Source: Ruegeria lacuscaerulensis
Lineage (GTDB): Bacteria > Pseudomonadota > Alphaproteobacteria > Rhodobacterales > Rhodobacteraceae
NCBI RefSeq assembly: GCF_013034685.1
Contig: NZ_WQGO01000005.1
Coordinates: forward strand, 62,001 to 126,000
Direction of reading: 5' to 3'
DNA length: 64,000 nucleotides
Every line of letters starts with the position of its first letter. The stretch's first letter is position 1. Shown in pieces: positions 1-64,000 of the stretch. The position numbers were made by a program, and so were the translations under genes. The notes beneath the pieces were generated by a model. It saw only the letters and a list, made by a program, of their open reading frames with translations. It had not been told where the DNA came from and ran no database searches.

Positions 1-882
1 GGCGGCGTTGGGCGCGGCAAGTCGATGCTGATGGACATGTTTGTCGATGCGCTCGAGGATATTCCCGCACGACGCGTTCATTTTCATGCCTTCATGCAGG
101 AAATCCACGCCGGGATGCACAAAGCCCGCGCCGATGGGGTCGAGGATGCGTTGGCCCCGGTGGCCGATGCGGTTGTGAAATCCGTCCGCCTGCTGGCTTT
201 TGATGAGATGCAGATCACCGATATCACCGATGCGATGATTGTGGGCCGACTGTTCGACCTGCTGCATGCAGGCGGTGTGGCGGTTATCACGACCTCGAAC
301 AGGCACCCGGACGATTTGTACAAGGATGGCCTGAACCGGCAGCTGTTCCTGCCATTCATCGCGCATATCAAGGAACAGCTGCAGGTTTGGGAGTTGGTCT
401 CGCCCACCGACTATCGCCAGAACCGTCTGCAAGGAGCGCCGGTCTATTTCACCCCGATTGGACCTGAGGCGCGGCAGAGCGTTCGGGCTGTGTGGCAGGA
501 CTTGTCCGGGGGGCAGGCCGATCCGTTGGTTTTGCAGGTCAATGGTCGCACGGTCGAGCTACCGGCGTTTCGGAATGGGGTGGCGCGCGCCAGCTTCTAT
601 GATCTGTGCGGGCGGATGTTGGGGCCTGCGGATTACCTGGCCATTGCAGAAGCCATCAAAGTGCTTGTGTTAGAGGATATTCCGCGCCTGTCGCGCAACA
701 ATTTTAACGAGGCGAAACGCTTTGTGACGTTGATTGACGCGCTTTACGAGGCGAGGGTGCGGTTGATTTGTTCGGCGGCCGCAGCACCTGAGATGCTGTA
801 TGTCGAGGGTGAAGGGACGTTTGAATTTGAACGCACCGCATCACGTCTGCGGGAAATGCAGGCACAGGATTGGGGGACCTAG
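1..882 (+). CDS. zapE: Cell division protein ZapE / AFG1-like ATPase (5' truncated by window edge)
   Basis: The reading frame is open from the first base, which already encodes the Walker A motif GGVGRGKS, so the N-terminal part lies outside the window. The Walker B motif follows as LLAFDEMQITDITDAM, typical of the AFG1/ZapE family. The family consists of soluble P-loop ATPases; E. coli ZapE associates with the divisome and yeast Afg1 works in mitochondrial protein quality control. A sensor-type region around GGVAVITTSNRHPDDLY also fits. The frame ends at a TAG followed at once by a GC-rich hairpin repeat. The visible 293 residues cover most of the ATPase core and the C-terminus. Family assignment is firm; the cellular role in this lineage is inferred. 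Confidence 0.9.
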   Translation, partial: GGVGRGKSMLMDMFVDALEDIPARRVHFHAFMQEIHAGMHKARADGVEDALAPVADAVVKSVRLLAFDEMQITDITDAMIVGRLFDLLHAGGVAVITTSNRHPDDLYKDGLNRQLFLPFIAHIKEQLQVWELVSPTDYRQNRLQGAPVYFTPIGPEARQSVRAVWQDLSGGQADPLVLQVNGRTVELPAFRNGVARASFYDLCGRMLGPADYLAIAEAIKVLVLEDIPRLSRNNFNEAKRFVTLIDALYEARVRLICSAAAAPEMLYVEGEGTFEFERTASRLREMQAQDWGT

Positions 883-930
883 GGGGCTCTGCCCCCGACG
901 CGCTTTGCGCGCCTCCCCCGGGATATTTTT
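882..930. repeat. GC-rich nested hairpin repeat between zapE and folC
   Basis: GGGGGC-TCT-GCCCCC (882-896) forms a perfect six-pair stem that begins on the last base of the zapE stop codon. It is followed by a second small palindrome around CGCGCTTTGCGCG and then by CCCCCGGGATATTTTT. From memory, strings of this type recur downstream of genes in Rhodobacteraceae, where they look like an extragenic palindrome with a terminator-like T run. Only one copy is visible in this window. It sits between two converging genes, so termination of either is plausible. That it is a dispersed repeat is recollection, not something the window shows. Confidence 0.5.
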
Positions 931-957
931 GGCCAGATGAAGCTGCGCGGATTGGGG

Positions 958-2232
958 TTAGCCGTTTTCGCGCAGGATGTGACCAGCCAGATAGAGCGAG
1001 CCGCAGATCAGGACGCGGGCTTGCGGGTCAACAGTGACGATGGCGGTCAAAGCATCCATGACACTGTTTGCAGTAGTGGCCGGCAGATTGACTTTGGCGG
1101 CCGCGGATGCGGTGTCTTCGGCGCTAAGCGTGGCGGCTTCTCCCGGTATGGAAACGGCAGTCAGGCTTTCGGCCTGCGCGGCCAGCGGAGCTAGATATCC
1201 GGTGACGTCCTTGGTGTTGAGCATCCCGCAGATCATATGGGTGGGGCGTTTAGGCAGTTTCGCCAGCACATCGCCCAAGGCGATCCCGGCGGCGGCGTTG
1301 TGGCCTCCGTCCAGCCATAGCTCGGCTTGGGGAGCGGCATCAACGAGCGGGCCGGTTTTCAGGCGTTGCATCCGAGCTGGCCATTCGGCGCGGGTGACGG
1401 CGGCCTCATAGGCGTCATCGCCCAGGTTCAGGTGGCGCAGGACCGCCAGCGCGGCACCTGCGTTCTGGATCTGATGTGCGCCCAACAGGTTTGGCAGAGG
1501 CAGGTCGCGCAGACCCGTTTCGTCCTGATAGATCAGGCGTCCGTTTTCCTCGTGCACATGCCAGTGCTGGCCGTGAACCAACAGCGGTGCGCCAAGACGG
1601 GCGGCGGTGTACTCGATGACCTCGAGCGCCTCGTCCGGTTGGGGTCCGACGATGCAGGGCACGCCGGGTTTGATGATCCCGGCCTTTTCCGCGGCGATCT
1701 TTCCCAGTGTATCGCCAAGGAACTGTTCGTGGTCGATGGACACGGGCGTGATCACCGTAACTGCGGGTTCGTGGATCACATTGGTGGCGTCTAGACGCCC
1801 GCCAAGACCCACTTCGAGCAAAGTGTAATGGGCCCGTGTGCGCGCAAAAGCCAGAAGGGCGGCGCAGGTCGTGATCTCGAAATAGGTGATGTTTTCGCCG
1901 TTATTGGCAGCGTAGCATTCGTCCAGCACCTCGGTCAGGGCGGGTTCCGAGATCAACTCTCCGGCCAATCGGATGCGTTCGTGGAACCGGGCCAGATGCG
2001 GCGAGGTATAGGCATGGGTTGACAGCCCTGCCCCTTCTAGCCCTGCGCGGATCATCGCCTGGGTCGAGCCTTTGCCATTGGTCCCTGCGATATGGATCAC
2101 CGGGGGCAGCATCTCTTGCGGGTTATCCAGCGCGGCCAGCAGACGCCACACCCGATCCAAGGTCAGGTCAATGATCTTGGGATGCAGTGCCATCATCCGG
2201 TCGAGGATGACGTCAGAAGACGGTGAGGTCAT
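958..2232 (-). CDS. folC: Bifunctional dihydrofolate synthase / folylpolyglutamate synthase
   Basis: This 424-residue Mur-ligase-type enzyme adds glutamate to dihydropteroate and tetrahydrofolates in the cytoplasm. The ATP-binding P-loop is seen as [11 protein letters not shown] near residues 46-56, followed by the folate-binding Ω-loop region [16 protein letters not shown]. The Mur-ligase core [12 protein letters not shown] and the metal-binding stretch [13 protein letters not shown] with KAGIIKPG follow. A C-terminal WLDGGHN motif fits the ligase C-domain. Length is normal for the family. Its ATG overlaps the accD stop by four bases (ATGA), so the two are co-translated, an arrangement common in Alphaproteobacteria. 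Confidence 0.95.
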
Positions 2233-3161
2233 TTTTCGTCCGCAGGTTCAGCCAGTGCTTCGGGCTGTGCTTTTTCCGGAGCTGGCGCGGGCAGATCGCC
2301 TTTCACTGCCGGCGGCTGGTTCAGCAGCATCCGGGTGATGGTGATCAACTCGTCCCGCATTTCGGTGCGCTTGGTGACGCGGTCCAGCATACCGTGATCC
2401 AGCAGATACTCAGCGCGCTGAAAGCCTTCTGGCAGTTTTTCACGGATGGTTTGTTCGATCACGCGCGGCCCGGCAAAACAGATCAGTGCGTTGGGTTCGG
2501 AAATGTGCACGTCACCCAACATTGCATAGGACGCGGTGACGCCACCGGTGGTCGGGTGAGTTAGGACGACGATATAAGGCAGACCCGCCTCTTTCAGCAT
2601 CTCGACCGCCACAGTCGTGCGCGGCATTTGCATCAGGCTGAGGATGCCTTCCTGCATCCGCGCACCCCCAGCAGCAGAAAACAGGATCAACGGGCGTTTC
2701 AGCTTCACAGCCTCTTGCGCGGCGGCGATGATGGCGTTGCCAACATACATGCCCATCGAACCGCCCATGAAGGAAAAGTTCTGCGCCGCAGCGATGATCG
2801 GAGTACGGCCGATTTCACCAGCAGCGACCAGCATCGCCTCTTTCTCGCCGGTCTTTTTCTGCGCCGCCTTCATGCGGTCGGGGTATTTCTTCTGATCGCG
2901 GAACTGCAACGGGTCGTCTTTGGGCGCAGGGACCTCTACCTCGGTAAAGATACCGCCGTCGAACAGGTGAGCAAAGCGTTCCCGTGGGGTGATCGCCATG
3001 TGATGATCGCATTGGGTGCAAACATTCTGGTTTGCCGCCAGTTCGCGGTGAAACAACATCGTTCCGCATTCATCGCATTTGTGCCAAAGGTTTTCGGGAA
3101 CCTCGCGGCGCGAAAAGATCGAGTTGATCCGGGGGCGGACGTAGTTTGTGATCCAGTTCAT
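2229..3161 (-). CDS. accD: Acetyl-CoA carboxylase carboxyltransferase subunit beta
   Basis: This subunit of the carboxyltransferase half of acetyl-CoA carboxylase passes CO2 from carboxybiotin to acetyl-CoA, the first step of fatty-acid synthesis. The N-terminal four-cysteine zinc ribbon is intact (Cys29, 32, 48, 51 in CDECG and CTQC). The crotonase-fold core contains [10 protein letters not shown] and [19 protein letters not shown], hallmarks of AccD. The last ~35 residues form a Pro/Ala/Glu-rich tail. Length 310 aa is normal. It is the first gene of the accD-folC pair and overlaps folC by four bases. Its cofactor, biotin, is made by the operon at 31-37 kb. Confidence 0.97.
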
Positions 3162-3220
3162 GTCGGAACCTTGCTAATGCGGCTTTGACGTCAAATAAGA
3201 CGCAACGGAAAGAAATGCAA

Positions 3221-4123
3221 TCAACGCCTGAGTGCCAGGCGCGCGGTCAGCCAACTGACGGTCATGATGGCGAAATCCACGTAAAGCCATTGCCGCAATA
3301 TACCGGTATCGGACATGTCGTAAGGCAGGTGGAAAAGGGCAAGGCCGCTTAGGCTGTCGGGCAACGATATGAACAGCAACGCCACGGTATTGTTGAAGAA
3401 ATGGAGTGCTATCGCAGGGCCCAACGTGCCTGAGCGCGCGGTGAGATCAGCCGCGAAAACGCCAAACATGATAGACCAAAGCGCAATCAGCCCGGCGTTC
3501 CCTTCGGCGGTACCGGGGGCGTAGTGGCCTATTCCGAACAGCAAAGATGGGACGAGTATCCACACCGCAGGCGACCGGAATCGCGCAGCGAGGGCTTGTT
3601 GCATATAGCCGCGAAACAAAAACTCTTCTGCGCTGGTTTGAATCAGAACTGCACCTAAAGACAGGGGCAGAAACAACAGCCATGTCGACAAGGCCAGATT
3701 CGGAACGAAAGCGGCCCCCATATCATATGGCGGCAACACCGTGATGACGACACCAAGCACCACCAATGCGCGCAAGACGACCCAGAACTGTGCAACACTT
3801 TGACCTAGTGGGCCCAAAACAGACGCGAGCGACCTTTGGTGAAGACGGCGGACCGCCAGTCGAACGCCCAATGTCACAAAGGCGAAACTGCTCAGCAGAA
3901 CCAACATGGACAACGGTGAGGAACCGGACAAAAACGCCTCGGCCCATTCGTAGGACCCTATAGCTGAAATGACGATCAGAAGCGCCAGATTCAGGGCAAT
4001 GACAACGGCTGCGACGATGCCCAACCCCGCCAACAGACGCCAAATCTCAGCGCGCGCCCGAGCCGGGGCCACAAGCTGTTCATGCGACCCGTAGCGGGGC
4101 GAGCTGATCTCAGGCACGTTCAT
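3221..4123 (-). CDS. CPBP-family intramembrane glutamic endopeptidase
   Basis: A 300-residue membrane protein with about seven to eight hydrophobic segments. The CPBP (Rce1/Abi) motifs are all present: EEFLFRGY at residues 166-173 (paired glutamates and Arg), His200 in FGIGHY, and HFFNN at 241-245. These residues make up the active site of the intramembrane protease fold. Prokaryotic members have varied roles such as bacteriocin self-immunity or membrane-protein processing, and the substrate cannot be read from the sequence. Its start lies inside the last codons of the upstream ABC-like gene (14-base overlap), so it is translated from the same message. Confidence 0.85.
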   Translation of the reverse strand: MNVPEISSPRYGSHEQLVAPARARAEIWRLLAGLGIVAAVVIALNLALLIVISAIGSYEWAEAFLSGSSPLSMLVLLSSFAFVTLGVRLAVRRLHQRSLASVLGPLGQSVAQFWVVLRALVVLGVVITVLPPYDMGAAFVPNLALSTWLLFLPLSLGAVLIQTSAEEFLFRGYMQQALAARFRSPAVWILVPSLLFGIGHYAPGTAEGNAGLIALWSIMFGVFAADLTARSGTLGPAIALHFFNNTVALLFISLPDSLSGLALFHLPYDMSDTGILRQWLYVDFAIMTVSWLTARLALRR

Positions 4124-7100
4124 TTACGCTCTCGGGCTGGCCGGGATCTTCCAGGAAGATGGTTGGGTCCTTGGTCTCGTTCACCCGGTTGGCCAGTGAG
4201 GTCAGATACCCGGCAACAGTTTCAAGCAACTGAACGGCAACACCCGCGTCGCTGTCGACCACGGCGCGGAACTCTTCGGCACCAATGCGCAGGAAGGAAC
4301 ACTCCTCCAGCGCCACAAGGTCCAACTGACGAGGGTCCCGAGTGATGATGGACAAATCCCCGATCAGACGGCCCGGTTCAATAACCGAAACCTGCCGCGA
4401 GGTGCCGCCCTCGATGGGCCATTCCAGGCTGGCTCGGCCCGAGATGCAAAGATAGGCCGCATCCGGTGCCTGACCGCATGAAAAGATGACCTGACCAGCC
4501 GTGGCATGGTACCATTGCGCCGAAAAAGCCAGCAGGCGCTGGTTGCGGCCATCCATGCCGGCGAACAGCTCGGTCGAGGATATGATCTTGAGCTTGCGGC
4601 TGAGATCCTCAGTCGTGTCCACCTCGTCCAGGGTTCGCGTCTTGGAGACGCCGTCGATACGGCCATCCTTGATCTCGACAAACAGGTCGTAAGCCTCGGG
4701 ATGGGCAAAGTGATCTTCCATGAAGATCATGATCGAGTCGGGCAACAGCTCTCGCAGTTTCAACCGCGTCCGCAGTCGGCTTTCGGAATCGTGGCTGGCC
4801 AGCGCCTTGTCCAAGATTAAGACATCGGGCCGCTTGATTCCAGCGCGCGAAAAGGCGGCGCGCTCTTGAAACACCGTCGGCAGGTTGTTTCCGCCCAGCC
4901 CCGAGGGCAAGTCATAGATGATCGCCGCCGCACGACGGCGCAGACCGGCCTCGTTCAAGATATCGGCCACCACATCCTCGATCTCATCCGCATGCGCGCC
5001 CGCCATCAACGAGATACGGCCAAAGAGCGCATTCTCAATGACCGTCATACGCTCGATATAGGCGTCAGGCGTGACGGGGATGAACATGCCCTTCAGATGC
5101 GCGCGCAGACGGTCCGCCTGTCCGCTGCGGATGGCCAGAATTTTCTCCTTGTATTCGTCGGGGAAATCGGGACCAATCTGTTCCGCCGTCAACAGGAAAG
5201 GAACGGTCAACAGCAGCGCGCGTTCCTGATCGGTGATCCCGGCCTCACCCTTCAGCTTGCGCCGTTCCTCGATATCCAGCAGGCGGTAATACATGTCCTT
5301 GGTCATGCCCAACCGCAGGAATAGCGGGTGATCGGTGCCATCCCGTCCGAAAGTTCGGTTCAGTGTCTTCAGCACCGCGCTGGAGATCCCCATCGCGTCG
5401 TCATCCAAATCATGTGCCCGCAACATCGACATGAACCGCCGGTCGCCCGCCAGAATATCGGGCGAAATATCATGCGACGGCGCGGCGTAAAGCAGGTTGC
5501 CCCCCAATGGAACCGCCGGGTTGAACAGATCCGGGTCGAAGCGGTAGACATACCGGTCCAGCCCCTTTTCCTGTAACCGCTCGGCCACGCGGCCGCGCAG
5601 ATCGACAATTTCACGCGCCAACGACGGGTGCTGCACCGGATCGAACTGAGACCGCAACGTCCGACGGAACATGAACTCGTCAATGCCCATGGATTCGACC
5701 AGCTGGAACCACCAGTCCCGGATGTCGTCGATATCCTCTAACCCGGCCAGCGCGGGATCGATCCACTCGTCCGACAGGGAATCCACCGGGTTTCCGGCGC
5801 GTTCCGCTTCGATCTGCCAACGTGTCGGCGCTTTTTTGGCCTCTTCTGCATGTTTCGGACGGGTGCGCAGGGGCATCAGCAGATTGTCCCCCAAGGTCCC
5901 GTCGAACAGATAGGGCCGCGAATAGGCATAGCCTATCCGGGCCGCGATCACCGCCTGATGCAACCCTTGCAGATCGTGCCCGCCAATGGTCACATCGCCT
6001 TGCACCGGAAGCAACTCGCGCGTGAGGACCTGTGCCAACGCACTGCGCTCGGCCGCGTTCGAGGATTGGATCGCAACCCGCGCGCCCTTGGGGATCGTCA
6101 GGTCAATATCTTCAAGGATCGTTTTGCCGTCATCGTCGCGGACTGTCACGTTGCGCAACTGAATTGCGCCCGTAAGGTGTGGAATCGTCTCTGGCTCGCC
6201 CACGAACAGGTTTTCTGGAATCATATTGTCCGGCGCAAACCGCTCGGTCACGATTTCCCAGCGCAGAGACATATCCTGCACCTGATTGTAATAGGTCAGC
6301 AAATCCTTCCACGGGCCGCTCAGATCCTTGTAGGCCCCCAGCGCCGCAACCAGCGCGCCCACCGTAACCTCTCCCTTGATCGCCAGATAGCCGCCAACCG
6401 AATAGAACAGGAACGGCGTCATCTGAGTGATCATATTGTTGAGAAATTTCATGAAGAATTTCTTGTTGTAGATCTTGAACCGGATCTCGAACAAGGTGCC
6501 CAACCGATGACTGAATAGCGCCAGACGATATCGCCAGCCCCCATTGGTGCGTAGATCACTGATGCCCGCGGCACTTTCGCCGATTTCCGAACTCAGATGA
6601 CGCACCTCCTGGATGCGGTCCTTGTTCAGCAGGTTGATCTGCCGTTGCAGCTTGGGAATGATCCACGCTTGCAGCGGGATCAGCGCGATGCTGGCCAATC
6701 CGAACCAAACGCTTTGCATAAACAGAAAGGTGACGATGGTCATCATCTGCCCGAACTGGAACACCGGCTGGGCAATCGCATCGCCCATCAACCCGCCCAT
6801 CGGCTCTGCCTCGGAGGTGATCATCGACACCAGCTCACCCTGGCTGGTGGTCTGGAAATAGGATTTTGGGAAGCGCATGGTACGGTGGATCAGTGTAAAC
6901 CGCAGCCGACGCAGCATCCGTTCGGCCAGAACGCCCTTCATCGTGTTGATGCGCATCTTCATCAGCCCGCTGATGATCACCGTCAGCAAGAACGCGCAGC
7001 ACAGAATCAAGAGATACTGGACCTGTGTGAACGAGATCCCCAGCACCGTCACCGTATCGCTGGGCGCACCGATGGCATCGTTGATGATCTGCTTGGGCAA

Positions 7101-7208
7101 CTCCAACGAGGCGTAGAGAAACGGGAAGGACAGAACCGTCAGCACCAACAGCACAATCTGTTGTTTCTTCGAATACTTCCAAATGAACGAAAAAAGAGTG
7201 GGTTCCAT
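4110..7208 (-). CDS. ABC-transporter-like membrane protein with degenerate ATPase domain and C-terminal cyclic-nucleotide-binding domain
   Basis: A 1032-residue protein starting at the ATG of MEPTLFSFIWKYSKKQQ; an upstream in-frame start at 7304 would add 32 residues lacking membrane character. Residues ~20-310 form an ABC-exporter six-helix domain. The nucleotide-binding domain begins near residue 348, but the Walker A site reads SSNAAERSAL (about 382-391) with no Gly-Lys-Ser/Thr. About 270 inserted residues (455-720) separate the halves. The signature region reads GGNNLPTVFQ and Walker B is VLILDKAL, with Lys in place of the catalytic Glu. Residues ~875-1010 match a cNMP-binding fold (SGRASLEW, LIGDLS). 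It therefore probably cannot hydrolyse ATP and may be a sensor or channel-like protein. Function unknown; it is translationally coupled to the CPBP protease gene. Confidence 0.8.
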   Translation of the reverse strand: MEPTLFSFIWKYSKKQQIVLLVLTVLSFPFLYASLELPKQIINDAIGAPSDTVTVLGISFTQVQYLLILCCAFLLTVIISGLMKMRINTMKGVLAERMLRRLRFTLIHRTMRFPKSYFQTTSQGELVSMITSEAEPMGGLMGDAIAQPVFQFGQMMTIVTFLFMQSVWFGLASIALIPLQAWIIPKLQRQINLLNKDRIQEVRHLSSEIGESAAGISDLRTNGGWRYRLALFSHRLGTLFEIRFKIYNKKFFMKFLNNMITQMTPFLFYSVGGYLAIKGEVTVGALVAALGAYKDLSGPWKDLLTYYNQVQDMSLRWEIVTERFAPDNMIPENLFVGEPETIPHLTGAIQLRNVTVRDDDGKTILEDIDLTIPKGARVAIQSSNAAERSALAQVLTRELLPVQGDVTIGGHDLQGLHQAVIAARIGYAYSRPYLFDGTLGDNLLMPLRTRPKHAEEAKKAPTRWQIEAERAGNPVDSLSDEWIDPALAGLEDIDDIRDWWFQLVESMGIDEFMFRRTLRSQFDPVQHPSLAREIVDLRGRVAERLQEKGLDRYVYRFDPDLFNPAVPLGGNLLYAAPSHDISPDILAGDRRFMSMLRAHDLDDDAMGISSAVLKTLNRTFGRDGTDHPLFLRLGMTKDMYYRLLDIEERRKLKGEAGITDQERALLLTVPFLLTAEQIGPDFPDEYKEKILAIRSGQADRLRAHLKGMFIPVTPDAYIERMTVIENALFGRISLMAGAHADEIEDVVADILNEAGLRRRAAAIIYDLPSGLGGNNLPTVFQERAAFSRAGIKRPDVLILDKALASHDSESRLRTRLKLRELLPDSIMIFMEDHFAHPEAYDLFVEIKDGRIDGVSKTRTLDEVDTTEDLSRKLKIISSTELFAGMDGRNQRLLAFSAQWYHATAGQVIFSCGQAPDAAYLCISGRASLEWPIEGGTSRQVSVIEPGRLIGDLSIITRDPRQLDLVALEECSFLRIGAEEFRAVVDSDAGVAVQLLETVAGYLTSLANRVNETKDPTIFLEDPGQPESVNERA

Positions 7209-7343
7209 ACCCCGGCCTTGCCTCAAGTTTTGTGATACGCGCTTTTTCGGATGATCTACAGCAATCAGGTGCCGGACGGTACGCATTGGTCCACGCGATT
7301 GCAAGAACGGCCCTGCGGGTATCAGATCGCAACCCGCCTGCCC

Positions 7344-7397
7344 AGCCGAAACCCGGCTGTTCCGCCGGAATTAACGCGATATTTCCGGGTTTCGGCT
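7344..7397. promoter_or_regulatory. Perfect 13-bp inverted repeat between divergent ABC-like and DUF6478 genes
   Basis: AGCCGAAACCCGG (7344-7356) is repeated exactly in inverse as CCGGGTTTCGGCT (7385-7397) with a 28-base loop, which itself contains CCGG...CCGG and GGAA...TTCC pairs. It lies in the divergent intergenic region upstream of both the ABC-like gene and the DUF6478 gene. It could be a hairpin in a leader RNA or a pair of operator half-sites. The symmetry is directly visible; the role is unknown. Confidence 0.45.
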
Positions 7398-7452
7398 TTA
7401 ACCTAACCACCGTCATTGACTAAACAGTGGTCAACAAAAGATGACGGGGACC

Positions 7453-8211
7453 ATGGGCAAATTTCTGGATCGCTATATTTTCCGCAAGGTGCAGGCCCGT
7501 TGGCGGCAGGCCGCACAGATGGCCGGGCACACACCCCCCGCCCAGTTGCGCCACCAGCGAGACGAAGCGCGCAAGCTGCGCGCCGATCTGGACCGGTTGA
7601 TCCATGCGGCGGATGGCCGTTTGACGCGGCCCCTGATCGGATCAAACCAATTCGCCAAACCCCTTGGCACAGATTGGAGCTGGCGCCCCGACCTCTGGCG
7701 CGAACCGCTGTCGCGCAGCGGGCTGGCCTCGGCCCCGCGCAGAACACCGTTGGACGGTCAGACTACCTTGTTTCACGACTGCGCGCTGGCGGAAATCAGC
7801 CTGCGCCAGACGCGCAACCGGCGCGACAATGATCTGGCACCCTTTGGGCTCAGTCTCGAGGTGTTCGAATTCGCAGGCTCCTTTCTGTCCCTGTCCGTCG
7901 CGTTGCCCGCAGATGCCGCGCAGGGTCTGACCAAGCAGCACCTGATACGGGTCGATGCGCAGATCGAGGCGGAACGCGATACACACGGAATGGCCCGTTT
8001 GAACATCCAGCACGGCCCCAATACCGAACAGGTTCTCAGGGAGTTAGACCCAAACCGAACAGGCGGGGTCGATTTCGATTTGGCCCACCTCCCCTTGAAC
8101 GAGCGGCGGATCGACAAGATCTGGCTAGATCTCATCTTTGACGCCCCGACGATGAACCGCATTTTTGTGCGCGAACTGACCTTCTGCCGCCACCATCGCG
8201 CCGATTTATGA
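7453..8211 (+). CDS. DUF6478 family protein
   Basis: A soluble protein of 252 residues beginning MGKFLDRYIFRKVQARWRQAA. I chose the ATG at 7453, preceded by GGGGA; an in-frame ATG at 7441 would add four residues. The N-terminal ~60 residues are basic and helical. A beta-rich C-terminal half contains EISLRQTRNRRDNDLAPFG and ends near FVRELTFCRHHRADL. I recognise this as the Rhodobacteraceae family DUF6478, of unknown function. The lipid- or ligand-binding look of the beta domain (FSLSV-like strands, DLIFDAP) is only an impression. It is followed after 10 bases by another small gene, so the two form an operon. Confidence 0.7.
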   Translation: MGKFLDRYIFRKVQARWRQAAQMAGHTPPAQLRHQRDEARKLRADLDRLIHAADGRLTRPLIGSNQFAKPLGTDWSWRPDLWREPLSRSGLASAPRRTPLDGQTTLFHDCALAEISLRQTRNRRDNDLAPFGLSLEVFEFAGSFLSLSVALPADAAQGLTKQHLIRVDAQIEAERDTHGMARLNIQHGPNTEQVLRELDPNRTGGVDFDLAHLPLNERRIDKIWLDLIFDAPTMNRIFVRELTFCRHHRADL

Positions 8212-8221
8212 GGCCCATATC

Positions 8222-8581
8222 ATGACGCACCCCATCCTGACGCCGCTCAGACTGGAAAACGGAATCTGGCAAGGGCTGATCACATCCTCAGCCGAGCCGC
8301 ACGTCTCAGTTCACTACCGGGATGAGGTGTTGGACGGCGTAACTCTGACCGCCTCGCCCGATGGCTGGGCGCTGGCTATTCCCGTCCCGAACTCGGCTCT
8401 GTCGGACGGGGTGCACAGCTTTGTCATCCTAGATCGGGACAGTTCGGAAAAACTGGGCGATTTCACCATCATTGCAGGGGTTCCTGCGGCGGACGATCTG
8501 CGGGCCGAGATTGACCTGCTGCGCGCGGAACTGGACCTTCTGAAACGCGCCTTTCGCCGGTCGCAACAGTCCGATACCTGA
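8222..8581 (+). CDS. Small conserved hypothetical protein with C-terminal coiled coil
   Basis: A 119-residue protein with a beta-rich N-terminal two-thirds (GIWQGLITSSAEPHVSVHYR, then short strands to SFVILDRD) and a C-terminal leucine-heptad helix (DDLRAEIDLLRAELDLLKRAF) that should form a coiled coil. It starts 10 bases after the DUF6478 stop and is probably co-transcribed with it. No catalytic motif or signal peptide is visible. I do not recognise the family; the pairing suggests the two proteins act together. Confidence 0.65.
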   Translation: MTHPILTPLRLENGIWQGLITSSAEPHVSVHYRDEVLDGVTLTASPDGWALAIPVPNSALSDGVHSFVILDRDSSEKLGDFTIIAGVPAADDLRAEIDLLRAELDLLKRAFRRSQQSDT

Positions 8582-8658
8582 CGCCTGCGACCCAAGCCCC
8601 TATCTTTCCAGCGTTTTCCGTGCATCATGAACCGATAGGCGATTGGTGGAGTATTGGT

Positions 8659-10185
8659 ATGGACCGGACGAGTATTATCAAGGTCATCGCCCTGATGGTG
8701 ACAGGGTTTGGCATCGGGATCGACTTTACCGGCGCCTTGATACTGGTCCCCGCGATCGAAAACAGCTTTGACGCGGACATCACCTCGACCCAATGGGTAT
8801 TAAACATCTACGCCCTGTTCTTTGCCATGACCATGGTGGCCGGAGGCCGGATGGGGGACATGTTCGGCCACCGCAAAATGATGCTGATCGGGCTGTCGAT
8901 CTTTCTGTTTTCTTCGGTCATGTGTTTTCTGTCCCCCTGCCTCGATTTCCTGATCCTCTCGCGCGCCTTGCAAGGTATCGGCGCAGGTTGTGTTTGGCCT
9001 TGCGCGCTGGCCTTTGGCGCCACCAAGATCGCCAAGCCTGAACAGCGGGCCTTGGTCATGGGAATGATCTTGGCGGGTGTCACCAGTGGCAATGTGTTTG
9101 GTCCCTTGATCAGCGGCGCAGCGGTCAGTTTCGGTGATTGGAGGCTGTTCTTCCTGGCCAATGTCATATTCTCGACCATCTCGATGATTACGGCACTGAT
9201 CCTGATGGAGCGTGAAAAACAGCACAAACAGGGTGAGCATCTGGACATCGCCGGAATGGTTCTGTTGTCCTTGGCGGTCCTGCTGCTGCTTTACGGACTG
9301 GATGTGGGCGCGGATTGGGGTTGGGCCTCGCCGCCACTGCTGATGGTGTTCTTCGTCAGCGCCGTGCTGTTCCTGTCTTTCCCCATAATCGAAAAGCGTG
9401 TGAAAGAGCCGCTGCTGCTGCCCCAAATGATGCAGAACCGAGAGTTTCTGATCACGCTGGGTCTGAACATGTTCAACGTCTCAGCCGCCTTTGTCGGGCT
9501 GCTGTATTTCCCGCAATATATGCAGAAGGTTCTGGGCTGGTCGGTCTTTCATTCAGCGCTTGGGCTGGCCCCGCTGACTTTACTGTTGGCGATCGGGTCG
9601 ATCGTTTCTGGGACGCTTTATAACGACTTCGGGCCGAAGCGGCTGTTGTTCTGGGGCTACCTGATTGCCACCGTAGGGGCGCTCAGCATCGTGGTGATGC
9701 CTGCAGGGCTGGGCTATTTCCAGATCCTGCCCGGCATGGCCATGATCGGGCTGGGCGCTACACTGACAGTGGGGCCATCGGGTACGGCTGCGGTCAGTGC
9801 GGTCAAACCCGAACGCGCCGGGCTTGTTGGCGGATTAAGCTTCATGACCCATCTCGTCTATGGTGCCATCTCAGTCGCGTTCGCCACCGCGATCATGTAT
9901 GCCACCAGCCTCTCCAGCCTTGGCAAACAGCTTGCGGTGGATGGCATCAAAATGTCCGAAGCGGATCAAAGGGCCATCAACGGCGGCACGCTGACCACCG
10001 ATTCCGCCAAAGCCGTGATGGCAAAACTGACCCCGGCAGAGACCGAACAGGTGAAAACCGCCATCGCATCGGCGTTCGACAGTGGCATGAACATGGCCTT
10101 TGTCTTCGCCGCAATCTCGGTCTCGGTCGGTATGATCCTTGCGACGATGCTGGATGAAGAGAAGCTGCGGAAGGTCGAAAGCTAA
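8659..10185 (+). CDS. MFS drug:proton antiporter, DHA2 (14-TMS) type
   Basis: A 508-residue inner-membrane transporter. The MFS motif A appears as GGRMGDMFGHRKMM in the loop after TM2, and motif B/C-like stretches as LSRALQGIGAG and GVTSGNVFGPLISG. Hydrophobic segments number about 14, as in the EmrB/QacA (DHA2) group that exports drugs or metabolites against protons. The ATG at 8659 sits behind GGTGGAG; an upstream GTG at 8620 lacks a ribosome site and would add a hydrophilic stretch. A loop near residues 420-465 (MSEADQRAINGGTL) lies before the last helix, as in this group. The gene converges on ctpA across a shared terminator. Substrate unknown. Confidence 0.88.
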   Translation: MDRTSIIKVIALMVTGFGIGIDFTGALILVPAIENSFDADITSTQWVLNIYALFFAMTMVAGGRMGDMFGHRKMMLIGLSIFLFSSVMCFLSPCLDFLILSRALQGIGAGCVWPCALAFGATKIAKPEQRALVMGMILAGVTSGNVFGPLISGAAVSFGDWRLFFLANVIFSTISMITALILMEREKQHKQGEHLDIAGMVLLSLAVLLLLYGLDVGADWGWASPPLLMVFFVSAVLFLSFPIIEKRVKEPLLLPQMMQNREFLITLGLNMFNVSAAFVGLLYFPQYMQKVLGWSVFHSALGLAPLTLLLAIGSIVSGTLYNDFGPKRLLFWGYLIATVGALSIVVMPAGLGYFQILPGMAMIGLGATLTVGPSGTAAVSAVKPERAGLVGGLSFMTHLVYGAISVAFATAIMYATSLSSLGKQLAVDGIKMSEADQRAINGGTLTTDSAKAVMAKLTPAETEQVKTAIASAFDSGMNMAFVFAAISVSVGMILATMLDEEKLRKVES

Positions 10186-10196
10186 GTTCATAAGAA

Positions 10197-10220
10197 AAGG
10201 GCCGCCCTGGAGCGGCCCTT
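10197..10220. terminator. Bidirectional terminator between MFS gene and ctpA
   Basis: AAGGGCCGC-cctgga-GCGGCCCTT forms a nine-pair stem with a six-base loop. It lies 11 bases after the MFS stop and just past the ctpA stop, so it can end transcription from both converging genes. Confidence 0.8.
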
Positions 10221-10224
10221 CGAT

Positions 10225-11565
10225 TTACTGGGACGGGCCGTTGGGCCGGAAGGCCGACAGACCTTTGAGGATGTCGATGGCATAGGCCAATTGGTAATCC
10301 TCTTCCCGCAATTCGGCGGTTTCTTCAGCCTTGGCGCGGTCTTCCTCGATCTGACGGATCTCATCCTCGCTGAGGCTGTCATTGTTCAGGCTGCCACGCA
10401 GATCGGCCTCGGACCGGGTGCGGGGGTTGGTTTCCTCTTCCTCGGTATCCGCTGTACGACGCGGTTGTTCAACAATAATGTCCGGGCTGACCCCAAGCGC
10501 CTGGATCGAGCGTCCCGACGGCGTGTAATAGCGTGACGTCGTCAGACGCATCGCACCATCCCCGCGCAGCGGCATGACCGTCTGGACCGAGCCTTTGCCA
10601 AAGCTCTTTGTGCCCACGACAATCGCCCGGCGATGGTCTTGCAGCGCACCCGCCACGATTTCCGAGGCCGACGCTGAACCGCCATTGATCAGCACCACGA
10701 TCGGCTTGCCTTCGGCCAGATCACCGGCGGTGGCGTTGAACCGCTCACCCTCGCCCGGATCGCGGCCACGGGTTGAAACGATTTCGCCCTCGTTCAGGAA
10801 TGCGTCTGAAACCTTGATCGCCTGCGTCAGCAGACCACCGGGGTTGTTGCGCAGGTCCAGAACAACGCCGTTGACTTTGTCGATGCCGCCGATCTCTTCG
10901 ATCTGCTCGTTCAGGCCCTCTTGCAGGTTGGGGAAGGTTTGGTCGTTGAACGTCGTCACACGCAGAACGACACTGGTACCTTCGGTCCGGGCGCGCACGG
11001 CAGTCAGCTTGATCGTGTCGCGGACAATGGTGATGTCAAAAGGCTCCTGCTCGCCCTCACGAACTACGGTGATCACGATTTCCGAGCCCACCGGCCCGCG
11101 CATCAGATCGACCGCCTTGTCCAGCGTCAGGCCCAGAATGCTTTCGCCATCCACATGGGTGATGAAATCGCCCGCTTCGATCCCGGCCTCATCCGCCGGA
11201 GTGTCGTCGATGGGTGAGACCACTTTGACATAGCCTTCTTCCTGCGTAACCTCGATCCCCAGCCCGCCAAACTCACCACGCGTCTGCACGCGCATCTGTT
11301 CCGCATCGCTGGGCGACAGGTAACTGGAATGGGGATCAAGCGAGGTCAGCATTCCGTCAATCGCGGCTTCGATCAGATCTTCGGGCTCAACCTCTTCGAC
11401 ATATTGCGAACGGATACGCTCGAAAATGTCCCCAAACAGGTCGAGCTGCTGATAGACGCTCGCCTTGTTCTCGGCCTCTTGCGCCAGCAAGGGGCCTGCA
11501 ATCTGAGTGGTTGCGATAATGCCTGCCACGGTTCCGGCCAAACCGGCCATCACAAATTTCTTCAT
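10225..11565 (-). CDS. ctpA: Carboxy-terminal processing protease (S41 family)
   Basis: A 446-residue periplasmic serine protease that trims C-termini of envelope proteins. The N-terminus MKKFVMAGLAGTVAGIIATT is a signal or anchor segment. A PDZ domain covers about residues 95-175 (FGGLGIEV...GDFITHVDGESI), and the S41 core follows. Catalytic Ser299 lies in GGSASASEIVAGALQD and Lys324 in SFGKGSVQT, with the usual 25-residue spacing. The C-terminal ~75 residues are acidic and of low complexity. It follows envC by six bases in a gpmI-envC-ctpA operon, an arrangement shared by many Alphaproteobacteria and consistent with a link to peptidoglycan hydrolase control. Confidence 0.95.
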   Translation of the reverse strand: MKKFVMAGLAGTVAGIIATTQIAGPLLAQEAENKASVYQQLDLFGDIFERIRSQYVEEVEPEDLIEAAIDGMLTSLDPHSSYLSPSDAEQMRVQTRGEFGGLGIEVTQEEGYVKVVSPIDDTPADEAGIEAGDFITHVDGESILGLTLDKAVDLMRGPVGSEIVITVVREGEQEPFDITIVRDTIKLTAVRARTEGTSVVLRVTTFNDQTFPNLQEGLNEQIEEIGGIDKVNGVVLDLRNNPGGLLTQAIKVSDAFLNEGEIVSTRGRDPGEGERFNATAGDLAEGKPIVVLINGGSASASEIVAGALQDHRRAIVVGTKSFGKGSVQTVMPLRGDGAMRLTTSRYYTPSGRSIQALGVSPDIIVEQPRRTADTEEEETNPRTRSEADLRGSLNNDSLSEDEIRQIEEDRAKAEETAELREEDYQLAYAIDILKGLSAFRPNGPSQ

Positions 11566-11571
11566 ACTCGG

Positions 11572-12702
11572 TTATCCATCCTTGTCGGTCCGAAACCACG
11601 ATTCCGGGTCCACGGGGCTGTTTTCTTGTCTTACCTCTATATAGAGCGTTTCTGAGCGGCCAGTTCCAGTGCCATCACTGCTTGTTGACAAAATAGCGCC
11701 GATTTCCGGCGTTTCACCTGGCATCAACCCAACTGGTGAGCCTTGCGGGATCACCTGACCCGTCTCTCCATACACCTCTTGCAAGCCGGAAAAGACGAAC
11801 AAAAGACCCGGTTGCGGCTCCAATATCACCAGATTGCCCAAATCCAGCAGCGGCCCGCGATAGCGGATCGTCGCGGCCGTGGGCGATGTAACAATCGCGC
11901 GGGGCCGGGTGCCCATCACAATGCCGGGGCGGGTCACGCCTGCGGCATCGGTCTCGCCCGCGCGATGCAGGATGATCCCCTGCGTCGGCAGGTCGATCTG
12001 ACCCTTGCGGTCGGATACATCGGCATTGGCGGCGGCAATCTCACCCTCGGAAATCTCGGACAGACCGCTTGCGAAGCCTTCCAAAGTCTCGGTCGAGGAA
12101 ATCAAGATGGCGGTACGAATAGGGTCTTCGACAAAGCGGCGCGGCAGGTCTGTACGGTCGGCAATCGCGGCGCTTAGTTGGGTTCGGGCGGTTTGCACAC
12201 CCACCAGACCTTCGGTCAGGGTTTCGGTCGCACTTTGCTGCAATTGGCGCAGTGTCTGAACCTCTCGCAGGTCACTGGCCAGCGCCTGAGCGCGGGCGTT
12301 CAGGCCCGGCGTGACCTCGGACAACATCATGCCCGCCCTCGCGGACCCCAACGGGCCCGACGGGTGCAGCATCAAAACCGGCGGCGCTGTGGTCTCGATC
12401 GTTTGCAACACACCCAACAGCTGCGCCACATCCTTTTCCCGTGCGTGCAATTCGGCGGTCAGCTGCGCCTCGCGCGTAGCGGCCTTGCGCAAGCCTTCGC
12501 GCATCGCCGTCAACCCGGCCTCATAAGCCTGCACCGTGGTGGTCAACGCCCGCACCCGATCCCGCGCGCTGTCGGCTTCGGTCAGCGCGATCGAGGCCGC
12601 CTCGAGCTGGCGCGCCGCGTTCAGCGCCGCAGTGGACGGGTCCGTCTGCGCGTAAAGCGGGGCTGCCAGAAGGGCTGCGAGCAGAACAGGAAGCGCCCTC
12701 AT
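11572..12702 (-). CDS. envC: EnvC-like murein hydrolase activator (coiled coil plus degenerate LytM)
   Basis: A 376-residue exported protein: signal peptide MRALPVLLAALLAAPLYA, a long coiled-coil region to about residue 230, then a LytM/M23-type C-terminal domain (GIVMGTRPRAIVTSP, LGNLVILEPQPGLLFVFSGL, GLMPGETPEIG). The catalytic His and Asp of active M23 peptidases are not visible at the expected places; for example the strand usually carrying the H-x-H pair reads LLFVFSGL. This matches EnvC, which activates amidases rather than cutting peptidoglycan itself. It overlaps gpmI by four bases and precedes ctpA by six, so all three are co-translated. Confidence 0.85.
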   Translation of the reverse strand: MRALPVLLAALLAAPLYAQTDPSTAALNAARQLEAASIALTEADSARDRVRALTTTVQAYEAGLTAMREGLRKAATREAQLTAELHAREKDVAQLLGVLQTIETTAPPVLMLHPSGPLGSARAGMMLSEVTPGLNARAQALASDLREVQTLRQLQQSATETLTEGLVGVQTARTQLSAAIADRTDLPRRFVEDPIRTAILISSTETLEGFASGLSEISEGEIAAANADVSDRKGQIDLPTQGIILHRAGETDAAGVTRPGIVMGTRPRAIVTSPTAATIRYRGPLLDLGNLVILEPQPGLLFVFSGLQEVYGETGQVIPQGSPVGLMPGETPEIGAILSTSSDGTGTGRSETLYIEVRQENSPVDPESWFRTDKDG

Positions 12703-14216
12703 GACAGCAAGCTGCGCCCGGTCATTTCCTGAGGCTGCTCCAGTCCCATCAGGTCCAACAGTGTCGGTGCCAGATCCGACAGCCGCCCCTCGCGCAGCGT
12801 AGCGCCCTCGGGTCCGCCGACCAAAGCCACGGGCACCGGGTTCAGCGTATGCGCTGTATGCGGCCCACCGGTTTCAGGGTCGACCATCACCTCGCAGTTG
12901 CCGTGATCCGCCGTCACGATCATCGCGCCCCCTGCTTTGGTCAGCGCCGCAACAACTTGCGCCAAGCCCTGATCCACCGCCTCGCACGCCTTGATAGCTG
13001 CATGAAGATCACCGGTATGGCCGACCATATCGGGGTTGGCATAGTTGGTGACGATCAGGTCATAGCCCTCTTCAATCGCCTCAACGAATTTGGCCGTCAC
13101 CTCGGCCGACGACATCTCGGGCTGCAAATCATAGGTCGCCACTTTTGGCGATTTGGGCATATAGCGGTCTTCGCCCGCCTCGGGGGTTTCCTTGCCACCG
13201 TTGAGGAAGAAGGTGACATGGGGGTATTTCTCGGTCTCGGCCAAACGGAACTGACGCAGACCTTGTTTGGCCACCCATTCACCGAGGGTGTTCACGATGT
13301 CTCGCTTGGGGAATACAGTGGTCATATAGGCGTTGTGGCCGTCTGAGTATTCCACCATTCCCAGCAAAGCCGACAGATGCGGACGCGGCCCGGTGTCGAA
13401 ATCGGCAAAACCCGGCTCGCCAATCGCGCGCAGGATTTCGCGGGCGCGGTCGGCGCGGAAGTTCAGGCAGAAGAAGCCGTCGCCGTCCTTGATGCCCTCA
13501 AATCCGCTCAGCACCGTGGGCAGAATGAACTCATCGGTTTCGGATTGGTCATAGGCGTGTTCAACGGCTGCACGCGCAGAAGCCGCCGCACGGCCCTTAG
13601 CTTTGATCATGGCGTCATAGGCCTGACTGACCCTTTCCCATCGATTGTCGCGGTCCATGGCATAGTAGCGCCCGCTAACAGTGACGATCTGCGCGCCGTC
13701 AGGTAGTCGCTCTTCCAGTTCAGCAACAAAGGGCGCGGCTGATTTCGGGGCCACGTCCCGCCCATCCGTCACCGCGTGCAACGCCACCGATACACCCGCA
13801 TCCGTGATCGCCTTGGCCGACGCCACGATGTGGTTCAGGTGACCATGCACGCCGCCATCCGAGACCAGACCCATCAGATGCGCCGTGCCGCCCGCCGCCT
13901 TCACCTTGGCGATGAAGGCCTGCAACGCCTGATTTTCGAAAAATGACTCATCCTCAATTGCCAGATCAATCTGCCCCAGATCCATCGCCACCACGCGGCC
14001 TGCGCCAATATTGGTATGGCCAACCTCAGAATTGCCCATCTGGCCGCTAGGAAGACCCACGTCAGGCCCGTGTGTGATCAGCTGGGCGTGCGGCCCCTGC
14101 GCCATGATCGCGTCAAATGTCGGGGTCTGCGCCAGATAGGGGGCGTTGGCCTTGGTCTCCGCGGACAGACCCCAACCATCAAGAATGCACAGGACGACAG
14201 GTTTGGGGGCGGTCAT
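12699..14216 (-). CDS. gpmI: 2,3-bisphosphoglycerate-independent phosphoglycerate mutase
   Basis: A 505-residue Mn-dependent glycolytic enzyme that interconverts 3- and 2-phosphoglycerate in the cytoplasm. The alkaline-phosphatase-fold metal site begins with Asp13 in CILDGWG. The phospho-acceptor Ser63 is in GQMGNSEVGHTNIGAGR. VSDGGVHGHLNH, TDGRDVAPKSA and the late TADHGNCE motif are all typical. Length is standard. It is the first gene of the gpmI-envC-ctpA set; the tie to envelope genes is a positional habit of Alphaproteobacteria rather than evidence of a shared reaction. Confidence 0.97.
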   Translation of the reverse strand: MTAPKPVVLCILDGWGLSAETKANAPYLAQTPTFDAIMAQGPHAQLITHGPDVGLPSGQMGNSEVGHTNIGAGRVVAMDLGQIDLAIEDESFFENQALQAFIAKVKAAGGTAHLMGLVSDGGVHGHLNHIVASAKAITDAGVSVALHAVTDGRDVAPKSAAPFVAELEERLPDGAQIVTVSGRYYAMDRDNRWERVSQAYDAMIKAKGRAAASARAAVEHAYDQSETDEFILPTVLSGFEGIKDGDGFFCLNFRADRAREILRAIGEPGFADFDTGPRPHLSALLGMVEYSDGHNAYMTTVFPKRDIVNTLGEWVAKQGLRQFRLAETEKYPHVTFFLNGGKETPEAGEDRYMPKSPKVATYDLQPEMSSAEVTAKFVEAIEEGYDLIVTNYANPDMVGHTGDLHAAIKACEAVDQGLAQVVAALTKAGGAMIVTADHGNCEVMVDPETGGPHTAHTLNPVPVALVGGPEGATLREGRLSDLAPTLLDLMGLEQPQEMTGRSLLS

Positions 14217-14305
14217 TCGGACTCTCCGGGATTGCTGCTCTTGCCTGACCTTTTACCCCTTGGCCGACGCCGGGTGAACCGCCTTTTGGCGCAGACGCGG
14301 TGAAT

Positions 14306-15979
14306 TTAATCCTTGCCGACAATATCCCGATACGGGCGCGCTTTGCGGCCCCGGTATTTCACCGTCAACTCCAACGGCATGTCGTTTTCATCATAGATGC
14401 CAACAACAACCCCCCGGCCCCGGCTTTTGGTCCGCATCTCGATCAGTTGCGCCTCGGACCGCGTGGTGCGCTGAGATTGCCTGCGGGTCCACGTAAACAG
14501 ATGCTCATACATCTGCGCGATGATGTCGGCGTGGTCGGCGCTATCGCCAAGATCGGTCAATTCCTGTGGATCGTTTTCCAGATCAAACAACAAAGGACGA
14601 TGGCCACCCTCGCAATGGATCAGCTTCCACTTCTTGTCGGCGACCATGAACATCACCGCATCGCGGACCGAGGCATTAAGTTTCTCCGCTAGCGGCGAGG
14701 CCGAATAATCATATTCGCAAATCACCACATCCCGCGGAGTTTCCGCCTGTGTCCCATGCAGGATCGGCAACAGGGAATGCCCTTCGAGGATATGCGAGGC
14801 ATCTGCGCCACCGGCCACATTCAGAAAGGTCGGGGCAAGATCGATGGCTTCCACCAACGCATCACAGGCCGTGCCGCGCGTGGCGTCAGCGGCGGACGAT
14901 GGATCATAGATGATCAGCGGCACTTTGGTCGAAGCGTCGTGGAAGAATGTTTTCTCCCCCATCCAGTGATCGCCCAGAAAATCGCCGTGATCCGAAGTCA
15001 GCAGGATCATCGTGTCCTCCATCCGGCCGGTTTTTTCCATCCAGTCGAACAGGCGGCCCATCTGGTCATCCGCCTGTTTGATCAAACCCATATAGGCGGG
15101 GATCACCGCCTCGCGCACATCCTGCCGCGAGAATGTCTGGCCAATCTTTGTGTCCATGAAGGCGCGCAGTACGGGGTGCGCGTTGTCACGCTCGGCCTTC
15201 GACCGGTTGACCGGCAGCACGTCATCGGGGCCGTACATCGAGGCATAGGGCTCGGGCACGATGTAAGGCCAATGGGGCTTGATGAAGCTCAGATGGCAAC
15301 ACCAGGGGCCGTCATGAGTATCCATGAACTCGATCCCGCGCCCGGTCAGGTATGGGGTTTCGCTGTCTTCCTCGGCGATATTTGCGGGCTCGGTCGAATG
15401 CTTCAGGAACCAGCCGGACAAAACGTTGCCATCTGCATCAAGACCAGAATTGGCAAAATCGTGCCACGGGTTGTCACTCTCATACCCTTTGGCCGCGAGG
15501 TACTTGTTGTACTCTTTCGCGCCGTCCGGATCATAATAGCCATCCGGTCCCTCGGGCAGCATCCCGTCATCGCGTTCGAACACGTCAAAACCGCATTCGG
15601 CCACACGGGCCCCAATCAGGCTGTCAGGCTCCAGACCCAGTCGGGCCATCCCCTCGGCATCCGCGCGCATATGAGTTTTGCCGACCAGCCAGCACTCCAT
15701 TCCGGCACTGCGCAGGTGATCGCCCATCGTCATCTCGCCGACCTTCAGTGGGATGCCGTTCCACGAGGCGCCGTGCGAATGCACATAGCGTCCGGTATAG
15801 GTCGACATGCGAGAGCTGCCGCAAATGGGTGATTGGATATAAGCCCTGTCAAATCGCACACCCCGCGCCGCCAAGCGGTCAATATTCGGCGTGTGAAGAT
15901 GCGGATGGCCGTAGCAGCTCAGGTAATCCCAGCGCAGCTGGTCGAACATGATGAACAGGATGTTTTTGGCTTTTGCCAC
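14306..15979 (-). CDS. Sulfatase-fold hydrolase, phosphonate monoester hydrolase type
   Basis: A 557-residue alkaline-phosphatase-superfamily enzyme without a signal peptide, starting with GTG behind AAAGGGG. The metal site opens with Asp13 in FMFDQLRWDYLSCYG. The formylglycine motif is C53-G-S-S-R57 in SPICGSSRMSTYTGRY, so maturation would need a formylglycine-generating activity. LTSDHGDFLGDH carries later metal ligands. The DQLRWDYLSCYG opening and the CGSSRM version resemble phosphonate monoester hydrolases/phosphodiesterases of Rhizobium and Burkholderia more than classical arylsulfatases. The true substrate (sulfate ester, phosphonate monoester or phosphodiester) cannot be read from sequence. 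It stands alone between gpmI and nqrM. Confidence 0.8.
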   Translation of the reverse strand: MAKAKNILFIMFDQLRWDYLSCYGHPHLHTPNIDRLAARGVRFDRAYIQSPICGSSRMSTYTGRYVHSHGASWNGIPLKVGEMTMGDHLRSAGMECWLVGKTHMRADAEGMARLGLEPDSLIGARVAECGFDVFERDDGMLPEGPDGYYDPDGAKEYNKYLAAKGYESDNPWHDFANSGLDADGNVLSGWFLKHSTEPANIAEEDSETPYLTGRGIEFMDTHDGPWCCHLSFIKPHWPYIVPEPYASMYGPDDVLPVNRSKAERDNAHPVLRAFMDTKIGQTFSRQDVREAVIPAYMGLIKQADDQMGRLFDWMEKTGRMEDTMILLTSDHGDFLGDHWMGEKTFFHDASTKVPLIIYDPSSAADATRGTACDALVEAIDLAPTFLNVAGGADASHILEGHSLLPILHGTQAETPRDVVICEYDYSASPLAEKLNASVRDAVMFMVADKKWKLIHCEGGHRPLLFDLENDPQELTDLGDSADHADIIAQMYEHLFTWTRRQSQRTTRSEAQLIEMRTKSRGRGVVVGIYDENDMPLELTVKYRGRKARPYRDIVGKD

Positions 15980-16044
15980 GGATGCGCCCCTTTGATCGTC
16001 CGGGGCTTAGGCTAACCAATTCGGCGTCAGCGGCGAAGCGGAAT

Positions 16045-16287
16045 TTACACCTGCGCTTCGCGTTCCATCTGTTCCAGCATCTTCTTGGCGCGCTTGCACT
16101 GCAACTGATCACGCAGCGGGCTGTTCGGGTCGACATCTTTCTGACAGACCACGCATTTATCCGCACCCGAGATCGCGTTCAGACCGCCACAGCTGCCCTT
16201 GATGGTCTTGCCCATCAGCATCACGCCCAACGACATGCCCACCATCACAAGAGCCAGCAGTATGAAAGCCAGAATAAAGGTGCTCAT
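16045..16287 (-). CDS. nqrM: Na+-NQR maturation factor NqrM
   Basis: An 80-residue protein with one N-terminal membrane helix (FILAFILLALVMVGMSLGVM) and four cysteines (33, 45, 48 and 64; C-x11-C-x2-C-x15-C), the DUF539/NqrM pattern. NqrM is needed to assemble the NQR complex, probably by delivering iron for the Cys-ligated centre in NqrD/NqrE. It lies 12 bases downstream of apbE, the flavin transferase for the same complex, which supports the assignment. The nqr structural operon is about 4 kb away on the same strand. Confidence 0.92.
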   Translation of the reverse strand: MSTFILAFILLALVMVGMSLGVMLMGKTIKGSCGGLNAISGADKCVVCQKDVDPNSPLRDQLQCKRAKKMLEQMEREAQV

Positions 16288-16299
16288 GATCCGTATCCG

Positions 16300-17328
16300 T
16301 CAGTTGCTGCCCAAGGCGTCTTTGAACGCGCTGCTATGAACCGTGATATAGGCATCTTCGCCCCCTGTCACATCCCGCGAGATGAAATACACGGCAAGTT
16401 TATGCTTTTCGGCCAGTTCCAGCCCTTTTTCCTGCCCCAGCGCCAACATGGCCGTGGCCCAAGCATCGGCCATCATCGCGTTTTCCGCCAGCACCGTGAC
16501 CGAGGTGGTCCGATGCGTGATCGGGCGGCCTGTCACCGGGTCGATAATATGCGAATAGCGCACGCCGTCCTGTTCGAAGAAGTTCTTGTAATCGCCCGAG
16601 GTCGCCATCCCCAGATCGTCAAGCTGAACGATCAACTGAATGGCCTGCACGCCGGTTTCAGGTTTTTCGATCCCGATCCGCCAGGCCTCGTTCTTGTCAT
16701 TCTGACCCATAGTGACCAGATCGCCGCCGATCTCGACCATGTAATTCTCGATCCCGGCGTCGCGCAGCGTTTCGGCCACTGCATCAATGCCATAGCCTTT
16801 GGCGATGGCCGACAAGTTGATGCCTACACCCGCTTCTGATTTGGCCAACGTCCCGGCCTCGCGGTCCAGCGTCAACAGGCGGGACTGACCGACGCTGTCC
16901 AGCGCGGCCTGAATTTCGGCATCCGATGGCACAGGATCTTCGGGTTTGCGCGGGCCAAAGCCCCACAGCTCAATCAGCGGGCCAAGGGTGACGTCAAACG
17001 TGCCGCCCGTTTTCTCGTGCACGTCATTTGCCGCATCAATCACCAACGCAAATTCGTCAGATACTGCCACGGCATCGGTGCTGTCCGACGCAGAAAAGGT
17101 GGACACCTCGGAATTCGGATCCCAGTTGGACATCTTGGCGTTGACCTCGGCCAGCGTCTGATCGACTGCACCTGCCAGCGCCTCTTCGTCAAGGTCCACG
17201 CCGATGGCGGTGATGTTGAAGGTCGTCCCCATGGTTTCGCCAGACAGGCGCACGACCTCTGGTTCTTTGTCGAACAAACAGCCAGACACCAGCGCGGCAA
17301 CAGCCAAAACGGGGACAAGACGCATCAC
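16300..17328 (-). CDS. apbE: FAD:protein FMN transferase (ApbE), lipoprotein
   Basis: A 342-residue periplasmic lipoprotein: the signal MMRLVPVLAVAALVSGC places the lipobox Cys at residue 17. ApbE attaches FMN to threonines of NqrB and NqrC by a phosphoester bond. The family motifs are visible as GETMGTTFNITA, the GIDAVAETL helix after INLSAIAKGYG, MVEIGGDLVTMG, and SHIIDPVTGRPI followed by TTSVTVLAENAMMADAWATAM, which holds the metal site. It is paired with nqrM directly downstream. The structural targets are encoded at 20.6-26.5 kb. Confidence 0.95.
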   Translation of the reverse strand: MMRLVPVLAVAALVSGCLFDKEPEVVRLSGETMGTTFNITAIGVDLDEEALAGAVDQTLAEVNAKMSNWDPNSEVSTFSASDSTDAVAVSDEFALVIDAANDVHEKTGGTFDVTLGPLIELWGFGPRKPEDPVPSDAEIQAALDSVGQSRLLTLDREAGTLAKSEAGVGINLSAIAKGYGIDAVAETLRDAGIENYMVEIGGDLVTMGQNDKNEAWRIGIEKPETGVQAIQLIVQLDDLGMATSGDYKNFFEQDGVRYSHIIDPVTGRPITHRTTSVTVLAENAMMADAWATAMLALGQEKGLELAEKHKLAVYFISRDVTGGEDAYITVHSSAFKDALGSN

Positions 17329-17391
17329 AGCACCCTCTTAGGAAAACGTGCCCGGCATATGCCAGCGCCCCGGATCAGAGTCAAACCTGCG

Positions 17392-17577
17392 TCAGAGTTT
17401 CAGCGGCATGAAGCCCAAAACCAGCAGACCAATTCCGGCAGGCACCCCAAACAGCCACGCCTTTTTCTGCCACCCCGGCGCTTGTTGTTTCCATGCCATG
17501 CGAAAATTGTGCCCGCATACAACCACGGCGAAAAAGATCAGCGCTGCAACAGGCGGGGTCAGAGAAAGGTCGGACAA
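17392..17577 (-). CDS. Small two-helix membrane protein
   Basis: A 61-residue protein with two hydrophobic segments (PPVAALIFFAVVVCGHNF and AWLFGVPAGIGLLVLGF) joined by a short basic loop with WKQQ. The start is a TTG at 17577, with a weak AAGGA upstream; no in-frame ATG is available. Composition and codon use look like the neighbours, and it lies 63 bases upstream of apbE on the same strand, so it may be the first gene of the apbE-nqrM transcript. Function unknown. Being short with a TTG start, it is less certain than its neighbours. Confidence 0.5.
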   Translation of the reverse strand: MSDLSLTPPVAALIFFAVVVCGHNFRMAWKQQAPGWQKKAWLFGVPAGIGLLVLGFMPLKL

Positions 17578-17687
17578 AAGTTCGGATATCCTTGGTTTTC
17601 GGCAGTTTTCCCCGGAACGGGCAATTGCACCCTATACAGGTCGTTTGGCTGCGCTAAGGTAAATAACAAAGCAGAAGGAGATTGCCC

Positions 17688-18212
17688 ATGGCCCCAAGCT
17701 CTTACCAGCCACCGACCCGCGGCGACAAGGCCGAGACCAGCACGCGCAGCCAGTCGGTCGACTCGAACCTGTCACACTCGCAGACGACCGTGGCGAAACT
17801 GCTTGAGGGCAAGGGAAATGCGGTGTTCTCGGTGCGTCCAAACGACACGATTCACTCGGTGGTGAACACGCTGAAGGAAAAGAAAATCGGGGCGGTTCTG
17901 GTGACCGATCAAAACGGCGCACTGCAGGGCATTCTGTCGGAACGCGATATCGTGCGCCGCATGGCCGACACCCCCGGTCAGACGCTTCCCCAATCGGTCG
18001 AGGACCTGATGACGCGTGAGGTCAAAACGTGCGCACCTGATGACCCGCTGAACGACGTTCTGAAAACCATGACCGAGGGGCGGTTCCGCCATATGCCGGT
18101 TCTCGCCGACGGCGCCCTGCGCGGCGTGATCACCATTGGCGACGTCGTGCATTTCCGCCTGAAAGAGCTGGAATACGAAGCCCTTCGCATGAAACAGATG
18201 ATCGTCGGTTGA
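17688..18212 (+). CDS. CBS-domain pair protein
   Basis: A 174-residue cytoplasmic protein starting at the ATG seven bases after AGAAGGAG; a TTG two codons upstream is less likely. After a ~30-residue polar leader come two CBS domains (about 38-95 and 100-165), with GAVLVTDQNGALQGILSERDIVRRM and RFRHMPVLADGALRGVITIGDVV as the paired adenosyl-ligand-binding loops. Stand-alone CBS pairs usually sense AMP, ATP or similar nucleotides. The partner is not indicated. It is divergent from the small membrane gene and 86 bases upstream of the sugar epimerase. Confidence 0.85.
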   Translation: MAPSSYQPPTRGDKAETSTRSQSVDSNLSHSQTTVAKLLEGKGNAVFSVRPNDTIHSVVNTLKEKKIGAVLVTDQNGALQGILSERDIVRRMADTPGQTLPQSVEDLMTREVKTCAPDDPLNDVLKTMTEGRFRHMPVLADGALRGVITIGDVVHFRLKELEYEALRMKQMIVG

Positions 18213-18298
18213 CGCTCCAAAGTGCGAAAACCGCTTGACCTCGGGCCGGTGACAGTATCCCTGATGCAGCATCAAACGGCGATGAAACAGAGGGTTGC

Positions 18299-19312
18299 AT
18301 GAAACGGGTTCTTGTCACCGGAACGGCCGGGTTCATCGGGTTCCATCTGGCCAAGCTTTTGCTGGCCGAAGGCTTTCGTGTGCACGGCTATGACGGGATG
18401 ACCGACTATTACGATGTCACCCTCAAACAGCGCCGCCACCAGATGCTGCTGCAAAACCCGGGCTTTTCCGCAACAGAGGACTTACTGGAAAATCACGACC
18501 GCCTGAAACAGGTCGCCGATGACTTCAAGCCCGAGGTTATCGTCCACCTCGCCGCACAAGCCGGGGTTCGCTACAGCCTGGAAGACCCGCGCAGCTATAT
18601 CAACTCGAACGTCGTGGGCACGTTCAACGTTATGGAGGTCGCCCGCGAACACAAAGTTGCGCATCTGCTGATGGCCTCGACCTCATCCGTTTACGGCGCC
18701 AATGAAGAGATGCCCTTTACCGAGGTCGAAAAAGCCGACACCCCCCTGACCATCTACGCAGCTACCAAGAAAGCGAATGAGGCGATGGGCCATTCCTACG
18801 CTCATCTGTGGAACCTGCCGACGACGATGTTTCGCTTTTTCACTGTCTACGGCAGTTGGGGCCGCCCCGATCTGGCGCTCTATAAGTTTGTGGACGCCAT
18901 TCTGGATGACCGCCCGATCGACATCTATAACCACGGCGACATGTACCGCGACTTCACCTATGTCGAGGATCTGGTGCGGGGTATCCGCCTGCTGATCGAC
19001 GTGCCGCCCGAGCGCCCAGACAGCGCGGATCAGATTGCCGAGGGCGACAGCCTGTCTCCGGCAGCACCTTGGCGTGTGGTGAATATCGGCAATGGCGACA
19101 AGGTGCGGCTGATGGACTTCATCGAGGCCATCGAGGATGCCTTGGGCAAAAAGGCGATCCGTAACTACATGCCCATGCAGATGGGCGATGTGCCTGCGAC
19201 ATGGGCCGATAATGACCTCCTGCAATCCCTAACAGGGTACCGCCCGCAGACCGATTTCAAAGAGGGCATAGCCCGGTTCGTCGCGTGGTTCCGCGACTAT
19301 CATGGTAAATGA
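18299..19312 (+). CDS. NAD-dependent epimerase, UDP-glucuronate 4-epimerase type
   Basis: A 337-residue extended short-chain dehydrogenase. The Rossmann motif is [12 protein letters not shown] near the N-terminus; the active site has [15 protein letters not shown] and the Tyr/Lys pair in [10 protein letters not shown]. The stretches [19 protein letters not shown] and [17 protein letters not shown] are characteristic of UDP-glucuronate 4-epimerases of capsule and O-antigen clusters, which make UDP-galacturonate. It overlaps the next gene, a UDP-sugar dehydrogenase, by four bases, so the two supply uronic-acid precursors together. No glycosyltransferase or export gene is nearby. Confidence 0.88.
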
Positions 19313-20601
19313 CGGCGATGTTTGAAGCAGACCCCAACGCGCGCAAGATCGCCGTGATCGGACTGGGCTATGTCGGCCTGCCGCTGGCTGTGGCCTTTGG
19401 CAAAATCGGCCCCGTAATCGGCTTTGACATCAACACTGCGCGGATCGACGCGCTGCGTGCCGGTTGGGATGCAACCCATGAGGTCGAGCCCGAGGACCTG
19501 CGCGCCGCAACCGGCCTGTCCTTCACCACCGATCCGGCAGAAATCGCCGGATGCGACACCTATATCGTAACCGTCCCCACCCCGATCACGGCAGGCAAGC
19601 AGCCTGACTTAACACCGCTGCTCAGCGCGTCTGAAACCGTTGGACGCGTGCTGAAACCCGGTGATCTGGTTATCTACGAATCCACCGTTTACCCCGGCGC
19701 GACCGAGGAAGACTGTGTGCCAGTGTTGGAACGCGCCTCGGGCCTGGTGTTCAACCGCGATTTCTTTGCAGGCTACAGCCCCGAGCGGATCAACCCCGGC
19801 GACAAGACCCATCGGATCGCGGATATCTGCAAGGTTACTTCCGGCTCGACCCCCGAGGTGGCCGATCTGGTGGATGCGCTTTACGCGCGGATCATCACGG
19901 CAGGCACCCACAAGGCGGAAAGCATCCATGTGGCCGAGGCCGCAAAGGTGATTGAGAACACCCAGCGCGACCTGAACATCGCGCTGGTGAACGAGTTGGC
20001 GATGATCTTTGGCCGGATGGATATCGACACCGATGCGGTTCTGCGCGCCGCGGGAACCAAGTGGAACTTCCTACCCTTCCGCCCCGGTCTGGTGGGCGGT
20101 CATTGTATCGGCGTCGACCCGTATTACCTGACCCACAAGGCCGAAGCCGTGGGCCATCACCCTCAGATCATTCTCGCCGGGCGTCGGTTGAATGACAGTA
20201 TGGGCGGCTATGTGGTTTCGCAACTGGTCAAGCGGATGATGCGCGACGGGATCAATGTGGCCGCCGCCCGCGTGCTGGTGATGGGTCTGACCTTCAAGGA
20301 AAACTGCCCCGACCTGCGCAACACGCGCGTGGTGGATATCATTGACGAGTTGCAGGATTATGGCGTCACAGTCGATGTCCACGACCCCCATGCGGATGCA
20401 GTTGCCGCGCAGAAGGAATACGGGATTTCATTGACTTCGCAGCCTGAAACCGGTGCCTATGACGGTATCGTTCTGGCAGTTGCGCATCAGGAATTTCTGG
20501 CGCTCGCCCCAGCCGAGATACGCGCCTTTGGCAAGGATCAAAACGTGTTGTTCGACGTCAAATCCTGTCTACCGCCAGAGGCCAGCGACCTCCGGTTGTA
20601 A
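19309..20601 (+). CDS. Nucleotide-sugar dehydrogenase (UDP-HexNAc 6-dehydrogenase type, TviB/WbpO-like)
   Basis: A 430-residue four-electron dehydrogenase that oxidises C6 of a UDP-sugar to the uronic acid. NAD-binding [15 protein letters not shown] lies near the N-terminus. The catalytic Cys is in [15 protein letters not shown], and [16 protein letters not shown] marks the C-terminal domain. VTVPTPIT and [10 protein letters not shown] are the usual spacer motifs. [15 protein letters not shown] is more typical of the UDP-N-acetyl-hexosamine (TviB/WbpO/WbpA) branch than of UDP-glucose dehydrogenase, but the substrate remains an inference. Its ATG overlaps the epimerase stop (ATGA). Confidence 0.88.
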
Positions 20602-20603
20602 AA

Positions 20604-20629
20604 AAACCGGCGCTGTGCTGCGCCGGTTT
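20604..20629. terminator. Bidirectional terminator between UDP-sugar dehydrogenase and nqrF
   Basis: AAACCGGCGC-tgtgct-GCGCCGGTTT makes a ten-pair stem flanked by an A run and followed by TTTATCC. It lies directly after the dehydrogenase stop and nine bases beyond the nqrF stop, so it serves both converging units. Confidence 0.85.
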
Positions 20630-20637
20630 ATCCTGTC

Positions 20638-21861
20638 TTATCCGCCGAAATCGTCCAGCATGATGTCTTCGCGGTCCACGCCCAAGTCCAGCAGCATGTT
20701 GATGACCGACTGGTTCATGATCGGCGGTCCACACATGTAGAACTCGCAATCCTCGGGCGCGGGGTGGTTCTTGAGGTATTCCTCGAACAGAACGTTGTGG
20801 ATGAAGCCGGTATAGCCTTTCCAATCGTCCTCGGGCTGCGCATCCGACAGGGCGACATGCCATTCGAAATTGTCGAACTCTTCGGCCAGTTGGTCGAAAT
20901 CCTCGACAAAGAACATCTCTTTCTTCGACCGCGCGCCGTACCAGAAGCTGATCTTGCGATCGCGGTTTTCCAGACGCTTGAGCTGATCGAAGATGTGGCT
21001 GCGCATAGGGGCCATGCCCGCACCACCACCGATAAAGACCATCTCTTTCTGCGTGTCGCGGGCAAAAAACTCACCAAACGGACCCGAAATCGTGACTTTG
21101 TCACCCGGTTTCAGGTTGAAGATATACGACGACATCTGACCCGGGGGGATACCATCCGAACCCGGAGGCGGCGAAGCCACTCGGACGTTCAGCATGATCA
21201 TGCCTTTTTCGTCCGGATAGTTGGCCATGGAATAGGCACGCTCAATCGGTTCGGCCACGACGGATTCGTATTGCCACAGATTGAACTTGTCCCAATCTTC
21301 GCGATACTCGTCCTGAACGTCGAAATCGGTGTATTTCAACGCGTGCGCGGGGGCCTCGATCTGGATATAGCCACCGGCACGGAAGTTCACGTCCTCGCCT
21401 TCCGGCAGGTCCAGGGTCAGGGCCTTGATGAAGGTCGCCACGTTGTCGTTGGATCGGACGGTGCATTCCCATTTCTTGACGCCAAAGACCTCTTCGGGGA
21501 CTTCGATGTCCATGTCCTGCTTGACCGCGACCTGACAGGACAGACGGTCACCGCACGAAGCCTCACGCTTGGTGATATGGCTTTCCTCGGTTGGCAGGAT
21601 CGAGCCACCGCCCGAATGCACCCGCACCCGGCATTGCGCGCAGGTACCGCCGCCGCCACAGGCGGACGGAACAAATAGCTTCTCGGCCGCCAGCGTTTGC
21701 AGCAGTTTGCCACCTGCTGGGACCGAGATGGTTTTCTCACCGTTGATGGTGATGTTCACGTTCCCGGTCGACACCAGCTTGGACCGCGCAGCCATGATGA
21801 TGGCCACCAGCCCCAACACGATCAGGGTAAAAAGAACGACGCCTAAGCTAAAAGTTTCCAT
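20638..21861 (-). CDS. nqrF: Na+-translocating NADH:quinone reductase subunit F
   Basis: A 407-residue NADH-oxidising entry subunit. It has one N-terminal anchor helix ([20 protein letters not shown]) and a [2Fe-2S] ferredoxin domain with Cys68, 74, 77 and 109 ([16 protein letters not shown]). A FAD-binding domain with RAYSMANYP and an NADH-binding domain with [12 protein letters not shown] and [11 protein letters not shown] follow. It is the last gene of nqrABCDEF and ends at a shared terminator. All redox motifs are intact. Confidence 0.98.
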
Positions 21862-21871
21862 GCGCCCCTCC

Positions 21872-22480
21872 TTACAGTTTCACGCCTGAGAAGGACATGA
21901 AGGCCATCGCCATCAGACCCGCGGTGATGAAGGTGATCCCAAGCCCTTGCAGGCCGTCGGGGATATCCGAATATTTCAGCTTTTCGCGCACACCCGCCAT
22001 CGCAGTGATCGCCAACGCCCAGCCAAAACCGGAAGACAGACCATAAGTCGCGGCCTCGGCAAAGTTATAGTCGCGCTCCACCATGAACAGTGAACCACCC
22101 AAGATCGCGCAGTTCACCGTGATCAGCGGCAAGAAAATCCCCAGCGCGTTGTAGAGCGGCGGGAAATACTTATCCAAAACCATCTCAAGGATCTGAACCA
22201 TCGCCGCGATCACACCGATATACGAGATCAGGCCAAGGAAGGTCAGGTCCACATCCGGGAAACCGGCCCAGGCCAGCGCGCCCGGTTTCAGCAGGTAGTT
22301 CAGCAACAGGTTGTTGGCAGGCACAGTGATGGCCTGCACAACCATGACCGAGATGCCCAGACCCAGCGCGGTCGAAATCTTCTTGGACACGGCGATGAAG
22401 GTACACATCCCGAGAAAGAAGCTGAGCGCAAGGTTTTCGACAAAGATAGCCTTTACGGCCAATGAAATCAGACCTTCCAT
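21872..22480 (-). CDS. nqrE: Na+-NQR subunit E
   Basis: A 202-residue integral membrane subunit with six predicted helices. Together with NqrD it forms the inverted-repeat pair of membrane subunits that carries the cysteine-ligated iron centre: Cys26 in [15 protein letters not shown] and Cys118 in [13 protein letters not shown] are the conserved cysteines of NqrE. The start abuts the nqrD stop (one-base overlap), so translation is coupled. Confidence 0.97.
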
Positions 22481-23133
22481 CAGTGGGCCTCTACCTGCTG
22501 AATTTTGTATTCACGCTCTTCCACCTGGTTCGGCTTCCATGTGCGGAAGGCCCAGATGATCAGACCGATGATGAAGAACGCTGACGGAGGTAGCAGCAGC
22601 ATCCCGTTGGGCACGTACCAGCCACCGTTGTTGACGGTCTCCAGAATGGTGATGCCAAACAGCGACCCGGCCCCGAACAGCTCGCGGATGAAGCCCACCA
22701 GCAGCAGGATCAGGCCGTAGCCCATACCGTTGCCCATGCCGTCGATGAACGACGCGACGGGCGGGTTCTTCATCGCAAACGCCTCAGCCCGGCCCATCAC
22801 GATACAGTTGGTGATGATCAAGCCGACAAAAACCGACAGGGTTTTCGAGATCTCAAACGCATAGGCCTTAAGGATCTGGTCCACCAGGATCACCAGCGAA
22901 GCGATGATCACCATCTGTACGATGATCCGGATCGAGCCCGGAATCTGGTTGCGCAGGCACGAGATAAAGAAGGACGAGAACGAGGTCACGAAGATCACCG
23001 CCAGCGCCATCACCATCGACACTTGCAGCGACGAGGTCACCGCCAGCGCCGAACAGATGCCCAGCACCTGCAGAGTGATCGGGTTATTGTCGACAAGCGG
23101 GTCGACCAGCATCTCTTTCTTGCTCTGAGACAT
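22480..23133 (-). CDS. nqrD: Na+-NQR subunit D
   Basis: A 217-residue membrane subunit with about six helices, homologous to NqrE and RnfA/E. Conserved cysteines are seen in [16 protein letters not shown] and [17 protein letters not shown], matching the metal-ligand positions. The C-terminus has a short cytoplasmic tail ([16 protein letters not shown]). It is packed between nqrC and nqrE with one-base overlaps on both sides. Confidence 0.97.
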
Positions 23134-23948
23134 CAGATTTCTCCTGCTTGCAGTTTGGCCAGGAACGGAGCGTAACCCGCATCCCCCATCCAGAATTTCA
23201 CCAGGTTATCGACACCGACCGAAGTCAGCGTGGCACCGGCCAGCGCGTCGACATAAAAGTCCGGGCCAGCGGCGGGCTGCGATTTGGCCACGGTGATCTG
23301 AAGCTCACCCGCGTCATCGCGCAGCTTTTTACCGTTCCACAGTGCCTTCCAGCGGGGGTTGTCCACCTCGGCCCCAAGGCCCGGCGTCTCACCATGCTGA
23401 TAGAATTGCAGACCGAAGATATCGTTGCCGTTGTTCTCCAGCGCGATGAAGCCATAGAGCGTGGACCACAGGCCATAGCCATGCAGCGGTAGGATCACCT
23501 TGTCTAACTCGCCCGCATCATCGCGCAACAGGTAGATGACACGGTACTTAGACTGACGCCCGATACCCGCCGGGTCATTGTCCAGCGCAACGCTGAAGTC
23601 CGGGTCGCTGGCCGCAGCGATGTCATCAAACGTGGCAGCGTCGAACCGATCGTCGACGAAAGCGCCCGTCGACAGTTCAAGTACATGCGGTTCGAACGCG
23701 GCGAATGCCTCGGTGACATCTACGCCCGGCTCATAGACACCGGCGACTTGCAAAACGTTGACCTGCTTGTCCTTCAGCGCGTTGGCTTCTTGCACAGGGC
23801 GCAGGCTGACGGCTGCGGCGGATACGACCATCGAGGCCACAAGGCAGACAGCGACCGCGACGATGATCGTTTTGCCGACAGAATCCGGCGAGGCGGCCAG
23901 AAATTTTGCAATAGCGCCCTTTGGTTCTTGGGACTGCGTATCAGACAT
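23133..23948 (-). CDS. nqrC: Na+-NQR subunit C (covalent FMN)
   Basis: A 271-residue subunit anchored by one N-terminal helix ([20 protein letters not shown]) with a large periplasmic domain. The flavinylation site reads [15 protein letters not shown] near residue 230. ApbE normally modifies the Thr of an S/T-GAT motif; here the residue before GAT is Ala. The rest of the site and the following LVKFW are conserved. [10 protein letters not shown] and [14 protein letters not shown] are family motifs. It overlaps nqrB by eight bases. The Ala substitution may be normal for this lineage. Confidence 0.95.
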
Positions 23949-25149
23949 GGCGACGCGCCCTCCGTTTGATGTTGGCTTGCACGACGAAATAGTCGATTAG
24001 CGGCGCAAAGACGTTTCCGAAGAGGATAGCCAGCATCATGCCTTCGGGGAAAGCAGGGTTAATGACGCGGATCATCACAACCATGACACCGATCAGCGCA
24101 CCGTAGATATAGCGGCCCATGTTAGTGTGGCTGGCGGAAACCGGCTCGGTGACCATGAAAGCCAGACCAAAGGCGTAGCCGCCCAGTACGATGTGCCAGT
24201 ACCAAGGCATCGCAAACATCGGGTTGGTGTCCGACCCGATCAGGTTCAGCAACAGGCTAAAGCCGATGGTCCCCGCCAAACAGCCCAGGATCAGGCGGTA
24301 GTTGGCAATTTTCGTTGTCAGCAGGAAGGCCAGGCCGATCATGCAGGCCAGCGCCGATGTCTCACCAAAACTGCCCTGAATGGTGCCGAAGAACGCATTG
24401 GCCCAGGTGATCCCGTCGGCCGCCAGCGCCTGAACGCCCTCGGCTGCGGTGATCCCCAACGCGGTCGCGCCCGAGAACCCATCCACAGGAGTCCAGACCG
24501 AGTCCCCCGACATTTGCGCGGGATAAGCGAAATACAAGAACGCCCGCCCCACCAATGCCGGGTTGAGGAAGTTCTTGCCGGTGCCGCCAAATACTTCTTT
24601 GCCGATGACAACGCCAAAGATGATGCCCAAAGCGACCTGCCACAGCGGTGTCGATGCCGGCAGGATCAGCGTGTAGAGCATCGATGTGACAAGAAAGCCC
24701 TCGTTCACCTCATGCCCGCGCACGGTGGCAAAGATGACCTCGAAAATACCACCCGCGACCAGCGTCGTGATGTAGATCGGCAGGAAATAAAGTAACCCGT
24801 GCAACACATTGGCAAACAGGCTGGACGGATCCAGCGAGATGCCGAACATCTGCAGCAAAGCAATACGCCAACCGGTCGCGGCATCCGGACCAAGCGTCGC
24901 AATGGCCGAGTTCGCCTGATAGCCCGTATTCCACATCCCCCACAGGATACAGGGGATCGTGGCGATCACGACATAAGTCATAATCCGCTTCATATCCACG
25001 TAGGATCGTGCGTGCGGGGCAACGGTGGTGACGGTTTTCGGAGTGTAGATGAAGCTTTCGACCATCTCGTAGATGGGGAAATACTTCTCGTACTTGCCGC
25101 CCTTGGTAAAGTTCGGCTCAATCCGATCGAAGAAGCTGCGCAAACCCAT
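23941..25149 (-). CDS. nqrB: Na+-NQR subunit B (membrane, covalent FMN, riboflavin)
   Basis: A 402-residue membrane subunit with about ten helices. The covalent FMN site is PVDGFSGATALG, with the canonical SGAT. GGTGKNFLNPALVGRAFLYFAYP and EVFGGTGK belong to the NqrB/RnfD family. It follows nqrA by five bases and overlaps nqrC. NqrB forms part of the Na+ path and the quinone site. Confidence 0.98.
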   Translation of the reverse strand: MGLRSFFDRIEPNFTKGGKYEKYFPIYEMVESFIYTPKTVTTVAPHARSYVDMKRIMTYVVIATIPCILWGMWNTGYQANSAIATLGPDAATGWRIALLQMFGISLDPSSLFANVLHGLLYFLPIYITTLVAGGIFEVIFATVRGHEVNEGFLVTSMLYTLILPASTPLWQVALGIIFGVVIGKEVFGGTGKNFLNPALVGRAFLYFAYPAQMSGDSVWTPVDGFSGATALGITAAEGVQALAADGITWANAFFGTIQGSFGETSALACMIGLAFLLTTKIANYRLILGCLAGTIGFSLLLNLIGSDTNPMFAMPWYWHIVLGGYAFGLAFMVTEPVSASHTNMGRYIYGALIGVMVVMIRVINPAFPEGMMLAILFGNVFAPLIDYFVVQANIKRRARRHV

Positions 25150-25154
25150 GTGGA

Positions 25155-26498
25155 TCAGCCCTCCTTTTCAATCTTGGTCAGGCAGTCGCGCAGCGCCAGC
25201 CCGTATTCATATTTTGCCGGACAGGCAAAGCCCACAAGGCCCAAATCCTCTTCATCCAGCTCCAACGCACCCAACGCCTGCGCCGTGTCCGTGTCCATGA
25301 CAAGCAATGCGCGCAGCAGTTGCGTTGGCAAATAGTCCTGCGGCATCAGCTCTTCGAACACGCCAGTCGGCACCATCGCACGACGGCCGCCATTCAGGTT
25401 TGAAGTGAACGCATACAGCTTTTTCGCAAAGGCCGAGCCCAACACGGGCTGTACGGCGAATTTCGACGGCATCGGAAGAATCCAACCCATCGTGTGTTGA
25501 TCGTGATCTTCACGGATGATCGAAACCTGCCGCGCAAAGCGGCCCAGATAAGCGGTCGGGCCTTCAGCCTGTGCACCTGACAGGATCGAGCCCGAGATAA
25601 TCCGGGGCGTCCCGTCCACATCAACCTCATCGCGGGTCAGATCGTCGGTCGACGCGCCCATGACCGTGCGGATTAAGCGTGGCTGACGCGCGCCCGGACC
25701 GGTTAGAGCGATCACGATATTGGGGTCCAGATGGCCGGCCTGCATCAGGCGACCAATGGCGATGACGTCCTGATACCCGATGGTCCAGACCTGCTTGTCC
25801 CCTGCCAGCGGCTCAAGGAAATGAATATGCGTCCCCGCCAGCCCCGACGGGTGCGGACCTGCGAATGCGGCGGCTTCAATTCCCGGCACATCGGCGCCCG
25901 GTACCGAGTCACCCTCTTTGTGGCACAGATAGGTCTTGCCTTCGGTCAGGTTCGCGACCGCCGCCAGACCCGCAGCGAAAGCATCCCCTGCGTCAGCGAT
26001 GATCACGGCTGCATCACCCGCCAGAGGCTCACTGTCCATCGCCGTCACGAAAATCGCTGCAGGTGTGGTGCCGGGTGTCGGCATTTTGGAATAGGGCCGC
26101 GTTCGGAAGGCCGTCCAAAGACCCGCAGCACACAGCTTGGCCGTCACGCCCTCGGCGCTGTCGGCATTCCCGGTGCCCGAGAAATCAACCCCGGTGTCAT
26201 TGGGGTCTGACACCTCGATCACGACGCTTTGCAGCACGCGCCGAGCACCGCGATTGACTGCGACGACCTTGCCGGTCATTGGCGCTACCATCATCGCATC
26301 GGGCGCGTCTTTGTGACTAAACAGGGGCGTGCCGCGCTGGACGTCGTCACCCTCTTGTACCAGCATCTTGGGTTTCAGGCCAATATAGTCGCCGCCCAGA
26401 ACCCCGACGGTCGAAAACTCGGGTCCAGGATGAATCGTCTGATCCGGCGCACCCAGCACCGGCAGCTCGAACCCTTTTTTCAGTTTGAAAGTTTGCAT
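25155..26498 (-). CDS. nqrA: Na+-NQR subunit A
   Basis: A 447-residue peripheral subunit associated with quinone binding. I start at the ATG of MQTFKLKKGFELPVLG at 26498, the natural NqrA N-terminus; the frame continues upstream but encodes an Arg-rich stretch unlike NqrA. Typical motifs are VLGGDYIGLKPKMLVQEGD, FSHKDAPDAMMVAPMTGKV near the N-terminus and HFLEPLAGDKQVWTIGYQDV in the middle. It is the first gene of the nqr operon, with a 288-base intergenic region upstream that should hold the promoter. Confidence 0.97.
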   Translation of the reverse strand: MQTFKLKKGFELPVLGAPDQTIHPGPEFSTVGVLGGDYIGLKPKMLVQEGDDVQRGTPLFSHKDAPDAMMVAPMTGKVVAVNRGARRVLQSVVIEVSDPNDTGVDFSGTGNADSAEGVTAKLCAAGLWTAFRTRPYSKMPTPGTTPAAIFVTAMDSEPLAGDAAVIIADAGDAFAAGLAAVANLTEGKTYLCHKEGDSVPGADVPGIEAAAFAGPHPSGLAGTHIHFLEPLAGDKQVWTIGYQDVIAIGRLMQAGHLDPNIVIALTGPGARQPRLIRTVMGASTDDLTRDEVDVDGTPRIISGSILSGAQAEGPTAYLGRFARQVSIIREDHDQHTMGWILPMPSKFAVQPVLGSAFAKKLYAFTSNLNGGRRAMVPTGVFEELMPQDYLPTQLLRALLVMDTDTAQALGALELDEEDLGLVGFACPAKYEYGLALRDCLTKIEKEG

Positions 26499-26786
26499 GT
26501 CGCTACGGTCTTCCAAGCCTCTTTGTCTGCGCCAACTCTGCCGACGTCCTTTCGGAATCCTGCAATAGCACGGTTTTTCGGGATCTCCGTCGCAAAAGCG
26601 CCGAAAACGGTCCAAAATCCGCAGGCATATTTTCGATCATGGACCCTTTACGCGGGGATGGTCATAAACGCAAACCTGTTACCGCTCAAAGCCGCAAGTA
26701 ATTGTCACATTCCTATCATGTTGCGCAGTTTCGATGCGTGGAAAATGCATGTCGCACCCGGATCGCATCCGGTGTAAGCACCCAAA
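26499..26786. promoter_or_regulatory. Divergent intergenic region between nqrA and the RNA methyltransferase gene
   Basis: 288 bases with no convincing gene. It must hold the nqr operon promoter on the minus strand and the methyltransferase promoter on the plus strand. CCGGAT-cgc-ATCCGG (26758-26772) is a perfect six-pair inverted repeat 14 bases before the methyltransferase ATG. No clear -35/-10 pair or riboswitch-like fold was recognised. Confidence 0.4.
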
Positions 26787-27902
26787 ATGGAACAAAGCGA
26801 CAAATTCGAGATATTTCTGGTGGCCACGCCCGGCCTCGAGGCCCCTTTGCTGGCCGAGACTGTCGAAAACGGATTCGAAAACGCCAGAATCGTACCCGGT
26901 GGTGTCAGCCTGCGCGGCGGATGGACCGATGTCTGGCGCGCCAATCTGTGTCTGCGGGGTGCCAACAAGGTCTTGCTGCGCATCGGTAGCTTTCCTGCCG
27001 TTCACCTGGCCCAGCTCGACAAACGTGCCCGCAAGTTTCCATGGTCAGATTTTCTGCGCCCCGATGTGCCGGTCAAAGTCGAGGCGACCAGCCGCAAATC
27101 CCGTATCTACCATGCAGGCGCCGCAAAGCAGCGGATCGAGCACGCAATTACCGAAACTCTCGGCGCGCCAATCTCGGGCGATGCCACCCTGCGGGTCCTG
27201 CTACGCATTGAAAAGGATATCTGCACTTTTTCAGTCGATACATCCGGCGAGCCGCTGCACAAACGCGGCCACAAACCGGTAGTTGCCAAAGCCCCAATGC
27301 GCGAGACCATGGCCGCCATGTTCCTGCGCGAGTGCGGATACACCGGATCCGAACCGGTCCTGGACCCGATGTGTGGCTCCGGCACCTTCGTCATCGAAGC
27401 CGCCGAGATCGCCTTGGGGCTGAACCCCGGTCGCGGCCGCAGTTTTGCTTTCGAAGACCTTGCCGGGTTCGACCCCACTGCGTGGGGTGACCTACGCGCC
27501 AACGGGTATATGTCCGAAACCGATCTTGTTTTCTCCGGTTCCGACCGCAACTCGGGCGCTGTTGAAGCCGCCCAAGCCAATGCGACGCAGGCCGGAGTGG
27601 CTGACGTGACAAAGTTCCAAACCCGCGCCGTCAGCGACATCAAGCCCCCACCCGGCGACGCCGGTCTGGTCATCGTTAACCCGCCCTATGGTGCACGAAT
27701 CGGCGATGAAAAACGCCTGCGCTCTCTCTACGGGGCGTTGGGCAAAGTGCTTGCCTCCCGATTCAGCGGCTGGCGCGCGGGGATCGTGACCAGCAATGCA
27801 GGGCTTGCCCGCGCAACTCGCCTGCCTTTGCTGCCGCCCGGACCGGTGGTTGACCACGGCGGCACCAAAATCCGCCTCTACCGCACGGACGCCCTGCCCT
27901 GA
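26787..27902 (+). CDS. THUMP-domain class I RNA methyltransferase (RlmL/YpsC-like)
   Basis: A 371-residue SAM-dependent N2-guanine RNA methyltransferase. An N-terminal ferredoxin-like/THUMP region (residues 1-160, with GGVSLRGGWTDVWRANLCLR) recognises RNA. The Rossmann domain has DPMCGSGTFVIEAAEIALG as the SAM site and NPPYGARIG as the catalytic NPPY motif. Length matches the YpsC/RlmL-N group, which modifies 23S rRNA (m2G2445 in E. coli). Exact target position is inferred from the family. It is monocistronic, followed by tRNA-Pro. Confidence 0.9.
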   Translation: MEQSDKFEIFLVATPGLEAPLLAETVENGFENARIVPGGVSLRGGWTDVWRANLCLRGANKVLLRIGSFPAVHLAQLDKRARKFPWSDFLRPDVPVKVEATSRKSRIYHAGAAKQRIEHAITETLGAPISGDATLRVLLRIEKDICTFSVDTSGEPLHKRGHKPVVAKAPMRETMAAMFLRECGYTGSEPVLDPMCGSGTFVIEAAEIALGLNPGRGRSFAFEDLAGFDPTAWGDLRANGYMSETDLVFSGSDRNSGAVEAAQANATQAGVADVTKFQTRAVSDIKPPPGDAGLVIVNPPYGARIGDEKRLRSLYGALGKVLASRFSGWRAGIVTSNAGLARATRLPLLPPGPVVDHGGTKIRLYRTDALP

Positions 27903-27990
27903 CACCAATCGCGACAATGAGCGCGGGGTTTGAAACCGCAAAATCCCTCTTGCACATCCAAATTGCCGGGTATAGACCCGCCGCCACGGT

Positions 27991-28067
27991 CGGAGTGTAG
28001 CTCAGCCTGGTAGAGCACTGTCTTCGGGAGGCAGGGGTCGGAGGTTCGAATCCTCTCACTCCGACCA
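27991..28067 (+). tRNA. tRNA-Pro (anticodon CGG)
   Basis: A complete 77-base cloverleaf. The acceptor CGGAGTG pairs with CACTCCG, the D arm is GCTC...GAGC, and the anticodon stem is CTGTC/GGCAG around the loop TTCGGGA, giving anticodon CGG (reads CCG). The T arm is GGAGG-TTCGAAT-CCTCT. The 3' CCA is encoded. A terminator hairpin follows eight bases later. Confidence 0.97.
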
Positions 28068-28074
28068 ATAAAAC

Positions 28075-28094
28075 AAGGCGCCCAAGGGCGCCTT
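28075..28094 (+). terminator. Terminator after tRNA-Pro
   Basis: AAGGCGCC-caag-GGCGCCTT with a following TTTGTCGTTT makes a strong stem and a modest T tract eight bases after the tRNA CCA end. Confidence 0.75.
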
Positions 28095-28214
28095 TGTCGT
28101 TTGTAAGACTGCAATCCGAGGTCCATTGAACCTGAGCATTATTCGAACTCTAAAGCATTGGCAGCTCTGCCAGGGTTCTAAGGCCATAGATGTTCAACTC
28201 TAATGCAGCAAGCT

Positions 28215-29057
28215 TCAAACAGGCACAAAAACCGCGTAGTTCTCATCGATAACGTAGTCGACGCGTCTTTGATGTCCGGTTAAGGGAGTTTCTAGCAATT
28301 CCACTGGGGGAGAAATACACGGCTTGGGAAAGTCTTCCTCCCTCAAGGTCTCGCCTTTGATTTCCGCTTCCTTCTTCGCTTTCTCGAGCATTTTGTCAGC
28401 GTATTCATAACTCTGTTGAAGCAGTTGATCTGGATCACCGCGCTGAAAGTCATTTTGCTCAACTAGGAGGTTATTCTGTGTATACGGTCGCGACTTGTTT
28501 CGCGCTTCGATCACGCGAAGAGGGATCAGTCCACCTGAGTCAGACGAGTTTCCTCGGGATGTCGGCCTACCACATGCATATGGTCCCTGTAGGCAACCAT
28601 AAGCGTACATTGCAACTGCAACGTCACAGTCATCATGATCTAAAATCCAAGTTACAACATCGATGTAACCTTTGATGTCAGGATTTAGAGACCTAATCAA
28701 TCCGATCCATAACCATTGGTCTCTCTGCCCCTCCAGGAAAGGTATCATATCCGCCAATTCGACAAACACAGCATGATCGGGAGTTTCCCATCGGGCTTCG
28801 TAGAGTTCTGCTGCGGTAAATGGTCTAATTTTTAACGGGTCATACTTCATAACAAAAACTTGTGTCCAAGTAACACACAGAGCAGCCTTATCTGACTGAT
28901 CCAATACGATTGTTAGTTCATCATTGATAGATTTCCCAGACCCGCTCTCAATTGTTTTTTGCAAGCTGCCTAGAGCTTCAGCTAATTGTCCATCCCTATC
29001 GCCGCGCACAGGGAGAGTACGGCGCAGCGGACTGCGGCTGCCTCGGAACCGAGGCAC
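28215..29057 (-). CDS. Orphan hypothetical protein, possibly DUF4274-like; AT-richer than surroundings
   Basis: A 280-residue protein starting with GTG at 29057 (MPRFRGSRSPLRRTL...); the basic first ~25 residues may be untranslated if an internal start is used. The middle (GYIDVVTWILDHDDCDVAVAMYAYG, about residues 130-155) resembles DUF4274, a domain around a conserved Cys-Asp found in proteins of toxin-immunity neighbourhoods; this is a weak resemblance. The C-terminal third is charged and helical (ADKMLEKAKKEAEIKGETL) and ends YVIDENYAVFVPV. The coding DNA is visibly AT-richer than the flanks and lies next to a tRNA gene, both signs of acquisition. No integrase or partner gene is present. 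Confidence 0.55.
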   Translation of the reverse strand: MPRFRGSRSPLRRTLPVRGDRDGQLAEALGSLQKTIESGSGKSINDELTIVLDQSDKAALCVTWTQVFVMKYDPLKIRPFTAAELYEARWETPDHAVFVELADMIPFLEGQRDQWLWIGLIRSLNPDIKGYIDVVTWILDHDDCDVAVAMYAYGCLQGPYACGRPTSRGNSSDSGGLIPLRVIEARNKSRPYTQNNLLVEQNDFQRGDPDQLLQQSYEYADKMLEKAKKEAEIKGETLREEDFPKPCISPPVELLETPLTGHQRRVDYVIDENYAVFVPV

Positions 29058-29099
29058 GACCTCTGCAAAGGGGTTTCGCAGCGCGATTAACGCCCTAGT

Positions 29100-30983
29100 T
29101 TACGTCCGGCGTTTCGGAACCGCATTGCCGCCCTTGGCCGCCGCAGCCCGCGCGCGGTTCTTCTTGCTGCTTGGCTTGCCCTTGGGCGGCGGAGGACCTT
29201 TGGGGCGGCGATCCGGTGTCTTGCCTGCCCAGGCGTCCCCGGCCTTGCTGCGCTTGGATTTGGGATCGGCTTTTCCGTTGTCCGCAGGTTTGGGCGCGTC
29301 CTTCTTCCGCGTCTTTGCAGGTTGCGGTTCGATCAGACGCTCCGGACGCTCAGGTTTTTCGCGTTTCTTGCCCTTCATCCCACGTTTGGGGCCGGGTTTT
29401 GCGGGGCGCGACAGGTCCGGGGCCGTGTCCAGTCGTTCGATCTCTTTCGTGCCTTCGACCTTCAAGTCGGGCCCAATGGCTTCGATGAAACCGGGTACGC
29501 TGCTTTCGCGGATCTCGATATAAGTCACTTCGTCAGCAATACGGATCGCGCCTATATCGGATTTCGTGATGTTCCCGGCCTTGCAGATCATCGGCAGAAC
29601 ATAGCGCGGTGACGCATGTTGATTGCGCCCCTCAGACAGGGAAAACCAGACGCTGGGGCCAAAGGGGGCGCTGGGTTTGGTTGCCGCGCTGACTTCGCCC
29701 AGTTCTTCGGGCGCGGAATGTTGGCGCGTGTACTGGCGAACGTAAGCTGCGGCCAGTTGTTCTGCCGAGAACCGCGCAACCAGTCGCTCGACCGAGGCGC
29801 GCTCGGTCTCGGGGACCTCGGACTGCCAGTCGTCGGACGCAAACATCCGTTGCAAGTCCTGCGCGTTGACCTCTTCGGCCGAGGGCGCAGCCCCCCATTC
29901 GGCGTTGAGTTTGGCGAATTTCAAAAGGCGCTGTGCCTTTTTGAACGCCGCCGGGGGCACGATCAGCGCACTGACCCCTTTGCGGCCTGCCCGACCGGTC
30001 CGGCCCGAGCGGTGCAGCAGGGTTTCGTGACTGTTGGGCAGTTCGGCGTGAACGACCAGATCAAGGTTCGGCAGGTCGATCCCCCGCGCCGCGACATCGG
30101 TGGCCACACAGACACGGGCACGACCATCGCGCATCGCTTGCAGCGCGTTGGAGCGTTCGCTCTGCGTCAACTCTCCCGACAAAGCGACAACCGGGAACCC
30201 CCGGTTGGACAAGCGTGCCGTCAACCGGCTGACCATGGCGCGCGTGTTGCAAAAGACGATGGCGTTCGGGGCTTCGTAATAGCGCAACACGTTGATGATC
30301 GCGTTCTCGCCATCGCGCGGCGCCACATTCAGTGCACGGTATTCGATATCCGCGTGCTGCGTGCGTTCGCTGACCGTGCTGACCCGTTCAGCATCCTGTT
30401 GATAGCGCGCCGCAAGGCTGACAATCGCGCGCGGCACCGTGGCCGAAAACAGCAGCGTCTGACGCGTCTCGGGCGTTTGTTCCAGAATGAACTCCAGATC
30501 CTCGCGGAAGCCCAGATCCAGCATCTCGTCAGCTTCGTCCAGCACCACCGCCCGCACATCAGTCAGATCGATCGAACCGCGCATGATATGATCGCGCAAC
30601 CGGCCCGGCGTTGCGACAACGATATGCGCGCCTCGGGCCAAGGCGCGGCGTTCGTCGCGCATGTCCATTCCGCCCACGCAAGAGGCAAGAAACGCCCCCG
30701 CATCAGCATAAAGCCACGCCAGCTCGCGCTTGACCTGCATCGCCAGCTCGCGCGTGGGCGCAATCACCAGCGCCAAAGGTGCTGCGGCCGCGTCAAAGAC
30801 ATCGCGCTCACCCAAAAGCGTCGGCGCGATGGCCAATCCGAACCCGATGGTCTTACCCGAACCCGTTTGCGCGGAAACCAACAAGTCGCGCCCCTGCAAC
30901 TCGGGCGCAGTCACGGCCTGTTGCACCGGGGTCAGGGTTTCATATCCTTTGCGCGTCAGCGCATCTTGCAATGTCTGTTTCAT
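29100..30983 (-). CDS. DEAD-box ATP-dependent RNA helicase with DbpA-type RNA-binding domain
   Basis: A 627-residue helicase starting at the ATG of MKQTLQDALTRKGYETLTPVQ; the frame is open upstream to 31124 but that part is not helicase-like. The motifs run in order: Q motif, SAQTGSGKT (I), PTRELA (Ia), VLDEADEMLDLGF (II), FSATVP (III), and domain 2 with VFCNTRAMV, TDVAARGIDLPNLDLV and HRSGRTGRAG (VI). A DbpA-type RNA-binding fold follows (about 440-515), ending in a basic Lys/Pro/Arg tail of ~110 residues. The layout fits the CsdA/DeaD group, which helps ribosome assembly and RNA decay. Confidence 0.93.
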   Translation of the reverse strand: MKQTLQDALTRKGYETLTPVQQAVTAPELQGRDLLVSAQTGSGKTIGFGLAIAPTLLGERDVFDAAAAPLALVIAPTRELAMQVKRELAWLYADAGAFLASCVGGMDMRDERRALARGAHIVVATPGRLRDHIMRGSIDLTDVRAVVLDEADEMLDLGFREDLEFILEQTPETRQTLLFSATVPRAIVSLAARYQQDAERVSTVSERTQHADIEYRALNVAPRDGENAIINVLRYYEAPNAIVFCNTRAMVSRLTARLSNRGFPVVALSGELTQSERSNALQAMRDGRARVCVATDVAARGIDLPNLDLVVHAELPNSHETLLHRSGRTGRAGRKGVSALIVPPAAFKKAQRLLKFAKLNAEWGAAPSAEEVNAQDLQRMFASDDWQSEVPETERASVERLVARFSAEQLAAAYVRQYTRQHSAPEELGEVSAATKPSAPFGPSVWFSLSEGRNQHASPRYVLPMICKAGNITKSDIGAIRIADEVTYIEIRESSVPGFIEAIGPDLKVEGTKEIERLDTAPDLSRPAKPGPKRGMKGKKREKPERPERLIEPQPAKTRKKDAPKPADNGKADPKSKRSKAGDAWAGKTPDRRPKGPPPPKGKPSSKKNRARAAAAKGGNAVPKRRT

Positions 30984-31170
30984 AGATCGGCTCGCTCTGG
31001 TGATGCTGTCACCCTCAGAGCGTCCAACATACGGATCATCATCGAAGCGCCGCTCATAACCAGAGACGGCGGGGATGTATAGAGCGGAAATGAGGCACGC
31101 ATACCTGCCGCGCGCAGGACGCAAACCGACCAGAATGCCCTATCCCGTCTTGGACAGACGGTCAGGAAAA

Positions 31171-31196
31171 GCTGGGCCGAAACCACCTGGCCCAGC
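31171..31196 (-). terminator. Terminator of the small lipoprotein gene
   Basis: On the minus strand GCTGGGCC-aggtggtttc-GGCCCAGC is followed by TTTT. It lies ten bases after the lipoprotein stop and before the DEAD-box helicase gene. Confidence 0.75.
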
Positions 31197-31205
31197 CATT
31201 AGGCA

Positions 31206-31334
31206 TCAGCTGCCGCGATTGCGGAAGCTCTCTTCGAAGTCCTGAGTTTGATTTTCAGCGCTGCCGCCACTTGGGCCGATGTCGCAGGCGGCGATGAGTA
31301 GCAAGCTGGCGGAGATGAGGACGGCTCTGATCAT
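31206..31334 (-). CDS. Small secreted lipoprotein (42 aa)
   Basis: A short gene between the helicase and bioC. It starts at an ATG behind AAAGGT and encodes MIRAVLISASLLLIAACDIG, a lipoprotein signal with the lipobox L-I-A-A-C (Cys17), then a polar mature peptide of 26 residues rich in Gly, Ser, Asn, Gln, Glu and Arg, ending FRNRGS. An intrinsic terminator follows. Such entericidin-like small lipoproteins are common and easily missed in annotation. Function unknown. The combination of ribosome site, lipobox and terminator supports a real gene. Confidence 0.7.
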   Translation of the reverse strand: MIRAVLISASLLLIAACDIGPSGGSAENQTQDFEESFRNRGS

Positions 31335-31453
31335 TTGGGGACCTTTGTGTTCGGAAGATTCAGGTGGAAACACGCGCGCCTGCCCTGCCTAGCACGGAGG
31401 CGTGTAACCAACGGGTCAATCCTGTGTGACAGCGCTGTGATCCCGGTGGGCGA

Positions 31454-32212
31454 TCAGTCCGGCTTGCGGGCGATGATCCAGATCGGGTGATAGGTCAGCG
31501 GCACAGTCCCGTCGCTGCCGTGACGCGCGACATAGTCATCCGAAAACCGCCGCAAATCCGACCGGGTCCAGGTTGCCCGCGCGCGGCCGTTCACCCCGGT
31601 GCTCCGCAAATGGCGTAATACCTCATGAGGCGAGTCAAACCGTAGTGTCCGGATAGAATGACCGGTTGCAACCACCTCCAGTTCATCGCGGACGGCAGCG
31701 GACAGCTCTTCGAGCTGGCACAGGCCCGGCGCACCAGCGTTGGAGCCGACTTGGGCCAGCTCTTGAAACTGCCTCGGACCAAAGCCCGAAACAGCCATCC
31801 ACCCTCCGGGTTGCAGCCAATTTGCTATGCGTTGCATCAGAATCGCCGGGTCCTCAAACCACTGGATCATCGAGGCCGAGCAGATCAGATCGACTTCATT
31901 TGGCCACATGATCTGCTGGGCGTCACCACACAGGAAAGATGCATCTGCGTCTGTTGCCGTTTTTTCAGCCTCAGGCGCAAGGTCATTGAGCGTCAGCGAC
32001 TGAAACCGGAAAGTTTCCTTCAACCGTTGGGTCAGGTGGCCTGTGCCGCACCCCAACTCTAACCCATGGGTAAACTTGTCGGGCGCGCCATGGATTCGCA
32101 GGGCATCGACCAAATCCGCCGCAATCTGCGCTTGCTGGCCCGCCGCGTCGTGGTAGCTCCCGAAGCTGCGGCTAAAACTGCGTTGTACCCGGTCTGTGAT
32201 CAATGCGTTCAT
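31454..32212 (-). CDS. bioC: Malonyl-ACP O-methyltransferase
   Basis: A 252-residue SAM-dependent methyltransferase that masks malonyl-ACP as the methyl ester to start pimelate synthesis. It starts MNALITDRVQRSFSRSFGSY, the usual BioC opening. SAM motif I is LELGCGTGHLTQRL, and LICSASMIQWFEDP followed by GWMAVSGFGPRQF are family features. The ATG overlaps the bioG stop (ATGA). It is the last gene of the biotin operon. Start chosen over a GTG three codons upstream because of the overlap and family N-terminus. Confidence 0.93.
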   Translation of the reverse strand: MNALITDRVQRSFSRSFGSYHDAAGQQAQIAADLVDALRIHGAPDKFTHGLELGCGTGHLTQRLKETFRFQSLTLNDLAPEAEKTATDADASFLCGDAQQIMWPNEVDLICSASMIQWFEDPAILMQRIANWLQPGGWMAVSGFGPRQFQELAQVGSNAGAPGLCQLEELSAAVRDELEVVATGHSIRTLRFDSPHEVLRHLRSTGVNGRARATWTRSDLRRFSDDYVARHGSDGTVPLTYHPIWIIARKPD

Positions 32213-32823
32213 GCCAACCACTCTGCCCAGTTTTGACCCGCTCGAAACGGAACATGCGGGCCGTCAATGCGCCGAATGGCCGAGCTCTGCCACGCCGCCT
32301 CTTGCGCCTTGGTGGGGATGATCCGGTCTTGGTGCGGAATCCACACTCTGTCAAACCGACACGCCGGAGCGGGGCCGCGCTGAAGGATCGCACGCAGTTC
32401 CGCTTGCGCCGCGTGGATGTCGATCTGCGGGACTGGCCCTTCGAACCCGGCGCGGCGACAGAATTTGGCAAAGCTGGCCGCACTCAGATTGTCGGCAGTG
32501 GCGTTGATCATATCAGGCGCGATGCCTTTTTCGGCATCCGCTGGAAACAAGGTACCGCTGACCGCCACCAGACGATCCGGGTTGACCCCCGCCCCCTCTA
32601 ACCAATGCACAGCCGAGGCGACACCGAAGGAAAACGCCAGCACATCGAGCCGATCATAATCGGCCAGTTCGGGCAGTTCAGCATCAAGCTGGGTATAGTC
32701 GTCGACAAACAGAACATCCCCACCGCCCTCCAGCCCGGCAAACGGGGCAGGCCCCAGCGCCCAACCACCGAACACCAGTGTCAGGTTTTCAACACCAGAG
32801 CGGGACAGCCAGACCGCCTTCAT
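32209..32823 (-). CDS. bioG: BioG-type pimeloyl-ACP methyl ester esterase (DUF452 family)
   Basis: A 204-residue alpha/beta-hydrolase fold protein, short for the fold as expected of BioG. The nucleophile Ser lies in LAFSFGVASAVHW; the late His is in RIDGPHVPF and an Asp candidate is in IPHQDRIIP. BioG cleaves the methyl ester of pimeloyl-ACP, doing the job of BioH in E. coli. Position between bioA and bioC with four-base overlaps on both sides strongly supports the role. The family is divergent, so assignment rests on fold motifs plus context. Confidence 0.88.
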   Translation of the reverse strand: MKAVWLSRSGVENLTLVFGGWALGPAPFAGLEGGGDVLFVDDYTQLDAELPELADYDRLDVLAFSFGVASAVHWLEGAGVNPDRLVAVSGTLFPADAEKGIAPDMINATADNLSAASFAKFCRRAGFEGPVPQIDIHAAQAELRAILQRGPAPACRFDRVWIPHQDRIIPTKAQEAAWQSSAIRRIDGPHVPFRAGQNWAEWLA

Positions 32824-34106
32824 GCCTCGCCCCGCGCCAGATTAACCATCGCCGCCGTCACCTGGCTCAACTCATCGCCCGAGATCACGAAAGGCGGCAT
32901 ACAGTAGATATTGCGCGCAAAGGGGCGCAGCCAGACACCGGTCTTTGGCGCTTGTGCATGCGCGATCCGAGGGTCAACCACGCTCTCCATCTCGATCACG
33001 CCAATTGCCCCCAGAACCCGCACATCGGCTACGCCCGGTATGTCGCACGCGGGCGCAAGCTCATGCTCCATCTGCTTGGCAATTGCGCTGACCTCATGAT
33101 GCCAGTCACGCTGTTTCAGTTGGTCGAGGCTGGCGATGGCCGCCGCGCACGCCAGCGGGTTGGCCATATAGGTCGGCCCGTGCATCAACACGCTGGCCTC
33201 GCTTTCACCAATCCCGCGCGCAACGGCTTCGGTCGCGATTGTAGCGGCCAGAGTGATATGACCCCCCGTCAGCGCCTTGCCCACGCACAGGATATCCGGC
33301 ACCACATCCGCGTGTTGCATGGCAAAAAGCTGACCCGTCCGCCCAAACCCGGTGGCGATCTCGTCAAAGATCAGCAACACCCCATGGGCCGAACACAGCT
33401 CGCGCGCGCCTTTCAGCCAGGACGGGTGATAGAAATACATCCCGCCCGCACCCTGTACCACCGGCTCAAGGATCAGCGCGGCGATCCGGTCGCCCTGACG
33501 GTCCAGCATCTCTTCCAGAGCGCCAAGCCCATTCAACGCCGGATCCTCCGGCCAGTCCTGTCCCAACGCTACAGAGGGCCGGGGCAGGAAATGCTGGATC
33601 GACATCGCCCCCCGGAACAGCCCATGCATTCCATTGACTGGGTCGCAGACGCTCATCGCTTTCCATGTATCGCCGTGATACCCACCCCGGATCGTGGCAA
33701 ATTCAGTCCGACCCGAATGCCCTTTGGCCATCTGGTATTGCACCGCCATCTTCAACGCGACCTCGATCGCGACCGAGCCGCTGTCGCTGTAGAAAATCCG
33801 ATCGAGCCCATCGGGCAGCATGTCGGTCAGCCGCTTGCCCAGCTCAATCGCAGGCGTATGGGTCAGGCCGCCGAACATGACATGGGGCAAGTGATCCAAC
33901 TGCGCCTGCATCGCTGCGATGATGGCCGGGTGACGATGGCCGTGCACCGCACACCACCAAGATGACATGGCGTCGATCATCTTACCGCCGTCCTCGCGCG
34001 TCAGCCAGACGCCTTCGGCCGAAGAGATCAGGTGCATCGGCCCCGGATCCAGAACATTCGTATAAGGATGCCACAAATGGCGCGCGTCAAAATCCAAAGG
34101 GGTCAC
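32820..34106 (-). CDS. bioA: Adenosylmethionine-8-amino-7-oxononanoate aminotransferase
   Basis: A 428-residue PLP aminotransferase using SAM as amino donor to make DAPA. The natural start is the GTG at 34106 (then [16 protein letters not shown]), which overlaps the bioD stop as GTGA; the frame is open for another 267 bases upstream but that part is the shadow of bioD. HLWHPYTN and [13 protein letters not shown] are BioA hallmarks, [16 protein letters not shown] forms the PLP phosphate loop, [12 protein letters not shown] carries the PLP Asp, and the Schiff-base Lys is in [10 protein letters not shown]. Confidence 0.95.
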
Positions 34107-34723
34107 AGCGCACCCCGTATCGTGGTCAGATCCACCCCCGCCATCGCATCGGCCACATTGGCACGCGTCACGGTGTCCAGAATCGGCAGCCGTCCCAGAT
34201 GGCGCGTCTCGCACATCTCGACAATAGTTTGTTCGACATCCGGCTCGGCGTCTCCGATGAATGCCACGCCGACCACGTCGACACCCGCGCCGCGCAAGGC
34301 GCGCAAGGACAGCGCGGTGTGGTTGATTGTGCCCAAAGCCGTGCGCGCCGCCAGAACGACCGGCGCCTGCCAACGGGCAAACAGGTCCAGAAAGAAATGC
34401 TGCCGGGTCAGAGGCACCATCACGCCACCCGCCCCTTCCACAACCAACGGGCCGGGAACCTGAGGCAAAGTCAGTCGCTCAAGGTCGATCTCAACCCCCA
34501 TATCCTCGGCCGACAGATGCGGCGAGGCGGGCAGGTTCAGCCGATACGCCTCGGGCAGGATCGGCGCGCCAGACAGGGCCTGCACGGTTTCGGTATCCGT
34601 CGCCTCTTCCAACCCGGACTGGACCGGCTTCCAATAGCTGGCCCCAAGGGCAGCGGCCAGCCCGGCGGACAGGACGGTCTTGCCCACACCGGTATCGGTG
34701 CCGGTGACGACCAGAGTGCTCAT
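34103..34723 (-). CDS. bioD: Dethiobiotin synthetase
   Basis: A 206-residue P-loop enzyme that closes the ureido ring of dethiobiotin with ATP and CO2. The P-loop is [11 protein letters not shown] near the N-terminus, KPVQSG binds substrate, and [12 protein letters not shown] is the Mg/ATP motif. Length is slightly short of the E. coli enzyme but complete. It overlaps bioF and bioA by four bases each. Confidence 0.95.
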
Positions 34724-35853
34724 GCGGCCTCCTTCCGGTAGCGCGACAGTGTTTCGAACAAGGCGCTGATCTCGGATTTGGTGACATTCCCGGTGATCGA
34801 GATTCGCAACCGCGACGTGCCCTTCGGCACGGTCGGCGGGCGGATGCCGCGGATATCAAAACCTTGTTCCTGCAAGCGCGCCGCCGTTGCCATGGTGCTG
34901 GCGTCATCACCTAGAATGACGGGGATAATCTGACTGGTCAGAGCTTGCGGCGCGATCCCAGCACTATGCGCCACCGAATGGGCATGCGCGATCCGGTCCT
35001 GCGCCTGCTGCGTCCAAATCGGGTCGTTGCTCAGCAGCTCAAGCGCGGCCCGCACGAGGGCTGCATTAAAGGGCGACGGGGCGGTGGCAAAAATGAACGG
35101 GCGCGCGCGATTTATCAAAGTGTCGATTATCACACGCGGACCGCAGATCAATCCGCCCGCAACACCCAGACCCTTGCCGCAGGTGTGCAAGGTCAGCACA
35201 TCCGCGTCCAGCCCATGCGCCAGCCCCCGGCCCTGTGGACCAAAGACGCCCGTTGCGTGGGCCTCATCCACCACCAGCACCGCATCGTGGTCCCGCGCCA
35301 GCGTTGCGAAATCGACCAACGGGGCCAGATCGCCTTCCATCGAATAGACACTTTCGACCGCAACCCAAACTTGACCCGAACCACCCTCGGTGCGCCATTG
35401 CGTCAGAACCCGGCGCGCATCGGCCAAGTCATTATGAGCAAAGCCCCGTGTGTCGGCACGCCCGGTGCGCATCCCTTCGAACGCGCTGGCATGGACCAAA
35501 GCGTCATGCAGGATCAGATCCCCCGCGGCGGGGAGGCTGGAAAAGATGGCCTGATTGGCCTGAAACCCGCCACCCATGAAAAGCGCGGCCTCGGCCCCGA
35601 AAAAACTTGCGGCGAACTGTTCCAAAGCCTCGTGCTCGGGGTGGTTGCCGCGCAACAGGCGCGACCCGCCCGACCCTAGCGGTACCCCGCGCGACAGCGC
35701 GTGCTGCGCGGCCTCGGCCAATTCGGGCGACGGCGCCAGCCCCAGATAGTCGTTCGACGCGAAATCCAACCCCCGGCGCGGTGACAACACCCGCCGACGA
35801 TGCCGGTTGCCCAGCACCTCAAGCATCGAGGACAATCGCGCCGTAACCGTCAT
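34720..35853 (-). CDS. bioF: 8-amino-7-oxononanoate synthase
   Basis: A 377-residue PLP alpha-oxoamine synthase that joins pimeloyl-ACP with alanine. Motifs include [43 protein letters not shown] and the Schiff-base Lys227 in [13 protein letters not shown]. It overlaps bioB and bioD by four bases each, placing it second in the operon. Confidence 0.95.
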
Positions 35854-36830
35854 TCGGCCGCGTCAGCCCGGCTGTCCTGTGCCGCGACCTCGGCCTGAAG
35901 CCCCAGCTTGGCAAAAAGAACCGCGTCTGTGTCTTCCTCAGGGTTTTCCGCCGTCAGCAGCGTTTCGCCCACAAAGATCGAGTTCGCACCGGCAAAGAAA
36001 CACATCGCCTGCAGCTCATCGCTCATGTCGCTGCGCCCGGCAGACAAGCGGACATAGGATTGCGGCATCATGATCCGTGCCACCGCGATCACCCGCACAA
36101 AGTCAATCGGATCAATCGGCTTGGCATCGGCCAGCGGTGTATCCTGCTGCGGCATCAGCATGTTGATCGGAACCGAATCCGGCGCAGGCGCCATGTTGGC
36201 CAGCGTCACCAGCATATCCATACGGTCCTGAACGCCCTCGCCCATGCCCAGAATGCCACCCGAACACACCTTGATCCCCGCCTCTTGCACCCGGTTCATC
36301 GTGTCGATCCGGTCGGCAAAGGTCCGGGTGGTGATCACTTCGGAATAATAACGCTCGGACGTGTCGATATTGTGGTTGTAGTAATCCAGCCCCGCATCAC
36401 GCAGTTGCACCACCTGCGTGTCACTCAGCATGCCAAGCGTCATGCAGGATTCCATCCCCATGTCGCGCACGCCTTCGACCATGGCAACCAGCGCAGCCAT
36501 GTCGCGGTCTTTGGGCTCGCGCCACGCGGCCCCCATGCAGAACCGGGTCGCGCCGCCCTCTTTCGCCTTGCGGGCCTCGGACAGAACCCGCTCGACCTCG
36601 ATCAGTTTCGAGGCCGACAGCTTGGACCCATTGCGCGCCGATTGCGAGCAATAGGCGCAGTCCTCGGCGCAGCCTCCGGTCTTGATCGACAAAAGTTTCG
36701 AGGTCTGGACCTTATTGGGATCGAAATTGGCGCGATGCACTGTCTGGGCGCGAAACAGAAGATCCATCAGCGGCAGATCATACAGCGCCTGAGCCGCGTC
36801 ACGAGTCCATGAGTTAGTTTGGTTCTGCAT
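35850..36830 (-). CDS. bioB: Biotin synthase (radical SAM)
   Basis: A 326-residue radical-SAM enzyme that inserts sulfur into dethiobiotin. The [4Fe-4S]-SAM site is [14 protein letters not shown] with Cys54, 58 and 61. [16 protein letters not shown] and [14 protein letters not shown] are typical BioB, as is the C-terminal [19 protein letters not shown]. It is the first gene of bioBFDAGC. Its ATG lies one base from a BioR-type box, so repressor binding would block the promoter or leader directly. Confidence 0.97.
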
Positions 36831-36831
36831 T

Positions 36832-36841
36832 TTATCTATAA
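36832..36841. promoter_or_regulatory. BioR-type operator box 1 upstream of bioB
   Basis: TTATCTATAA matches the published BioR consensus TTATMKATAA of Alphaproteobacteria (BioR is a GntR-family biotin repressor). It ends one base before the bioB ATG, overlapping the ribosome-binding area. A second match lies 33 bases further upstream. The bioR gene is not in this window. Confidence 0.85.
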
Positions 36842-36873
36842 TCTTTCATGTAACCCGAGATTGCGGTCATTTT

Positions 36874-36883
36874 TTATCGATAA
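36874..36883. promoter_or_regulatory. BioR-type operator box 2 upstream of bioB
   Basis: TTATCGATAA, a perfect palindrome fitting TTATMKATAA. The centres of the two boxes are 42 bases apart (four helical turns), which would allow cooperative binding or looping of a dimeric repressor. Confidence 0.8.
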
Positions 36884-37143
36884 ATTTTGTGGTTGCAATA
36901 TTTTTCACTCAAACCAAGTCAGGGCAAATGGACGCGGGCATCTTAAAAATGCGAGCGGCCAATATGCGCACGGGCAGTCAAATCACCGCTGTTTTTGCTG
37001 ATAAGCTCGTGATGCTGAACGATCTGCATCTTTTTCCGGATGATACGCAATTTGACGCCGGGCCGGCTTGGATAGGCTGGTGTCACATAAACCCGCCCCA
37101 AATTTCCGGGCGACGTAAATTTCCAAGCAAGAGGACATCAGCC

Positions 37144-37740
37144 ATGAGAGTATTGAAAATCCTTACATTGGGCGCAGCGATGGGTGTTGCAGCGCTTGGG
37201 ATCAGTCAGTTCAGCACATCGGTCAACGCGCAAGTGTCCGACGACTGGCAGCCTCAATGGACCGAGGATGGTCAACTGGTTCTACCGACAGGCTACAGGG
37301 AATGGGTGTTCCTGGGCTCACCCCTGACGCCGAACGCACTAAACGGCGGGCAGGCCGGGTTCCCGGAATACCACAATGTTTACATGCATCCGACGGCCTA
37401 TGCTCAGTACAAGGAAACCGGGGAATTTCCCGAAGGCACTATCTTGTTGAAAGAGCTGCAACTGACCCAACCCGGCGAGGAAGCGGACGGATCGCGGCTT
37501 GAGGTGTCGGGACAGGGTTATTTCCCGGCCGGGTTCAACGGCATCGACATCGCGGTCAAGGATTCCTCGCGCTTTGCGGAAAGTAACAACTGGGGCTATT
37601 TCAACTTTGGCCACCATGCCCCACCCTATGCGGAAACCGCCGCCGCCGCCCCAATCGAGGCCTGTGCCTCGTGCCATATCGACAATGCAGACGAGGATAT
37701 GGTTTTCACCCGCTTTTACGCGATCCTCAGCGCGAACTAA
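37144..37740 (+). CDS. Cytochrome P460-family periplasmic haem protein
   Basis: A 198-residue exported protein starting at the ATG behind AGAGGAC. The signal peptide runs to about residue 29 (MRVLKILTLGAAMGVAALG...VNAQ). The P460 domain has GYREWVFLGSPLTPN, HNVYMHPTAY and NNWGYFNFGH, and the haem-binding CASCH at residues 174-178 near the C-terminus. P460 proteins oxidise hydroxylamine or NO in nitrifiers and methanotrophs; in Roseobacters the substrate is not known. It is followed after 95 bases by a pentapeptide-repeat gene. Confidence 0.85.
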   Translation: MRVLKILTLGAAMGVAALGISQFSTSVNAQVSDDWQPQWTEDGQLVLPTGYREWVFLGSPLTPNALNGGQAGFPEYHNVYMHPTAYAQYKETGEFPEGTILLKELQLTQPGEEADGSRLEVSGQGYFPAGFNGIDIAVKDSSRFAESNNWGYFNFGHHAPPYAETAAAAPIEACASCHIDNADEDMVFTRFYAILSAN

Positions 37741-37835
37741 GCGGATCGACCTCTGAATGCCATCGCGTCAGGTCGGCGCAGTGGCCAATAGGTGGCCAAT
37801 ACATTCGCACCCCAAAAACCTCTCTGGATCTTCAC

Positions 37836-38249
37836 GTGTCACATAAGCTCTTTCTCGTCGCCTGTTTTGCAGCCTGCCCCGCTCTGGCGCAGATGGGGGC
37901 TGCGGTCGATCACTGCGATGCCCAACCAGCGCCGCGTATGGACTGGCACGGCTGTGATCTGGCGCGTCAGGATTTCTCGGGCTTGGATCTCAGCCACGCC
38001 AACCTCAGCGGCGCAAAACTGACTGCAGCCAAGCTGCGCGGGACCAACCTGTCCCATGCCGATCTGACCGGCACCATCCTGATTGGCGCGGATTTGCAAC
38101 AAGTCAATTTCGCGGGCGCGGACCTGCGCGGCGCCTTCATGACCAAAGCCCAATTGGGGGGCAACAATTTCGAAGGTGCCAGATTTGACGGGGCCTATTA
38201 CAACGACGCGCGACAATGCGCCGTTGGGTCCGTTGGCAGTTGCAAGTAA
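37836..38249 (+). CDS. Exported pentapeptide-repeat protein
   Basis: A 137-residue protein starting at GTG 37836, giving the signal peptide (M)SHKLFLVACFAACPALAQ. The mature part is built of A(D/N)LxG-type pentapeptides in a row (about residues 42-118: FSGLDLSHANLSGAKL, GTNLSHADLTGTIL, FAGADLRGAFM), which fold into a right-handed beta helix. It ends with a small Cys-containing tail (QCAVGSVGSCK) that may form a disulfide. Function unknown; periplasmic location is inferred. It lies between the P460 gene and the broken metallohydrolase gene. Confidence 0.75.
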   Translation: MSHKLFLVACFAACPALAQMGAAVDHCDAQPAPRMDWHGCDLARQDFSGLDLSHANLSGAKLTAAKLRGTNLSHADLTGTILIGADLQQVNFAGADLRGAFMTKAQLGGNNFEGARFDGAYYNDARQCAVGSVGSCK

Positions 38250-38259
38250 ACAGACCGCC

Positions 38260-38676
38260 ATGATCTCGCGCCGCCAATGGATGCGGGTTGCGGGCTGTGC
38301 CATGCTGTCGGCACTGGCCCGTCCGGCGCAGGCCGATGCGCCGCAACTCGACCGTCACCCGGCCCCAGAGGTCGGCTTTTTCGCCAATGCCTGTCTGATC
38401 GAAGGCCCTCAGAGCTGTGTGTTGGTCGACGCAAATCTGAACGTGAGCGAGGCGCAGGATCTGGCGCGTCTGGTCCGCGAAACCGGCAAACCTTTGACCC
38501 ATATCGTGATCACGCACCCGCATCCCGACCACTATCTGGGCCTGCAATTTCTGGGGCCACAGTTTCCACAAGCAATTGTCGCAAGCGCAGCACAGTCTTT
38601 GACATTCATTGAAACCGCGGCCTTGGACTGGCCCAACAGGGGATGGCCAAATCCGAGCGTATTGCTGGCATGTTGA
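38260..38676 (+). pseudogene. Truncated metallo-beta-lactamase-fold hydrolase
   Basis: The frame starts 11 bases after the pentapeptide gene with MISRRQWMRVAGCAMLSALA, a twin-arginine-like leader, and continues into an MBL fold: FFANACLIEGPQSCVLVDAN and the Zn motif HPHPDH in THIVITHPHPDHYLG. It stops at 138 residues, about half the normal length, with no later His/Asp metal ligands. A different frame from 38643 still reads like protein (MAKSERIAGMLTRYPDHVF) up to 38739, so a frameshift and/or deletion around 38640 seems to have broken the gene. It is unlikely to be a working hydrolase. Confidence 0.6.
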
Positions 38677-38814
38677 CCCGCTACCCCGATCACGTCTTCC
38701 CTTTGGCTCCGCACAACAGCATCCTTGCCAGCCGATCCTGACGCTATGGCAAAAGGCAAACGCGCAAGGACCGATAATGGTTTACTTGCGGGGCGGATGT
38801 GACAAAGGTCCGAC

Positions 38815-40320
38815 ATGACACCATCATCCCCAACAGATTCGCACGACCAGGCCACAACTCATTCGTATCTGTCTGCGCTTAGGGCGACGCTGGGCGAAGC
38901 CGCCGTCCTGACCGGTTCAGATATTTCCGAGACCTACACCCGAGACTGGACCCGAGACCGGCACGGACAATGCCTGGCCGTTGTCAAACCCACCACTTCA
39001 GCCGAGGTGTCGCAGGTCTGTGCCCTCAGCCACGCCACAGGCATCGGTATCATCCCGCAAGGGGGGCATACCGGTCTGGTCGGGGGCGCGCAGCGCAATC
39101 GGGGCGATTGCATTCTGATTTCCACCCAACGCATGACCGCAATCGAAGAGATCGACGCCGACGGCATGACATGCACGGTGCAGGCGGGCGCCGTCCTTGA
39201 AACAGTGCAAACGACCCTAGGCGAGCAGGGTTTCCAGTTCGGTGTTGCCATCGGCTCTCAGGGCAGCGCTCAGATCGGGGGGCTGATATCCACGAATGCG
39301 GGCGGAGTGAATGTCCTGCGCCACGGCATGATGGGTGCTCAGGTTCTGGGGTTGGAAATGGTGCTGCCCCAAGGGCAGATCCTATCGTCGATCACAGGAT
39401 TGCACAAAGACAACCGGGGGCCGGACCCGTTGCGGCTTGCTATCGGCGCCGAAGGGGTATTTGGCTTGGTCACCCGTGCCTGCCTGCGCATTCTTCCCCG
39501 CCAGACACATAGCGCCACCGCATATGCCGGCTGCACCTCGATGCAGGGCGCGCTGGACCTGCTGCGGCATATTCGCAGCAACGGGCACGAGGTCCTGTCG
39601 GCCTTTGAAGTGATGTCCCAAAGCTGTATGCCATTGGCCCAATCCGTTGACCCCTCGATGATCCTGCCGGTCGATGCGCCCGTCCATGTGCTGATCGCGT
39701 TTTCATCCGCGATGGACCTACCGCTGCAAGACCATCTGGAGACACTTCTGGCCTCAGCATTTGAGCAAGGGGTGGTGCAGGACGCCGTCATCGCGCAATC
39801 GCAATCTCAGGCCGCCCGGTTCTGGTCCATCCGCGAAGGGCTGGTCGAAGGACAGATCAAGCGCGGCTACCACGTGCGCAGCGATGTGTCGGTTCGCTTG
39901 GGGCATGTGCCCCAAGCCGCGGTCGCGCTCGAAACCATGCTGGCTGAGGAGTTTCCGGGCTGGATACCGCAGACCTACGGCCATTTGGGCGACGGCAACC
40001 TTCACTTTAATGCCCTACCCCCGGAGTCCAAGTCCGAGGAAGAGGCGCGCGCCGTCGGAAAGACCATCGAAGCGCGCATATTTGACATTGTCACAGAGCT
40101 CGGCGGCTCATTTTCAGCAGAGCATGGCATTGGCCGCACCAAGGCCGGGTGGTTCCGAAAAACTCTTCCTGCACGTCATGATCTGTTGGCTCAGTTGAAA
40201 TTCACGCTCGACCCAAAAGGCATCATGAACCCTGGATGCCTTCTTGCCGAAAACCTGACGCATCCGCCCGACCGGGAAGATCCTAAAACAACCGGCGCAG
40301 GCAGTCCTGCAACAAGGTGA
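38815..40320 (+). CDS. FAD-linked oxidase, GlcD/D-2-hydroxyacid dehydrogenase type
   Basis: A 501-residue flavoenzyme of the VAO fold. The FAD-binding PP loop is IIPQGGHTGLVGGAQ, followed by GSQGSAQIGGLISTNAGGVN and LRHGMMGAQVLGLEMVLP. The C-terminal substrate domain has YGHLGDGNLHFN and SAEHGIGRTKAGW. This set fits the D-lactate / D-2-hydroxyglutarate / glycolate (GlcD) dehydrogenase group. LHKDNRG replaces the common LRKDNTG. Usual length is about 470 aa; here there is a polar N-terminal leader and C-terminal tail. Substrate not determinable; no glcEF partners are present. Confidence 0.85.
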   Translation: MTPSSPTDSHDQATTHSYLSALRATLGEAAVLTGSDISETYTRDWTRDRHGQCLAVVKPTTSAEVSQVCALSHATGIGIIPQGGHTGLVGGAQRNRGDCILISTQRMTAIEEIDADGMTCTVQAGAVLETVQTTLGEQGFQFGVAIGSQGSAQIGGLISTNAGGVNVLRHGMMGAQVLGLEMVLPQGQILSSITGLHKDNRGPDPLRLAIGAEGVFGLVTRACLRILPRQTHSATAYAGCTSMQGALDLLRHIRSNGHEVLSAFEVMSQSCMPLAQSVDPSMILPVDAPVHVLIAFSSAMDLPLQDHLETLLASAFEQGVVQDAVIAQSQSQAARFWSIREGLVEGQIKRGYHVRSDVSVRLGHVPQAAVALETMLAEEFPGWIPQTYGHLGDGNLHFNALPPESKSEEEARAVGKTIEARIFDIVTELGGSFSAEHGIGRTKAGWFRKTLPARHDLLAQLKFTLDPKGIMNPGCLLAENLTHPPDREDPKTTGAGSPATR

Positions 40321-40340
40321 GGCCCTCCTGGGCCTCACCT
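40315..40340. terminator. Probable terminator between FAD-oxidase and TAXI genes
   Basis: AGGTGAGGCC-ctcctg-GGCCTCACCT is a perfect ten-pair stem overlapping the oxidase stop codon and facing the end of the convergent TAXI gene. It lacks a T run, so termination is likely but not certain. Confidence 0.6.
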
Positions 40341-40366
40341 GAGATAAGCACGCGATTGCGCTTTCG

Positions 40367-41329
40367 TTATTCCAACAGACCCTGCTCGCGGTAATATTTG
40401 AGCGCTCCGGGATGAATGGGCGCGGACAGGCCCGCTGAAACCATTTCTTCTTTGGTCAGATTTGCGAATGCCGGGTGGAACGTACGGAAGTCGTCGAAAT
40501 TCTCAAAGATCGACGACACCAGCGCATAGACCGCCTCGTCCGAGACCTTGGCCGAGGTCACAAGCGTCGCGCCGACCCCGAACGTGTCCACATCCCCGTC
40601 GGTGCCGCGATACATGCCTCCGGGAATGGTCGCGGCCCGGTAATAGGCGTTGTTGTCGATCAACCCGGTCACGGCGTCACCGGTCACCGGAACCAGTTTG
40701 GCATCGCAGGTCGTCGCGGCTTCGGTCAGGTTGCCGGACGGGTGGCCCGCAGTGATGATGAACGCGTCAATCTGGTTGTCGCACAGGGCCCTGGACTGTT
40801 CCGCCGATTTCAGCTCGGCCGCCAGTGCAAACGTATCCTTTGTCCACCCTTTGGCGTCCATCAGCACCTCCATCGTGCCGCGCTGGCCCGATCCCGGATT
40901 GCCGATATTAACCCGCTTGCCTGCCAGATCATCGAAATGCTCAATCCCGGAATCGGCGCGAACCATCACGTTGAACGGCTCGGCATGGACCGAGAATACC
41001 GCGCGCAACTCTTCGAATGGCCCGGCCTCTTCAAATTTTGAGGTGCCGTTCAGCGCGTGGAACTGCCAGTCGGACTGGGCCACGCCAAATTCCAGTTCGC
41101 CCTCGCGGATCGTATTGATGTTATAGACCGAGCCACCGGTGGATTCGACCGTGCAACGCACCCCGGTTTCCTTGCGATTCTTGTTCATCAGACGGCAGAT
41201 TGAGCCACCGGTCGGATAGTACACACCGGTCACGCCGCCAGTTCCAATGGTCACGAACTCTTCGGCCTCAGCGGCCACGGTGCTAAGCGCAAGCGTCAGG
41301 GTCGACGCCAAAATCAGTTTCTTATTCAT
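40367..41329 (-). CDS. TAXI-family TRAP transporter substrate-binding protein
   Basis: A 320-residue periplasmic receptor with signal peptide MNKKLILASTLTLALSTVAA-EA. The TAXI fold is shown by IGTGGVTGVYYPTGGSICRLMNK near the mature N-terminus, ELEFGVAQSDWQ, and GKRVNIGNPGSGQRGT. TAXI receptors work with a fused TRAP membrane protein, which is absent here, so the permease must be encoded elsewhere. A strong AGGGAGGAAAT site precedes the ATG. It is the last gene of a minus-strand tauE-cuyA-TAXI set, which suggests that it binds the sulfonate or a related amino acid; that is inference. Confidence 0.88.
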   Translation of the reverse strand: MNKKLILASTLTLALSTVAAEAEEFVTIGTGGVTGVYYPTGGSICRLMNKNRKETGVRCTVESTGGSVYNINTIREGELEFGVAQSDWQFHALNGTSKFEEAGPFEELRAVFSVHAEPFNVMVRADSGIEHFDDLAGKRVNIGNPGSGQRGTMEVLMDAKGWTKDTFALAAELKSAEQSRALCDNQIDAFIITAGHPSGNLTEAATTCDAKLVPVTGDAVTGLIDNNAYYRAATIPGGMYRGTDGDVDTFGVGATLVTSAKVSDEAVYALVSSIFENFDDFRTFHPAFANLTKEEMVSAGLSAPIHPGALKYYREQGLLE

Positions 41330-41367
41330 AATTTCCTCCCTTTGAGATTGTCTTGAGTGTCGTTTGG

Positions 41368-42384
41368 TCAGGTTGGTTCAAGCTGGTCCTGATAGCCGAA
41401 CAGCGCGGGCAAACCGCCCGTGTGCAGCATCACGACCTTCTGGCCCTTGCGGATCGCGCCGCTGTCCAGAAGCCCCAAAAGCCCTGCAAAGGTCTTGGCG
41501 GTGTAGACCGGGTCCAGAAATATGCCTTCGGTCCGGGCCATAAGCTCCAGTGCCGTGCGGGTCCGGTCCCCAATTTGACCATAGCCGGGGGCAAGCGCAC
41601 CGTCCCAGACGTGGATGTCTTCCTTCACCAAAGCCGGGTCAAAACCCATCAACGCTGCCAGCTTGCCAAGAACTTTCTCCATCCGGGCCTTCTGCTGGGT
41701 TTGGTCGCGGCGGACGCAGATGCCGTAGACTTGCGCGCCATGACCTGACAGGCGCAGCCCGGTCAGGAACCCTCCATGGGTCGCGCCACTGCCGGAAGGC
41801 ACCACCGCCACATCAAATTCCGCCATCTGATCGGCCAGCTCCGCGCCGCCCTGCACATAGCCTAAGGCCCCCAGCGGTGGGTGATCGACGCCAAGATGAA
41901 TGACATAAGGTGTTCGCCCTTCGGCCCTCAGGCGCGCGGCGCGATCGTGCAACGCATTGTCCGCTCCGACCTCGTCCTCGCCCACCGGAAAGTGCATATG
42001 CTCGGCCCCCAGAATCTGCGCCAGCAGAACATTGCCCGAGCGGTAATAGGCCGGCCCCATCCCCGGTACGCGTTCTTCCAGTTGCAGCACCGACGTCATA
42101 CCCAACCGCGCCGCAGCGGCGGCGGCAGTGCGCACAAAATTGGACTGCACCGCGCCCGTGATCAAAACCGTGTCAGCCTTCTGATGCAGGGCTTCGCCAA
42201 AGTAGAATTCAAGCTGCCGGGTCTTGTTGCCGCCAAAACTCAACCCGGTCAGGTCGTCGCGCTTTAACCACAGGTCGATGCCCAACCGGTCCGACATCCG
42301 GTTCAGCCGCTCGACCGGAGTGACCTCGGTCATCAACCGGATGCGGGGAAATTCGGTCAGTTTTCGGTCAATCTGCATGTGCAT
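41368..42384 (-). CDS. cuyA: L-cysteate sulfo-lyase / D-cysteine desulfhydrase family PLP enzyme
   Basis: A 338-residue fold-II PLP enzyme of the ACC deaminase / D-cysteine desulfhydrase family. The Schiff-base Lys54 is in LSFGGNKTRQLEF, and TGAVQSNFVRTAAAAAARLG is the substrate loop. VVPSGSGATHGGFLTGL binds PLP phosphate. Start chosen at the ATG behind AGGATGACC; an ATG two codons upstream is possible. Sequence alone does not separate D-cysteine desulfhydrase from CuyA of Ruegeria pomeroyi, which splits cysteate to pyruvate, sulfite and ammonia. The neighbouring TauE/SafE exporter and divergent regulator reproduce the cuyRZA order, which favours CuyA. Confidence 0.75.
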   Translation of the reverse strand: MHMQIDRKLTEFPRIRLMTEVTPVERLNRMSDRLGIDLWLKRDDLTGLSFGGNKTRQLEFYFGEALHQKADTVLITGAVQSNFVRTAAAAAARLGMTSVLQLEERVPGMGPAYYRSGNVLLAQILGAEHMHFPVGEDEVGADNALHDRAARLRAEGRTPYVIHLGVDHPPLGALGYVQGGAELADQMAEFDVAVVPSGSGATHGGFLTGLRLSGHGAQVYGICVRRDQTQQKARMEKVLGKLAALMGFDPALVKEDIHVWDGALAPGYGQIGDRTRTALELMARTEGIFLDPVYTAKTFAGLLGLLDSGAIRKGQKVVMLHTGGLPALFGYQDQLEPT

Positions 42385-42396
42385 GGTCATCCTGTG

Positions 42397-43125
42397 TCAT
42401 CCCATCATCCAGGCCCGTCGAATGAGGGCCACGCAGGCCAGAACCGAGATCACCCGGATCGCCTGCCCAACTACGCGTTGCGGTAACTTCGGGCCAATCA
42501 AACGACCCAAAACGCTGCCCAATACCGTCGCGGCGGCAAAAGGCACCAACCACGGCGCACCAGCAAAGGCCGTCCAATCCAGCGCCAAATGCAGCGCAAA
42601 GGCGCTGCCATAGGCAACCAGAGCAACGGGTTGCACCAGTTTGCGGGCAGCTTGCGGCGACCGGCCCACCGCCAGCAGACCAAGCACCATCAACGGCCCC
42701 GGCGTGGCCGCCCAGACAGTTGCCAGGCCGGACAGACCCGAAATGGTGCGGAATCCTGATGGTCCGATGTTCTGCCCGAATGGGATCAACGAAGTTGCAA
42801 CCCCAATCAGCAGCAGCGCGGCGGTCAAAAACAGAACCGCGCGTTCGGACAAAAGCGGATAGATCAGCAGCCCCAGCGCGATCCCAGCCAGGCAGGCCAG
42901 AACCGCGTCCCGCACAAGCCCCCGGTCGCGCCGCCAGACCTGCGGGTCGGTGGCCACAAGCGACACAAGCGTGTTCAGCATCAACAGCACCGGCACCGCC
43001 GTCGCCGTGCCCAGCAACACCATCATCACCGGGGCCACCACGATGCTGAAACCGATCCCGACCCCAACCTGAAGCCCGGCCCCTAAAACGATGGCAATCA
43101 GCAAGATCAGCAAATCAGCCGACAC
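42397..43125 (-). CDS. cuyZ: TauE/SafE-family sulfite/anion exporter (CuyZ-like)
   Basis: A 242-residue membrane protein with seven to eight helices, the length of the TauE/SafE (DUF81) family. It has the two-repeat pattern of that family (ADLLILLIAIVLGAGLQVGVGIGFSIV at the start, a related glycine-rich helix FRTISGLSGLATVWAATPG in the second half). In sulfonate degraders such proteins export sulfite or sulfate released by lyases. It is the first gene of the minus-strand unit, 12 bases ahead of cuyA and divergent from a LysR regulator. Confidence 0.78.
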   Translation of the reverse strand: MSADLLILLIAIVLGAGLQVGVGIGFSIVVAPVMMVLLGTATAVPVLLMLNTLVSLVATDPQVWRRDRGLVRDAVLACLAGIALGLLIYPLLSERAVLFLTAALLLIGVATSLIPFGQNIGPSGFRTISGLSGLATVWAATPGPLMVLGLLAVGRSPQAARKLVQPVALVAYGSAFALHLALDWTAFAGAPWLVPFAAATVLGSVLGRLIGPKLPQRVVGQAIRVISVLACVALIRRAWMMG

Positions 43126-43179
43126 GGGGCAAGGTCCTTTCTGCGGTTCGCAGCGATGACCCTAGCGCTCATCTACTAT

Positions 43180-43193
43180 GATGAAAAATCATC
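43180..43193. promoter_or_regulatory. Inverted repeat in the divergent tauE/LysR control region
   Basis: GATGA-aaaa-TCATC, a five-pair inverted repeat in an AT-rich stretch between the divergent tauE (cuyZ-like) and LysR genes. It is a plausible LysR-type operator half-site pair. Position is right for autoregulation plus control of the cuy-like operon; no experimental support. Confidence 0.45.
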
Positions 43194-43231
43194 TTATTGT
43201 ATTTATTGATGCTCAAATGTTATCAACTTGC

Positions 43232-44131
43232 ATGCGCATTACCGCCCGCCAGATTGAGCTGTTTCAGATGGCCTACCGCCACAGGTCCACCCGAAAAGCC
43301 GCCGACGCCCTGCACATCTCGCAACCTGCAATCAGCCGCGTTGTGGCCGAGCTCGAGGTTGAGATGGGCGTGGCCCTGTTTGACCGCGCCGGACGAAAAT
43401 TCGAACCCACCGCCGCGGCGCATAGTTTGCAGCAGGCGGTTCAGAAACACTATCAAGGGCTGGATCGCATCCGCGACACCGCCACCCAGATCGCCCTTGG
43501 GACCGGAGGGCATTTGCGCGTGGCAACAGTTCCGGCCGTGGCCGATACGCGGGTGGCCATTGCAGCCGGACGGTTGATGGCCGAGTTTCCGGCCTTGCGC
43601 GTGGATGTGGTCGTTCTGAATGAAAGGGCTGGTCTCGCGGCCCTACGAGAAGGACGGGTGGATTGTGCGGTCGTCTCCTCGGACCCCGGAGACCCCAACC
43701 TCGCCTGCACCCGCCTGACCGATCTGGACCCGGTCGCAATCGTGCCGCGCACCGATACGCTGGCCGACAGAACCGAGGTTTCGGCGGCTGATATGGCGAC
43801 AAGACCGCTGATCATGCTAACCCCGCACAGCCCTTTTCGGCGCGCGGTCGAGATGATGTTCGACCGTGCCGGCACCTCGTTTCAGGTCCGGGCCGAGGCC
43901 GAGACACAGACCGCTCTGGTCCATATGGTGGCGCAAGGGGCCGGGTGCGCCATTGTCGATGCGAATATCCTGCGCAGCTCGGATACCGCGGGCGTTGCGA
44001 CGTTGCGCCTGACATCGCCCCTAAGCTGGCCGACCCGAATTGCGACCTTGTCCGCGTCACAAGACATCCCCGGCCTGCGCCGGTTCACCGCAGCGGTTCT
44101 GGACACCCAAGCACCCGGATCGTCACCCTAG
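43232..44131 (+). CDS. cuyR: LysR-type transcriptional regulator (CuyR-like position)
   Basis: A 299-residue regulator. I start at the ATG of MRITARQIELFQMAYRHRST because the helix-turn-helix follows directly (TRKAADALHISQPAISRVVAELE, residues ~19-41); an upstream start would add 18 unrelated residues. The effector-binding domain runs from about residue 90. The gene is divergent from tauE and cuyA, the classic LysR layout. Assignment as CuyR is by position only. Its stop overlaps the stop of the convergent RTX gene. Confidence 0.8.
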   Translation: MRITARQIELFQMAYRHRSTRKAADALHISQPAISRVVAELEVEMGVALFDRAGRKFEPTAAAHSLQQAVQKHYQGLDRIRDTATQIALGTGGHLRVATVPAVADTRVAIAAGRLMAEFPALRVDVVVLNERAGLAALREGRVDCAVVSSDPGDPNLACTRLTDLDPVAIVPRTDTLADRTEVSAADMATRPLIMLTPHSPFRRAVEMMFDRAGTSFQVRAEAETQTALVHMVAQGAGCAIVDANILRSSDTAGVATLRLTSPLSWPTRIATLSASQDIPGLRRFTAAVLDTQAPGSSP

Positions 44132-46302
44132 ATTCCGATCATAGCGGGCTCGTCTTCGACGACGATAAAGTGGTTCGCATCCAGATCGGCAACATCGACC
44201 CCCTCCAGCAACAGGCTGGAATCATCGGCATATTGCAAAAGCGCACCCTCGCTGGTCTGGATTAAATCGACCATGGGGTCGTAGGTGTCCTGGTACCCCA
44301 CATTGATCACTACGGCGTCAAAGTTGAAGTCGAAATCATCCACCACATCATGACCAAATCCGCTGACCCCGTCCGCGGAGGCATTGCGCGCAACGCCAAC
44401 CATATCGTTACCTTCACCGGTACTGATCGTGTCATTGCCCATATAGCCAGCAATCAAATCGTCCCCGGCGCCGCCCTCAAGGATATCATCCCCGGCACTT
44501 CCAAAGATCAGATCGTTGCCTGCGCCAGCTTTGACCGTAGCCGCCGCGCCAGCGGACAGATCAATATGGTCGTCCTGCGCGGTCAATATGAGGGTTTCAA
44601 AATTGATGTATTGCGCCTCGGTCGCGCCCTGTTCGACCAGATACTGAGGGTCCTCGGGATCGAAAACGAAATCATAAGCCAATTGCACGCCTTGTGCCCT
44701 GCCCGAGAAGTCCAGCGTATCGACCCCGTCGCCACCATCTACCGTGTCCAGCCCGCTCCCGGCAAACGCGATATCGTCGCCGCCCAGCAGATCAATACTA
44801 TCCCCGCCCGCAGTGCCGACCCAAACGTCATTTCCTTCGGTGCCCACGGCGGACCCTCCGATCAGGGCGACGTCTGCGGTGCCACTATTGTTAGACGGGT
44901 CCACCTCATTCTGGGCATCCGCCACCAGAATGACCTGATAGTCCCCGGCGGAAAGACCCGCATCCAAACTGGCCGATCCCGTGAGAGTTGTCGAACCTCC
45001 AGCCGTCAGAGTGGCCGAACCGCTCCAGATCACAATATCGTCGCCTGACACAGTACCGTCCGTCGACAGATAGGCCGTGAAGCCCGTATTGATTGCCGGG
45101 TCAGAGCCCAAGTTCGAGACGTCAAAGCTGAAATCAAGCTGCCCGCCTGTCGGGCCAGACAAATATCCCTCGGGTCCCAGATCCAGATCCGAGGACGCGG
45201 CGATGCTGAGCATTCCCACCGACAGGTCCACCACGGGCGCGGGCGGAGGGGTCAGGGTGACGGTATGCACAATGGTGTTGTTGTCAGGCTGCGTATCGGT
45301 CGATCCGTCATCCCATTCGACGACGCTTATCAGGTGATAGGTGCCCGGCGCGAAGCCTTCGGGCAGCCAATGCGTTCCAGTCACATTTGTCGTCATCTCG
45401 GGATCGGTGCCGCCAGTGATCACTGAAATACGCTGATCATCTTCGGAAATCGTTGCATCGGTCGAGATATAGGTGGCGACCGTATACCCCGACACATCCA
45501 TGTTCGAGGCGTCCTGAATGACATAGTCGATCTCGATCCGCGCGCCGCCGTCCAAATCAAGGTCCGATCCGTCGCCAACCGAGGCCGAAAGCAGTTGCAA
45601 ATCGGTGCTGGGAGCCTCGACAGTGATCTGAATCCATTCGGTCAGGTTGTCGGTCTCATCCTCTTCGGTCAGGGCATCGCCACTGTCCACGCGCACCGCA
45701 ACCCAATAGGTGCCGGGCTGCAAGGCGCCGGGATCAAGCGTGAAGGAAACCGAGTCGCTGCTGCCGGTCGCCAAAGCACCCAATTGCGCCGCGTCAATTG
45801 TGTCGATGATCGCCCCTTCGTCCGGAGCGGCGGCAATCACAAGGTCAACACTGGACGCGGCTGCATCAAGCACGCCGTCAGAAGCGATCGATACGCTCAC
45901 ATCCGTCACCTCACCCGGCGACAGCACGGTGTCCTCGACTTGCACCGCCTGCGCGCTCAGATTGGCAAAACGTGGCAATATCACATCAGAGGCTGTTTGG
46001 GTCATATCCGCAAACTCGAACAGCTCGACATCAGAAAGGGTGTCTGTCCCCTCGGGTCCCGAAATCTGAATGCGCCCGTCATCCAGCAGTATGACCTCAT
46101 AAGCATCGCGCGCATGGGCATAGACGGCTGTGTCGGTCCCGCTGCCACCTAGGATCGTATCATCGCCGCCGCCGCCTGTCAGACGGTCGTTACCACCTTT
46201 GCCGTCCAGCACCTCATCCGCGCTGGTTCCGGTCAGAGTGTTGTCCCGCTTGTTCCCTGAGATGACGTTGCTGTCACCCCCGCCCTTGTTTGGCTTCGGC
46301 AT
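44128..46302 (-). CDS. Secreted RTX calcium-binding protein with CARDB domains
   Basis: A 724-residue acidic protein starting at the ATG behind GCAGGAG. RTX-type nonapeptides (GGxGxDx) occur at both ends: KGGNDRLTGGGGDDTILGG near residues 34-52, and GNDVWVGTAGGDSIDLLGGD plus AGNDLIFGSAGDDILEGGAG in the last 220 residues. Between them lie about three CARDB-like beta-sandwich domains of ~110 residues (for example VAVRVDSGDALTEEDETDN and VDLSVGMLSIAAS). There is no N-terminal signal, so export would be by a type I system using a C-terminal signal; no such transporter is nearby. Likely a surface adhesin or matrix protein. Confidence 0.82.
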   Translation of the reverse strand: MPKPNKGGGDSNVISGNKRDNTLTGTSADEVLDGKGGNDRLTGGGGDDTILGGSGTDTAVYAHARDAYEVILLDDGRIQISGPEGTDTLSDVELFEFADMTQTASDVILPRFANLSAQAVQVEDTVLSPGEVTDVSVSIASDGVLDAAASSVDLVIAAAPDEGAIIDTIDAAQLGALATGSSDSVSFTLDPGALQPGTYWVAVRVDSGDALTEEDETDNLTEWIQITVEAPSTDLQLLSASVGDGSDLDLDGGARIEIDYVIQDASNMDVSGYTVATYISTDATISEDDQRISVITGGTDPEMTTNVTGTHWLPEGFAPGTYHLISVVEWDDGSTDTQPDNNTIVHTVTLTPPPAPVVDLSVGMLSIAASSDLDLGPEGYLSGPTGGQLDFSFDVSNLGSDPAINTGFTAYLSTDGTVSGDDIVIWSGSATLTAGGSTTLTGSASLDAGLSAGDYQVILVADAQNEVDPSNNSGTADVALIGGSAVGTEGNDVWVGTAGGDSIDLLGGDDIAFAGSGLDTVDGGDGVDTLDFSGRAQGVQLAYDFVFDPEDPQYLVEQGATEAQYINFETLILTAQDDHIDLSAGAAATVKAGAGNDLIFGSAGDDILEGGAGDDLIAGYMGNDTISTGEGNDMVGVARNASADGVSGFGHDVVDDFDFNFDAVVINVGYQDTYDPMVDLIQTSEGALLQYADDSSLLLEGVDVADLDANHFIVVEDEPAMIGI

Positions 46303-46578
46303 CGAAAATCTCCTGCAAAAAATCACTTTGAAAGTTGAGTGCCAAGGAATTGCGTCAACAATTTGGCGTTGTGTGACATGTAGATATGATTAATCTTAGA
46401 TTGTATTTGAACATGTTTATGTCTGTGCTTTTCGCGCCTTCCCCGGCCCAATCAGTTTCTCTCATTCTCGGAAAACGCCTTGTTTTGTGCATGCATTTCC
46501 TTTGAACTGCTGAATAGACAGGCGACCAATATGACGGCTTCCCGGCTTTCTGGTCTCGCCACGTGGGAGAGCACATAA

Positions 46579-49302
46579 ATGACCCGATCCGAGATCTTGC
46601 AGGTTTTGGCAGATTTGACGGCCCGGATGCAGGACGCCGACGAACTGACCACACGTCTGCAAGCCGCCGGGTTCAGCGAAGATGAGATCGCGCTGACCCA
46701 ACAGCTCACCACCCAATGCGCAGGTCTTAGCCTTAGCTCCGAAAATGGCGCGGCAGAACAGACGCTGGCGCGACTGGTGGATGCGATCAACACCATCCCT
46801 GAGGGGTTTGCCCTTTACGATGCGGATGACAGGTTGGTGCTGGCCAATCAGACATACCGCCAGATGCTGTATCCGGGCCATGAAGATGTAATAAAACCGG
46901 GAATGAAGTTTGAGCAGGTCGTCCGCAAAGCCCTTTCGCTGGGCGTGATACAGGACGCAGCCGGTCGTGAAGAGGAATGGCTGACCAAGCGGCTCAAGCG
47001 CCACTTCAACCCTGAAGGCACCCAGATGCAAAGCCGCGCCTCGGGCGGGTGGATCAAGATCAGCGAGCGCAAGACAAGCGACAACGGGATTGTCGCTATC
47101 TACAGCGATGTCTCGGACCTGAAGAAGGTCGAGGCCCGCAACGCCGAACTGGCGCAGATCCCCGAGGAAAACCCCAACCCGGTCATGTGCATCAGCAATG
47201 ACGGGGTGCTGATCTATGCCAACCGCTCCAGCGACCCGCTGCTGGACGCGCTGGACCTTAAAGTCGGCCAGCGGGTCGGCCCCGACTGGCTAAAGCGGGT
47301 CGAGACAGGCCTGCGCCAGAACGAACGACAGGATTTCGAATGTCAGGCGGGCGGGATGGTCTATGCCCTGCTGCTCTGGCCCCTGCCCGATGCCAAACAT
47401 GTCAACCTCTACGGCCGCGATGTCACCCAGTTGAAACAGGCCGAGAACAGGATGCGTGAACTGTCCCGCATCCCCGAGGAAAACCCCAACCCCGTTATGC
47501 GCATCAGCGCCGACGGCAAACTGATCTACGCCAACCGCGCCAGTGCGGCGCTGATCTCGGCGCTTCAGCTCAAGGTGGGCGACCGGGTCGGCACCGGATG
47601 GCGCAGGCGCGTTGCCAAGGGCTTGCAAGAAGATCAACGCCAGGATTTCGAGTACGAGGCCGGCGGCTTGATTTACGCCCTGCTTCTGTGGCCCGTGCCC
47701 GATGGTGGCTATGCCAATATCTACGGGCGCGACATCACCACTCAGAAACAGGTGGAAAGCGAATTGCGCGTAGCCCGCGACATCGCTGAGACGGCAAACA
47801 AGACCAAAAGCACCTTCCTAGCCAATATGAGCCACGAGCTGCGCACGCCCCTGAACGCGATCATCGGCTACAGCGAGTTGATGCTGGAAGACGCCATTGA
47901 CCAGAATGATGAGGCCAACCTCAGCGATCTGACCAAGATCCAATCCGCCGGGAAGCACCTGTTGGCCCTGATCAACGACGTTCTGGACCTGTCCAAGATC
48001 GAAGCGGGCAAGATGGAGTTCAATCTAGAATCCTTTGACATTTGCCAGATGGTCATGGATGTGAGCACGACGGTGCAACCTTTGGCCGAGAAAAACGCCA
48101 ATGCGCTGGAAATCTCGTGTCCCGAGGATATCGGCGAGATGGTCTGCGATCTGACCAAGGTCCGGCAGGCCCTGCTGAACCTTCTGTCCAATGCCTGCAA
48201 ATTTACCGAAGACGCAAAGATCGCTCTGACTGTGCAGCGCACGGATGATCCCGATCTGATCGAATTTGCCGTCACCGATCAGGGCATCGGCATGACACCC
48301 GAGCAAGTCGAGAAGGTTTTCGAGGCTTTCACCCAAGCTGATTCCTCGACCACCCGGAATTACGGCGGCACCGGGCTGGGGCTGTCGATCACCAAGGTGT
48401 TCTGCGAACAATTGGGCGGCGATATCGACTGCACCAGCACACTAGGCGAAGGCTCGACCTTCACCATCCGCCTGCCAGGTGTCTGCCGCGATCCCGCGGC
48501 CAATCTGCTGCACGGGCCGGGCTATACCGAGGGCGATCCGAACAGTGATCCGACCGCGCCGCTGATATTGCTGGTCGACGATGATCCGACCGTGCATGAT
48601 CTGCTTGGGCGGCGTCTGCGCCGCGAAGGATACCGGGTGCTGGCCTCGACCAGAGGTGAGGATGCGCTGGAATTGGCGCGCAAGACCCGGCCTGACGCGA
48701 TCACGCTGGACGTGTTCATGCCCGAAATCGACGGTTGGGCAGTGCTGTCCAAACTCAAGGACGATCCCGAACTGGCCGAAATTCCGGTGATCATGCTGAC
48801 CTTCGCTGATGACCGGTCCCGCGGGTTGTCGCTGGGCGCAAGCGAGTATCTGGGCAAGCCGATCGACACGGTCGAATTGCTTAACGCCCTGAAACAGCAT
48901 TGCTCCGCCCAACCCTCCACCCGCGTACTGGTGGTCGAGGACGAAGCCGCCACGCGCGAGATGATCTGTCGTGTTCTGGCCAAAGAGGGCTGGCAGATTG
49001 ATCAGGCCATAAACGGGCTGGACGCGCTGAACCAGATGTCGAAATCCACCCCGGATGTGATCCTGCTGGACCTGATGATGCCCGAGATGGACGGGTTCGA
49101 ATTTCTGGCCGGAATGCGCAAGAACCCCGATTGGGGTGAAATTCCAGTCATCGTGGTGACTGCAAAAACCCTGTCGAACGAGGACCGCGCCCGGCTGAAT
49201 GGTTCGGTCCAGACGCTGATCAGCAAGGACGGGGACGAGGTTGAAACCATCTTGTCCCAGTTGAACGCCATCCTGCCCAACGCGCGAACCGGGAACCGCT
49301 AG
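46579..49302 (+). CDS. Hybrid sensor histidine kinase: three PAS-like domains, kinase, two receiver domains
   Basis: A 907-residue cytoplasmic kinase with no transmembrane helix. A short helical N-terminus is followed by a first PAS (about 65-185), then two near-identical PAS-like units ([10 protein letters not shown]...DG.LIYANR) repeated with a 104-residue period. The DHp helix has [20 protein letters not shown] with the phospho-His; the ATPase has N, G1 ([20 protein letters not shown]) and G2 ([11 protein letters not shown]) boxes. Two receivers follow (LLVDDD...[10 protein letters not shown] and VVEDE...[11 protein letters not shown]). The cyclase gene begins four bases after its stop, so the kinase probably signals to it. 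Ligand unknown. Confidence 0.92.
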
Positions 49303-49305
49303 ATC

Positions 49306-50919
49306 ATGCGCCCCGAGCCCGACAATGAAACCCAGCGCGCCAAGGCGGCGTGGTTGGCCAATCTGCGCCAGAGCCTGATCTCACCGGTCAGCGCCATCGT
49401 GGGATTCAACGAGCTGCTTCAATCCGAGGTCGACCGGCAGGCGCTGTCGGACGTGGCCTCGGATCTCGACCGGATCTCGAAGGCCACCGCCGATCTGAAC
49501 ACACAGGTGGATCAGCTTTTGCATCCCGAAACGGCGCTGAAACTGACCGTAGGTGGCGATGAAAGCGTGCAGCGTTTGCGCCACGACCTGCGCACGCCCA
49601 TGAACGCGATCAAAGGCTACAGTGAAATGCTGCTCGAGGATCTGGACGATCTGGATGCAAGCCACCTTCAGGGTGACCTGGTGGGCCTTTTGGACCATAC
49701 CGACGCGCTTTTGCAGCAGATCGACCATCTTGCCGCCCTGTCCGATGATCCGGCAGGCAATTCGGCGGACATCCCCAACGCGCCGCAGGACACTGCCGCG
49801 ATGTTCGCCAACTTGGCCGACAGCATGCGCTCGATCGACCCGATTGCCGAGACCGAGCTTTTAACTGGCAACATCCTTGTGGTTGATGACGTCGAGGCCA
49901 ACCGGGCGCTGCTGGCCCGACGGCTTCAGCGCGATGGTCATCAGGTCTGGACCGCCGATGGCGGTTTTTCGGCGCTGCAAATGGCGTCCATGCAACCCTT
50001 CGATCTGGTCCTGTTGGACCTGATGATGCCTGACATCAACGGGTTTGACGTGCTGGCCCGATTGAAAGAGGATGACGCTCTGCACGACATCCCGGTCATC
50101 ATGATCTCGGCGCTGGACGAAATAGAAAGCGTCGCCCGCTGTATCGAAGCCGGGGCCGAGGACTATCTGCCCAAACCCTTCAACCCTGTTCTGCTGCAAG
50201 CGCGTATCAACGCCGCGCTGGAGAAGAAACGCTGGCGCGTACGCGAACGCCACTATCTGGATCAGATGGAGGCGGAAAAGCAGAAATACAAAGACCTTCT
50301 GCACAGCATCCTACCCCAGAAAATCGTGACGCGCCTGAACCAAGGCGAAGCGACCATCGCCGACCGACACAGCGATGTCACCGTCCTGTTTTCCGACATC
50401 GTGGGCTTTACCGAGATGTCGGCCAAACTGCCCCCGGCCCATGTGGTGTCTTACCTGAACCGCATCTTCTCGGGCTTTGACCGGACCGCGACAGAACTGG
50501 GCGTCGAGAAGATCAAGACTATCGGAGATGCCTATATGGTCGCCGCCGGTGTCCCCGATCACCGCGATGACCACGCCGAGGTGATTGTCGAGATGGCCCA
50601 CAGGATGCTGGCGCAGGTCGAGGCGCTGAATCGCGAGGTTGATCATCCAATGCATATCAGGATCGGCATCCACAGCGGGCCGGTGGTTGCGGGCATTATC
50701 GGCTCGCACCGGTTTCTCTATGACATCTGGGGCGACACGGTGAATGTCGCCAGCCGTCTGGAATCAACCGGTGCACCCGGTCGGGTGCAGGTGTCTGAAG
50801 ACACCGCGTGGCGGATCGCACACAGGTTTCAGGTCTCGGATCCCATCGAGACCCGCATCAAGGGCAAGGGTCAGGTCAGAACGCACTTCGTCACCGGGCG
50901 CAAACCCCCAGCGAAATAG
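49306..50919 (+). CDS. Class III adenylate cyclase with receiver and histidine-phosphotransfer-like helices
   Basis: A 537-residue signalling protein. Residues ~1-75 form a DHp-like helix pair without the His (RQSLISPVSAIVGFNELL); ~85-150 form a second with a full H-box (LRHDLRTPMNAIKGYSEML) but no ATPase domain follows. A receiver spans ~188-305 (VVDD, LLDLMMPDINGF, PKPFNP). The cyclase domain has FSDIVGFTEM (metal Asp), EKIKTIGDAYM (Lys and second Asp) and YDIWGDTVNVASR (transition-state Asn/Arg). Lys and Asp at the purine-specificity sites favour ATP over GTP. It probably accepts phosphate from the upstream hybrid kinase and makes cAMP. Confidence 0.9.
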   Translation: MRPEPDNETQRAKAAWLANLRQSLISPVSAIVGFNELLQSEVDRQALSDVASDLDRISKATADLNTQVDQLLHPETALKLTVGGDESVQRLRHDLRTPMNAIKGYSEMLLEDLDDLDASHLQGDLVGLLDHTDALLQQIDHLAALSDDPAGNSADIPNAPQDTAAMFANLADSMRSIDPIAETELLTGNILVVDDVEANRALLARRLQRDGHQVWTADGGFSALQMASMQPFDLVLLDLMMPDINGFDVLARLKEDDALHDIPVIMISALDEIESVARCIEAGAEDYLPKPFNPVLLQARINAALEKKRWRVRERHYLDQMEAEKQKYKDLLHSILPQKIVTRLNQGEATIADRHSDVTVLFSDIVGFTEMSAKLPPAHVVSYLNRIFSGFDRTATELGVEKIKTIGDAYMVAAGVPDHRDDHAEVIVEMAHRMLAQVEALNREVDHPMHIRIGIHSGPVVAGIIGSHRFLYDIWGDTVNVASRLESTGAPGRVQVSEDTAWRIAHRFQVSDPIETRIKGKGQVRTHFVTGRKPPAK

Positions 50920-50928
50920 CCGGACTTG

Positions 50929-51297
50929 TCAGGAGGCAGGCACCAGCTTGTCCATTTTTTCCAGCAGTCGGCTTAGCTCGACCGGTTTGGTGTCGAAATC
51001 ATCGCACCCGGCCTCCAGCGCCTTTTCCCGGTCGCTGGCCATAGCATGCGCCGTCAAGGCAACAACCGGAATCGCCGCCGTCTCGGGCGTGGCCTTGATG
51101 CGGCGCGTCGCTTCCCAGCCGTCGATCTCGGGCAAGCTCATATCCATCAGGATGATGTCAGGGTTTTCCGAACCCGCCATCGACACACCCTCTAACCCGT
51201 CTTTTGCAACCACGACCTCATAGCCCTTGCGCTGCAAACGGCGCGACAGCATATCGCGGTTCATCTCGTTGTCTTCCACCAAAAGAACTTTAGTCAA
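50929..51297 (-). CDS. Single-domain response regulator (DivK/CheY-like)
   Basis: A 122-residue receiver with no output domain, starting at a TTG behind GGGGGGA; the frame is open upstream to 51390 but that part is not receiver-like. LLVEDNEMNRDMLSRRLQRKG, the phospho-Asp in DIILMDMSLPEIDGWE, VALTAHAM and FDTKPV are all canonical. The DivK-like NEMNRDMLSRRL helix and position opposite the kinase-cyclase pair (convergent, nine bases between stops) suggest that it shares the same phosphorelay. Confidence 0.88.
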   Translation of the reverse strand: MTKVLLVEDNEMNRDMLSRRLQRKGYEVVVAKDGLEGVSMAGSENPDIILMDMSLPEIDGWEATRRIKATPETAAIPVVALTAHAMASDREKALEAGCDDFDTKPVELSRLLEKMDKLVPAS

Positions 51298-51474
51298 AAT
51301 TTCCCCCCGCGCAGCCGCGCTTTTTGACTGTGAATGATGCCGGCCAGGCACAAAGCCCCTGTTCAGTCGCCTCCCCTGCGGCTGAACCACCCTAACCTCG
51401 CCGGTGACTGCATTGTCTCATCAAATTATTTTCGTGCAACGGGTATTTCGGAGGAGATATTCAATCCTTTGCGA

Positions 51475-52356
51475 CTATTGCTTTCGCAACGCGGATTTCG
51501 TCCACCAAAGGTCACATGCCTTCGCTGACAATTTGGTCGCCAGACCGATCCCGACCAACTGGCTTTGCGCCGGTTGTTCGATATCGCCAATGTCAATGTC
51601 GCGCCCGGCCACCTGCACCAAGAGACCCGCCCCATCCGGGCCCCTCACCTGCCCTTTGACCCGGAATAGCCCCTCGGGGCGGGCACGCAGGGCGGCTTGC
51701 AACGCCGTCCGATCAACCGGATCCGGGCCGGTGAACGACCACTTGGTATAGGCTGGATGCGGGGTCTGCGGCAGATCAATCGGACCCTGCGGTGCGATCA
51801 GCACTTGCGCGATGTTCAGGTCCTGCGTCCGGGTCAGCACCGCTGTGGTATTCAGGCCCGACAGGGTTTGTCGCAACGCAGGGGACAGGTCACATTTGCT
51901 GACGGCAATAATATCGCCGCAGGCGATCTGCCCTAGAACCTGAGGTGCAATCAAAGGATCAGCGCACAGCGCCTGCACCTGCTGACCGTCCACAACCGTC
52001 ACGATCCCTGCATAGTCCAGATCAGGCTCCGCCTGCGCCACGTTTGCAATCCGCGCGGGGTCGGCGATGCCGCTGGCCTCGATGATCAGATGATCGGGCC
52101 TTGGGCGACGGTCCAGCACATCGCCAACCGCCAGAAACAGATCAGCACCCATGGTGCAGCACACACAGCCATTGGCTAGCTCTATCGTGTCCTCTTTGGC
52201 CGAAACCAGCAGGTCGGCATCAATGTTGATCGCACCAAAATCATTGACCAGCACAAGAATGCGCAACCCGTGATCGCCTGACAGAATCCGGTTGATCAGC
52301 GTTGTCTTGCCCGCTCCCAGATACCCTCCGATCACCGTCATGGGCAGCGGAGTCAT
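51475..52356 (-). CDS. CobW/COG0523-family GTPase (metallochaperone)
   Basis: A 293-residue G3E GTPase. Walker A is GGYLGAGKTTL (10-20), Mg-binding VNDFGAIN follows, the metal site is GCVCC (63-67), and VSKCD is the base-recognition motif. The C-terminal CobW_C domain is short. Relatives deliver Zn, Co or Fe to client enzymes. It overlaps the upstream amidohydrolase by four bases and is co-translated with it, which suggests that it loads metal into that enzyme; this is inference from position. No Zur box was seen. Confidence 0.85.
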   Translation of the reverse strand: MTPLPMTVIGGYLGAGKTTLINRILSGDHGLRILVLVNDFGAINIDADLLVSAKEDTIELANGCVCCTMGADLFLAVGDVLDRRPRPDHLIIEASGIADPARIANVAQAEPDLDYAGIVTVVDGQQVQALCADPLIAPQVLGQIACGDIIAVSKCDLSPALRQTLSGLNTTAVLTRTQDLNIAQVLIAPQGPIDLPQTPHPAYTKWSFTGPDPVDRTALQAALRARPEGLFRVKGQVRGPDGAGLLVQVAGRDIDIGDIEQPAQSQLVGIGLATKLSAKACDLWWTKSALRKQ

Positions 52357-53981
52357 AGGCGATGCACCTCACCGCCCAGCACCGTGCCCAAGACGGCAAT
52401 ATCCTTCAACGCGTCCGGATTCACTGCGGTCGGATCCGCGCCCAACAGTACGAAATCAGCGCGCTTTCCGGTTTGGATCGAGCCGATCTCGGCATCCATT
52501 TTCAACGTCTGCGCCGCGCCCTGAGTGATGGCATAAAGCGCCTCCTCGACCGAGATACACTGCGCCGGGCCCAACGTCTGGCCGCTCATGGTGCGGCGGT
52601 TCACGGCGCACCACGCGGTAAACAGCGGCCCCATAGGCGTCACCGGCGCATCCGAGTGAATGGCGGTGATCACCCCCGCATCCAGACAATCACGCACCGC
52701 ATCCATCGACTGCGCCCGATCCGGGCCGATGGTCAGAGCCGTGTGCTGATCGCCGAAATACCACAGGTGATTGGCAAAGATGTTGCAGGCAACGCCCAGC
52801 TCAGCCGCGCGGCGAAACAGGGCGGCATCCATCATCTGGCAATGCTGCAACACGTGGCGCGCACCCGGCCACGGATGTTTGCGCGCCGCCGCCTCCAACG
52901 CGTCCAGCGTCACCTCGGCCGCCTCATCCCCGTTGACATGAATATGCATTTGCAGCCCCTGGCGCTGCATCTCTTCGCACAGCTGGAAAATCTGGTCGGG
53001 CGCGGTGTTCCACAGCCCGTTCGGCTGCCCGCCCACGTAACCCGGCGCCCGCACACGCGCTGTCCACCCCTGAATGGATCCATCCGTCATCAGTTTAACC
53101 GCGCCCAGCCGCAGCTTCTCGGTCGACCGGTCGCGCATCGCTTGCGCCTGTGCCGCAATCTCGGCCGGGGTGCCGCCCATCGCCCCCAGCGCAGGGACAA
53201 GACGCACGGGGAAATCCGACCGCGCAGTCGCAGCGGCCAAACGCGCGACATCCTCATCGCCCAGCGTGGCAAACAGATCGGTCACGGTGGTGACGCCCGC
53301 GCGCTTGCAGACCTCACCATAAGACCGCAGCGCCGCATCGGTCTGCGTCAGGTCGCGAAAGTCGATCCCCGTCCGGCGCATGACTGGAAACATCGCGGCC
53401 ATTTCCTGCAACTCTCCGGTCGGCTGACCGTCCGACCCCTTGGTGACGCCCTCGACATTGGTGGCAGCGTCATAGCCCGCCAGTGCAAGCGCTGCGCTGT
53501 TGCCGCAGAGCAGGTGAAAATTCGAAAAGATGATAACGATGGGACGCGTGGTGCTGACCTGATCCAGATGATGGCGGCTGAGCCGCTCCGAGGTCAGGAA
53601 AATCGGATCGAACCCCCAGCCGATCAGCGGCTGCTCCGGTGCCAGGGTCGCCTCGAACTCTGACAGCCGCGCAATGACCTGATCAATCTGCGTCATACCG
53701 TTGTGCATCTGACCCTGCGGGTCGATCCGGTCGTGATAGCCGCAATAGGCATAGTCCCACATGGCCCCGGCCATCATATGCGCATGGCCTTCGACAAAAC
53801 CCGGCATCAACACCGTGTCAGACAGATCGACATGGGCCTCGGCCCCGCCCCACGGGTCCGCGCAATTCGGTCCGCCTACCGCCAGAACCCGCCCGTCGCG
53901 CACCGCCACATGGCTGGCGCGCGGCTGGTTTCTGTCCATCGTGACCACGGATTTCGCATGGAAAAGAAGCGTTTTGCCCAT
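52353..53981 (-). CDS. Amidohydrolase, YtcJ-like
   Basis: A 542-residue TIM-barrel metal hydrolase without signal peptide, behind AGGAGGGGG. PGFVEGHAHMM supplies the first two His ligands, GAVKLMTDGS the bridging Lys (possibly carboxylated), HIHVNGDEAAEVTLD and HVLQHCQMMD later His ligands, and AIHSDAPVTP the catalytic Asp. KRADFVLLGADP closes the composite beta domain. The YtcJ-like group acts on N-acyl or amide substrates of mostly unknown identity. It is divergent from a LysR regulator and a TRAP-deacylase operon, which points to shared regulation and related substrates. Confidence 0.85.
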   Translation of the reverse strand: MGKTLLFHAKSVVTMDRNQPRASHVAVRDGRVLAVGGPNCADPWGGAEAHVDLSDTVLMPGFVEGHAHMMAGAMWDYAYCGYHDRIDPQGQMHNGMTQIDQVIARLSEFEATLAPEQPLIGWGFDPIFLTSERLSRHHLDQVSTTRPIVIIFSNFHLLCGNSAALALAGYDAATNVEGVTKGSDGQPTGELQEMAAMFPVMRRTGIDFRDLTQTDAALRSYGEVCKRAGVTTVTDLFATLGDEDVARLAAATARSDFPVRLVPALGAMGGTPAEIAAQAQAMRDRSTEKLRLGAVKLMTDGSIQGWTARVRAPGYVGGQPNGLWNTAPDQIFQLCEEMQRQGLQMHIHVNGDEAAEVTLDALEAAARKHPWPGARHVLQHCQMMDAALFRRAAELGVACNIFANHLWYFGDQHTALTIGPDRAQSMDAVRDCLDAGVITAIHSDAPVTPMGPLFTAWCAVNRRTMSGQTLGPAQCISVEEALYAITQGAAQTLKMDAEIGSIQTGKRADFVLLGADPTAVNPDALKDIAVLGTVLGGEVHRL

Positions 53982-54042
53982 GTCCCCCTCCTCTCGGGTC
54001 TCCTACAGCTAGCCAAGCTTGGTCACTTGGAAAAATAGAATT

Positions 54043-54058
54043 AGTATCAGAGTATCAC
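54043..54058. promoter_or_regulatory. Tandem direct repeat in the amidohydrolase/LysR divergent region
   Basis: AGTATCAG AGTATCAC, two adjacent eight-base units differing at one position, in the AT-rich region between the divergent amidohydrolase and LysR genes. It could be part of a LysR operator. Only the repeat is visible; the role is a guess. Confidence 0.35.
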
Positions 54059-54080
54059 ACAAAAAATACAGGAATTACCC

Positions 54081-55022
54081 GTGCGCTTTACCCTCAAACA
54101 GCTTCAGTATTTCGATGCGGCCCTGCGCACCGGTTCGATCGCGCGGGCCTCGGTCGAGATGAATATCTCGCAATCCTCGATCACGGCCGCCATCGACATG
54201 ATCGAAAGCACGACCCAGGCCGAACTGTTGCGGCGGATGCCCGCCAAAGGCATTGTCCCCACCGACAAAGGCATCGAGATCGGTGCTCGTATCCGCACCT
54301 TTCTGGAACAGGCGCGCATCTTCGAATCCGATCTGCTGACCCTGACCGGAGATCCAGCTGGCACTCTGCGTCTGGGCTGCTATGCCCCCACCGCGCCTTA
54401 TGTTCTGCCGCCGATCCTCAAGCGCATTTCGCAGGATTTCCCCCAGATCAGGGTCGAGATTAAGGAGGGCGACATGCTCAGCATTGCCGAAATGCTCAAC
54501 AGCGGCGTGGTCGATCTGGCCCTGACCTACCGTCGCGCCGCGCCCAAGGCGCAGCCTTTCTTGCCCATGTTCAAGGCGGCACCAATTGCGATGATCCCCG
54601 ATGTCTCGCCCTTGGCCCAAAAGGACCAGGTGGCGCTGTCCGATCTGGCCGACCTGCCGATGATCCTGCTGGATCTGCCTGGCGCCCCGGATTATTTCGA
54701 GGCCCTGTTCACCACCGAAGGGCTGCGCCCGCGTATTGCCCACACCACCAAAAGCTCCTCGGTTCTGCGCGGGATGGTCGCGGCGGATCTGGGCTATGCC
54801 ATTCTGAACATCTGCGGGCCGCTGGACCGCAAAGGTCAGAACGGCTATGTCGCGCGGCCGATTTCAGGGGATCAGGATGCGCCTTTTTACGGGGTAGCCT
54901 ATACCGGCGCGGGCAAACGCTCGGCCCTGGTGCGCAAGGTGCTGGAAACCTGCCGCGAGATCTCGGATCAGGGCGGGTTTGATCACCTCCTGACGCAGCC
55001 TGCGCCGTACGCGGCGCAATAA
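54081..55022 (+). CDS. LysR-type transcriptional regulator
   Basis: A 313-residue regulator starting with GTG behind AGGA. MRFTLKQLQYFDAALRTGSIARASVEMNISQSSITAAIDMIE is the helix-turn-helix region (read from two overlapping parts, residues 1-42), followed by the usual linker helix and a ligand-binding domain from about residue 95 (GTLRLGCYAPTAPYVLP). It stands between the divergent amidohydrolase-cobW unit and the TRAP-deacylase operon, so it probably controls both in response to the transported substrate. Confidence 0.9.
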   Translation: MRFTLKQLQYFDAALRTGSIARASVEMNISQSSITAAIDMIESTTQAELLRRMPAKGIVPTDKGIEIGARIRTFLEQARIFESDLLTLTGDPAGTLRLGCYAPTAPYVLPPILKRISQDFPQIRVEIKEGDMLSIAEMLNSGVVDLALTYRRAAPKAQPFLPMFKAAPIAMIPDVSPLAQKDQVALSDLADLPMILLDLPGAPDYFEALFTTEGLRPRIAHTTKSSSVLRGMVAADLGYAILNICGPLDRKGQNGYVARPISGDQDAPFYGVAYTGAGKRSALVRKVLETCREISDQGGFDHLLTQPAPYAAQ

Positions 55023-55047
55023 ACCCAAAAAATGCAATAATACCCCC

Positions 55048-55067
55048 AGAAAACAACTGTTTTCTGC
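55048..55067. promoter_or_regulatory. Perfect 9-bp inverted repeat after the LysR gene, ahead of dctP
   Basis: CAGAAAACA-ac-TGTTTTCTG lies 26 bases after the LysR stop and about 195 bases before dctP. No T run follows, so an operator for the TRAP operon is at least as likely as a terminator of the LysR gene. The 240-base intergenic region it sits in holds no supported gene. Confidence 0.45.
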
Positions 55068-55262
55068 ATCAATGAGGATTGGGTAGCGTTTCCCTGTCCC
55101 ACTAACAGATCCGAGGGATCAGGCTTTAGCTGCCTGACACTCTTTGGCGCGCTGGGATTTGCAGAATTCTACCGCCCCGTAATAGGCTTACGGAATATCA
55201 ACAAAATCGGGGCGGCAAACGGCAAGATCAAACAACAAGAACGCACCAACCAGGAGGACTTC

Positions 55263-56261
55263 ATGAAACTTTGGAACTTGAAAACGGTGACGATGCCGGT
55301 ACTGGCACTCGCACTCTCCGCCACATCCGCACTGGCCGCTGACATCACGATGAATGTCGGCTTTGGCGCGCCAGAGGAATCGCTCTATGGCCGGTTCGGC
55401 AAGATTTTTCAGGAAAAAGTGGCCGAGCACTCGGACGGTGCAATCGAAGTCAAACTGCGCTGCTGCAACCAGATCTCCAGCGAGGATGAGGCGTTCAAGG
55501 CCATGCAGCTTGGCACGGTTGATGGGTTCTTTATCACCGCCAACAACGTCTCGCCCCATTGGCCGCTGATGGATGTCACGGTGCTGCCCTATATCTTCCA
55601 GAACGCCGAACATCTGGACCGGGTGCTGAACGGCGAAGTCGGACAGCAGATGAAAGATCAGTTGCAAGCCGATACCAGCGTCCACCTGCTGGCCTTTGGT
55701 CCGGCGCTTTATCGGGATTTCTACAACTCTGTTCGCCCCGTGAACACCATGGCGGATATGGAAGGTCTGAAAATCCGCGTCCCCAAGAACGAGGTGATGA
55801 TTGCCACCTTCGAAGCCTTTGGCGCAAACCCAGTGCCGCTTGCGTGGTCCGAGACCCCCACCGCGCTGCAAACTGGCACCGTGGATGGTGGCGACAACGG
55901 AACATCCTTCATTCGCGACATGAAGTTCTTCGAGTTCGAGCCGCATCTGGTCATCCTCGAGCATTTCGTGGCCTTCGCACCTCTGTTCGCGTCGGACAAT
56001 TTCATGAAGAAGTTGAACGATGAACAGCGTGCCCAGATCATGGACGCCGCTGCCGAGGCCGGGGCCGAATTTGCCGCTCAGGTCGCGAGTGAGACCGAAG
56101 AGGTCCGCCAGTGGCTGGTTGACGAAGGCGGCATGGCCCGCACCGACCCGGATCGCACCGACTTTATTGCCGCGGCCCAAGGCGTGCAGCAGGAGTTCGC
56201 GGAAAAACGCGGTGATGATTTCATCGCCTTGGTGAACGCCATTCAGGCCGCCGCCCAATAA
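55263..56261 (+). CDS. dctP: TRAP transporter substrate-binding protein DctP-type
   Basis: A 332-residue periplasmic receptor behind AGGAGG, with signal peptide MKLWNLKTVTMPVLALALS...ALAA. The DctP fold is shown by GRFGKIFQEKVAEHSDGAIEV, a central MADMEGLKIRVPKNEVMI with the carboxylate-binding Arg, and VDGGDNGTSFI. It heads a dctPQM operon with a deacylase gene at the end, so the ligand is probably an N-acyl amino acid or related carboxylate. Confidence 0.93.
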   Translation: MKLWNLKTVTMPVLALALSATSALAADITMNVGFGAPEESLYGRFGKIFQEKVAEHSDGAIEVKLRCCNQISSEDEAFKAMQLGTVDGFFITANNVSPHWPLMDVTVLPYIFQNAEHLDRVLNGEVGQQMKDQLQADTSVHLLAFGPALYRDFYNSVRPVNTMADMEGLKIRVPKNEVMIATFEAFGANPVPLAWSETPTALQTGTVDGGDNGTSFIRDMKFFEFEPHLVILEHFVAFAPLFASDNFMKKLNDEQRAQIMDAAAEAGAEFAAQVASETEEVRQWLVDEGGMARTDPDRTDFIAAAQGVQQEFAEKRGDDFIALVNAIQAAAQ

Positions 56262-56268
56262 ACAATCC

Positions 56269-56291
56269 GGGCGCCACAAGGCGCCCTTTTT
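56269..56291 (+). terminator. Intra-operon terminator between dctP and dctQ
   Basis: GGGCGCC-acaa-GGCGCCC-TTTTT, seven GC-rich pairs with a T run, eight bases after the dctP stop. In this position it would let extra receptor message accumulate while some transcripts read on into dctQM. Confidence 0.85.
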
Positions 56292-56318
56292 CGGCCCGGC
56301 AAGCGGACGAGGGACAAA

Positions 56319-56858
56319 ATGGCTGCACTCAAGTGGCTCGAACGGCATTTCGAGGAACTGATCTGCTGCACCTGTCTGGCGGTGATCGCCGTGGCAGTCT
56401 TTGCGCAGGTGGTGGCGCGCTACGTTTTTCAGGTGGCGCTGCACTGGACCGAGGAAACCGCCGCCATGTGCATGGTCTGGGCGGTCTATATGGGCGCATC
56501 GCTTTGTGTGCGCGAGCGGTTCCACATCCGCATCATGGTCGCGGTGCAGGCGCTGCCCACCGGCTTCGGCAAGATCGTCATTTTCATCGCCGATATCTTC
56601 TGGGCCTTCTTCTGCCTCTTCATGCTGCGGATCAGTTGGGATTATCTGGCCGTCTTCTGGCGCTTTCCCGAAACCAGCCCCAGTTTGGGCATCAACCAAT
56701 TCTACCCCCAAACCATTCTGGTGATCGGCTATGGGCTGATGCTGATCCGCCTGGCGCAGACCTATGTCAATTGGTGGCGCGACGGGCGCAACGGCCTGCC
56801 CGGAATGCTGGATGAGGAATGGGAAGCAACCTCGAAGGATCAGGAGCATCAGATATGA
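56319..56858 (+). CDS. dctQ: TRAP transporter small permease subunit DctQ
   Basis: A 179-residue membrane protein with four helices, starting behind GAGGGAC. WTEETAAMCMVWAVYMGASLCVRERFHI is the conserved DctQ region (two overlapping parts, near residues 47-75). Its TGA overlaps the dctM ATG (ATGA). It binds DctM to form the membrane complex. Confidence 0.92.
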   Translation: MAALKWLERHFEELICCTCLAVIAVAVFAQVVARYVFQVALHWTEETAAMCMVWAVYMGASLCVRERFHIRIMVAVQALPTGFGKIVIFIADIFWAFFCLFMLRISWDYLAVFWRFPETSPSLGINQFYPQTILVIGYGLMLIRLAQTYVNWWRDGRNGLPGMLDEEWEATSKDQEHQI

Positions 56859-58144
56859 GCGCCCTGATGATCTTGGCCATCGCCTTTGTGGTGCTGACCG
56901 TCATGGGCGTGCCGCTCTTTGTGTCGGTCGGTCTGACCACGGCGCTGGCGCTGTATCTGATCGACATCCCATATACGCTAATGGCGCAGACCGGCTATGG
57001 CAGCCTGACCCCCTTCCCACTGCTGACCATTCCGCTGTTTGTGCTGGCTGGACGGTTGATGGAAGTGGGCGGCATGGCCACCCGCATGATTTCGATCGCG
57101 ACCAATCTGGTGGGGGCCTATCGCGGCTCGATGGGGCTGGTGACAGTGTTTGCCTGCATGTTGTTTGCCGCACTTTCGGGCTCGGGCCCTGCCACCACGG
57201 CGGCGATCGGGTCTGTAACCGTGCCTGCAATGAAACGCGAAGGCTATGACGTGCCCTTCGCTGCCGCCATCACCGCCAGCGCAGGCGCCTTGGGCAGTCT
57301 TATCCCGCCTTCGAACCTGCTGATCATTTACGGGCTGGTGTCTGAAACCTCGATTCCGCGCCTGTTTCTGGCGGGGCTCATCCCCGGTGTCATGGTCACG
57401 ATCCTGCTGATGATCACCACCTATATCGTCGCCCGTAGGCGCGGATATGGCGGCGACGGCGAGAGGTTCTCATGGGGTCCATTTCTGCGCGCGGCTTGGG
57501 ACGGGAAATGGTCCATCGGCGCGCCGGTTCTGATCCTGGGCGGCATCTATGGCGGGGCCTTCACTCCGACTGAGGCCGCCGGCGTGGCCGTGTTCTATTC
57601 GCTATTCGTGGGCTTCTTCATCTATCGCGAACTGACCCTGAAAAAGCTGATCGAAGCGCTGCGCTTTACCTCGCTGCTGACCGGCATCCTGATCCTGCTG
57701 ACGCCCACGCTGGCCTTCGGGCAACTGACCGCGTTCTATGACGTGCCCACGGCCGTGCAAGACGGCATCACCTCGATCACCGAGAACAAATTCCTCGTCC
57801 TGCTGCTGATCGGCGTGTTCTACATCTTCATCGGCACCTTCATGGAGTCGCTGGCCCAGATCGTCCTCTTCACCGCTGTGTTCCTGCCTTTGGTCAGCTC
57901 TCTGGGCGTTGATCCGGTGATGTTCGGTATCTTCACCGTCATCACTTGCGAAATCGGGTTCCTGACACCTCCCCTTGGCGCCAACCTGACGGTTGCGGCG
58001 CGGATCTCCGGGATATCCATCGAACGCATATCCGTCGCCGTCCTGCCGTTCATCCTCGCCTATATCATCGGCATGGTGATCCTGATATTCTTCCCCGACC
58101 TCACCACCTTCCTGCCCGACTGGCTGTACGGAGAAGCGAAATAG
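56855..58144 (+). CDS. dctM: TRAP transporter large permease subunit DctM
   Basis: A 429-residue permease with about twelve helices that carries the Na+-coupled transport path. MSALMILAIAFVVLTVMG is the natural start, overlapping dctQ by four bases. FAALSGSGPATTAAIGSV and GSLIPPSNLLIIYG are the DctM Na+/substrate motifs, with a second-half repeat FLTPPLGANLTVAARI. All are intact. The deacylase gene begins nine bases later. Confidence 0.95.
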   Translation: MSALMILAIAFVVLTVMGVPLFVSVGLTTALALYLIDIPYTLMAQTGYGSLTPFPLLTIPLFVLAGRLMEVGGMATRMISIATNLVGAYRGSMGLVTVFACMLFAALSGSGPATTAAIGSVTVPAMKREGYDVPFAAAITASAGALGSLIPPSNLLIIYGLVSETSIPRLFLAGLIPGVMVTILLMITTYIVARRRGYGGDGERFSWGPFLRAAWDGKWSIGAPVLILGGIYGGAFTPTEAAGVAVFYSLFVGFFIYRELTLKKLIEALRFTSLLTGILILLTPTLAFGQLTAFYDVPTAVQDGITSITENKFLVLLLIGVFYIFIGTFMESLAQIVLFTAVFLPLVSSLGVDPVMFGIFTVITCEIGFLTPPLGANLTVAARISGISIERISVAVLPFILAYIIGMVILIFFPDLTTFLPDWLYGEAK

Positions 58145-58153
58145 GAGGCACCC

Positions 58154-59767
58154 ATGTTCGATCTTGTTCTCAAAGGCGGCACCATTGTCGATGGTACGGG
58201 ACAGGACGGCTATTTGGGCGACGTGGCAGTCACAGGCGAGACCATCAGCGCCGTTCTGCCCGCCGGTGAGTTGGCCGCGCAGAAGTCCGCGCAAGAGATC
58301 GACGTCTCGGGCCTGGTCGTCGCGCCGGGTTTCATCGACATGCACACCCATTCCGATTTCACGCTGATCGCTGATGGACGCGCGGAAAGTCAGGTGCATC
58401 AGGGCGTCACGACCGAGGTGATCGGCCAATGCGGCATCAGCTGCGCGCCCGTTAACAGCCCAGGCGATATCAGCCGCGTGGCCCCGTGGTACACCGATCA
58501 GGCCAAGCATGACACGTGGCTGGGTTTCGGCGACTATTTGGATGTGCTGGATCGCACCGAACTCGGCGTGAATGTCATGGCCTTTGTCGGCCACGGCACC
58601 GTGCATCGCGCGGTTCTGGGCGATCAGCTTCATCCGGGCGAGGCCGAAGACGTCACCGAAATGGCCCGGCTGGTCGATCAATGCATGGACGAAGGCGCGG
58701 GCGGGTTCTCCTCGGGTCTGGAATATTTCCCCGGCAGCCTCGCCTCGCCGGAGCATCTGGTGCCGATGTGTGAGGTCGCGGCCAAATACAAACGCCTCTA
58801 CGCCACCCATGTGCGCAACCGGGATACGCATTACGATCTGGGCTTTGCCGAAGCCATCGCCACCGCACGCCAATCCGGCTCCAAGCTGCAGATCAGCCAT
58901 ATCCAGCCCAAATTCGGCGCGCCGGACTATGCCATGGACCACACACTGGAAATGATCGACCTGGCTCGCCGTCACGACGTGGACATCGCCTTTGACGTCA
59001 TCCCGCATGACTGGAACCATACCCTCATGGCGGCGATCCTGCCGAAATGGGCGCAGGCAGGGTCCGTGGACGATGTGCTTGCGCGACTGGCCGACCCTGA
59101 ATCCCGCGCGCGGATCAAGGCCAACCCCCAACCCATGTGGTTGATCGTCAAGGCCGAGAAATGGTCGGACATCGTCTTGCTGAACGCCACCGTCAACAAG
59201 GACATCGTCGGCGCCGACTTCGCCGAGATCGGCCGAATGCGGAATTGCCACCCCTATGACGCAGTGCTCGATATCCTGATGGAGGAAGGCGAGAACCTGA
59301 TGGCCTGCATGTGGTCGTCCAAATCCTTCCGAAACTCGGATGTGGAACTCTGTCTGGAACAACCCGAATGCGCCGTGATCTCGGACACTGTGGCCATCGC
59401 CAATGAGGGCGTTCTGAAGGACCACATTGGCTCGCTATCGGGTTACGGCTGGGCCGCGCGGTTCCTGCAATACTACGTGCGGGACAAGTCGACGCTGTCT
59501 CTGGAACAGGGGGTGGCCAAGTTGACCTCGATCCCCGCCAATCGGTTGGGGCTGAAGAACCGCGGGGTTTTGGCCGCAGGGCAACAGGCCGATATCTGCG
59601 TGTTCGATCAGGTCAATATTGCCAGCAACGCAACCGCGAAACACCCCCGCCGCTATGCCTCGGGCATTGCACATGTGCTGGTGAACGGGGCATTGGCGAT
59701 GCGGAACGGCCTGCGCACATCCAGCAATTCCGGTCAGGTTCTGCGTGATTTCAGTGCTTCTGGTTAA
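58154..59767 (+). CDS. N-acyl-D-amino-acid deacylase (D-aminoacylase-type amidohydrolase)
   Basis: A 537-residue TIM-barrel zinc enzyme behind AGGAGG. GFIDMHTHSDFTL gives the first metal ligands, GQCGISCAP the bridging Cys typical of D-aminoacylases, THVRNRD and QISHIQPKFG the later His ligands, and AVISDTVAI the catalytic Asp. The family hydrolyses N-acyl-D-amino acids to D-amino acids and fatty or acetic acid. As the last gene of the dctPQM operon it probably acts on what the transporter brings in. Family is firm; side-chain and acyl preference are unknown. Confidence 0.88.
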   Translation: MFDLVLKGGTIVDGTGQDGYLGDVAVTGETISAVLPAGELAAQKSAQEIDVSGLVVAPGFIDMHTHSDFTLIADGRAESQVHQGVTTEVIGQCGISCAPVNSPGDISRVAPWYTDQAKHDTWLGFGDYLDVLDRTELGVNVMAFVGHGTVHRAVLGDQLHPGEAEDVTEMARLVDQCMDEGAGGFSSGLEYFPGSLASPEHLVPMCEVAAKYKRLYATHVRNRDTHYDLGFAEAIATARQSGSKLQISHIQPKFGAPDYAMDHTLEMIDLARRHDVDIAFDVIPHDWNHTLMAAILPKWAQAGSVDDVLARLADPESRARIKANPQPMWLIVKAEKWSDIVLLNATVNKDIVGADFAEIGRMRNCHPYDAVLDILMEEGENLMACMWSSKSFRNSDVELCLEQPECAVISDTVAIANEGVLKDHIGSLSGYGWAARFLQYYVRDKSTLSLEQGVAKLTSIPANRLGLKNRGVLAAGQQADICVFDQVNIASNATAKHPRRYASGIAHVLVNGALAMRNGLRTSSNSGQVLRDFSASG

Positions 59768-59776
59768 CCCTCCTGT

Positions 59777-60460
59777 CTAGCCGCTGGATTCGATCCGCAC
59801 TTTTCTGATCTCGGGCGCGATGCGGCTATAGGCGGCCAGCAGACGCTCGGACCAGTTGCGATGGATATAGTCCGCCTCGAACCGCGAGGGGGCGACAAGG
59901 GTTACGGTCCCCCCTGCCCTCTCGGCCTCGATCAAATGGCGAAACCAGCTGGCCCAAAGCTCGGGATCGCGCCCGTGCAAAATGGCCTGAACCTGCGTCC
60001 AGATATCTCCATCGCTTTCCTCGGGCGCTGGAGGTTTCACTTTGAACGGCACCACATTTGTGCCGGGCTCGGGCGAGTCTGACATCCGCGCGACAAAATC
60101 CGCGCCAATCGTCGGCCAAACCTCGGACGTGTCGATCATCACCTGTTTGAGGTCCAGCTCATACACCGCCACCCTGCCCCGCGCGGCGGGGCGTTTGACC
60201 GCAATCCAACCCATAGACCGCAGCTTGGACATCTCACGTTTGACGGTGCGCTCATTCACCGACCATAGCCGCGCAATCTCTTCCCGCCCGATCGACAACT
60301 CATTCGCGCGCCAGTTATACCGCGTGGTGATCAACGCAATGATGCGTAGAATACTGCGCTGCCGATGCTTGTCGCCTGACAAAGCGTGCACCGTCATCGC
60401 GGACAGGATATCATATTTTATGGCGGGCGCGTTTAGCCCAACCGGTTTTGCAACCTGCAT
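59777..60460 (-). CDS. DnaA-like plasmid replication initiator
   Basis: A 227-residue initiator starting at the ATG 60460 (MQVAKPVGLNAPAIKYDILSAM). The frame is open to a TTG at 60556, but that TTG lies upstream of the transcription start expected from a promoter at 60545-60573, so I prefer the ATG. Residues ~35-110 are a winged helix (SIGREEIARLWSVNERTVKREMSK). The C-terminus (~148-227) has DnaA-domain-I features: IWTQVQAIL, WASWFRHLI, LVAPSRFEADYIHRNW. This is the 'DnaA-like' replicase group of Roseobacter plasmids, distinct from chromosomal DnaA (no AAA+ ATPase). Divergent from parAB. Confidence 0.82.
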   Translation of the reverse strand: MQVAKPVGLNAPAIKYDILSAMTVHALSGDKHRQRSILRIIALITTRYNWRANELSIGREEIARLWSVNERTVKREMSKLRSMGWIAVKRPAARGRVAVYELDLKQVMIDTSEVWPTIGADFVARMSDSPEPGTNVVPFKVKPPAPEESDGDIWTQVQAILHGRDPELWASWFRHLIEAERAGGTVTLVAPSRFEADYIHRNWSERLLAAYSRIAPEIRKVRIESSG

Positions 60461-60925
60461 TCCAATCTTACCGCTCTGTCTGCCTCGGGCGGAGTTTCCA
60501 CCCCTGTTGCGCTGTTTGCCAACGCTTTTCGTCTTGATGCCCTGATTAGCGTCCAAAGCGACGATTCTGTCAAGAGAAGTTTGATTTGACCCGGTTTTTC
60601 AGCAACTCAAACCCAATTTTAAAAAAGAAAAATGGTGAAGTATTGGTGATGGGGGACATTCTAGTTGTCCCCTTAAGTGGCGTATTTGTCCCCCCAAATC
60701 GACCGATAGAGAGTCTAACGCCCCCCTAAATATAGCGTCCTGCCCTATTTTCCAGAGGCACCGCGAATCACCGCGATTCGGGTCCTGAAGGACGTTGATT
60801 TCCCTTGTTTATGTTACCCATGGGTAAGATCGTGATCTGAGTATATTTTCTTTTGCTTAAAGTGCAAATAGGGCGTAAATAGTGAAATCATAAAAAATAG
60901 CGTCCATAATAGTGAGACCCGAGGC
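60461..60925. other. Probable replication origin and divergent promoter region
   Basis: 465 bases between the initiator and parA. On the minus strand TTGACA (60568-60573), a 17-base spacer and GCTAAT (60545-60550) form a strong promoter for the initiator gene. An AT-rich run lies at 60611-60634. TGTCCCC motifs occur at 60651-60658 (inverse), 60666-60672 and 60687-60695. Two hairpins, CGAATC-accgc-GATTCG (60764-60780) and GTCCT-ga-AGGAC (60782-60793), precede a parS-like palindrome at 60814. ATAGCGTCC is repeated at 60732 and 60897, and AATAGTGA at 60878 and 60908 beside the parA start. This repeat density fits a plasmid origin with parA operator sites; none has been tested. Confidence 0.6.
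60814..60827. promoter_or_regulatory. parS-like palindrome, copy 1 (upstream of parA)
   Basis: TTACCCATGGGTAA, a perfect 14-base palindrome followed by GATC. Copies at 61910 and 63323 share TTACCC-AY-GGGTAA-GATC. It is the probable ParB-binding centromere site nearest the origin. Confidence 0.7.
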
Positions 60926-62233
60926 ATGTATACGCACGAAGACCTGAACGCATTGCGGAACCAGTCCCTTAAGTTGCAGGGCTGGATTCGGCAGCAAACC
61001 TTTAGTCCTGAGATGGAGAAGACTCTTCGTCGTTTTTCCAGCTGGGAAGTGTCCGAGCTGATCTTTCGCATTAACCAGTCGACCTTTCGGGGCAAGCTGG
61101 CTGCGGATCCCTCGCTGCCGGGTGGTGAGGTGGAACCAGACGGCCGGCAACGCTGGTTCAGCCTGGAAGAGGTGAATGAGCTCCGCCGGCGGCTCAAGGT
61201 GAACCGCAAATCTCTTATGCCGCCCCGCCCCGTTGGTAAACGCGCGATACGTGCGGCGGTGGCAAACTTCAAAGGCGGCGCTGGTAAGTCGACCGTTGCG
61301 CTTCACTTGGCTCATGCGGCGGCGCTGGATGGCTACCGCGTGTTGGTGGTGGATTTCGATCCGCAAGCCACTTTGAGCCATTCCATGGGCCTGACCGATG
61401 TGGCCGAAGATTTCACGGTCTGGGGTATTATGGCCCGCGATCTGATCCGCGAAACCGAGCGTATGAACAACCGCCCCGTCGCTGCTGAATCAGGCACCGC
61501 CCTGCCCCGCCGCGAATTGCCGCCGTCGATCACGGACATGGGCCTGGGCGATCTTCGGATTGGGGATTTCATCAAGCAAAGCTCGTGGTCGACCATTGAC
61601 GTTGTCCCCTCCTGCGCCAACGCCGCCTTTGTCGAGTTCGCCTCGGCCCAGTATCGTCACTTGAACCCAGAGTGGTCATTCTTCGCGGCTGTGTCGCGTT
61701 ATCTGGATCAGATCCCCGATGATGCCTATGACCTGATCCTGTTCGATTGCCCGCCTGCGATTGGTTATCAATCCATGAACGCGGTGTTCGCGGCAGACAT
61801 GCTCTATATTCCCTCAGGGCCCGGCTATTGGGAATACGACTCGACAACCTCTTTCATTGGTCAGTTGGCTGAAGCGCTGGAAGACCTTGCCTACGGTTTC
61901 GACAAGACCTTACCCACGGGTAAGATCGGCTTACCCAAGACATTCTGTGAAATGCGCTTTCTGCTGACCCGGTACGAGCCAGGCAATGCGCTGCATTCGG
62001 CCATGTTCGAGGCGTTCAAGAAAGTATTCGGTGAACATGTGGCCGAGCATCCGGTTGAAATGACCCGTGCGGTCGAACAATCCGGTCGGTTCCTGAGTTC
62101 GGTCTATGAGATGGACTACCGCGAAATGACGCGCGAGACATGGCGCAGGGCGCGGTCTACATTTGATAACGTGTACGAGGAATTCCGGGGCGTGATGCTT
62201 TCGGCCTGGGACCAATTGGAGGATGACGCATGA
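60926..62233 (+). CDS. parA: ParA-family partition ATPase
   Basis: A 435-residue Walker-type ATPase that drives plasmid segregation. Its N-terminus (residues ~38-92, WEVSELIFRINQSTFRGK, RWFSLEEVNELRRRL) is a MerR-like DNA-binding region, as in plasmid ParA/RepA proteins that repress their own operon. The deviant Walker A is FKGGAGKST (115-123). VLVVDFDPQATLSHSMG is Walker A', and LILFDCPPAIGYQSMNA Walker B. The gene carries a parS-like site within its coding sequence at codons ~329-333. parB starts within its stop (ATGA). Confidence 0.92.
   Translation: MYTHEDLNALRNQSLKLQGWIRQQTFSPEMEKTLRRFSSWEVSELIFRINQSTFRGKLAADPSLPGGEVEPDGRQRWFSLEEVNELRRRLKVNRKSLMPPRPVGKRAIRAAVANFKGGAGKSTVALHLAHAAALDGYRVLVVDFDPQATLSHSMGLTDVAEDFTVWGIMARDLIRETERMNNRPVAAESGTALPRRELPPSITDMGLGDLRIGDFIKQSSWSTIDVVPSCANAAFVEFASAQYRHLNPEWSFFAAVSRYLDQIPDDAYDLILFDCPPAIGYQSMNAVFAADMLYIPSGPGYWEYDSTTSFIGQLAEALEDLAYGFDKTLPTGKIGLPKTFCEMRFLLTRYEPGNALHSAMFEAFKKVFGEHVAEHPVEMTRAVEQSGRFLSSVYEMDYREMTRETWRRARSTFDNVYEEFRGVMLSAWDQLEDDA
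61910..61923. promoter_or_regulatory. parS-like palindrome, copy 2 (inside parA)
   Basis: TTACCCACGGGTAA followed by GATC, within parA codons reading L-P-T-G-K-I. A half-site TTACCC follows at 61931. Identical to copy 3 and one base from copy 1. Confidence 0.65.
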
Positions 62234-63336
62234 GCCGCAAACGCAGAATGTTCGACATCGACATGCCTTCCATGGAGGATATCCCGGTTGGCAAAGTTCC
62301 TGACAAGGTCTTGGAAAAACGCCGTGGCCCGATGGCCGCCGCGATCTCGGAAAACGCCGAAGCGTTGCGCGGGCAACAATCGACAGAGGACACCATACGC
62401 GCCGAAAACGATCGCTTGGCCCATGAGCTCGTTCGTCTGCGGTCCGAAGGTCTGGTGACTGAGCATGTACTTCTGGCTGATGTGGTAACTGAAAAGCTGA
62501 CCCGGGATCGCAAGAACGGCCCGGATCCTGAATTGGACGAGTTGAAGGATTCGATCCGCGAAATCGGATTGTCGAACCCAATCCGGTTGGAGCGTCGGGC
62601 TGATGGTCGGTACGAGCTCATTCAAGGGATGCGGAGATTGTCTGCCTATCGAGCTCTGTATCAGGAAACCGGCAATGAAGTGTATGCGACTATCCCGGCG
62701 GGCATTTCGGATGGCGCGGATCTGAATGACAGCTACCGTCGCATGGTAGATGAAAACCTGATCCGCAAGGATATCTCATTTGCGGAAATGGGTACATTGG
62801 CGCGGGCCTTTGCCGAGAACCCTGCGAATGAATGCCCGGACGTGGACAAGGCCGTTGCGCTTTTGTTCAAGTCCGCCAGCTATACCAAACGCAGCTATAT
62901 CCGATCGTTCGCCAGCCTGCTGATGATGCTGGACAAGGTGCTGATGCATCCTAACGATATTCCGCGCAATGTCGGCGTTGAGCTGAAACGTAGGTTGGAT
63001 GCCGATCCCGGTTTGGCGCGTCATGTGAGCACCAGTTTGATGAACGAACCGGATCGCGACGGCGCGCGCGAGGTTGCTATTCTTCGCTCGTTTTTAGAGC
63101 CGACAGCTGACAACCCCAAGAAAGTGCCAGGTGCAAGCGGTGGAAAGACGCGGCGGGCGAAGACCACGTTTCAAGTTTCGGGCAGGGCAGGGGTGGCGAA
63201 GTGCTCGGCCTCAAGCGGGCGAATTGAACTGCGCTATAATCTGGACTTCACACGGGTGAACCGTGCCAAGCTAGAGCAAGCGATCGCCTCATTGCTGGAC
63301 GAGTTGCAGGAAGACGACGACCTTACCCACGGGTAA
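62230..63336 (+). CDS. parB: ParB-family partition protein (RepB/ParB type)
   Basis: A 368-residue centromere-binding protein. The ParB N-domain has LDELKDSIREIGLSNPIRLE and YELIQGMRRLSAYRAL (about residues 97-140), the CTP-binding box region. A helix-turn-helix follows (DISFAEMGTLARAFAEN, SYTKRSYIRSFASLL). The C-terminus (FTRVNRAKLEQAIASLLDEL) is a dimerisation helix. It overlaps parA by four bases. The stop codon is the last three bases of parS copy 3, and a terminator follows. Confidence 0.92.
   Translation: MSRKRRMFDIDMPSMEDIPVGKVPDKVLEKRRGPMAAAISENAEALRGQQSTEDTIRAENDRLAHELVRLRSEGLVTEHVLLADVVTEKLTRDRKNGPDPELDELKDSIREIGLSNPIRLERRADGRYELIQGMRRLSAYRALYQETGNEVYATIPAGISDGADLNDSYRRMVDENLIRKDISFAEMGTLARAFAENPANECPDVDKAVALLFKSASYTKRSYIRSFASLLMMLDKVLMHPNDIPRNVGVELKRRLDADPGLARHVSTSLMNEPDRDGAREVAILRSFLEPTADNPKKVPGASGGKTRRAKTTFQVSGRAGVAKCSASSGRIELRYNLDFTRVNRAKLEQAIASLLDELQEDDDLTHG
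63323..63336. promoter_or_regulatory. parS-like palindrome, copy 3 (overlapping the parB stop)
   Basis: TTACCCACGGGTAA followed by GATC. The last three bases are the parB stop codon TAA. Identical to copy 2. Confidence 0.65.
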
Positions 63337-63361
63337 GATCAGCAACATGCTAACAAACAGA

Positions 63362-63388
63362 AACGCCGGGCCAGTGCCCGGCGTTTTT
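63362..63388 (+). terminator. Terminator of the parAB operon
   Basis: CGCCGGGC-cagt-GCCCGGCG followed by TTTTT, 25 bases after the parB stop. An eight-pair GC-rich stem with a T run makes this a classic intrinsic terminator. Confidence 0.9.
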
Positions 63389-63928
63389 CGTGCGCCATTT
63401 TTAGGGCGGGTTTCCCCAAAAGCTGTTTTGGACTTGATGGCAGTTGGCGGCGAATCTTGTGGCCGAGCCCTGGCATATGATGCGAGCTTAGGATTGGATG
63501 CTAGGAACGCAATGACTGGGTCTGTCTACAAAGGAGGGGTTCGTGGACCCAGTAAGCACATCGGTCGGTAGGGCAACGGCGCAACATGTAAGGGCGGGGG
63601 TGACTGCAGGTGGTGGACACAAGGGGATGTATTGGAGTCAAATCCTTATTTAGCAGGTTTGAATGCCGCTTTGGCTGTCTAGTTCGTGACGAGGATAGAT
63701 TATGTGCTCAATCATGTGGTGCGCAAAAAGTCTTTATTATGATCATTACAAGACTGGTTGGCTGACGCAAAACACAAACTCGATCAGGAGTATCAGGTGC
63801 ATACTTATGGGTCTTGACGCTCATAAGAGCTACGAGTGCCAATCGCTGGGATCAGTTTCTCGTTGGCAAAAAGATTGCTATCAAATGAGAACGACTTAAC
63901 GGTTCCGATCATCCGAATGTGGGAATAA
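63389..63928. other. 540-base region without a supported gene
   Basis: Short open frames at 63347-63571 and 63702-63899 have no ribosome site, domain or protein-like composition I trust. The second half (from about 63690) is distinctly AT-richer than the rest of the window. No tRNA, clear repeat or further parS copy was seen. It may be plasmid backbone spacer or decayed DNA. Confidence 0.4.
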
Positions 63929-64000
63929 ATGCGCTTAGCTCTTTTCATTCTCTTTCCGATTATGTTTGTCGGTTTGGTTGTTTTTCTGATCTTTGGTTTG
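63929..64000 (+). CDS. Start of a small membrane protein or signal-anchored gene (cut by right edge)
   Basis: An ATG at 63929 opens a frame that runs to the window edge, encoding 24 residues, nearly all hydrophobic (MRLALFILFPIMFVGLVVFL plus four more). The ribosome site is weak (GTGGGAAT upstream). It looks like a membrane helix or signal anchor. Too little is visible to name a family. Confidence 0.35.
   Translation, partial: MRLALFILFPIMFVGLVVFLIFGL

Follow-up and report, generated by a model that had tools for sequence, protein, structure and literature searches.

How does a complete plasmid-type replication and partition module come to lie on the same stretch of DNA as genes that are usually chromosomal? 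The question is raised by a window of 64,000 nucleotides from Ruegeria lacuscaerulensis, which corresponds to bases 62001–126000 of contig C29 (386,063 bases) in a genome of 4.60 Mb (33 contigs, 99.84% complete); positions given below are those of the window unless C29 is named. A first-pass annotation had left three options for this locus, namely an integrated plasmid, a chromid into which pieces of the chromosome had been incorporated, or an assembly join. Our comparisons favor the second, and we put the probability at roughly 0.88 that C29 represents most of one DnaA-like chromid (i.e., a plasmid-derived secondary chromosome) of Ruegeria. The core genes found there are most likely at home on this chromid and not misplaced.

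The replication and partition module and its origin region

All the parts previously announced at 59777–63388 (an initiator, an origin-like gap, parA, parB, parS-like sites and a terminator-like hairpin) were recovered by the Pfam, motif and hairpin scans. The DnaA-like replication initiator (59777–60556, minus strand) displays a C-terminal DnaA_N match (residues 185–242, E-value of 7.6e-6, 26.0 bits vs. a Pfam cut-off of 24.6) and a weak helix-turn-helix match in the middle of the protein (HTH_Crp_2, residues 84–122, 22.7 bits, under the Pfam cut-off of 27). Since the AlphaFold2 model built from four sequences gave no usable fold (mean pLDDT of 43.6), the initiator fold rests on the Pfam match. 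Note that the start codon of this gene is uncertain, the annotation of its AD91A orthologue being 33 residues shorter than the tblastn match. Divergently oriented and separated from the initiator by a 369-bp gap, parA (60926–62233, plus strand) encodes a partition ATPase of 435 aa (Pfam AAA_31, E-value of 7.2e-27) and is followed, with a 4-base overlap, by parB (62230–63336, plus strand, 368 aa; Pfam ParB_N, E-value of 1.3e-6). A DnaA_N domain above the cut-off in the initiator and an adjoining parAB operon are features of the DnaA-like replicon type, and both are found here. This replicon type of the Rhodobacterales was reportedly described by Petersen and colleagues in 2011, and our locus shares with it the initiator with a DnaA-related domain beside a parAB operon as well as the occurrence on large replicons. 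The module at 59777–63388 is very probably the replication and partition locus of the chromid.

The rep-parA gap (60557–60925), regarded here as the origin region, was aligned with those of 12 further type A modules, types A and B being labels set in this analysis and separated by sequence. It contains iteron-like repeats at 60651–60694, namely GGGGGACA (60651), TGTCCCC (60666) and TGTCCCCC (60687), and a fourth repeat-like element, CCCCCTAAAT, at 60722–60731. The exact counts of the repeat cores in the gap differ among type A modules, some of which are without one core, while two type B modules carry GGTGACA and TGTCACC at the places matching the type A repeats. Since the motif copies change together between initiator types A and B, the gap repeats are candidate binding sites of the initiator. 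Further along the gap, a parS-like palindrome, TTACCCATGGGTAA, is located at 60814–60827, and two others lie at 61910–61923 (within parA) and at 63323–63336 (spanning the parB stop codon). These are the only three occurrences of TTACCCNNGGGTAA in the 64-kb window (100 shuffled versions of which gave a mean of 0), all of them within the module, and no other was found on the 386,000 bases of C29 that were read. The three sites, including the one in the gap, hold their positions in 13/13 type A modules having rep and parA (two further type A loci without parA were left out of this count), and the type A palindrome is absent from both type B modules examined. Finally, a GC-rich, terminator-like hairpin lies 3′ of parB (63361–63386); the scanner called it on the minus strand, and a T run is present 3′ of the hairpin on the plus strand.

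Judging from the protein families involved, the helix-turn-helix part of the initiator would bind the GGGGGACA/TGTCCCC repeats, its DnaA domain I-like end would recruit the replicative helicase, and ParA and ParB, together with parS, would segregate the replicon copies. On the same grounds, the replicon may be maintained at low copy number.

The GC-skew comparison proposed in the first-pass annotation was carried out, and the cumulative minimum of the whole contig falls inside the rep-parA gap (C29:122,772, i.e., 60,772 of the window), with the cumulative maximum at C29:346,791. The change-point statistic of C29 was matched in 2/5000 permutations with 5-kb blocks and in 25/5000 with 10-kb blocks, and its skew range in 0/1000 permutations at each block size; these tests address the strength of the skew inflection, not its position. 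In the 43-kb stretch of AD91A, the minimum also lies within the rep-parA gap, and on the circular B32 record the raw (47,828) and detrended (48,585) minima lie 0.3 and 1.0 kb past the RepB-parA gap, respectively. On C2, a 100-kb contig of the genome studied here that carries a type B module, the minimum (45,423) is 0.1 kb inside the parA of that module, with a skew range matched in 8/1000 and 26/1000 permutations. In addition, 10 of 11 further type A loci have both flanks longer than 1.5 kb, and 9 of these 10 display a negative skew on the left and a positive one on the right, the sign being reversed at a single locus (L174). The skew suggests that an origin at the module was in use on an evolutionary time scale, present activity being a separate matter; if the two arms of C29 are equal, simple arithmetic from the skew extremes would give a replicon of about 450 kb.

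Core genes on C29 and the placement of the contig

The core genes listed beforehand for the same 64 kb were confirmed. On the plus strand, zapE is cut at the window edge (1–882; C29:61824–62885). It is followed on the minus strand by folC (958–2232), accD (2229–3161), gpmI (12699–14216) and the nqr genes (20638–26615), with nqrF on the left (20638–21861) and nqrA, of uncertain start, on the right. Then come tRNA-Pro(CGG) (27991–28067, plus strand) and biotin synthesis genes (32133–36830, minus strand), the latter recognized from their resemblance to genes on the plasmid record of B32 and delimited from open reading frames (ORFs). The folC, accD, gpmI and nqrF products score above their NCBIfam cut-offs. 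AccD, FolC and GpmI each turned up a single time in the genome, encoded on C29, two further matches elsewhere being weak (25% and 35% identity), and C29 therefore holds the core genes expected of a chromid together with plasmid-type replication and parAB. From the single-copy accD, the chromid would be indispensable to the cell. The G+C content is 0.582 for C29 and 0.56, 0.58 and 0.64 for other contigs (pooled, 0.592; three pieces of only 10,230 bases in all); in PMC9025767, chromids are given a G+C content within 2.5% of that of the chromosome.

A plasmid integrated in the main chromosome, silent or active, beside ordinary chromosomal genes would leave chromosomal genes on C29, and 0/7 chromosomal markers were found there. 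Indeed, dnaA, which the first-pass annotation proposed to look for on the contig of the module, is on C30, trpB is on C1, and the five other markers, which we take from their protein starts to be AhcY, LeuB and KdsB on the one hand and HemE and adenosine kinase on the other, are on C30 and C27, respectively. Note that these five markers were picked for their presence on the accD contigs of four genomes of the genus (G025, G028, G036 or G038), and because of how the markers were picked, the location of trpB apart from the accD contig in 54/54 genomes cannot alone separate a chromid from a chromosome. Integration would be in line with the chromosomal location of the accD block in other genera and with G038, in which the block shares a contig with chromosomal markers. 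However, AD91A has both the block and the module on a separate circular record, and the global skew minimum of C29 lies at the module, so that integration appears highly improbable and we abandon this option of the first-pass annotation. Its proposal of a second initiation system driving or riding on core DNA stands in part: the core genes appear dependent on the module, but the other known initiators of this genome are only found off C29, on C2, C12 and C30.

One of these, on C12 (721 kb), belongs to a complete RepB-parA-parB module, and C29 and C12 could together form one composite chromid with a DnaA-like and a RepB module. Both modules are complete here, the tree neighbors of this genome (G023 and G050) have RepB and no type A initiator, and G014 carries accD and RepB on one 1.01-Mb contig. 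In contrast, C29 alone has both a skew minimum and a skew maximum, as would be the case for the greater part of a single replicon (about 450 kb if its arms are equal), and tex, which adjoins RepB in 7 of the 9 contexts examined, occurs on C29 in the absence of RepB. We therefore consider a composite replicon unlikely and retain C29 as most of a single chromid. No RepB remnant better than an E-value of 2 was found on C29, and its first and last 10 kb displayed no overlap.

Relatives on plasmid records and known DnaA-like chromids

In a collection of 72,556 records (plasmids only, from which records very near the genome of the window may be missing), the initiator matched 292 records, 278 of them across more than 80% of its length. 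Its best relatives, 66–72% identical, are those of AD91A (743 kb), THAF33 (811 kb), SCSIO 43209 (512 kb) and R. pomeroyi DSS-3 (491 kb), for which parA is 91–95% identical. AccD reaches at least 60% identity in 5 of 64 matching plasmid records, all from Ruegeria (AD91A, THAF33, SCSIO 43209, R. conchae M340 and B32); AD91A, B32 and R. conchae M340 are annotated as circular. In three of the five (AD91A, THAF33 and SCSIO 43209, 512–811 kb), a single record bears both accD and the orthologous module, and the circular plasmid record of AD91A, with cargo and module together, supports the option of a chromid with captured chromosomal segments. The megaplasmid of R. pomeroyi DSS-3 (NC_006569) resembles C29 in having nqr genes and an orthologous module of type A but falls outside the five accD records.

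The gene order of AD91A (nqrA-F ... nqrM-sulfatase-gpmI ... accD-folC-zapE ... yaiI-sthA-fghA) was compared with C29, and 23 of the 26 AD91A proteins tried have a match on it, the other three (a transporter, a phosphoesterase and an MFS-flanking gene) being unmatched or below the threshold. On C29, tex and icd lie to the right of the module, and accD, nqr and bio to the left. Both tex and icd also accompany accD on its record or contig in AD91A, R. conchae, B32, G011, G022, G034 (which is AD91A), G035, G039 and G043, and on the accD contig of G029 icd was found and tex was not.

This arrangement bears on an assembly join inside the window, by which a contig from a chromid or plasmid would have been linked to unrelated DNA. 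Such a join might be suspected in a 33-contig draft, in which a TRAP transporter and an amidohydrolase gene to the left of the module differ from the annotated neighbors in AD91A, and with no B32 homologue around the module, across C29:99–183 kb, at 60% identity and 60% coverage. Nevertheless, genes of the relatives' accD replicon flank the module on both sides, and the skew minimum sits at the module, with 10-kb skew values that are below zero over C29:70–120 kb and above zero over C29:120–220 kb. A join thus has very little probability, and we keep to a contiguous chromid. At the same thresholds, 104 of 307 C29 ORFs of at least 120 aa match B32, in shared blocks at 55–99, 183–237, 251–257 and 303–360 kb plus one at 35 kb. 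This mosaic fits a scheme in which a DnaA-like replicon fused with a RepB chromid; block transfer between replicons would fit equally.

A DnaA-like chromid with core genes is an already known kind. In Paracoccus, DnaA-like chromids with core genes are described in PMC3925955, PMC6209633 and PMC11578231 (pAMI5, pAMV3, chromosome 2 of P. denitrificans and pYEE2), pYEE2 of P. yeei being called DnaA-like in PMC6209633. These chromids share with ours a related initiator (49–51% identity in three P. yeei records), parAB and core genes, and the initiator matches include a P. yeei record of the size of pYEE2 (296,393 bp). In addition, nadABC is located on pAMI5 and on the Ruegeria B32 record. The Ruegeria core cargo considered here is accD-folC-gpmI-zapE-nqr, of which the Paracoccus comparison covered AccD only, and Paracoccus is not among the ten commonest genera with AccD matches in plasmid records. 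Unlike the Paracoccus chromids, the Ruegeria cargo is tied to no single replication type. For Sulfitobacter pontiacus, PMC9025767 lists DnaA-like-I and -II chromids, similar to ours in module type and chromid status. A search of the open-access literature by title or abstract opening found none on accD on a Ruegeria chromid or on a change of its replication type.

History of the accD block and of its replication types

The DUF6478-ABC-CPBP-accD-folC order is kept in 53/53 other members of the genus, with zapE next in 52. Outside the genus, the search for AccD and Rep covered 39 of 198 genomes (a non-random choice with few contigs or high TrpB identity) and 20 loci were fetched; accD-folC was present in 20/20, many with the same neighbors, and 11/20 were on contigs larger than 2 Mb. 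As judged from these loci, the accD block of about 20 kb is shown to be chromosomal in other genera. Within the genus, a FastTree phylogeny of five block proteins (65 rows), which follows the block's own genes and not the species, placed G036 and the pair G025 and G028 outside a clade of 53 rows, for which the SH support is 100. The accD contigs of these genomes carry chromosomal markers: HemE and adenosine kinase in G025; AhcY, LeuB, KdsB and adenosine kinase in G028; AhcY and KdsB in G036. The same markers are on contig C1, apart from accD, in G022, G034, G035, G039 and G043, which are assembled in 2–6 contigs each. Since chromosomal markers accompany accD on its contig in the three rows that branch deepest, it looks as if accD was chromosomal there and moved off the chromosome afterwards. 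G038 has accD on a 1.02-Mb contig together with chromosomal markers, and G039, from the same 3-row clade, has it on an 897-kb contig with a type A initiator; G038 is possibly a re-fusion to the chromosome or a chimaeric contig.

The empty-site search advised in the first-pass annotation gave no clean site in related genomes. The accD block of G193 is flanked by genes presumably for class III alcohol dehydrogenase and for NYN-domain, nitroreductase-like and membrane proteins. Ten genomes were searched for these flanks, which are scattered in other outgroups too. A large captured segment was also considered and rejected: compared to 400 kb of the G193 chromosome around accD, only C29:55.8–76.2 kb is collinear, with an inversion, and contains 14 of the 22 matching ORFs, the other 8 being elsewhere.

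Among the 54 genomes, the accD contig also holds a type A initiator in 11, a full-length RepB initiator in 11 others, and neither in 32, mostly drafts; most of these counts come from contig linkage in draft genomes and depend on the assembly. Regardless of linkage, a type A initiator of at least 57% identity is found in 33/54 genomes (one with stops and one partial) and a full-length RepB in 31/54. Only the genome studied here, of the 11 with accD linked to type A, has a full-length RepB elsewhere (the one on C12). RepB fragments were detected in G051 (on the accD contig, near its start) and G052. In G004, G006, G009, G014 and G041, accD is found with RepB, and a type A module is present separately; the B32 accD record has a RepB module. 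Over the 23 rows of the block tree labeled A or RepB, a minimum of 5 label changes is required, and 6 when type B is included (24 rows).

These distributions may be read as a single capture of an essential chromosomal segment by a RepB replicon, followed by at least 5 changes of replication system (to type A repeatedly and to type B once), to which we give even odds. Judging from the block tree, the accD block probably passed from the chromosome to a replicon of RepB type inside the genus and, in several lineages including this one, later came to be driven by a DnaA-like module; the simplest route would be a fusion of co-resident replicons and the subsequent loss of the RepB module. As part of this capture-then-exchange scheme, and with the same even odds, the skew minimum would sit at whichever module the chromid carries. 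Alternatively, the cargo may have moved independently between the chromosome and several plasmids, as could be suggested by the changes required on the tree and by G038, which resembles a return to the chromosome. However, the order from DUF6478 to folC is identical in every other member of the genus, and, in the 53-row clade, the earliest-branching rows whose linkage is known are all RepB (G001, G022 and B32, then G006), and we regard independent moves as doubtful.

If the capture-and-exchange scheme is true, the cargo and not the origin would define the chromid, which argues against one chromid type marking one genus. The genus offers stages that can be compared, from accD beside chromosomal markers (G025, G028 and G036) to RepB with a separate type A module, to type A with RepB gone or fragmented, and to a possible return (G038). 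With such stages, ordinary genomes would serve to test by which steps essential genes come off the main chromosome, and whether the replication system of a chromid can be swapped while the cell needs its cargo. As an example of the type B label, the accD record of R. conchae M340 bears a DnaA-like module of type B, and the parA of this module and that of C2 in the genome studied here are 99% identical.

Additional replication modules in the genome

A complete RepB-parA-parB module was identified on the 721-kb contig C12 (312687-316983), and it lacks an adjoining tex gene, in contrast to seven of the nine contexts read, in which tex lies beside RepB. A second DnaA-like module of the genome, of type B, is located on the 100-kb contig C2 (44242-47667). 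Its initiator is about 40% identical to the type A initiator of the window. The module itself is close to that of the accD-carrying plasmid record of R. conchae M340.

Other genes on the contig of the window

Just right of the window and close to the origin, an ORF run extends over positions 130968-144651 of contig C29. Judging from the protein starts, its first ORFs presumably encode V/A-type ATPase subunits, and putative genes for arginine deiminase, ornithine carbamoyltransferase and carbamate kinase come next. In addition to tRNA-Pro(CGG), C29 carries tRNA-Leu(TAG) (360540-360624).

The accD block and accD records in related genomes

In genome G038, chromosomal markers and the accD block occur together on a single 1.02-Mb contig (C1), whereas in G039 accD lies on a separate 897-kb contig; the G038 contig is possibly a chromid-chromosome fusion or a chimaeric contig. 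The Ruegeria B32 record (NZ_CP081107.1) displays polysaccharide genes in inverted duplication (about 0.3-37 kb and 377-386 kb), with repeated protein accessions. It also carries the NAD synthesis genes nadABC (343648-347122), which are also reported on pAMI5 of Paracoccus.
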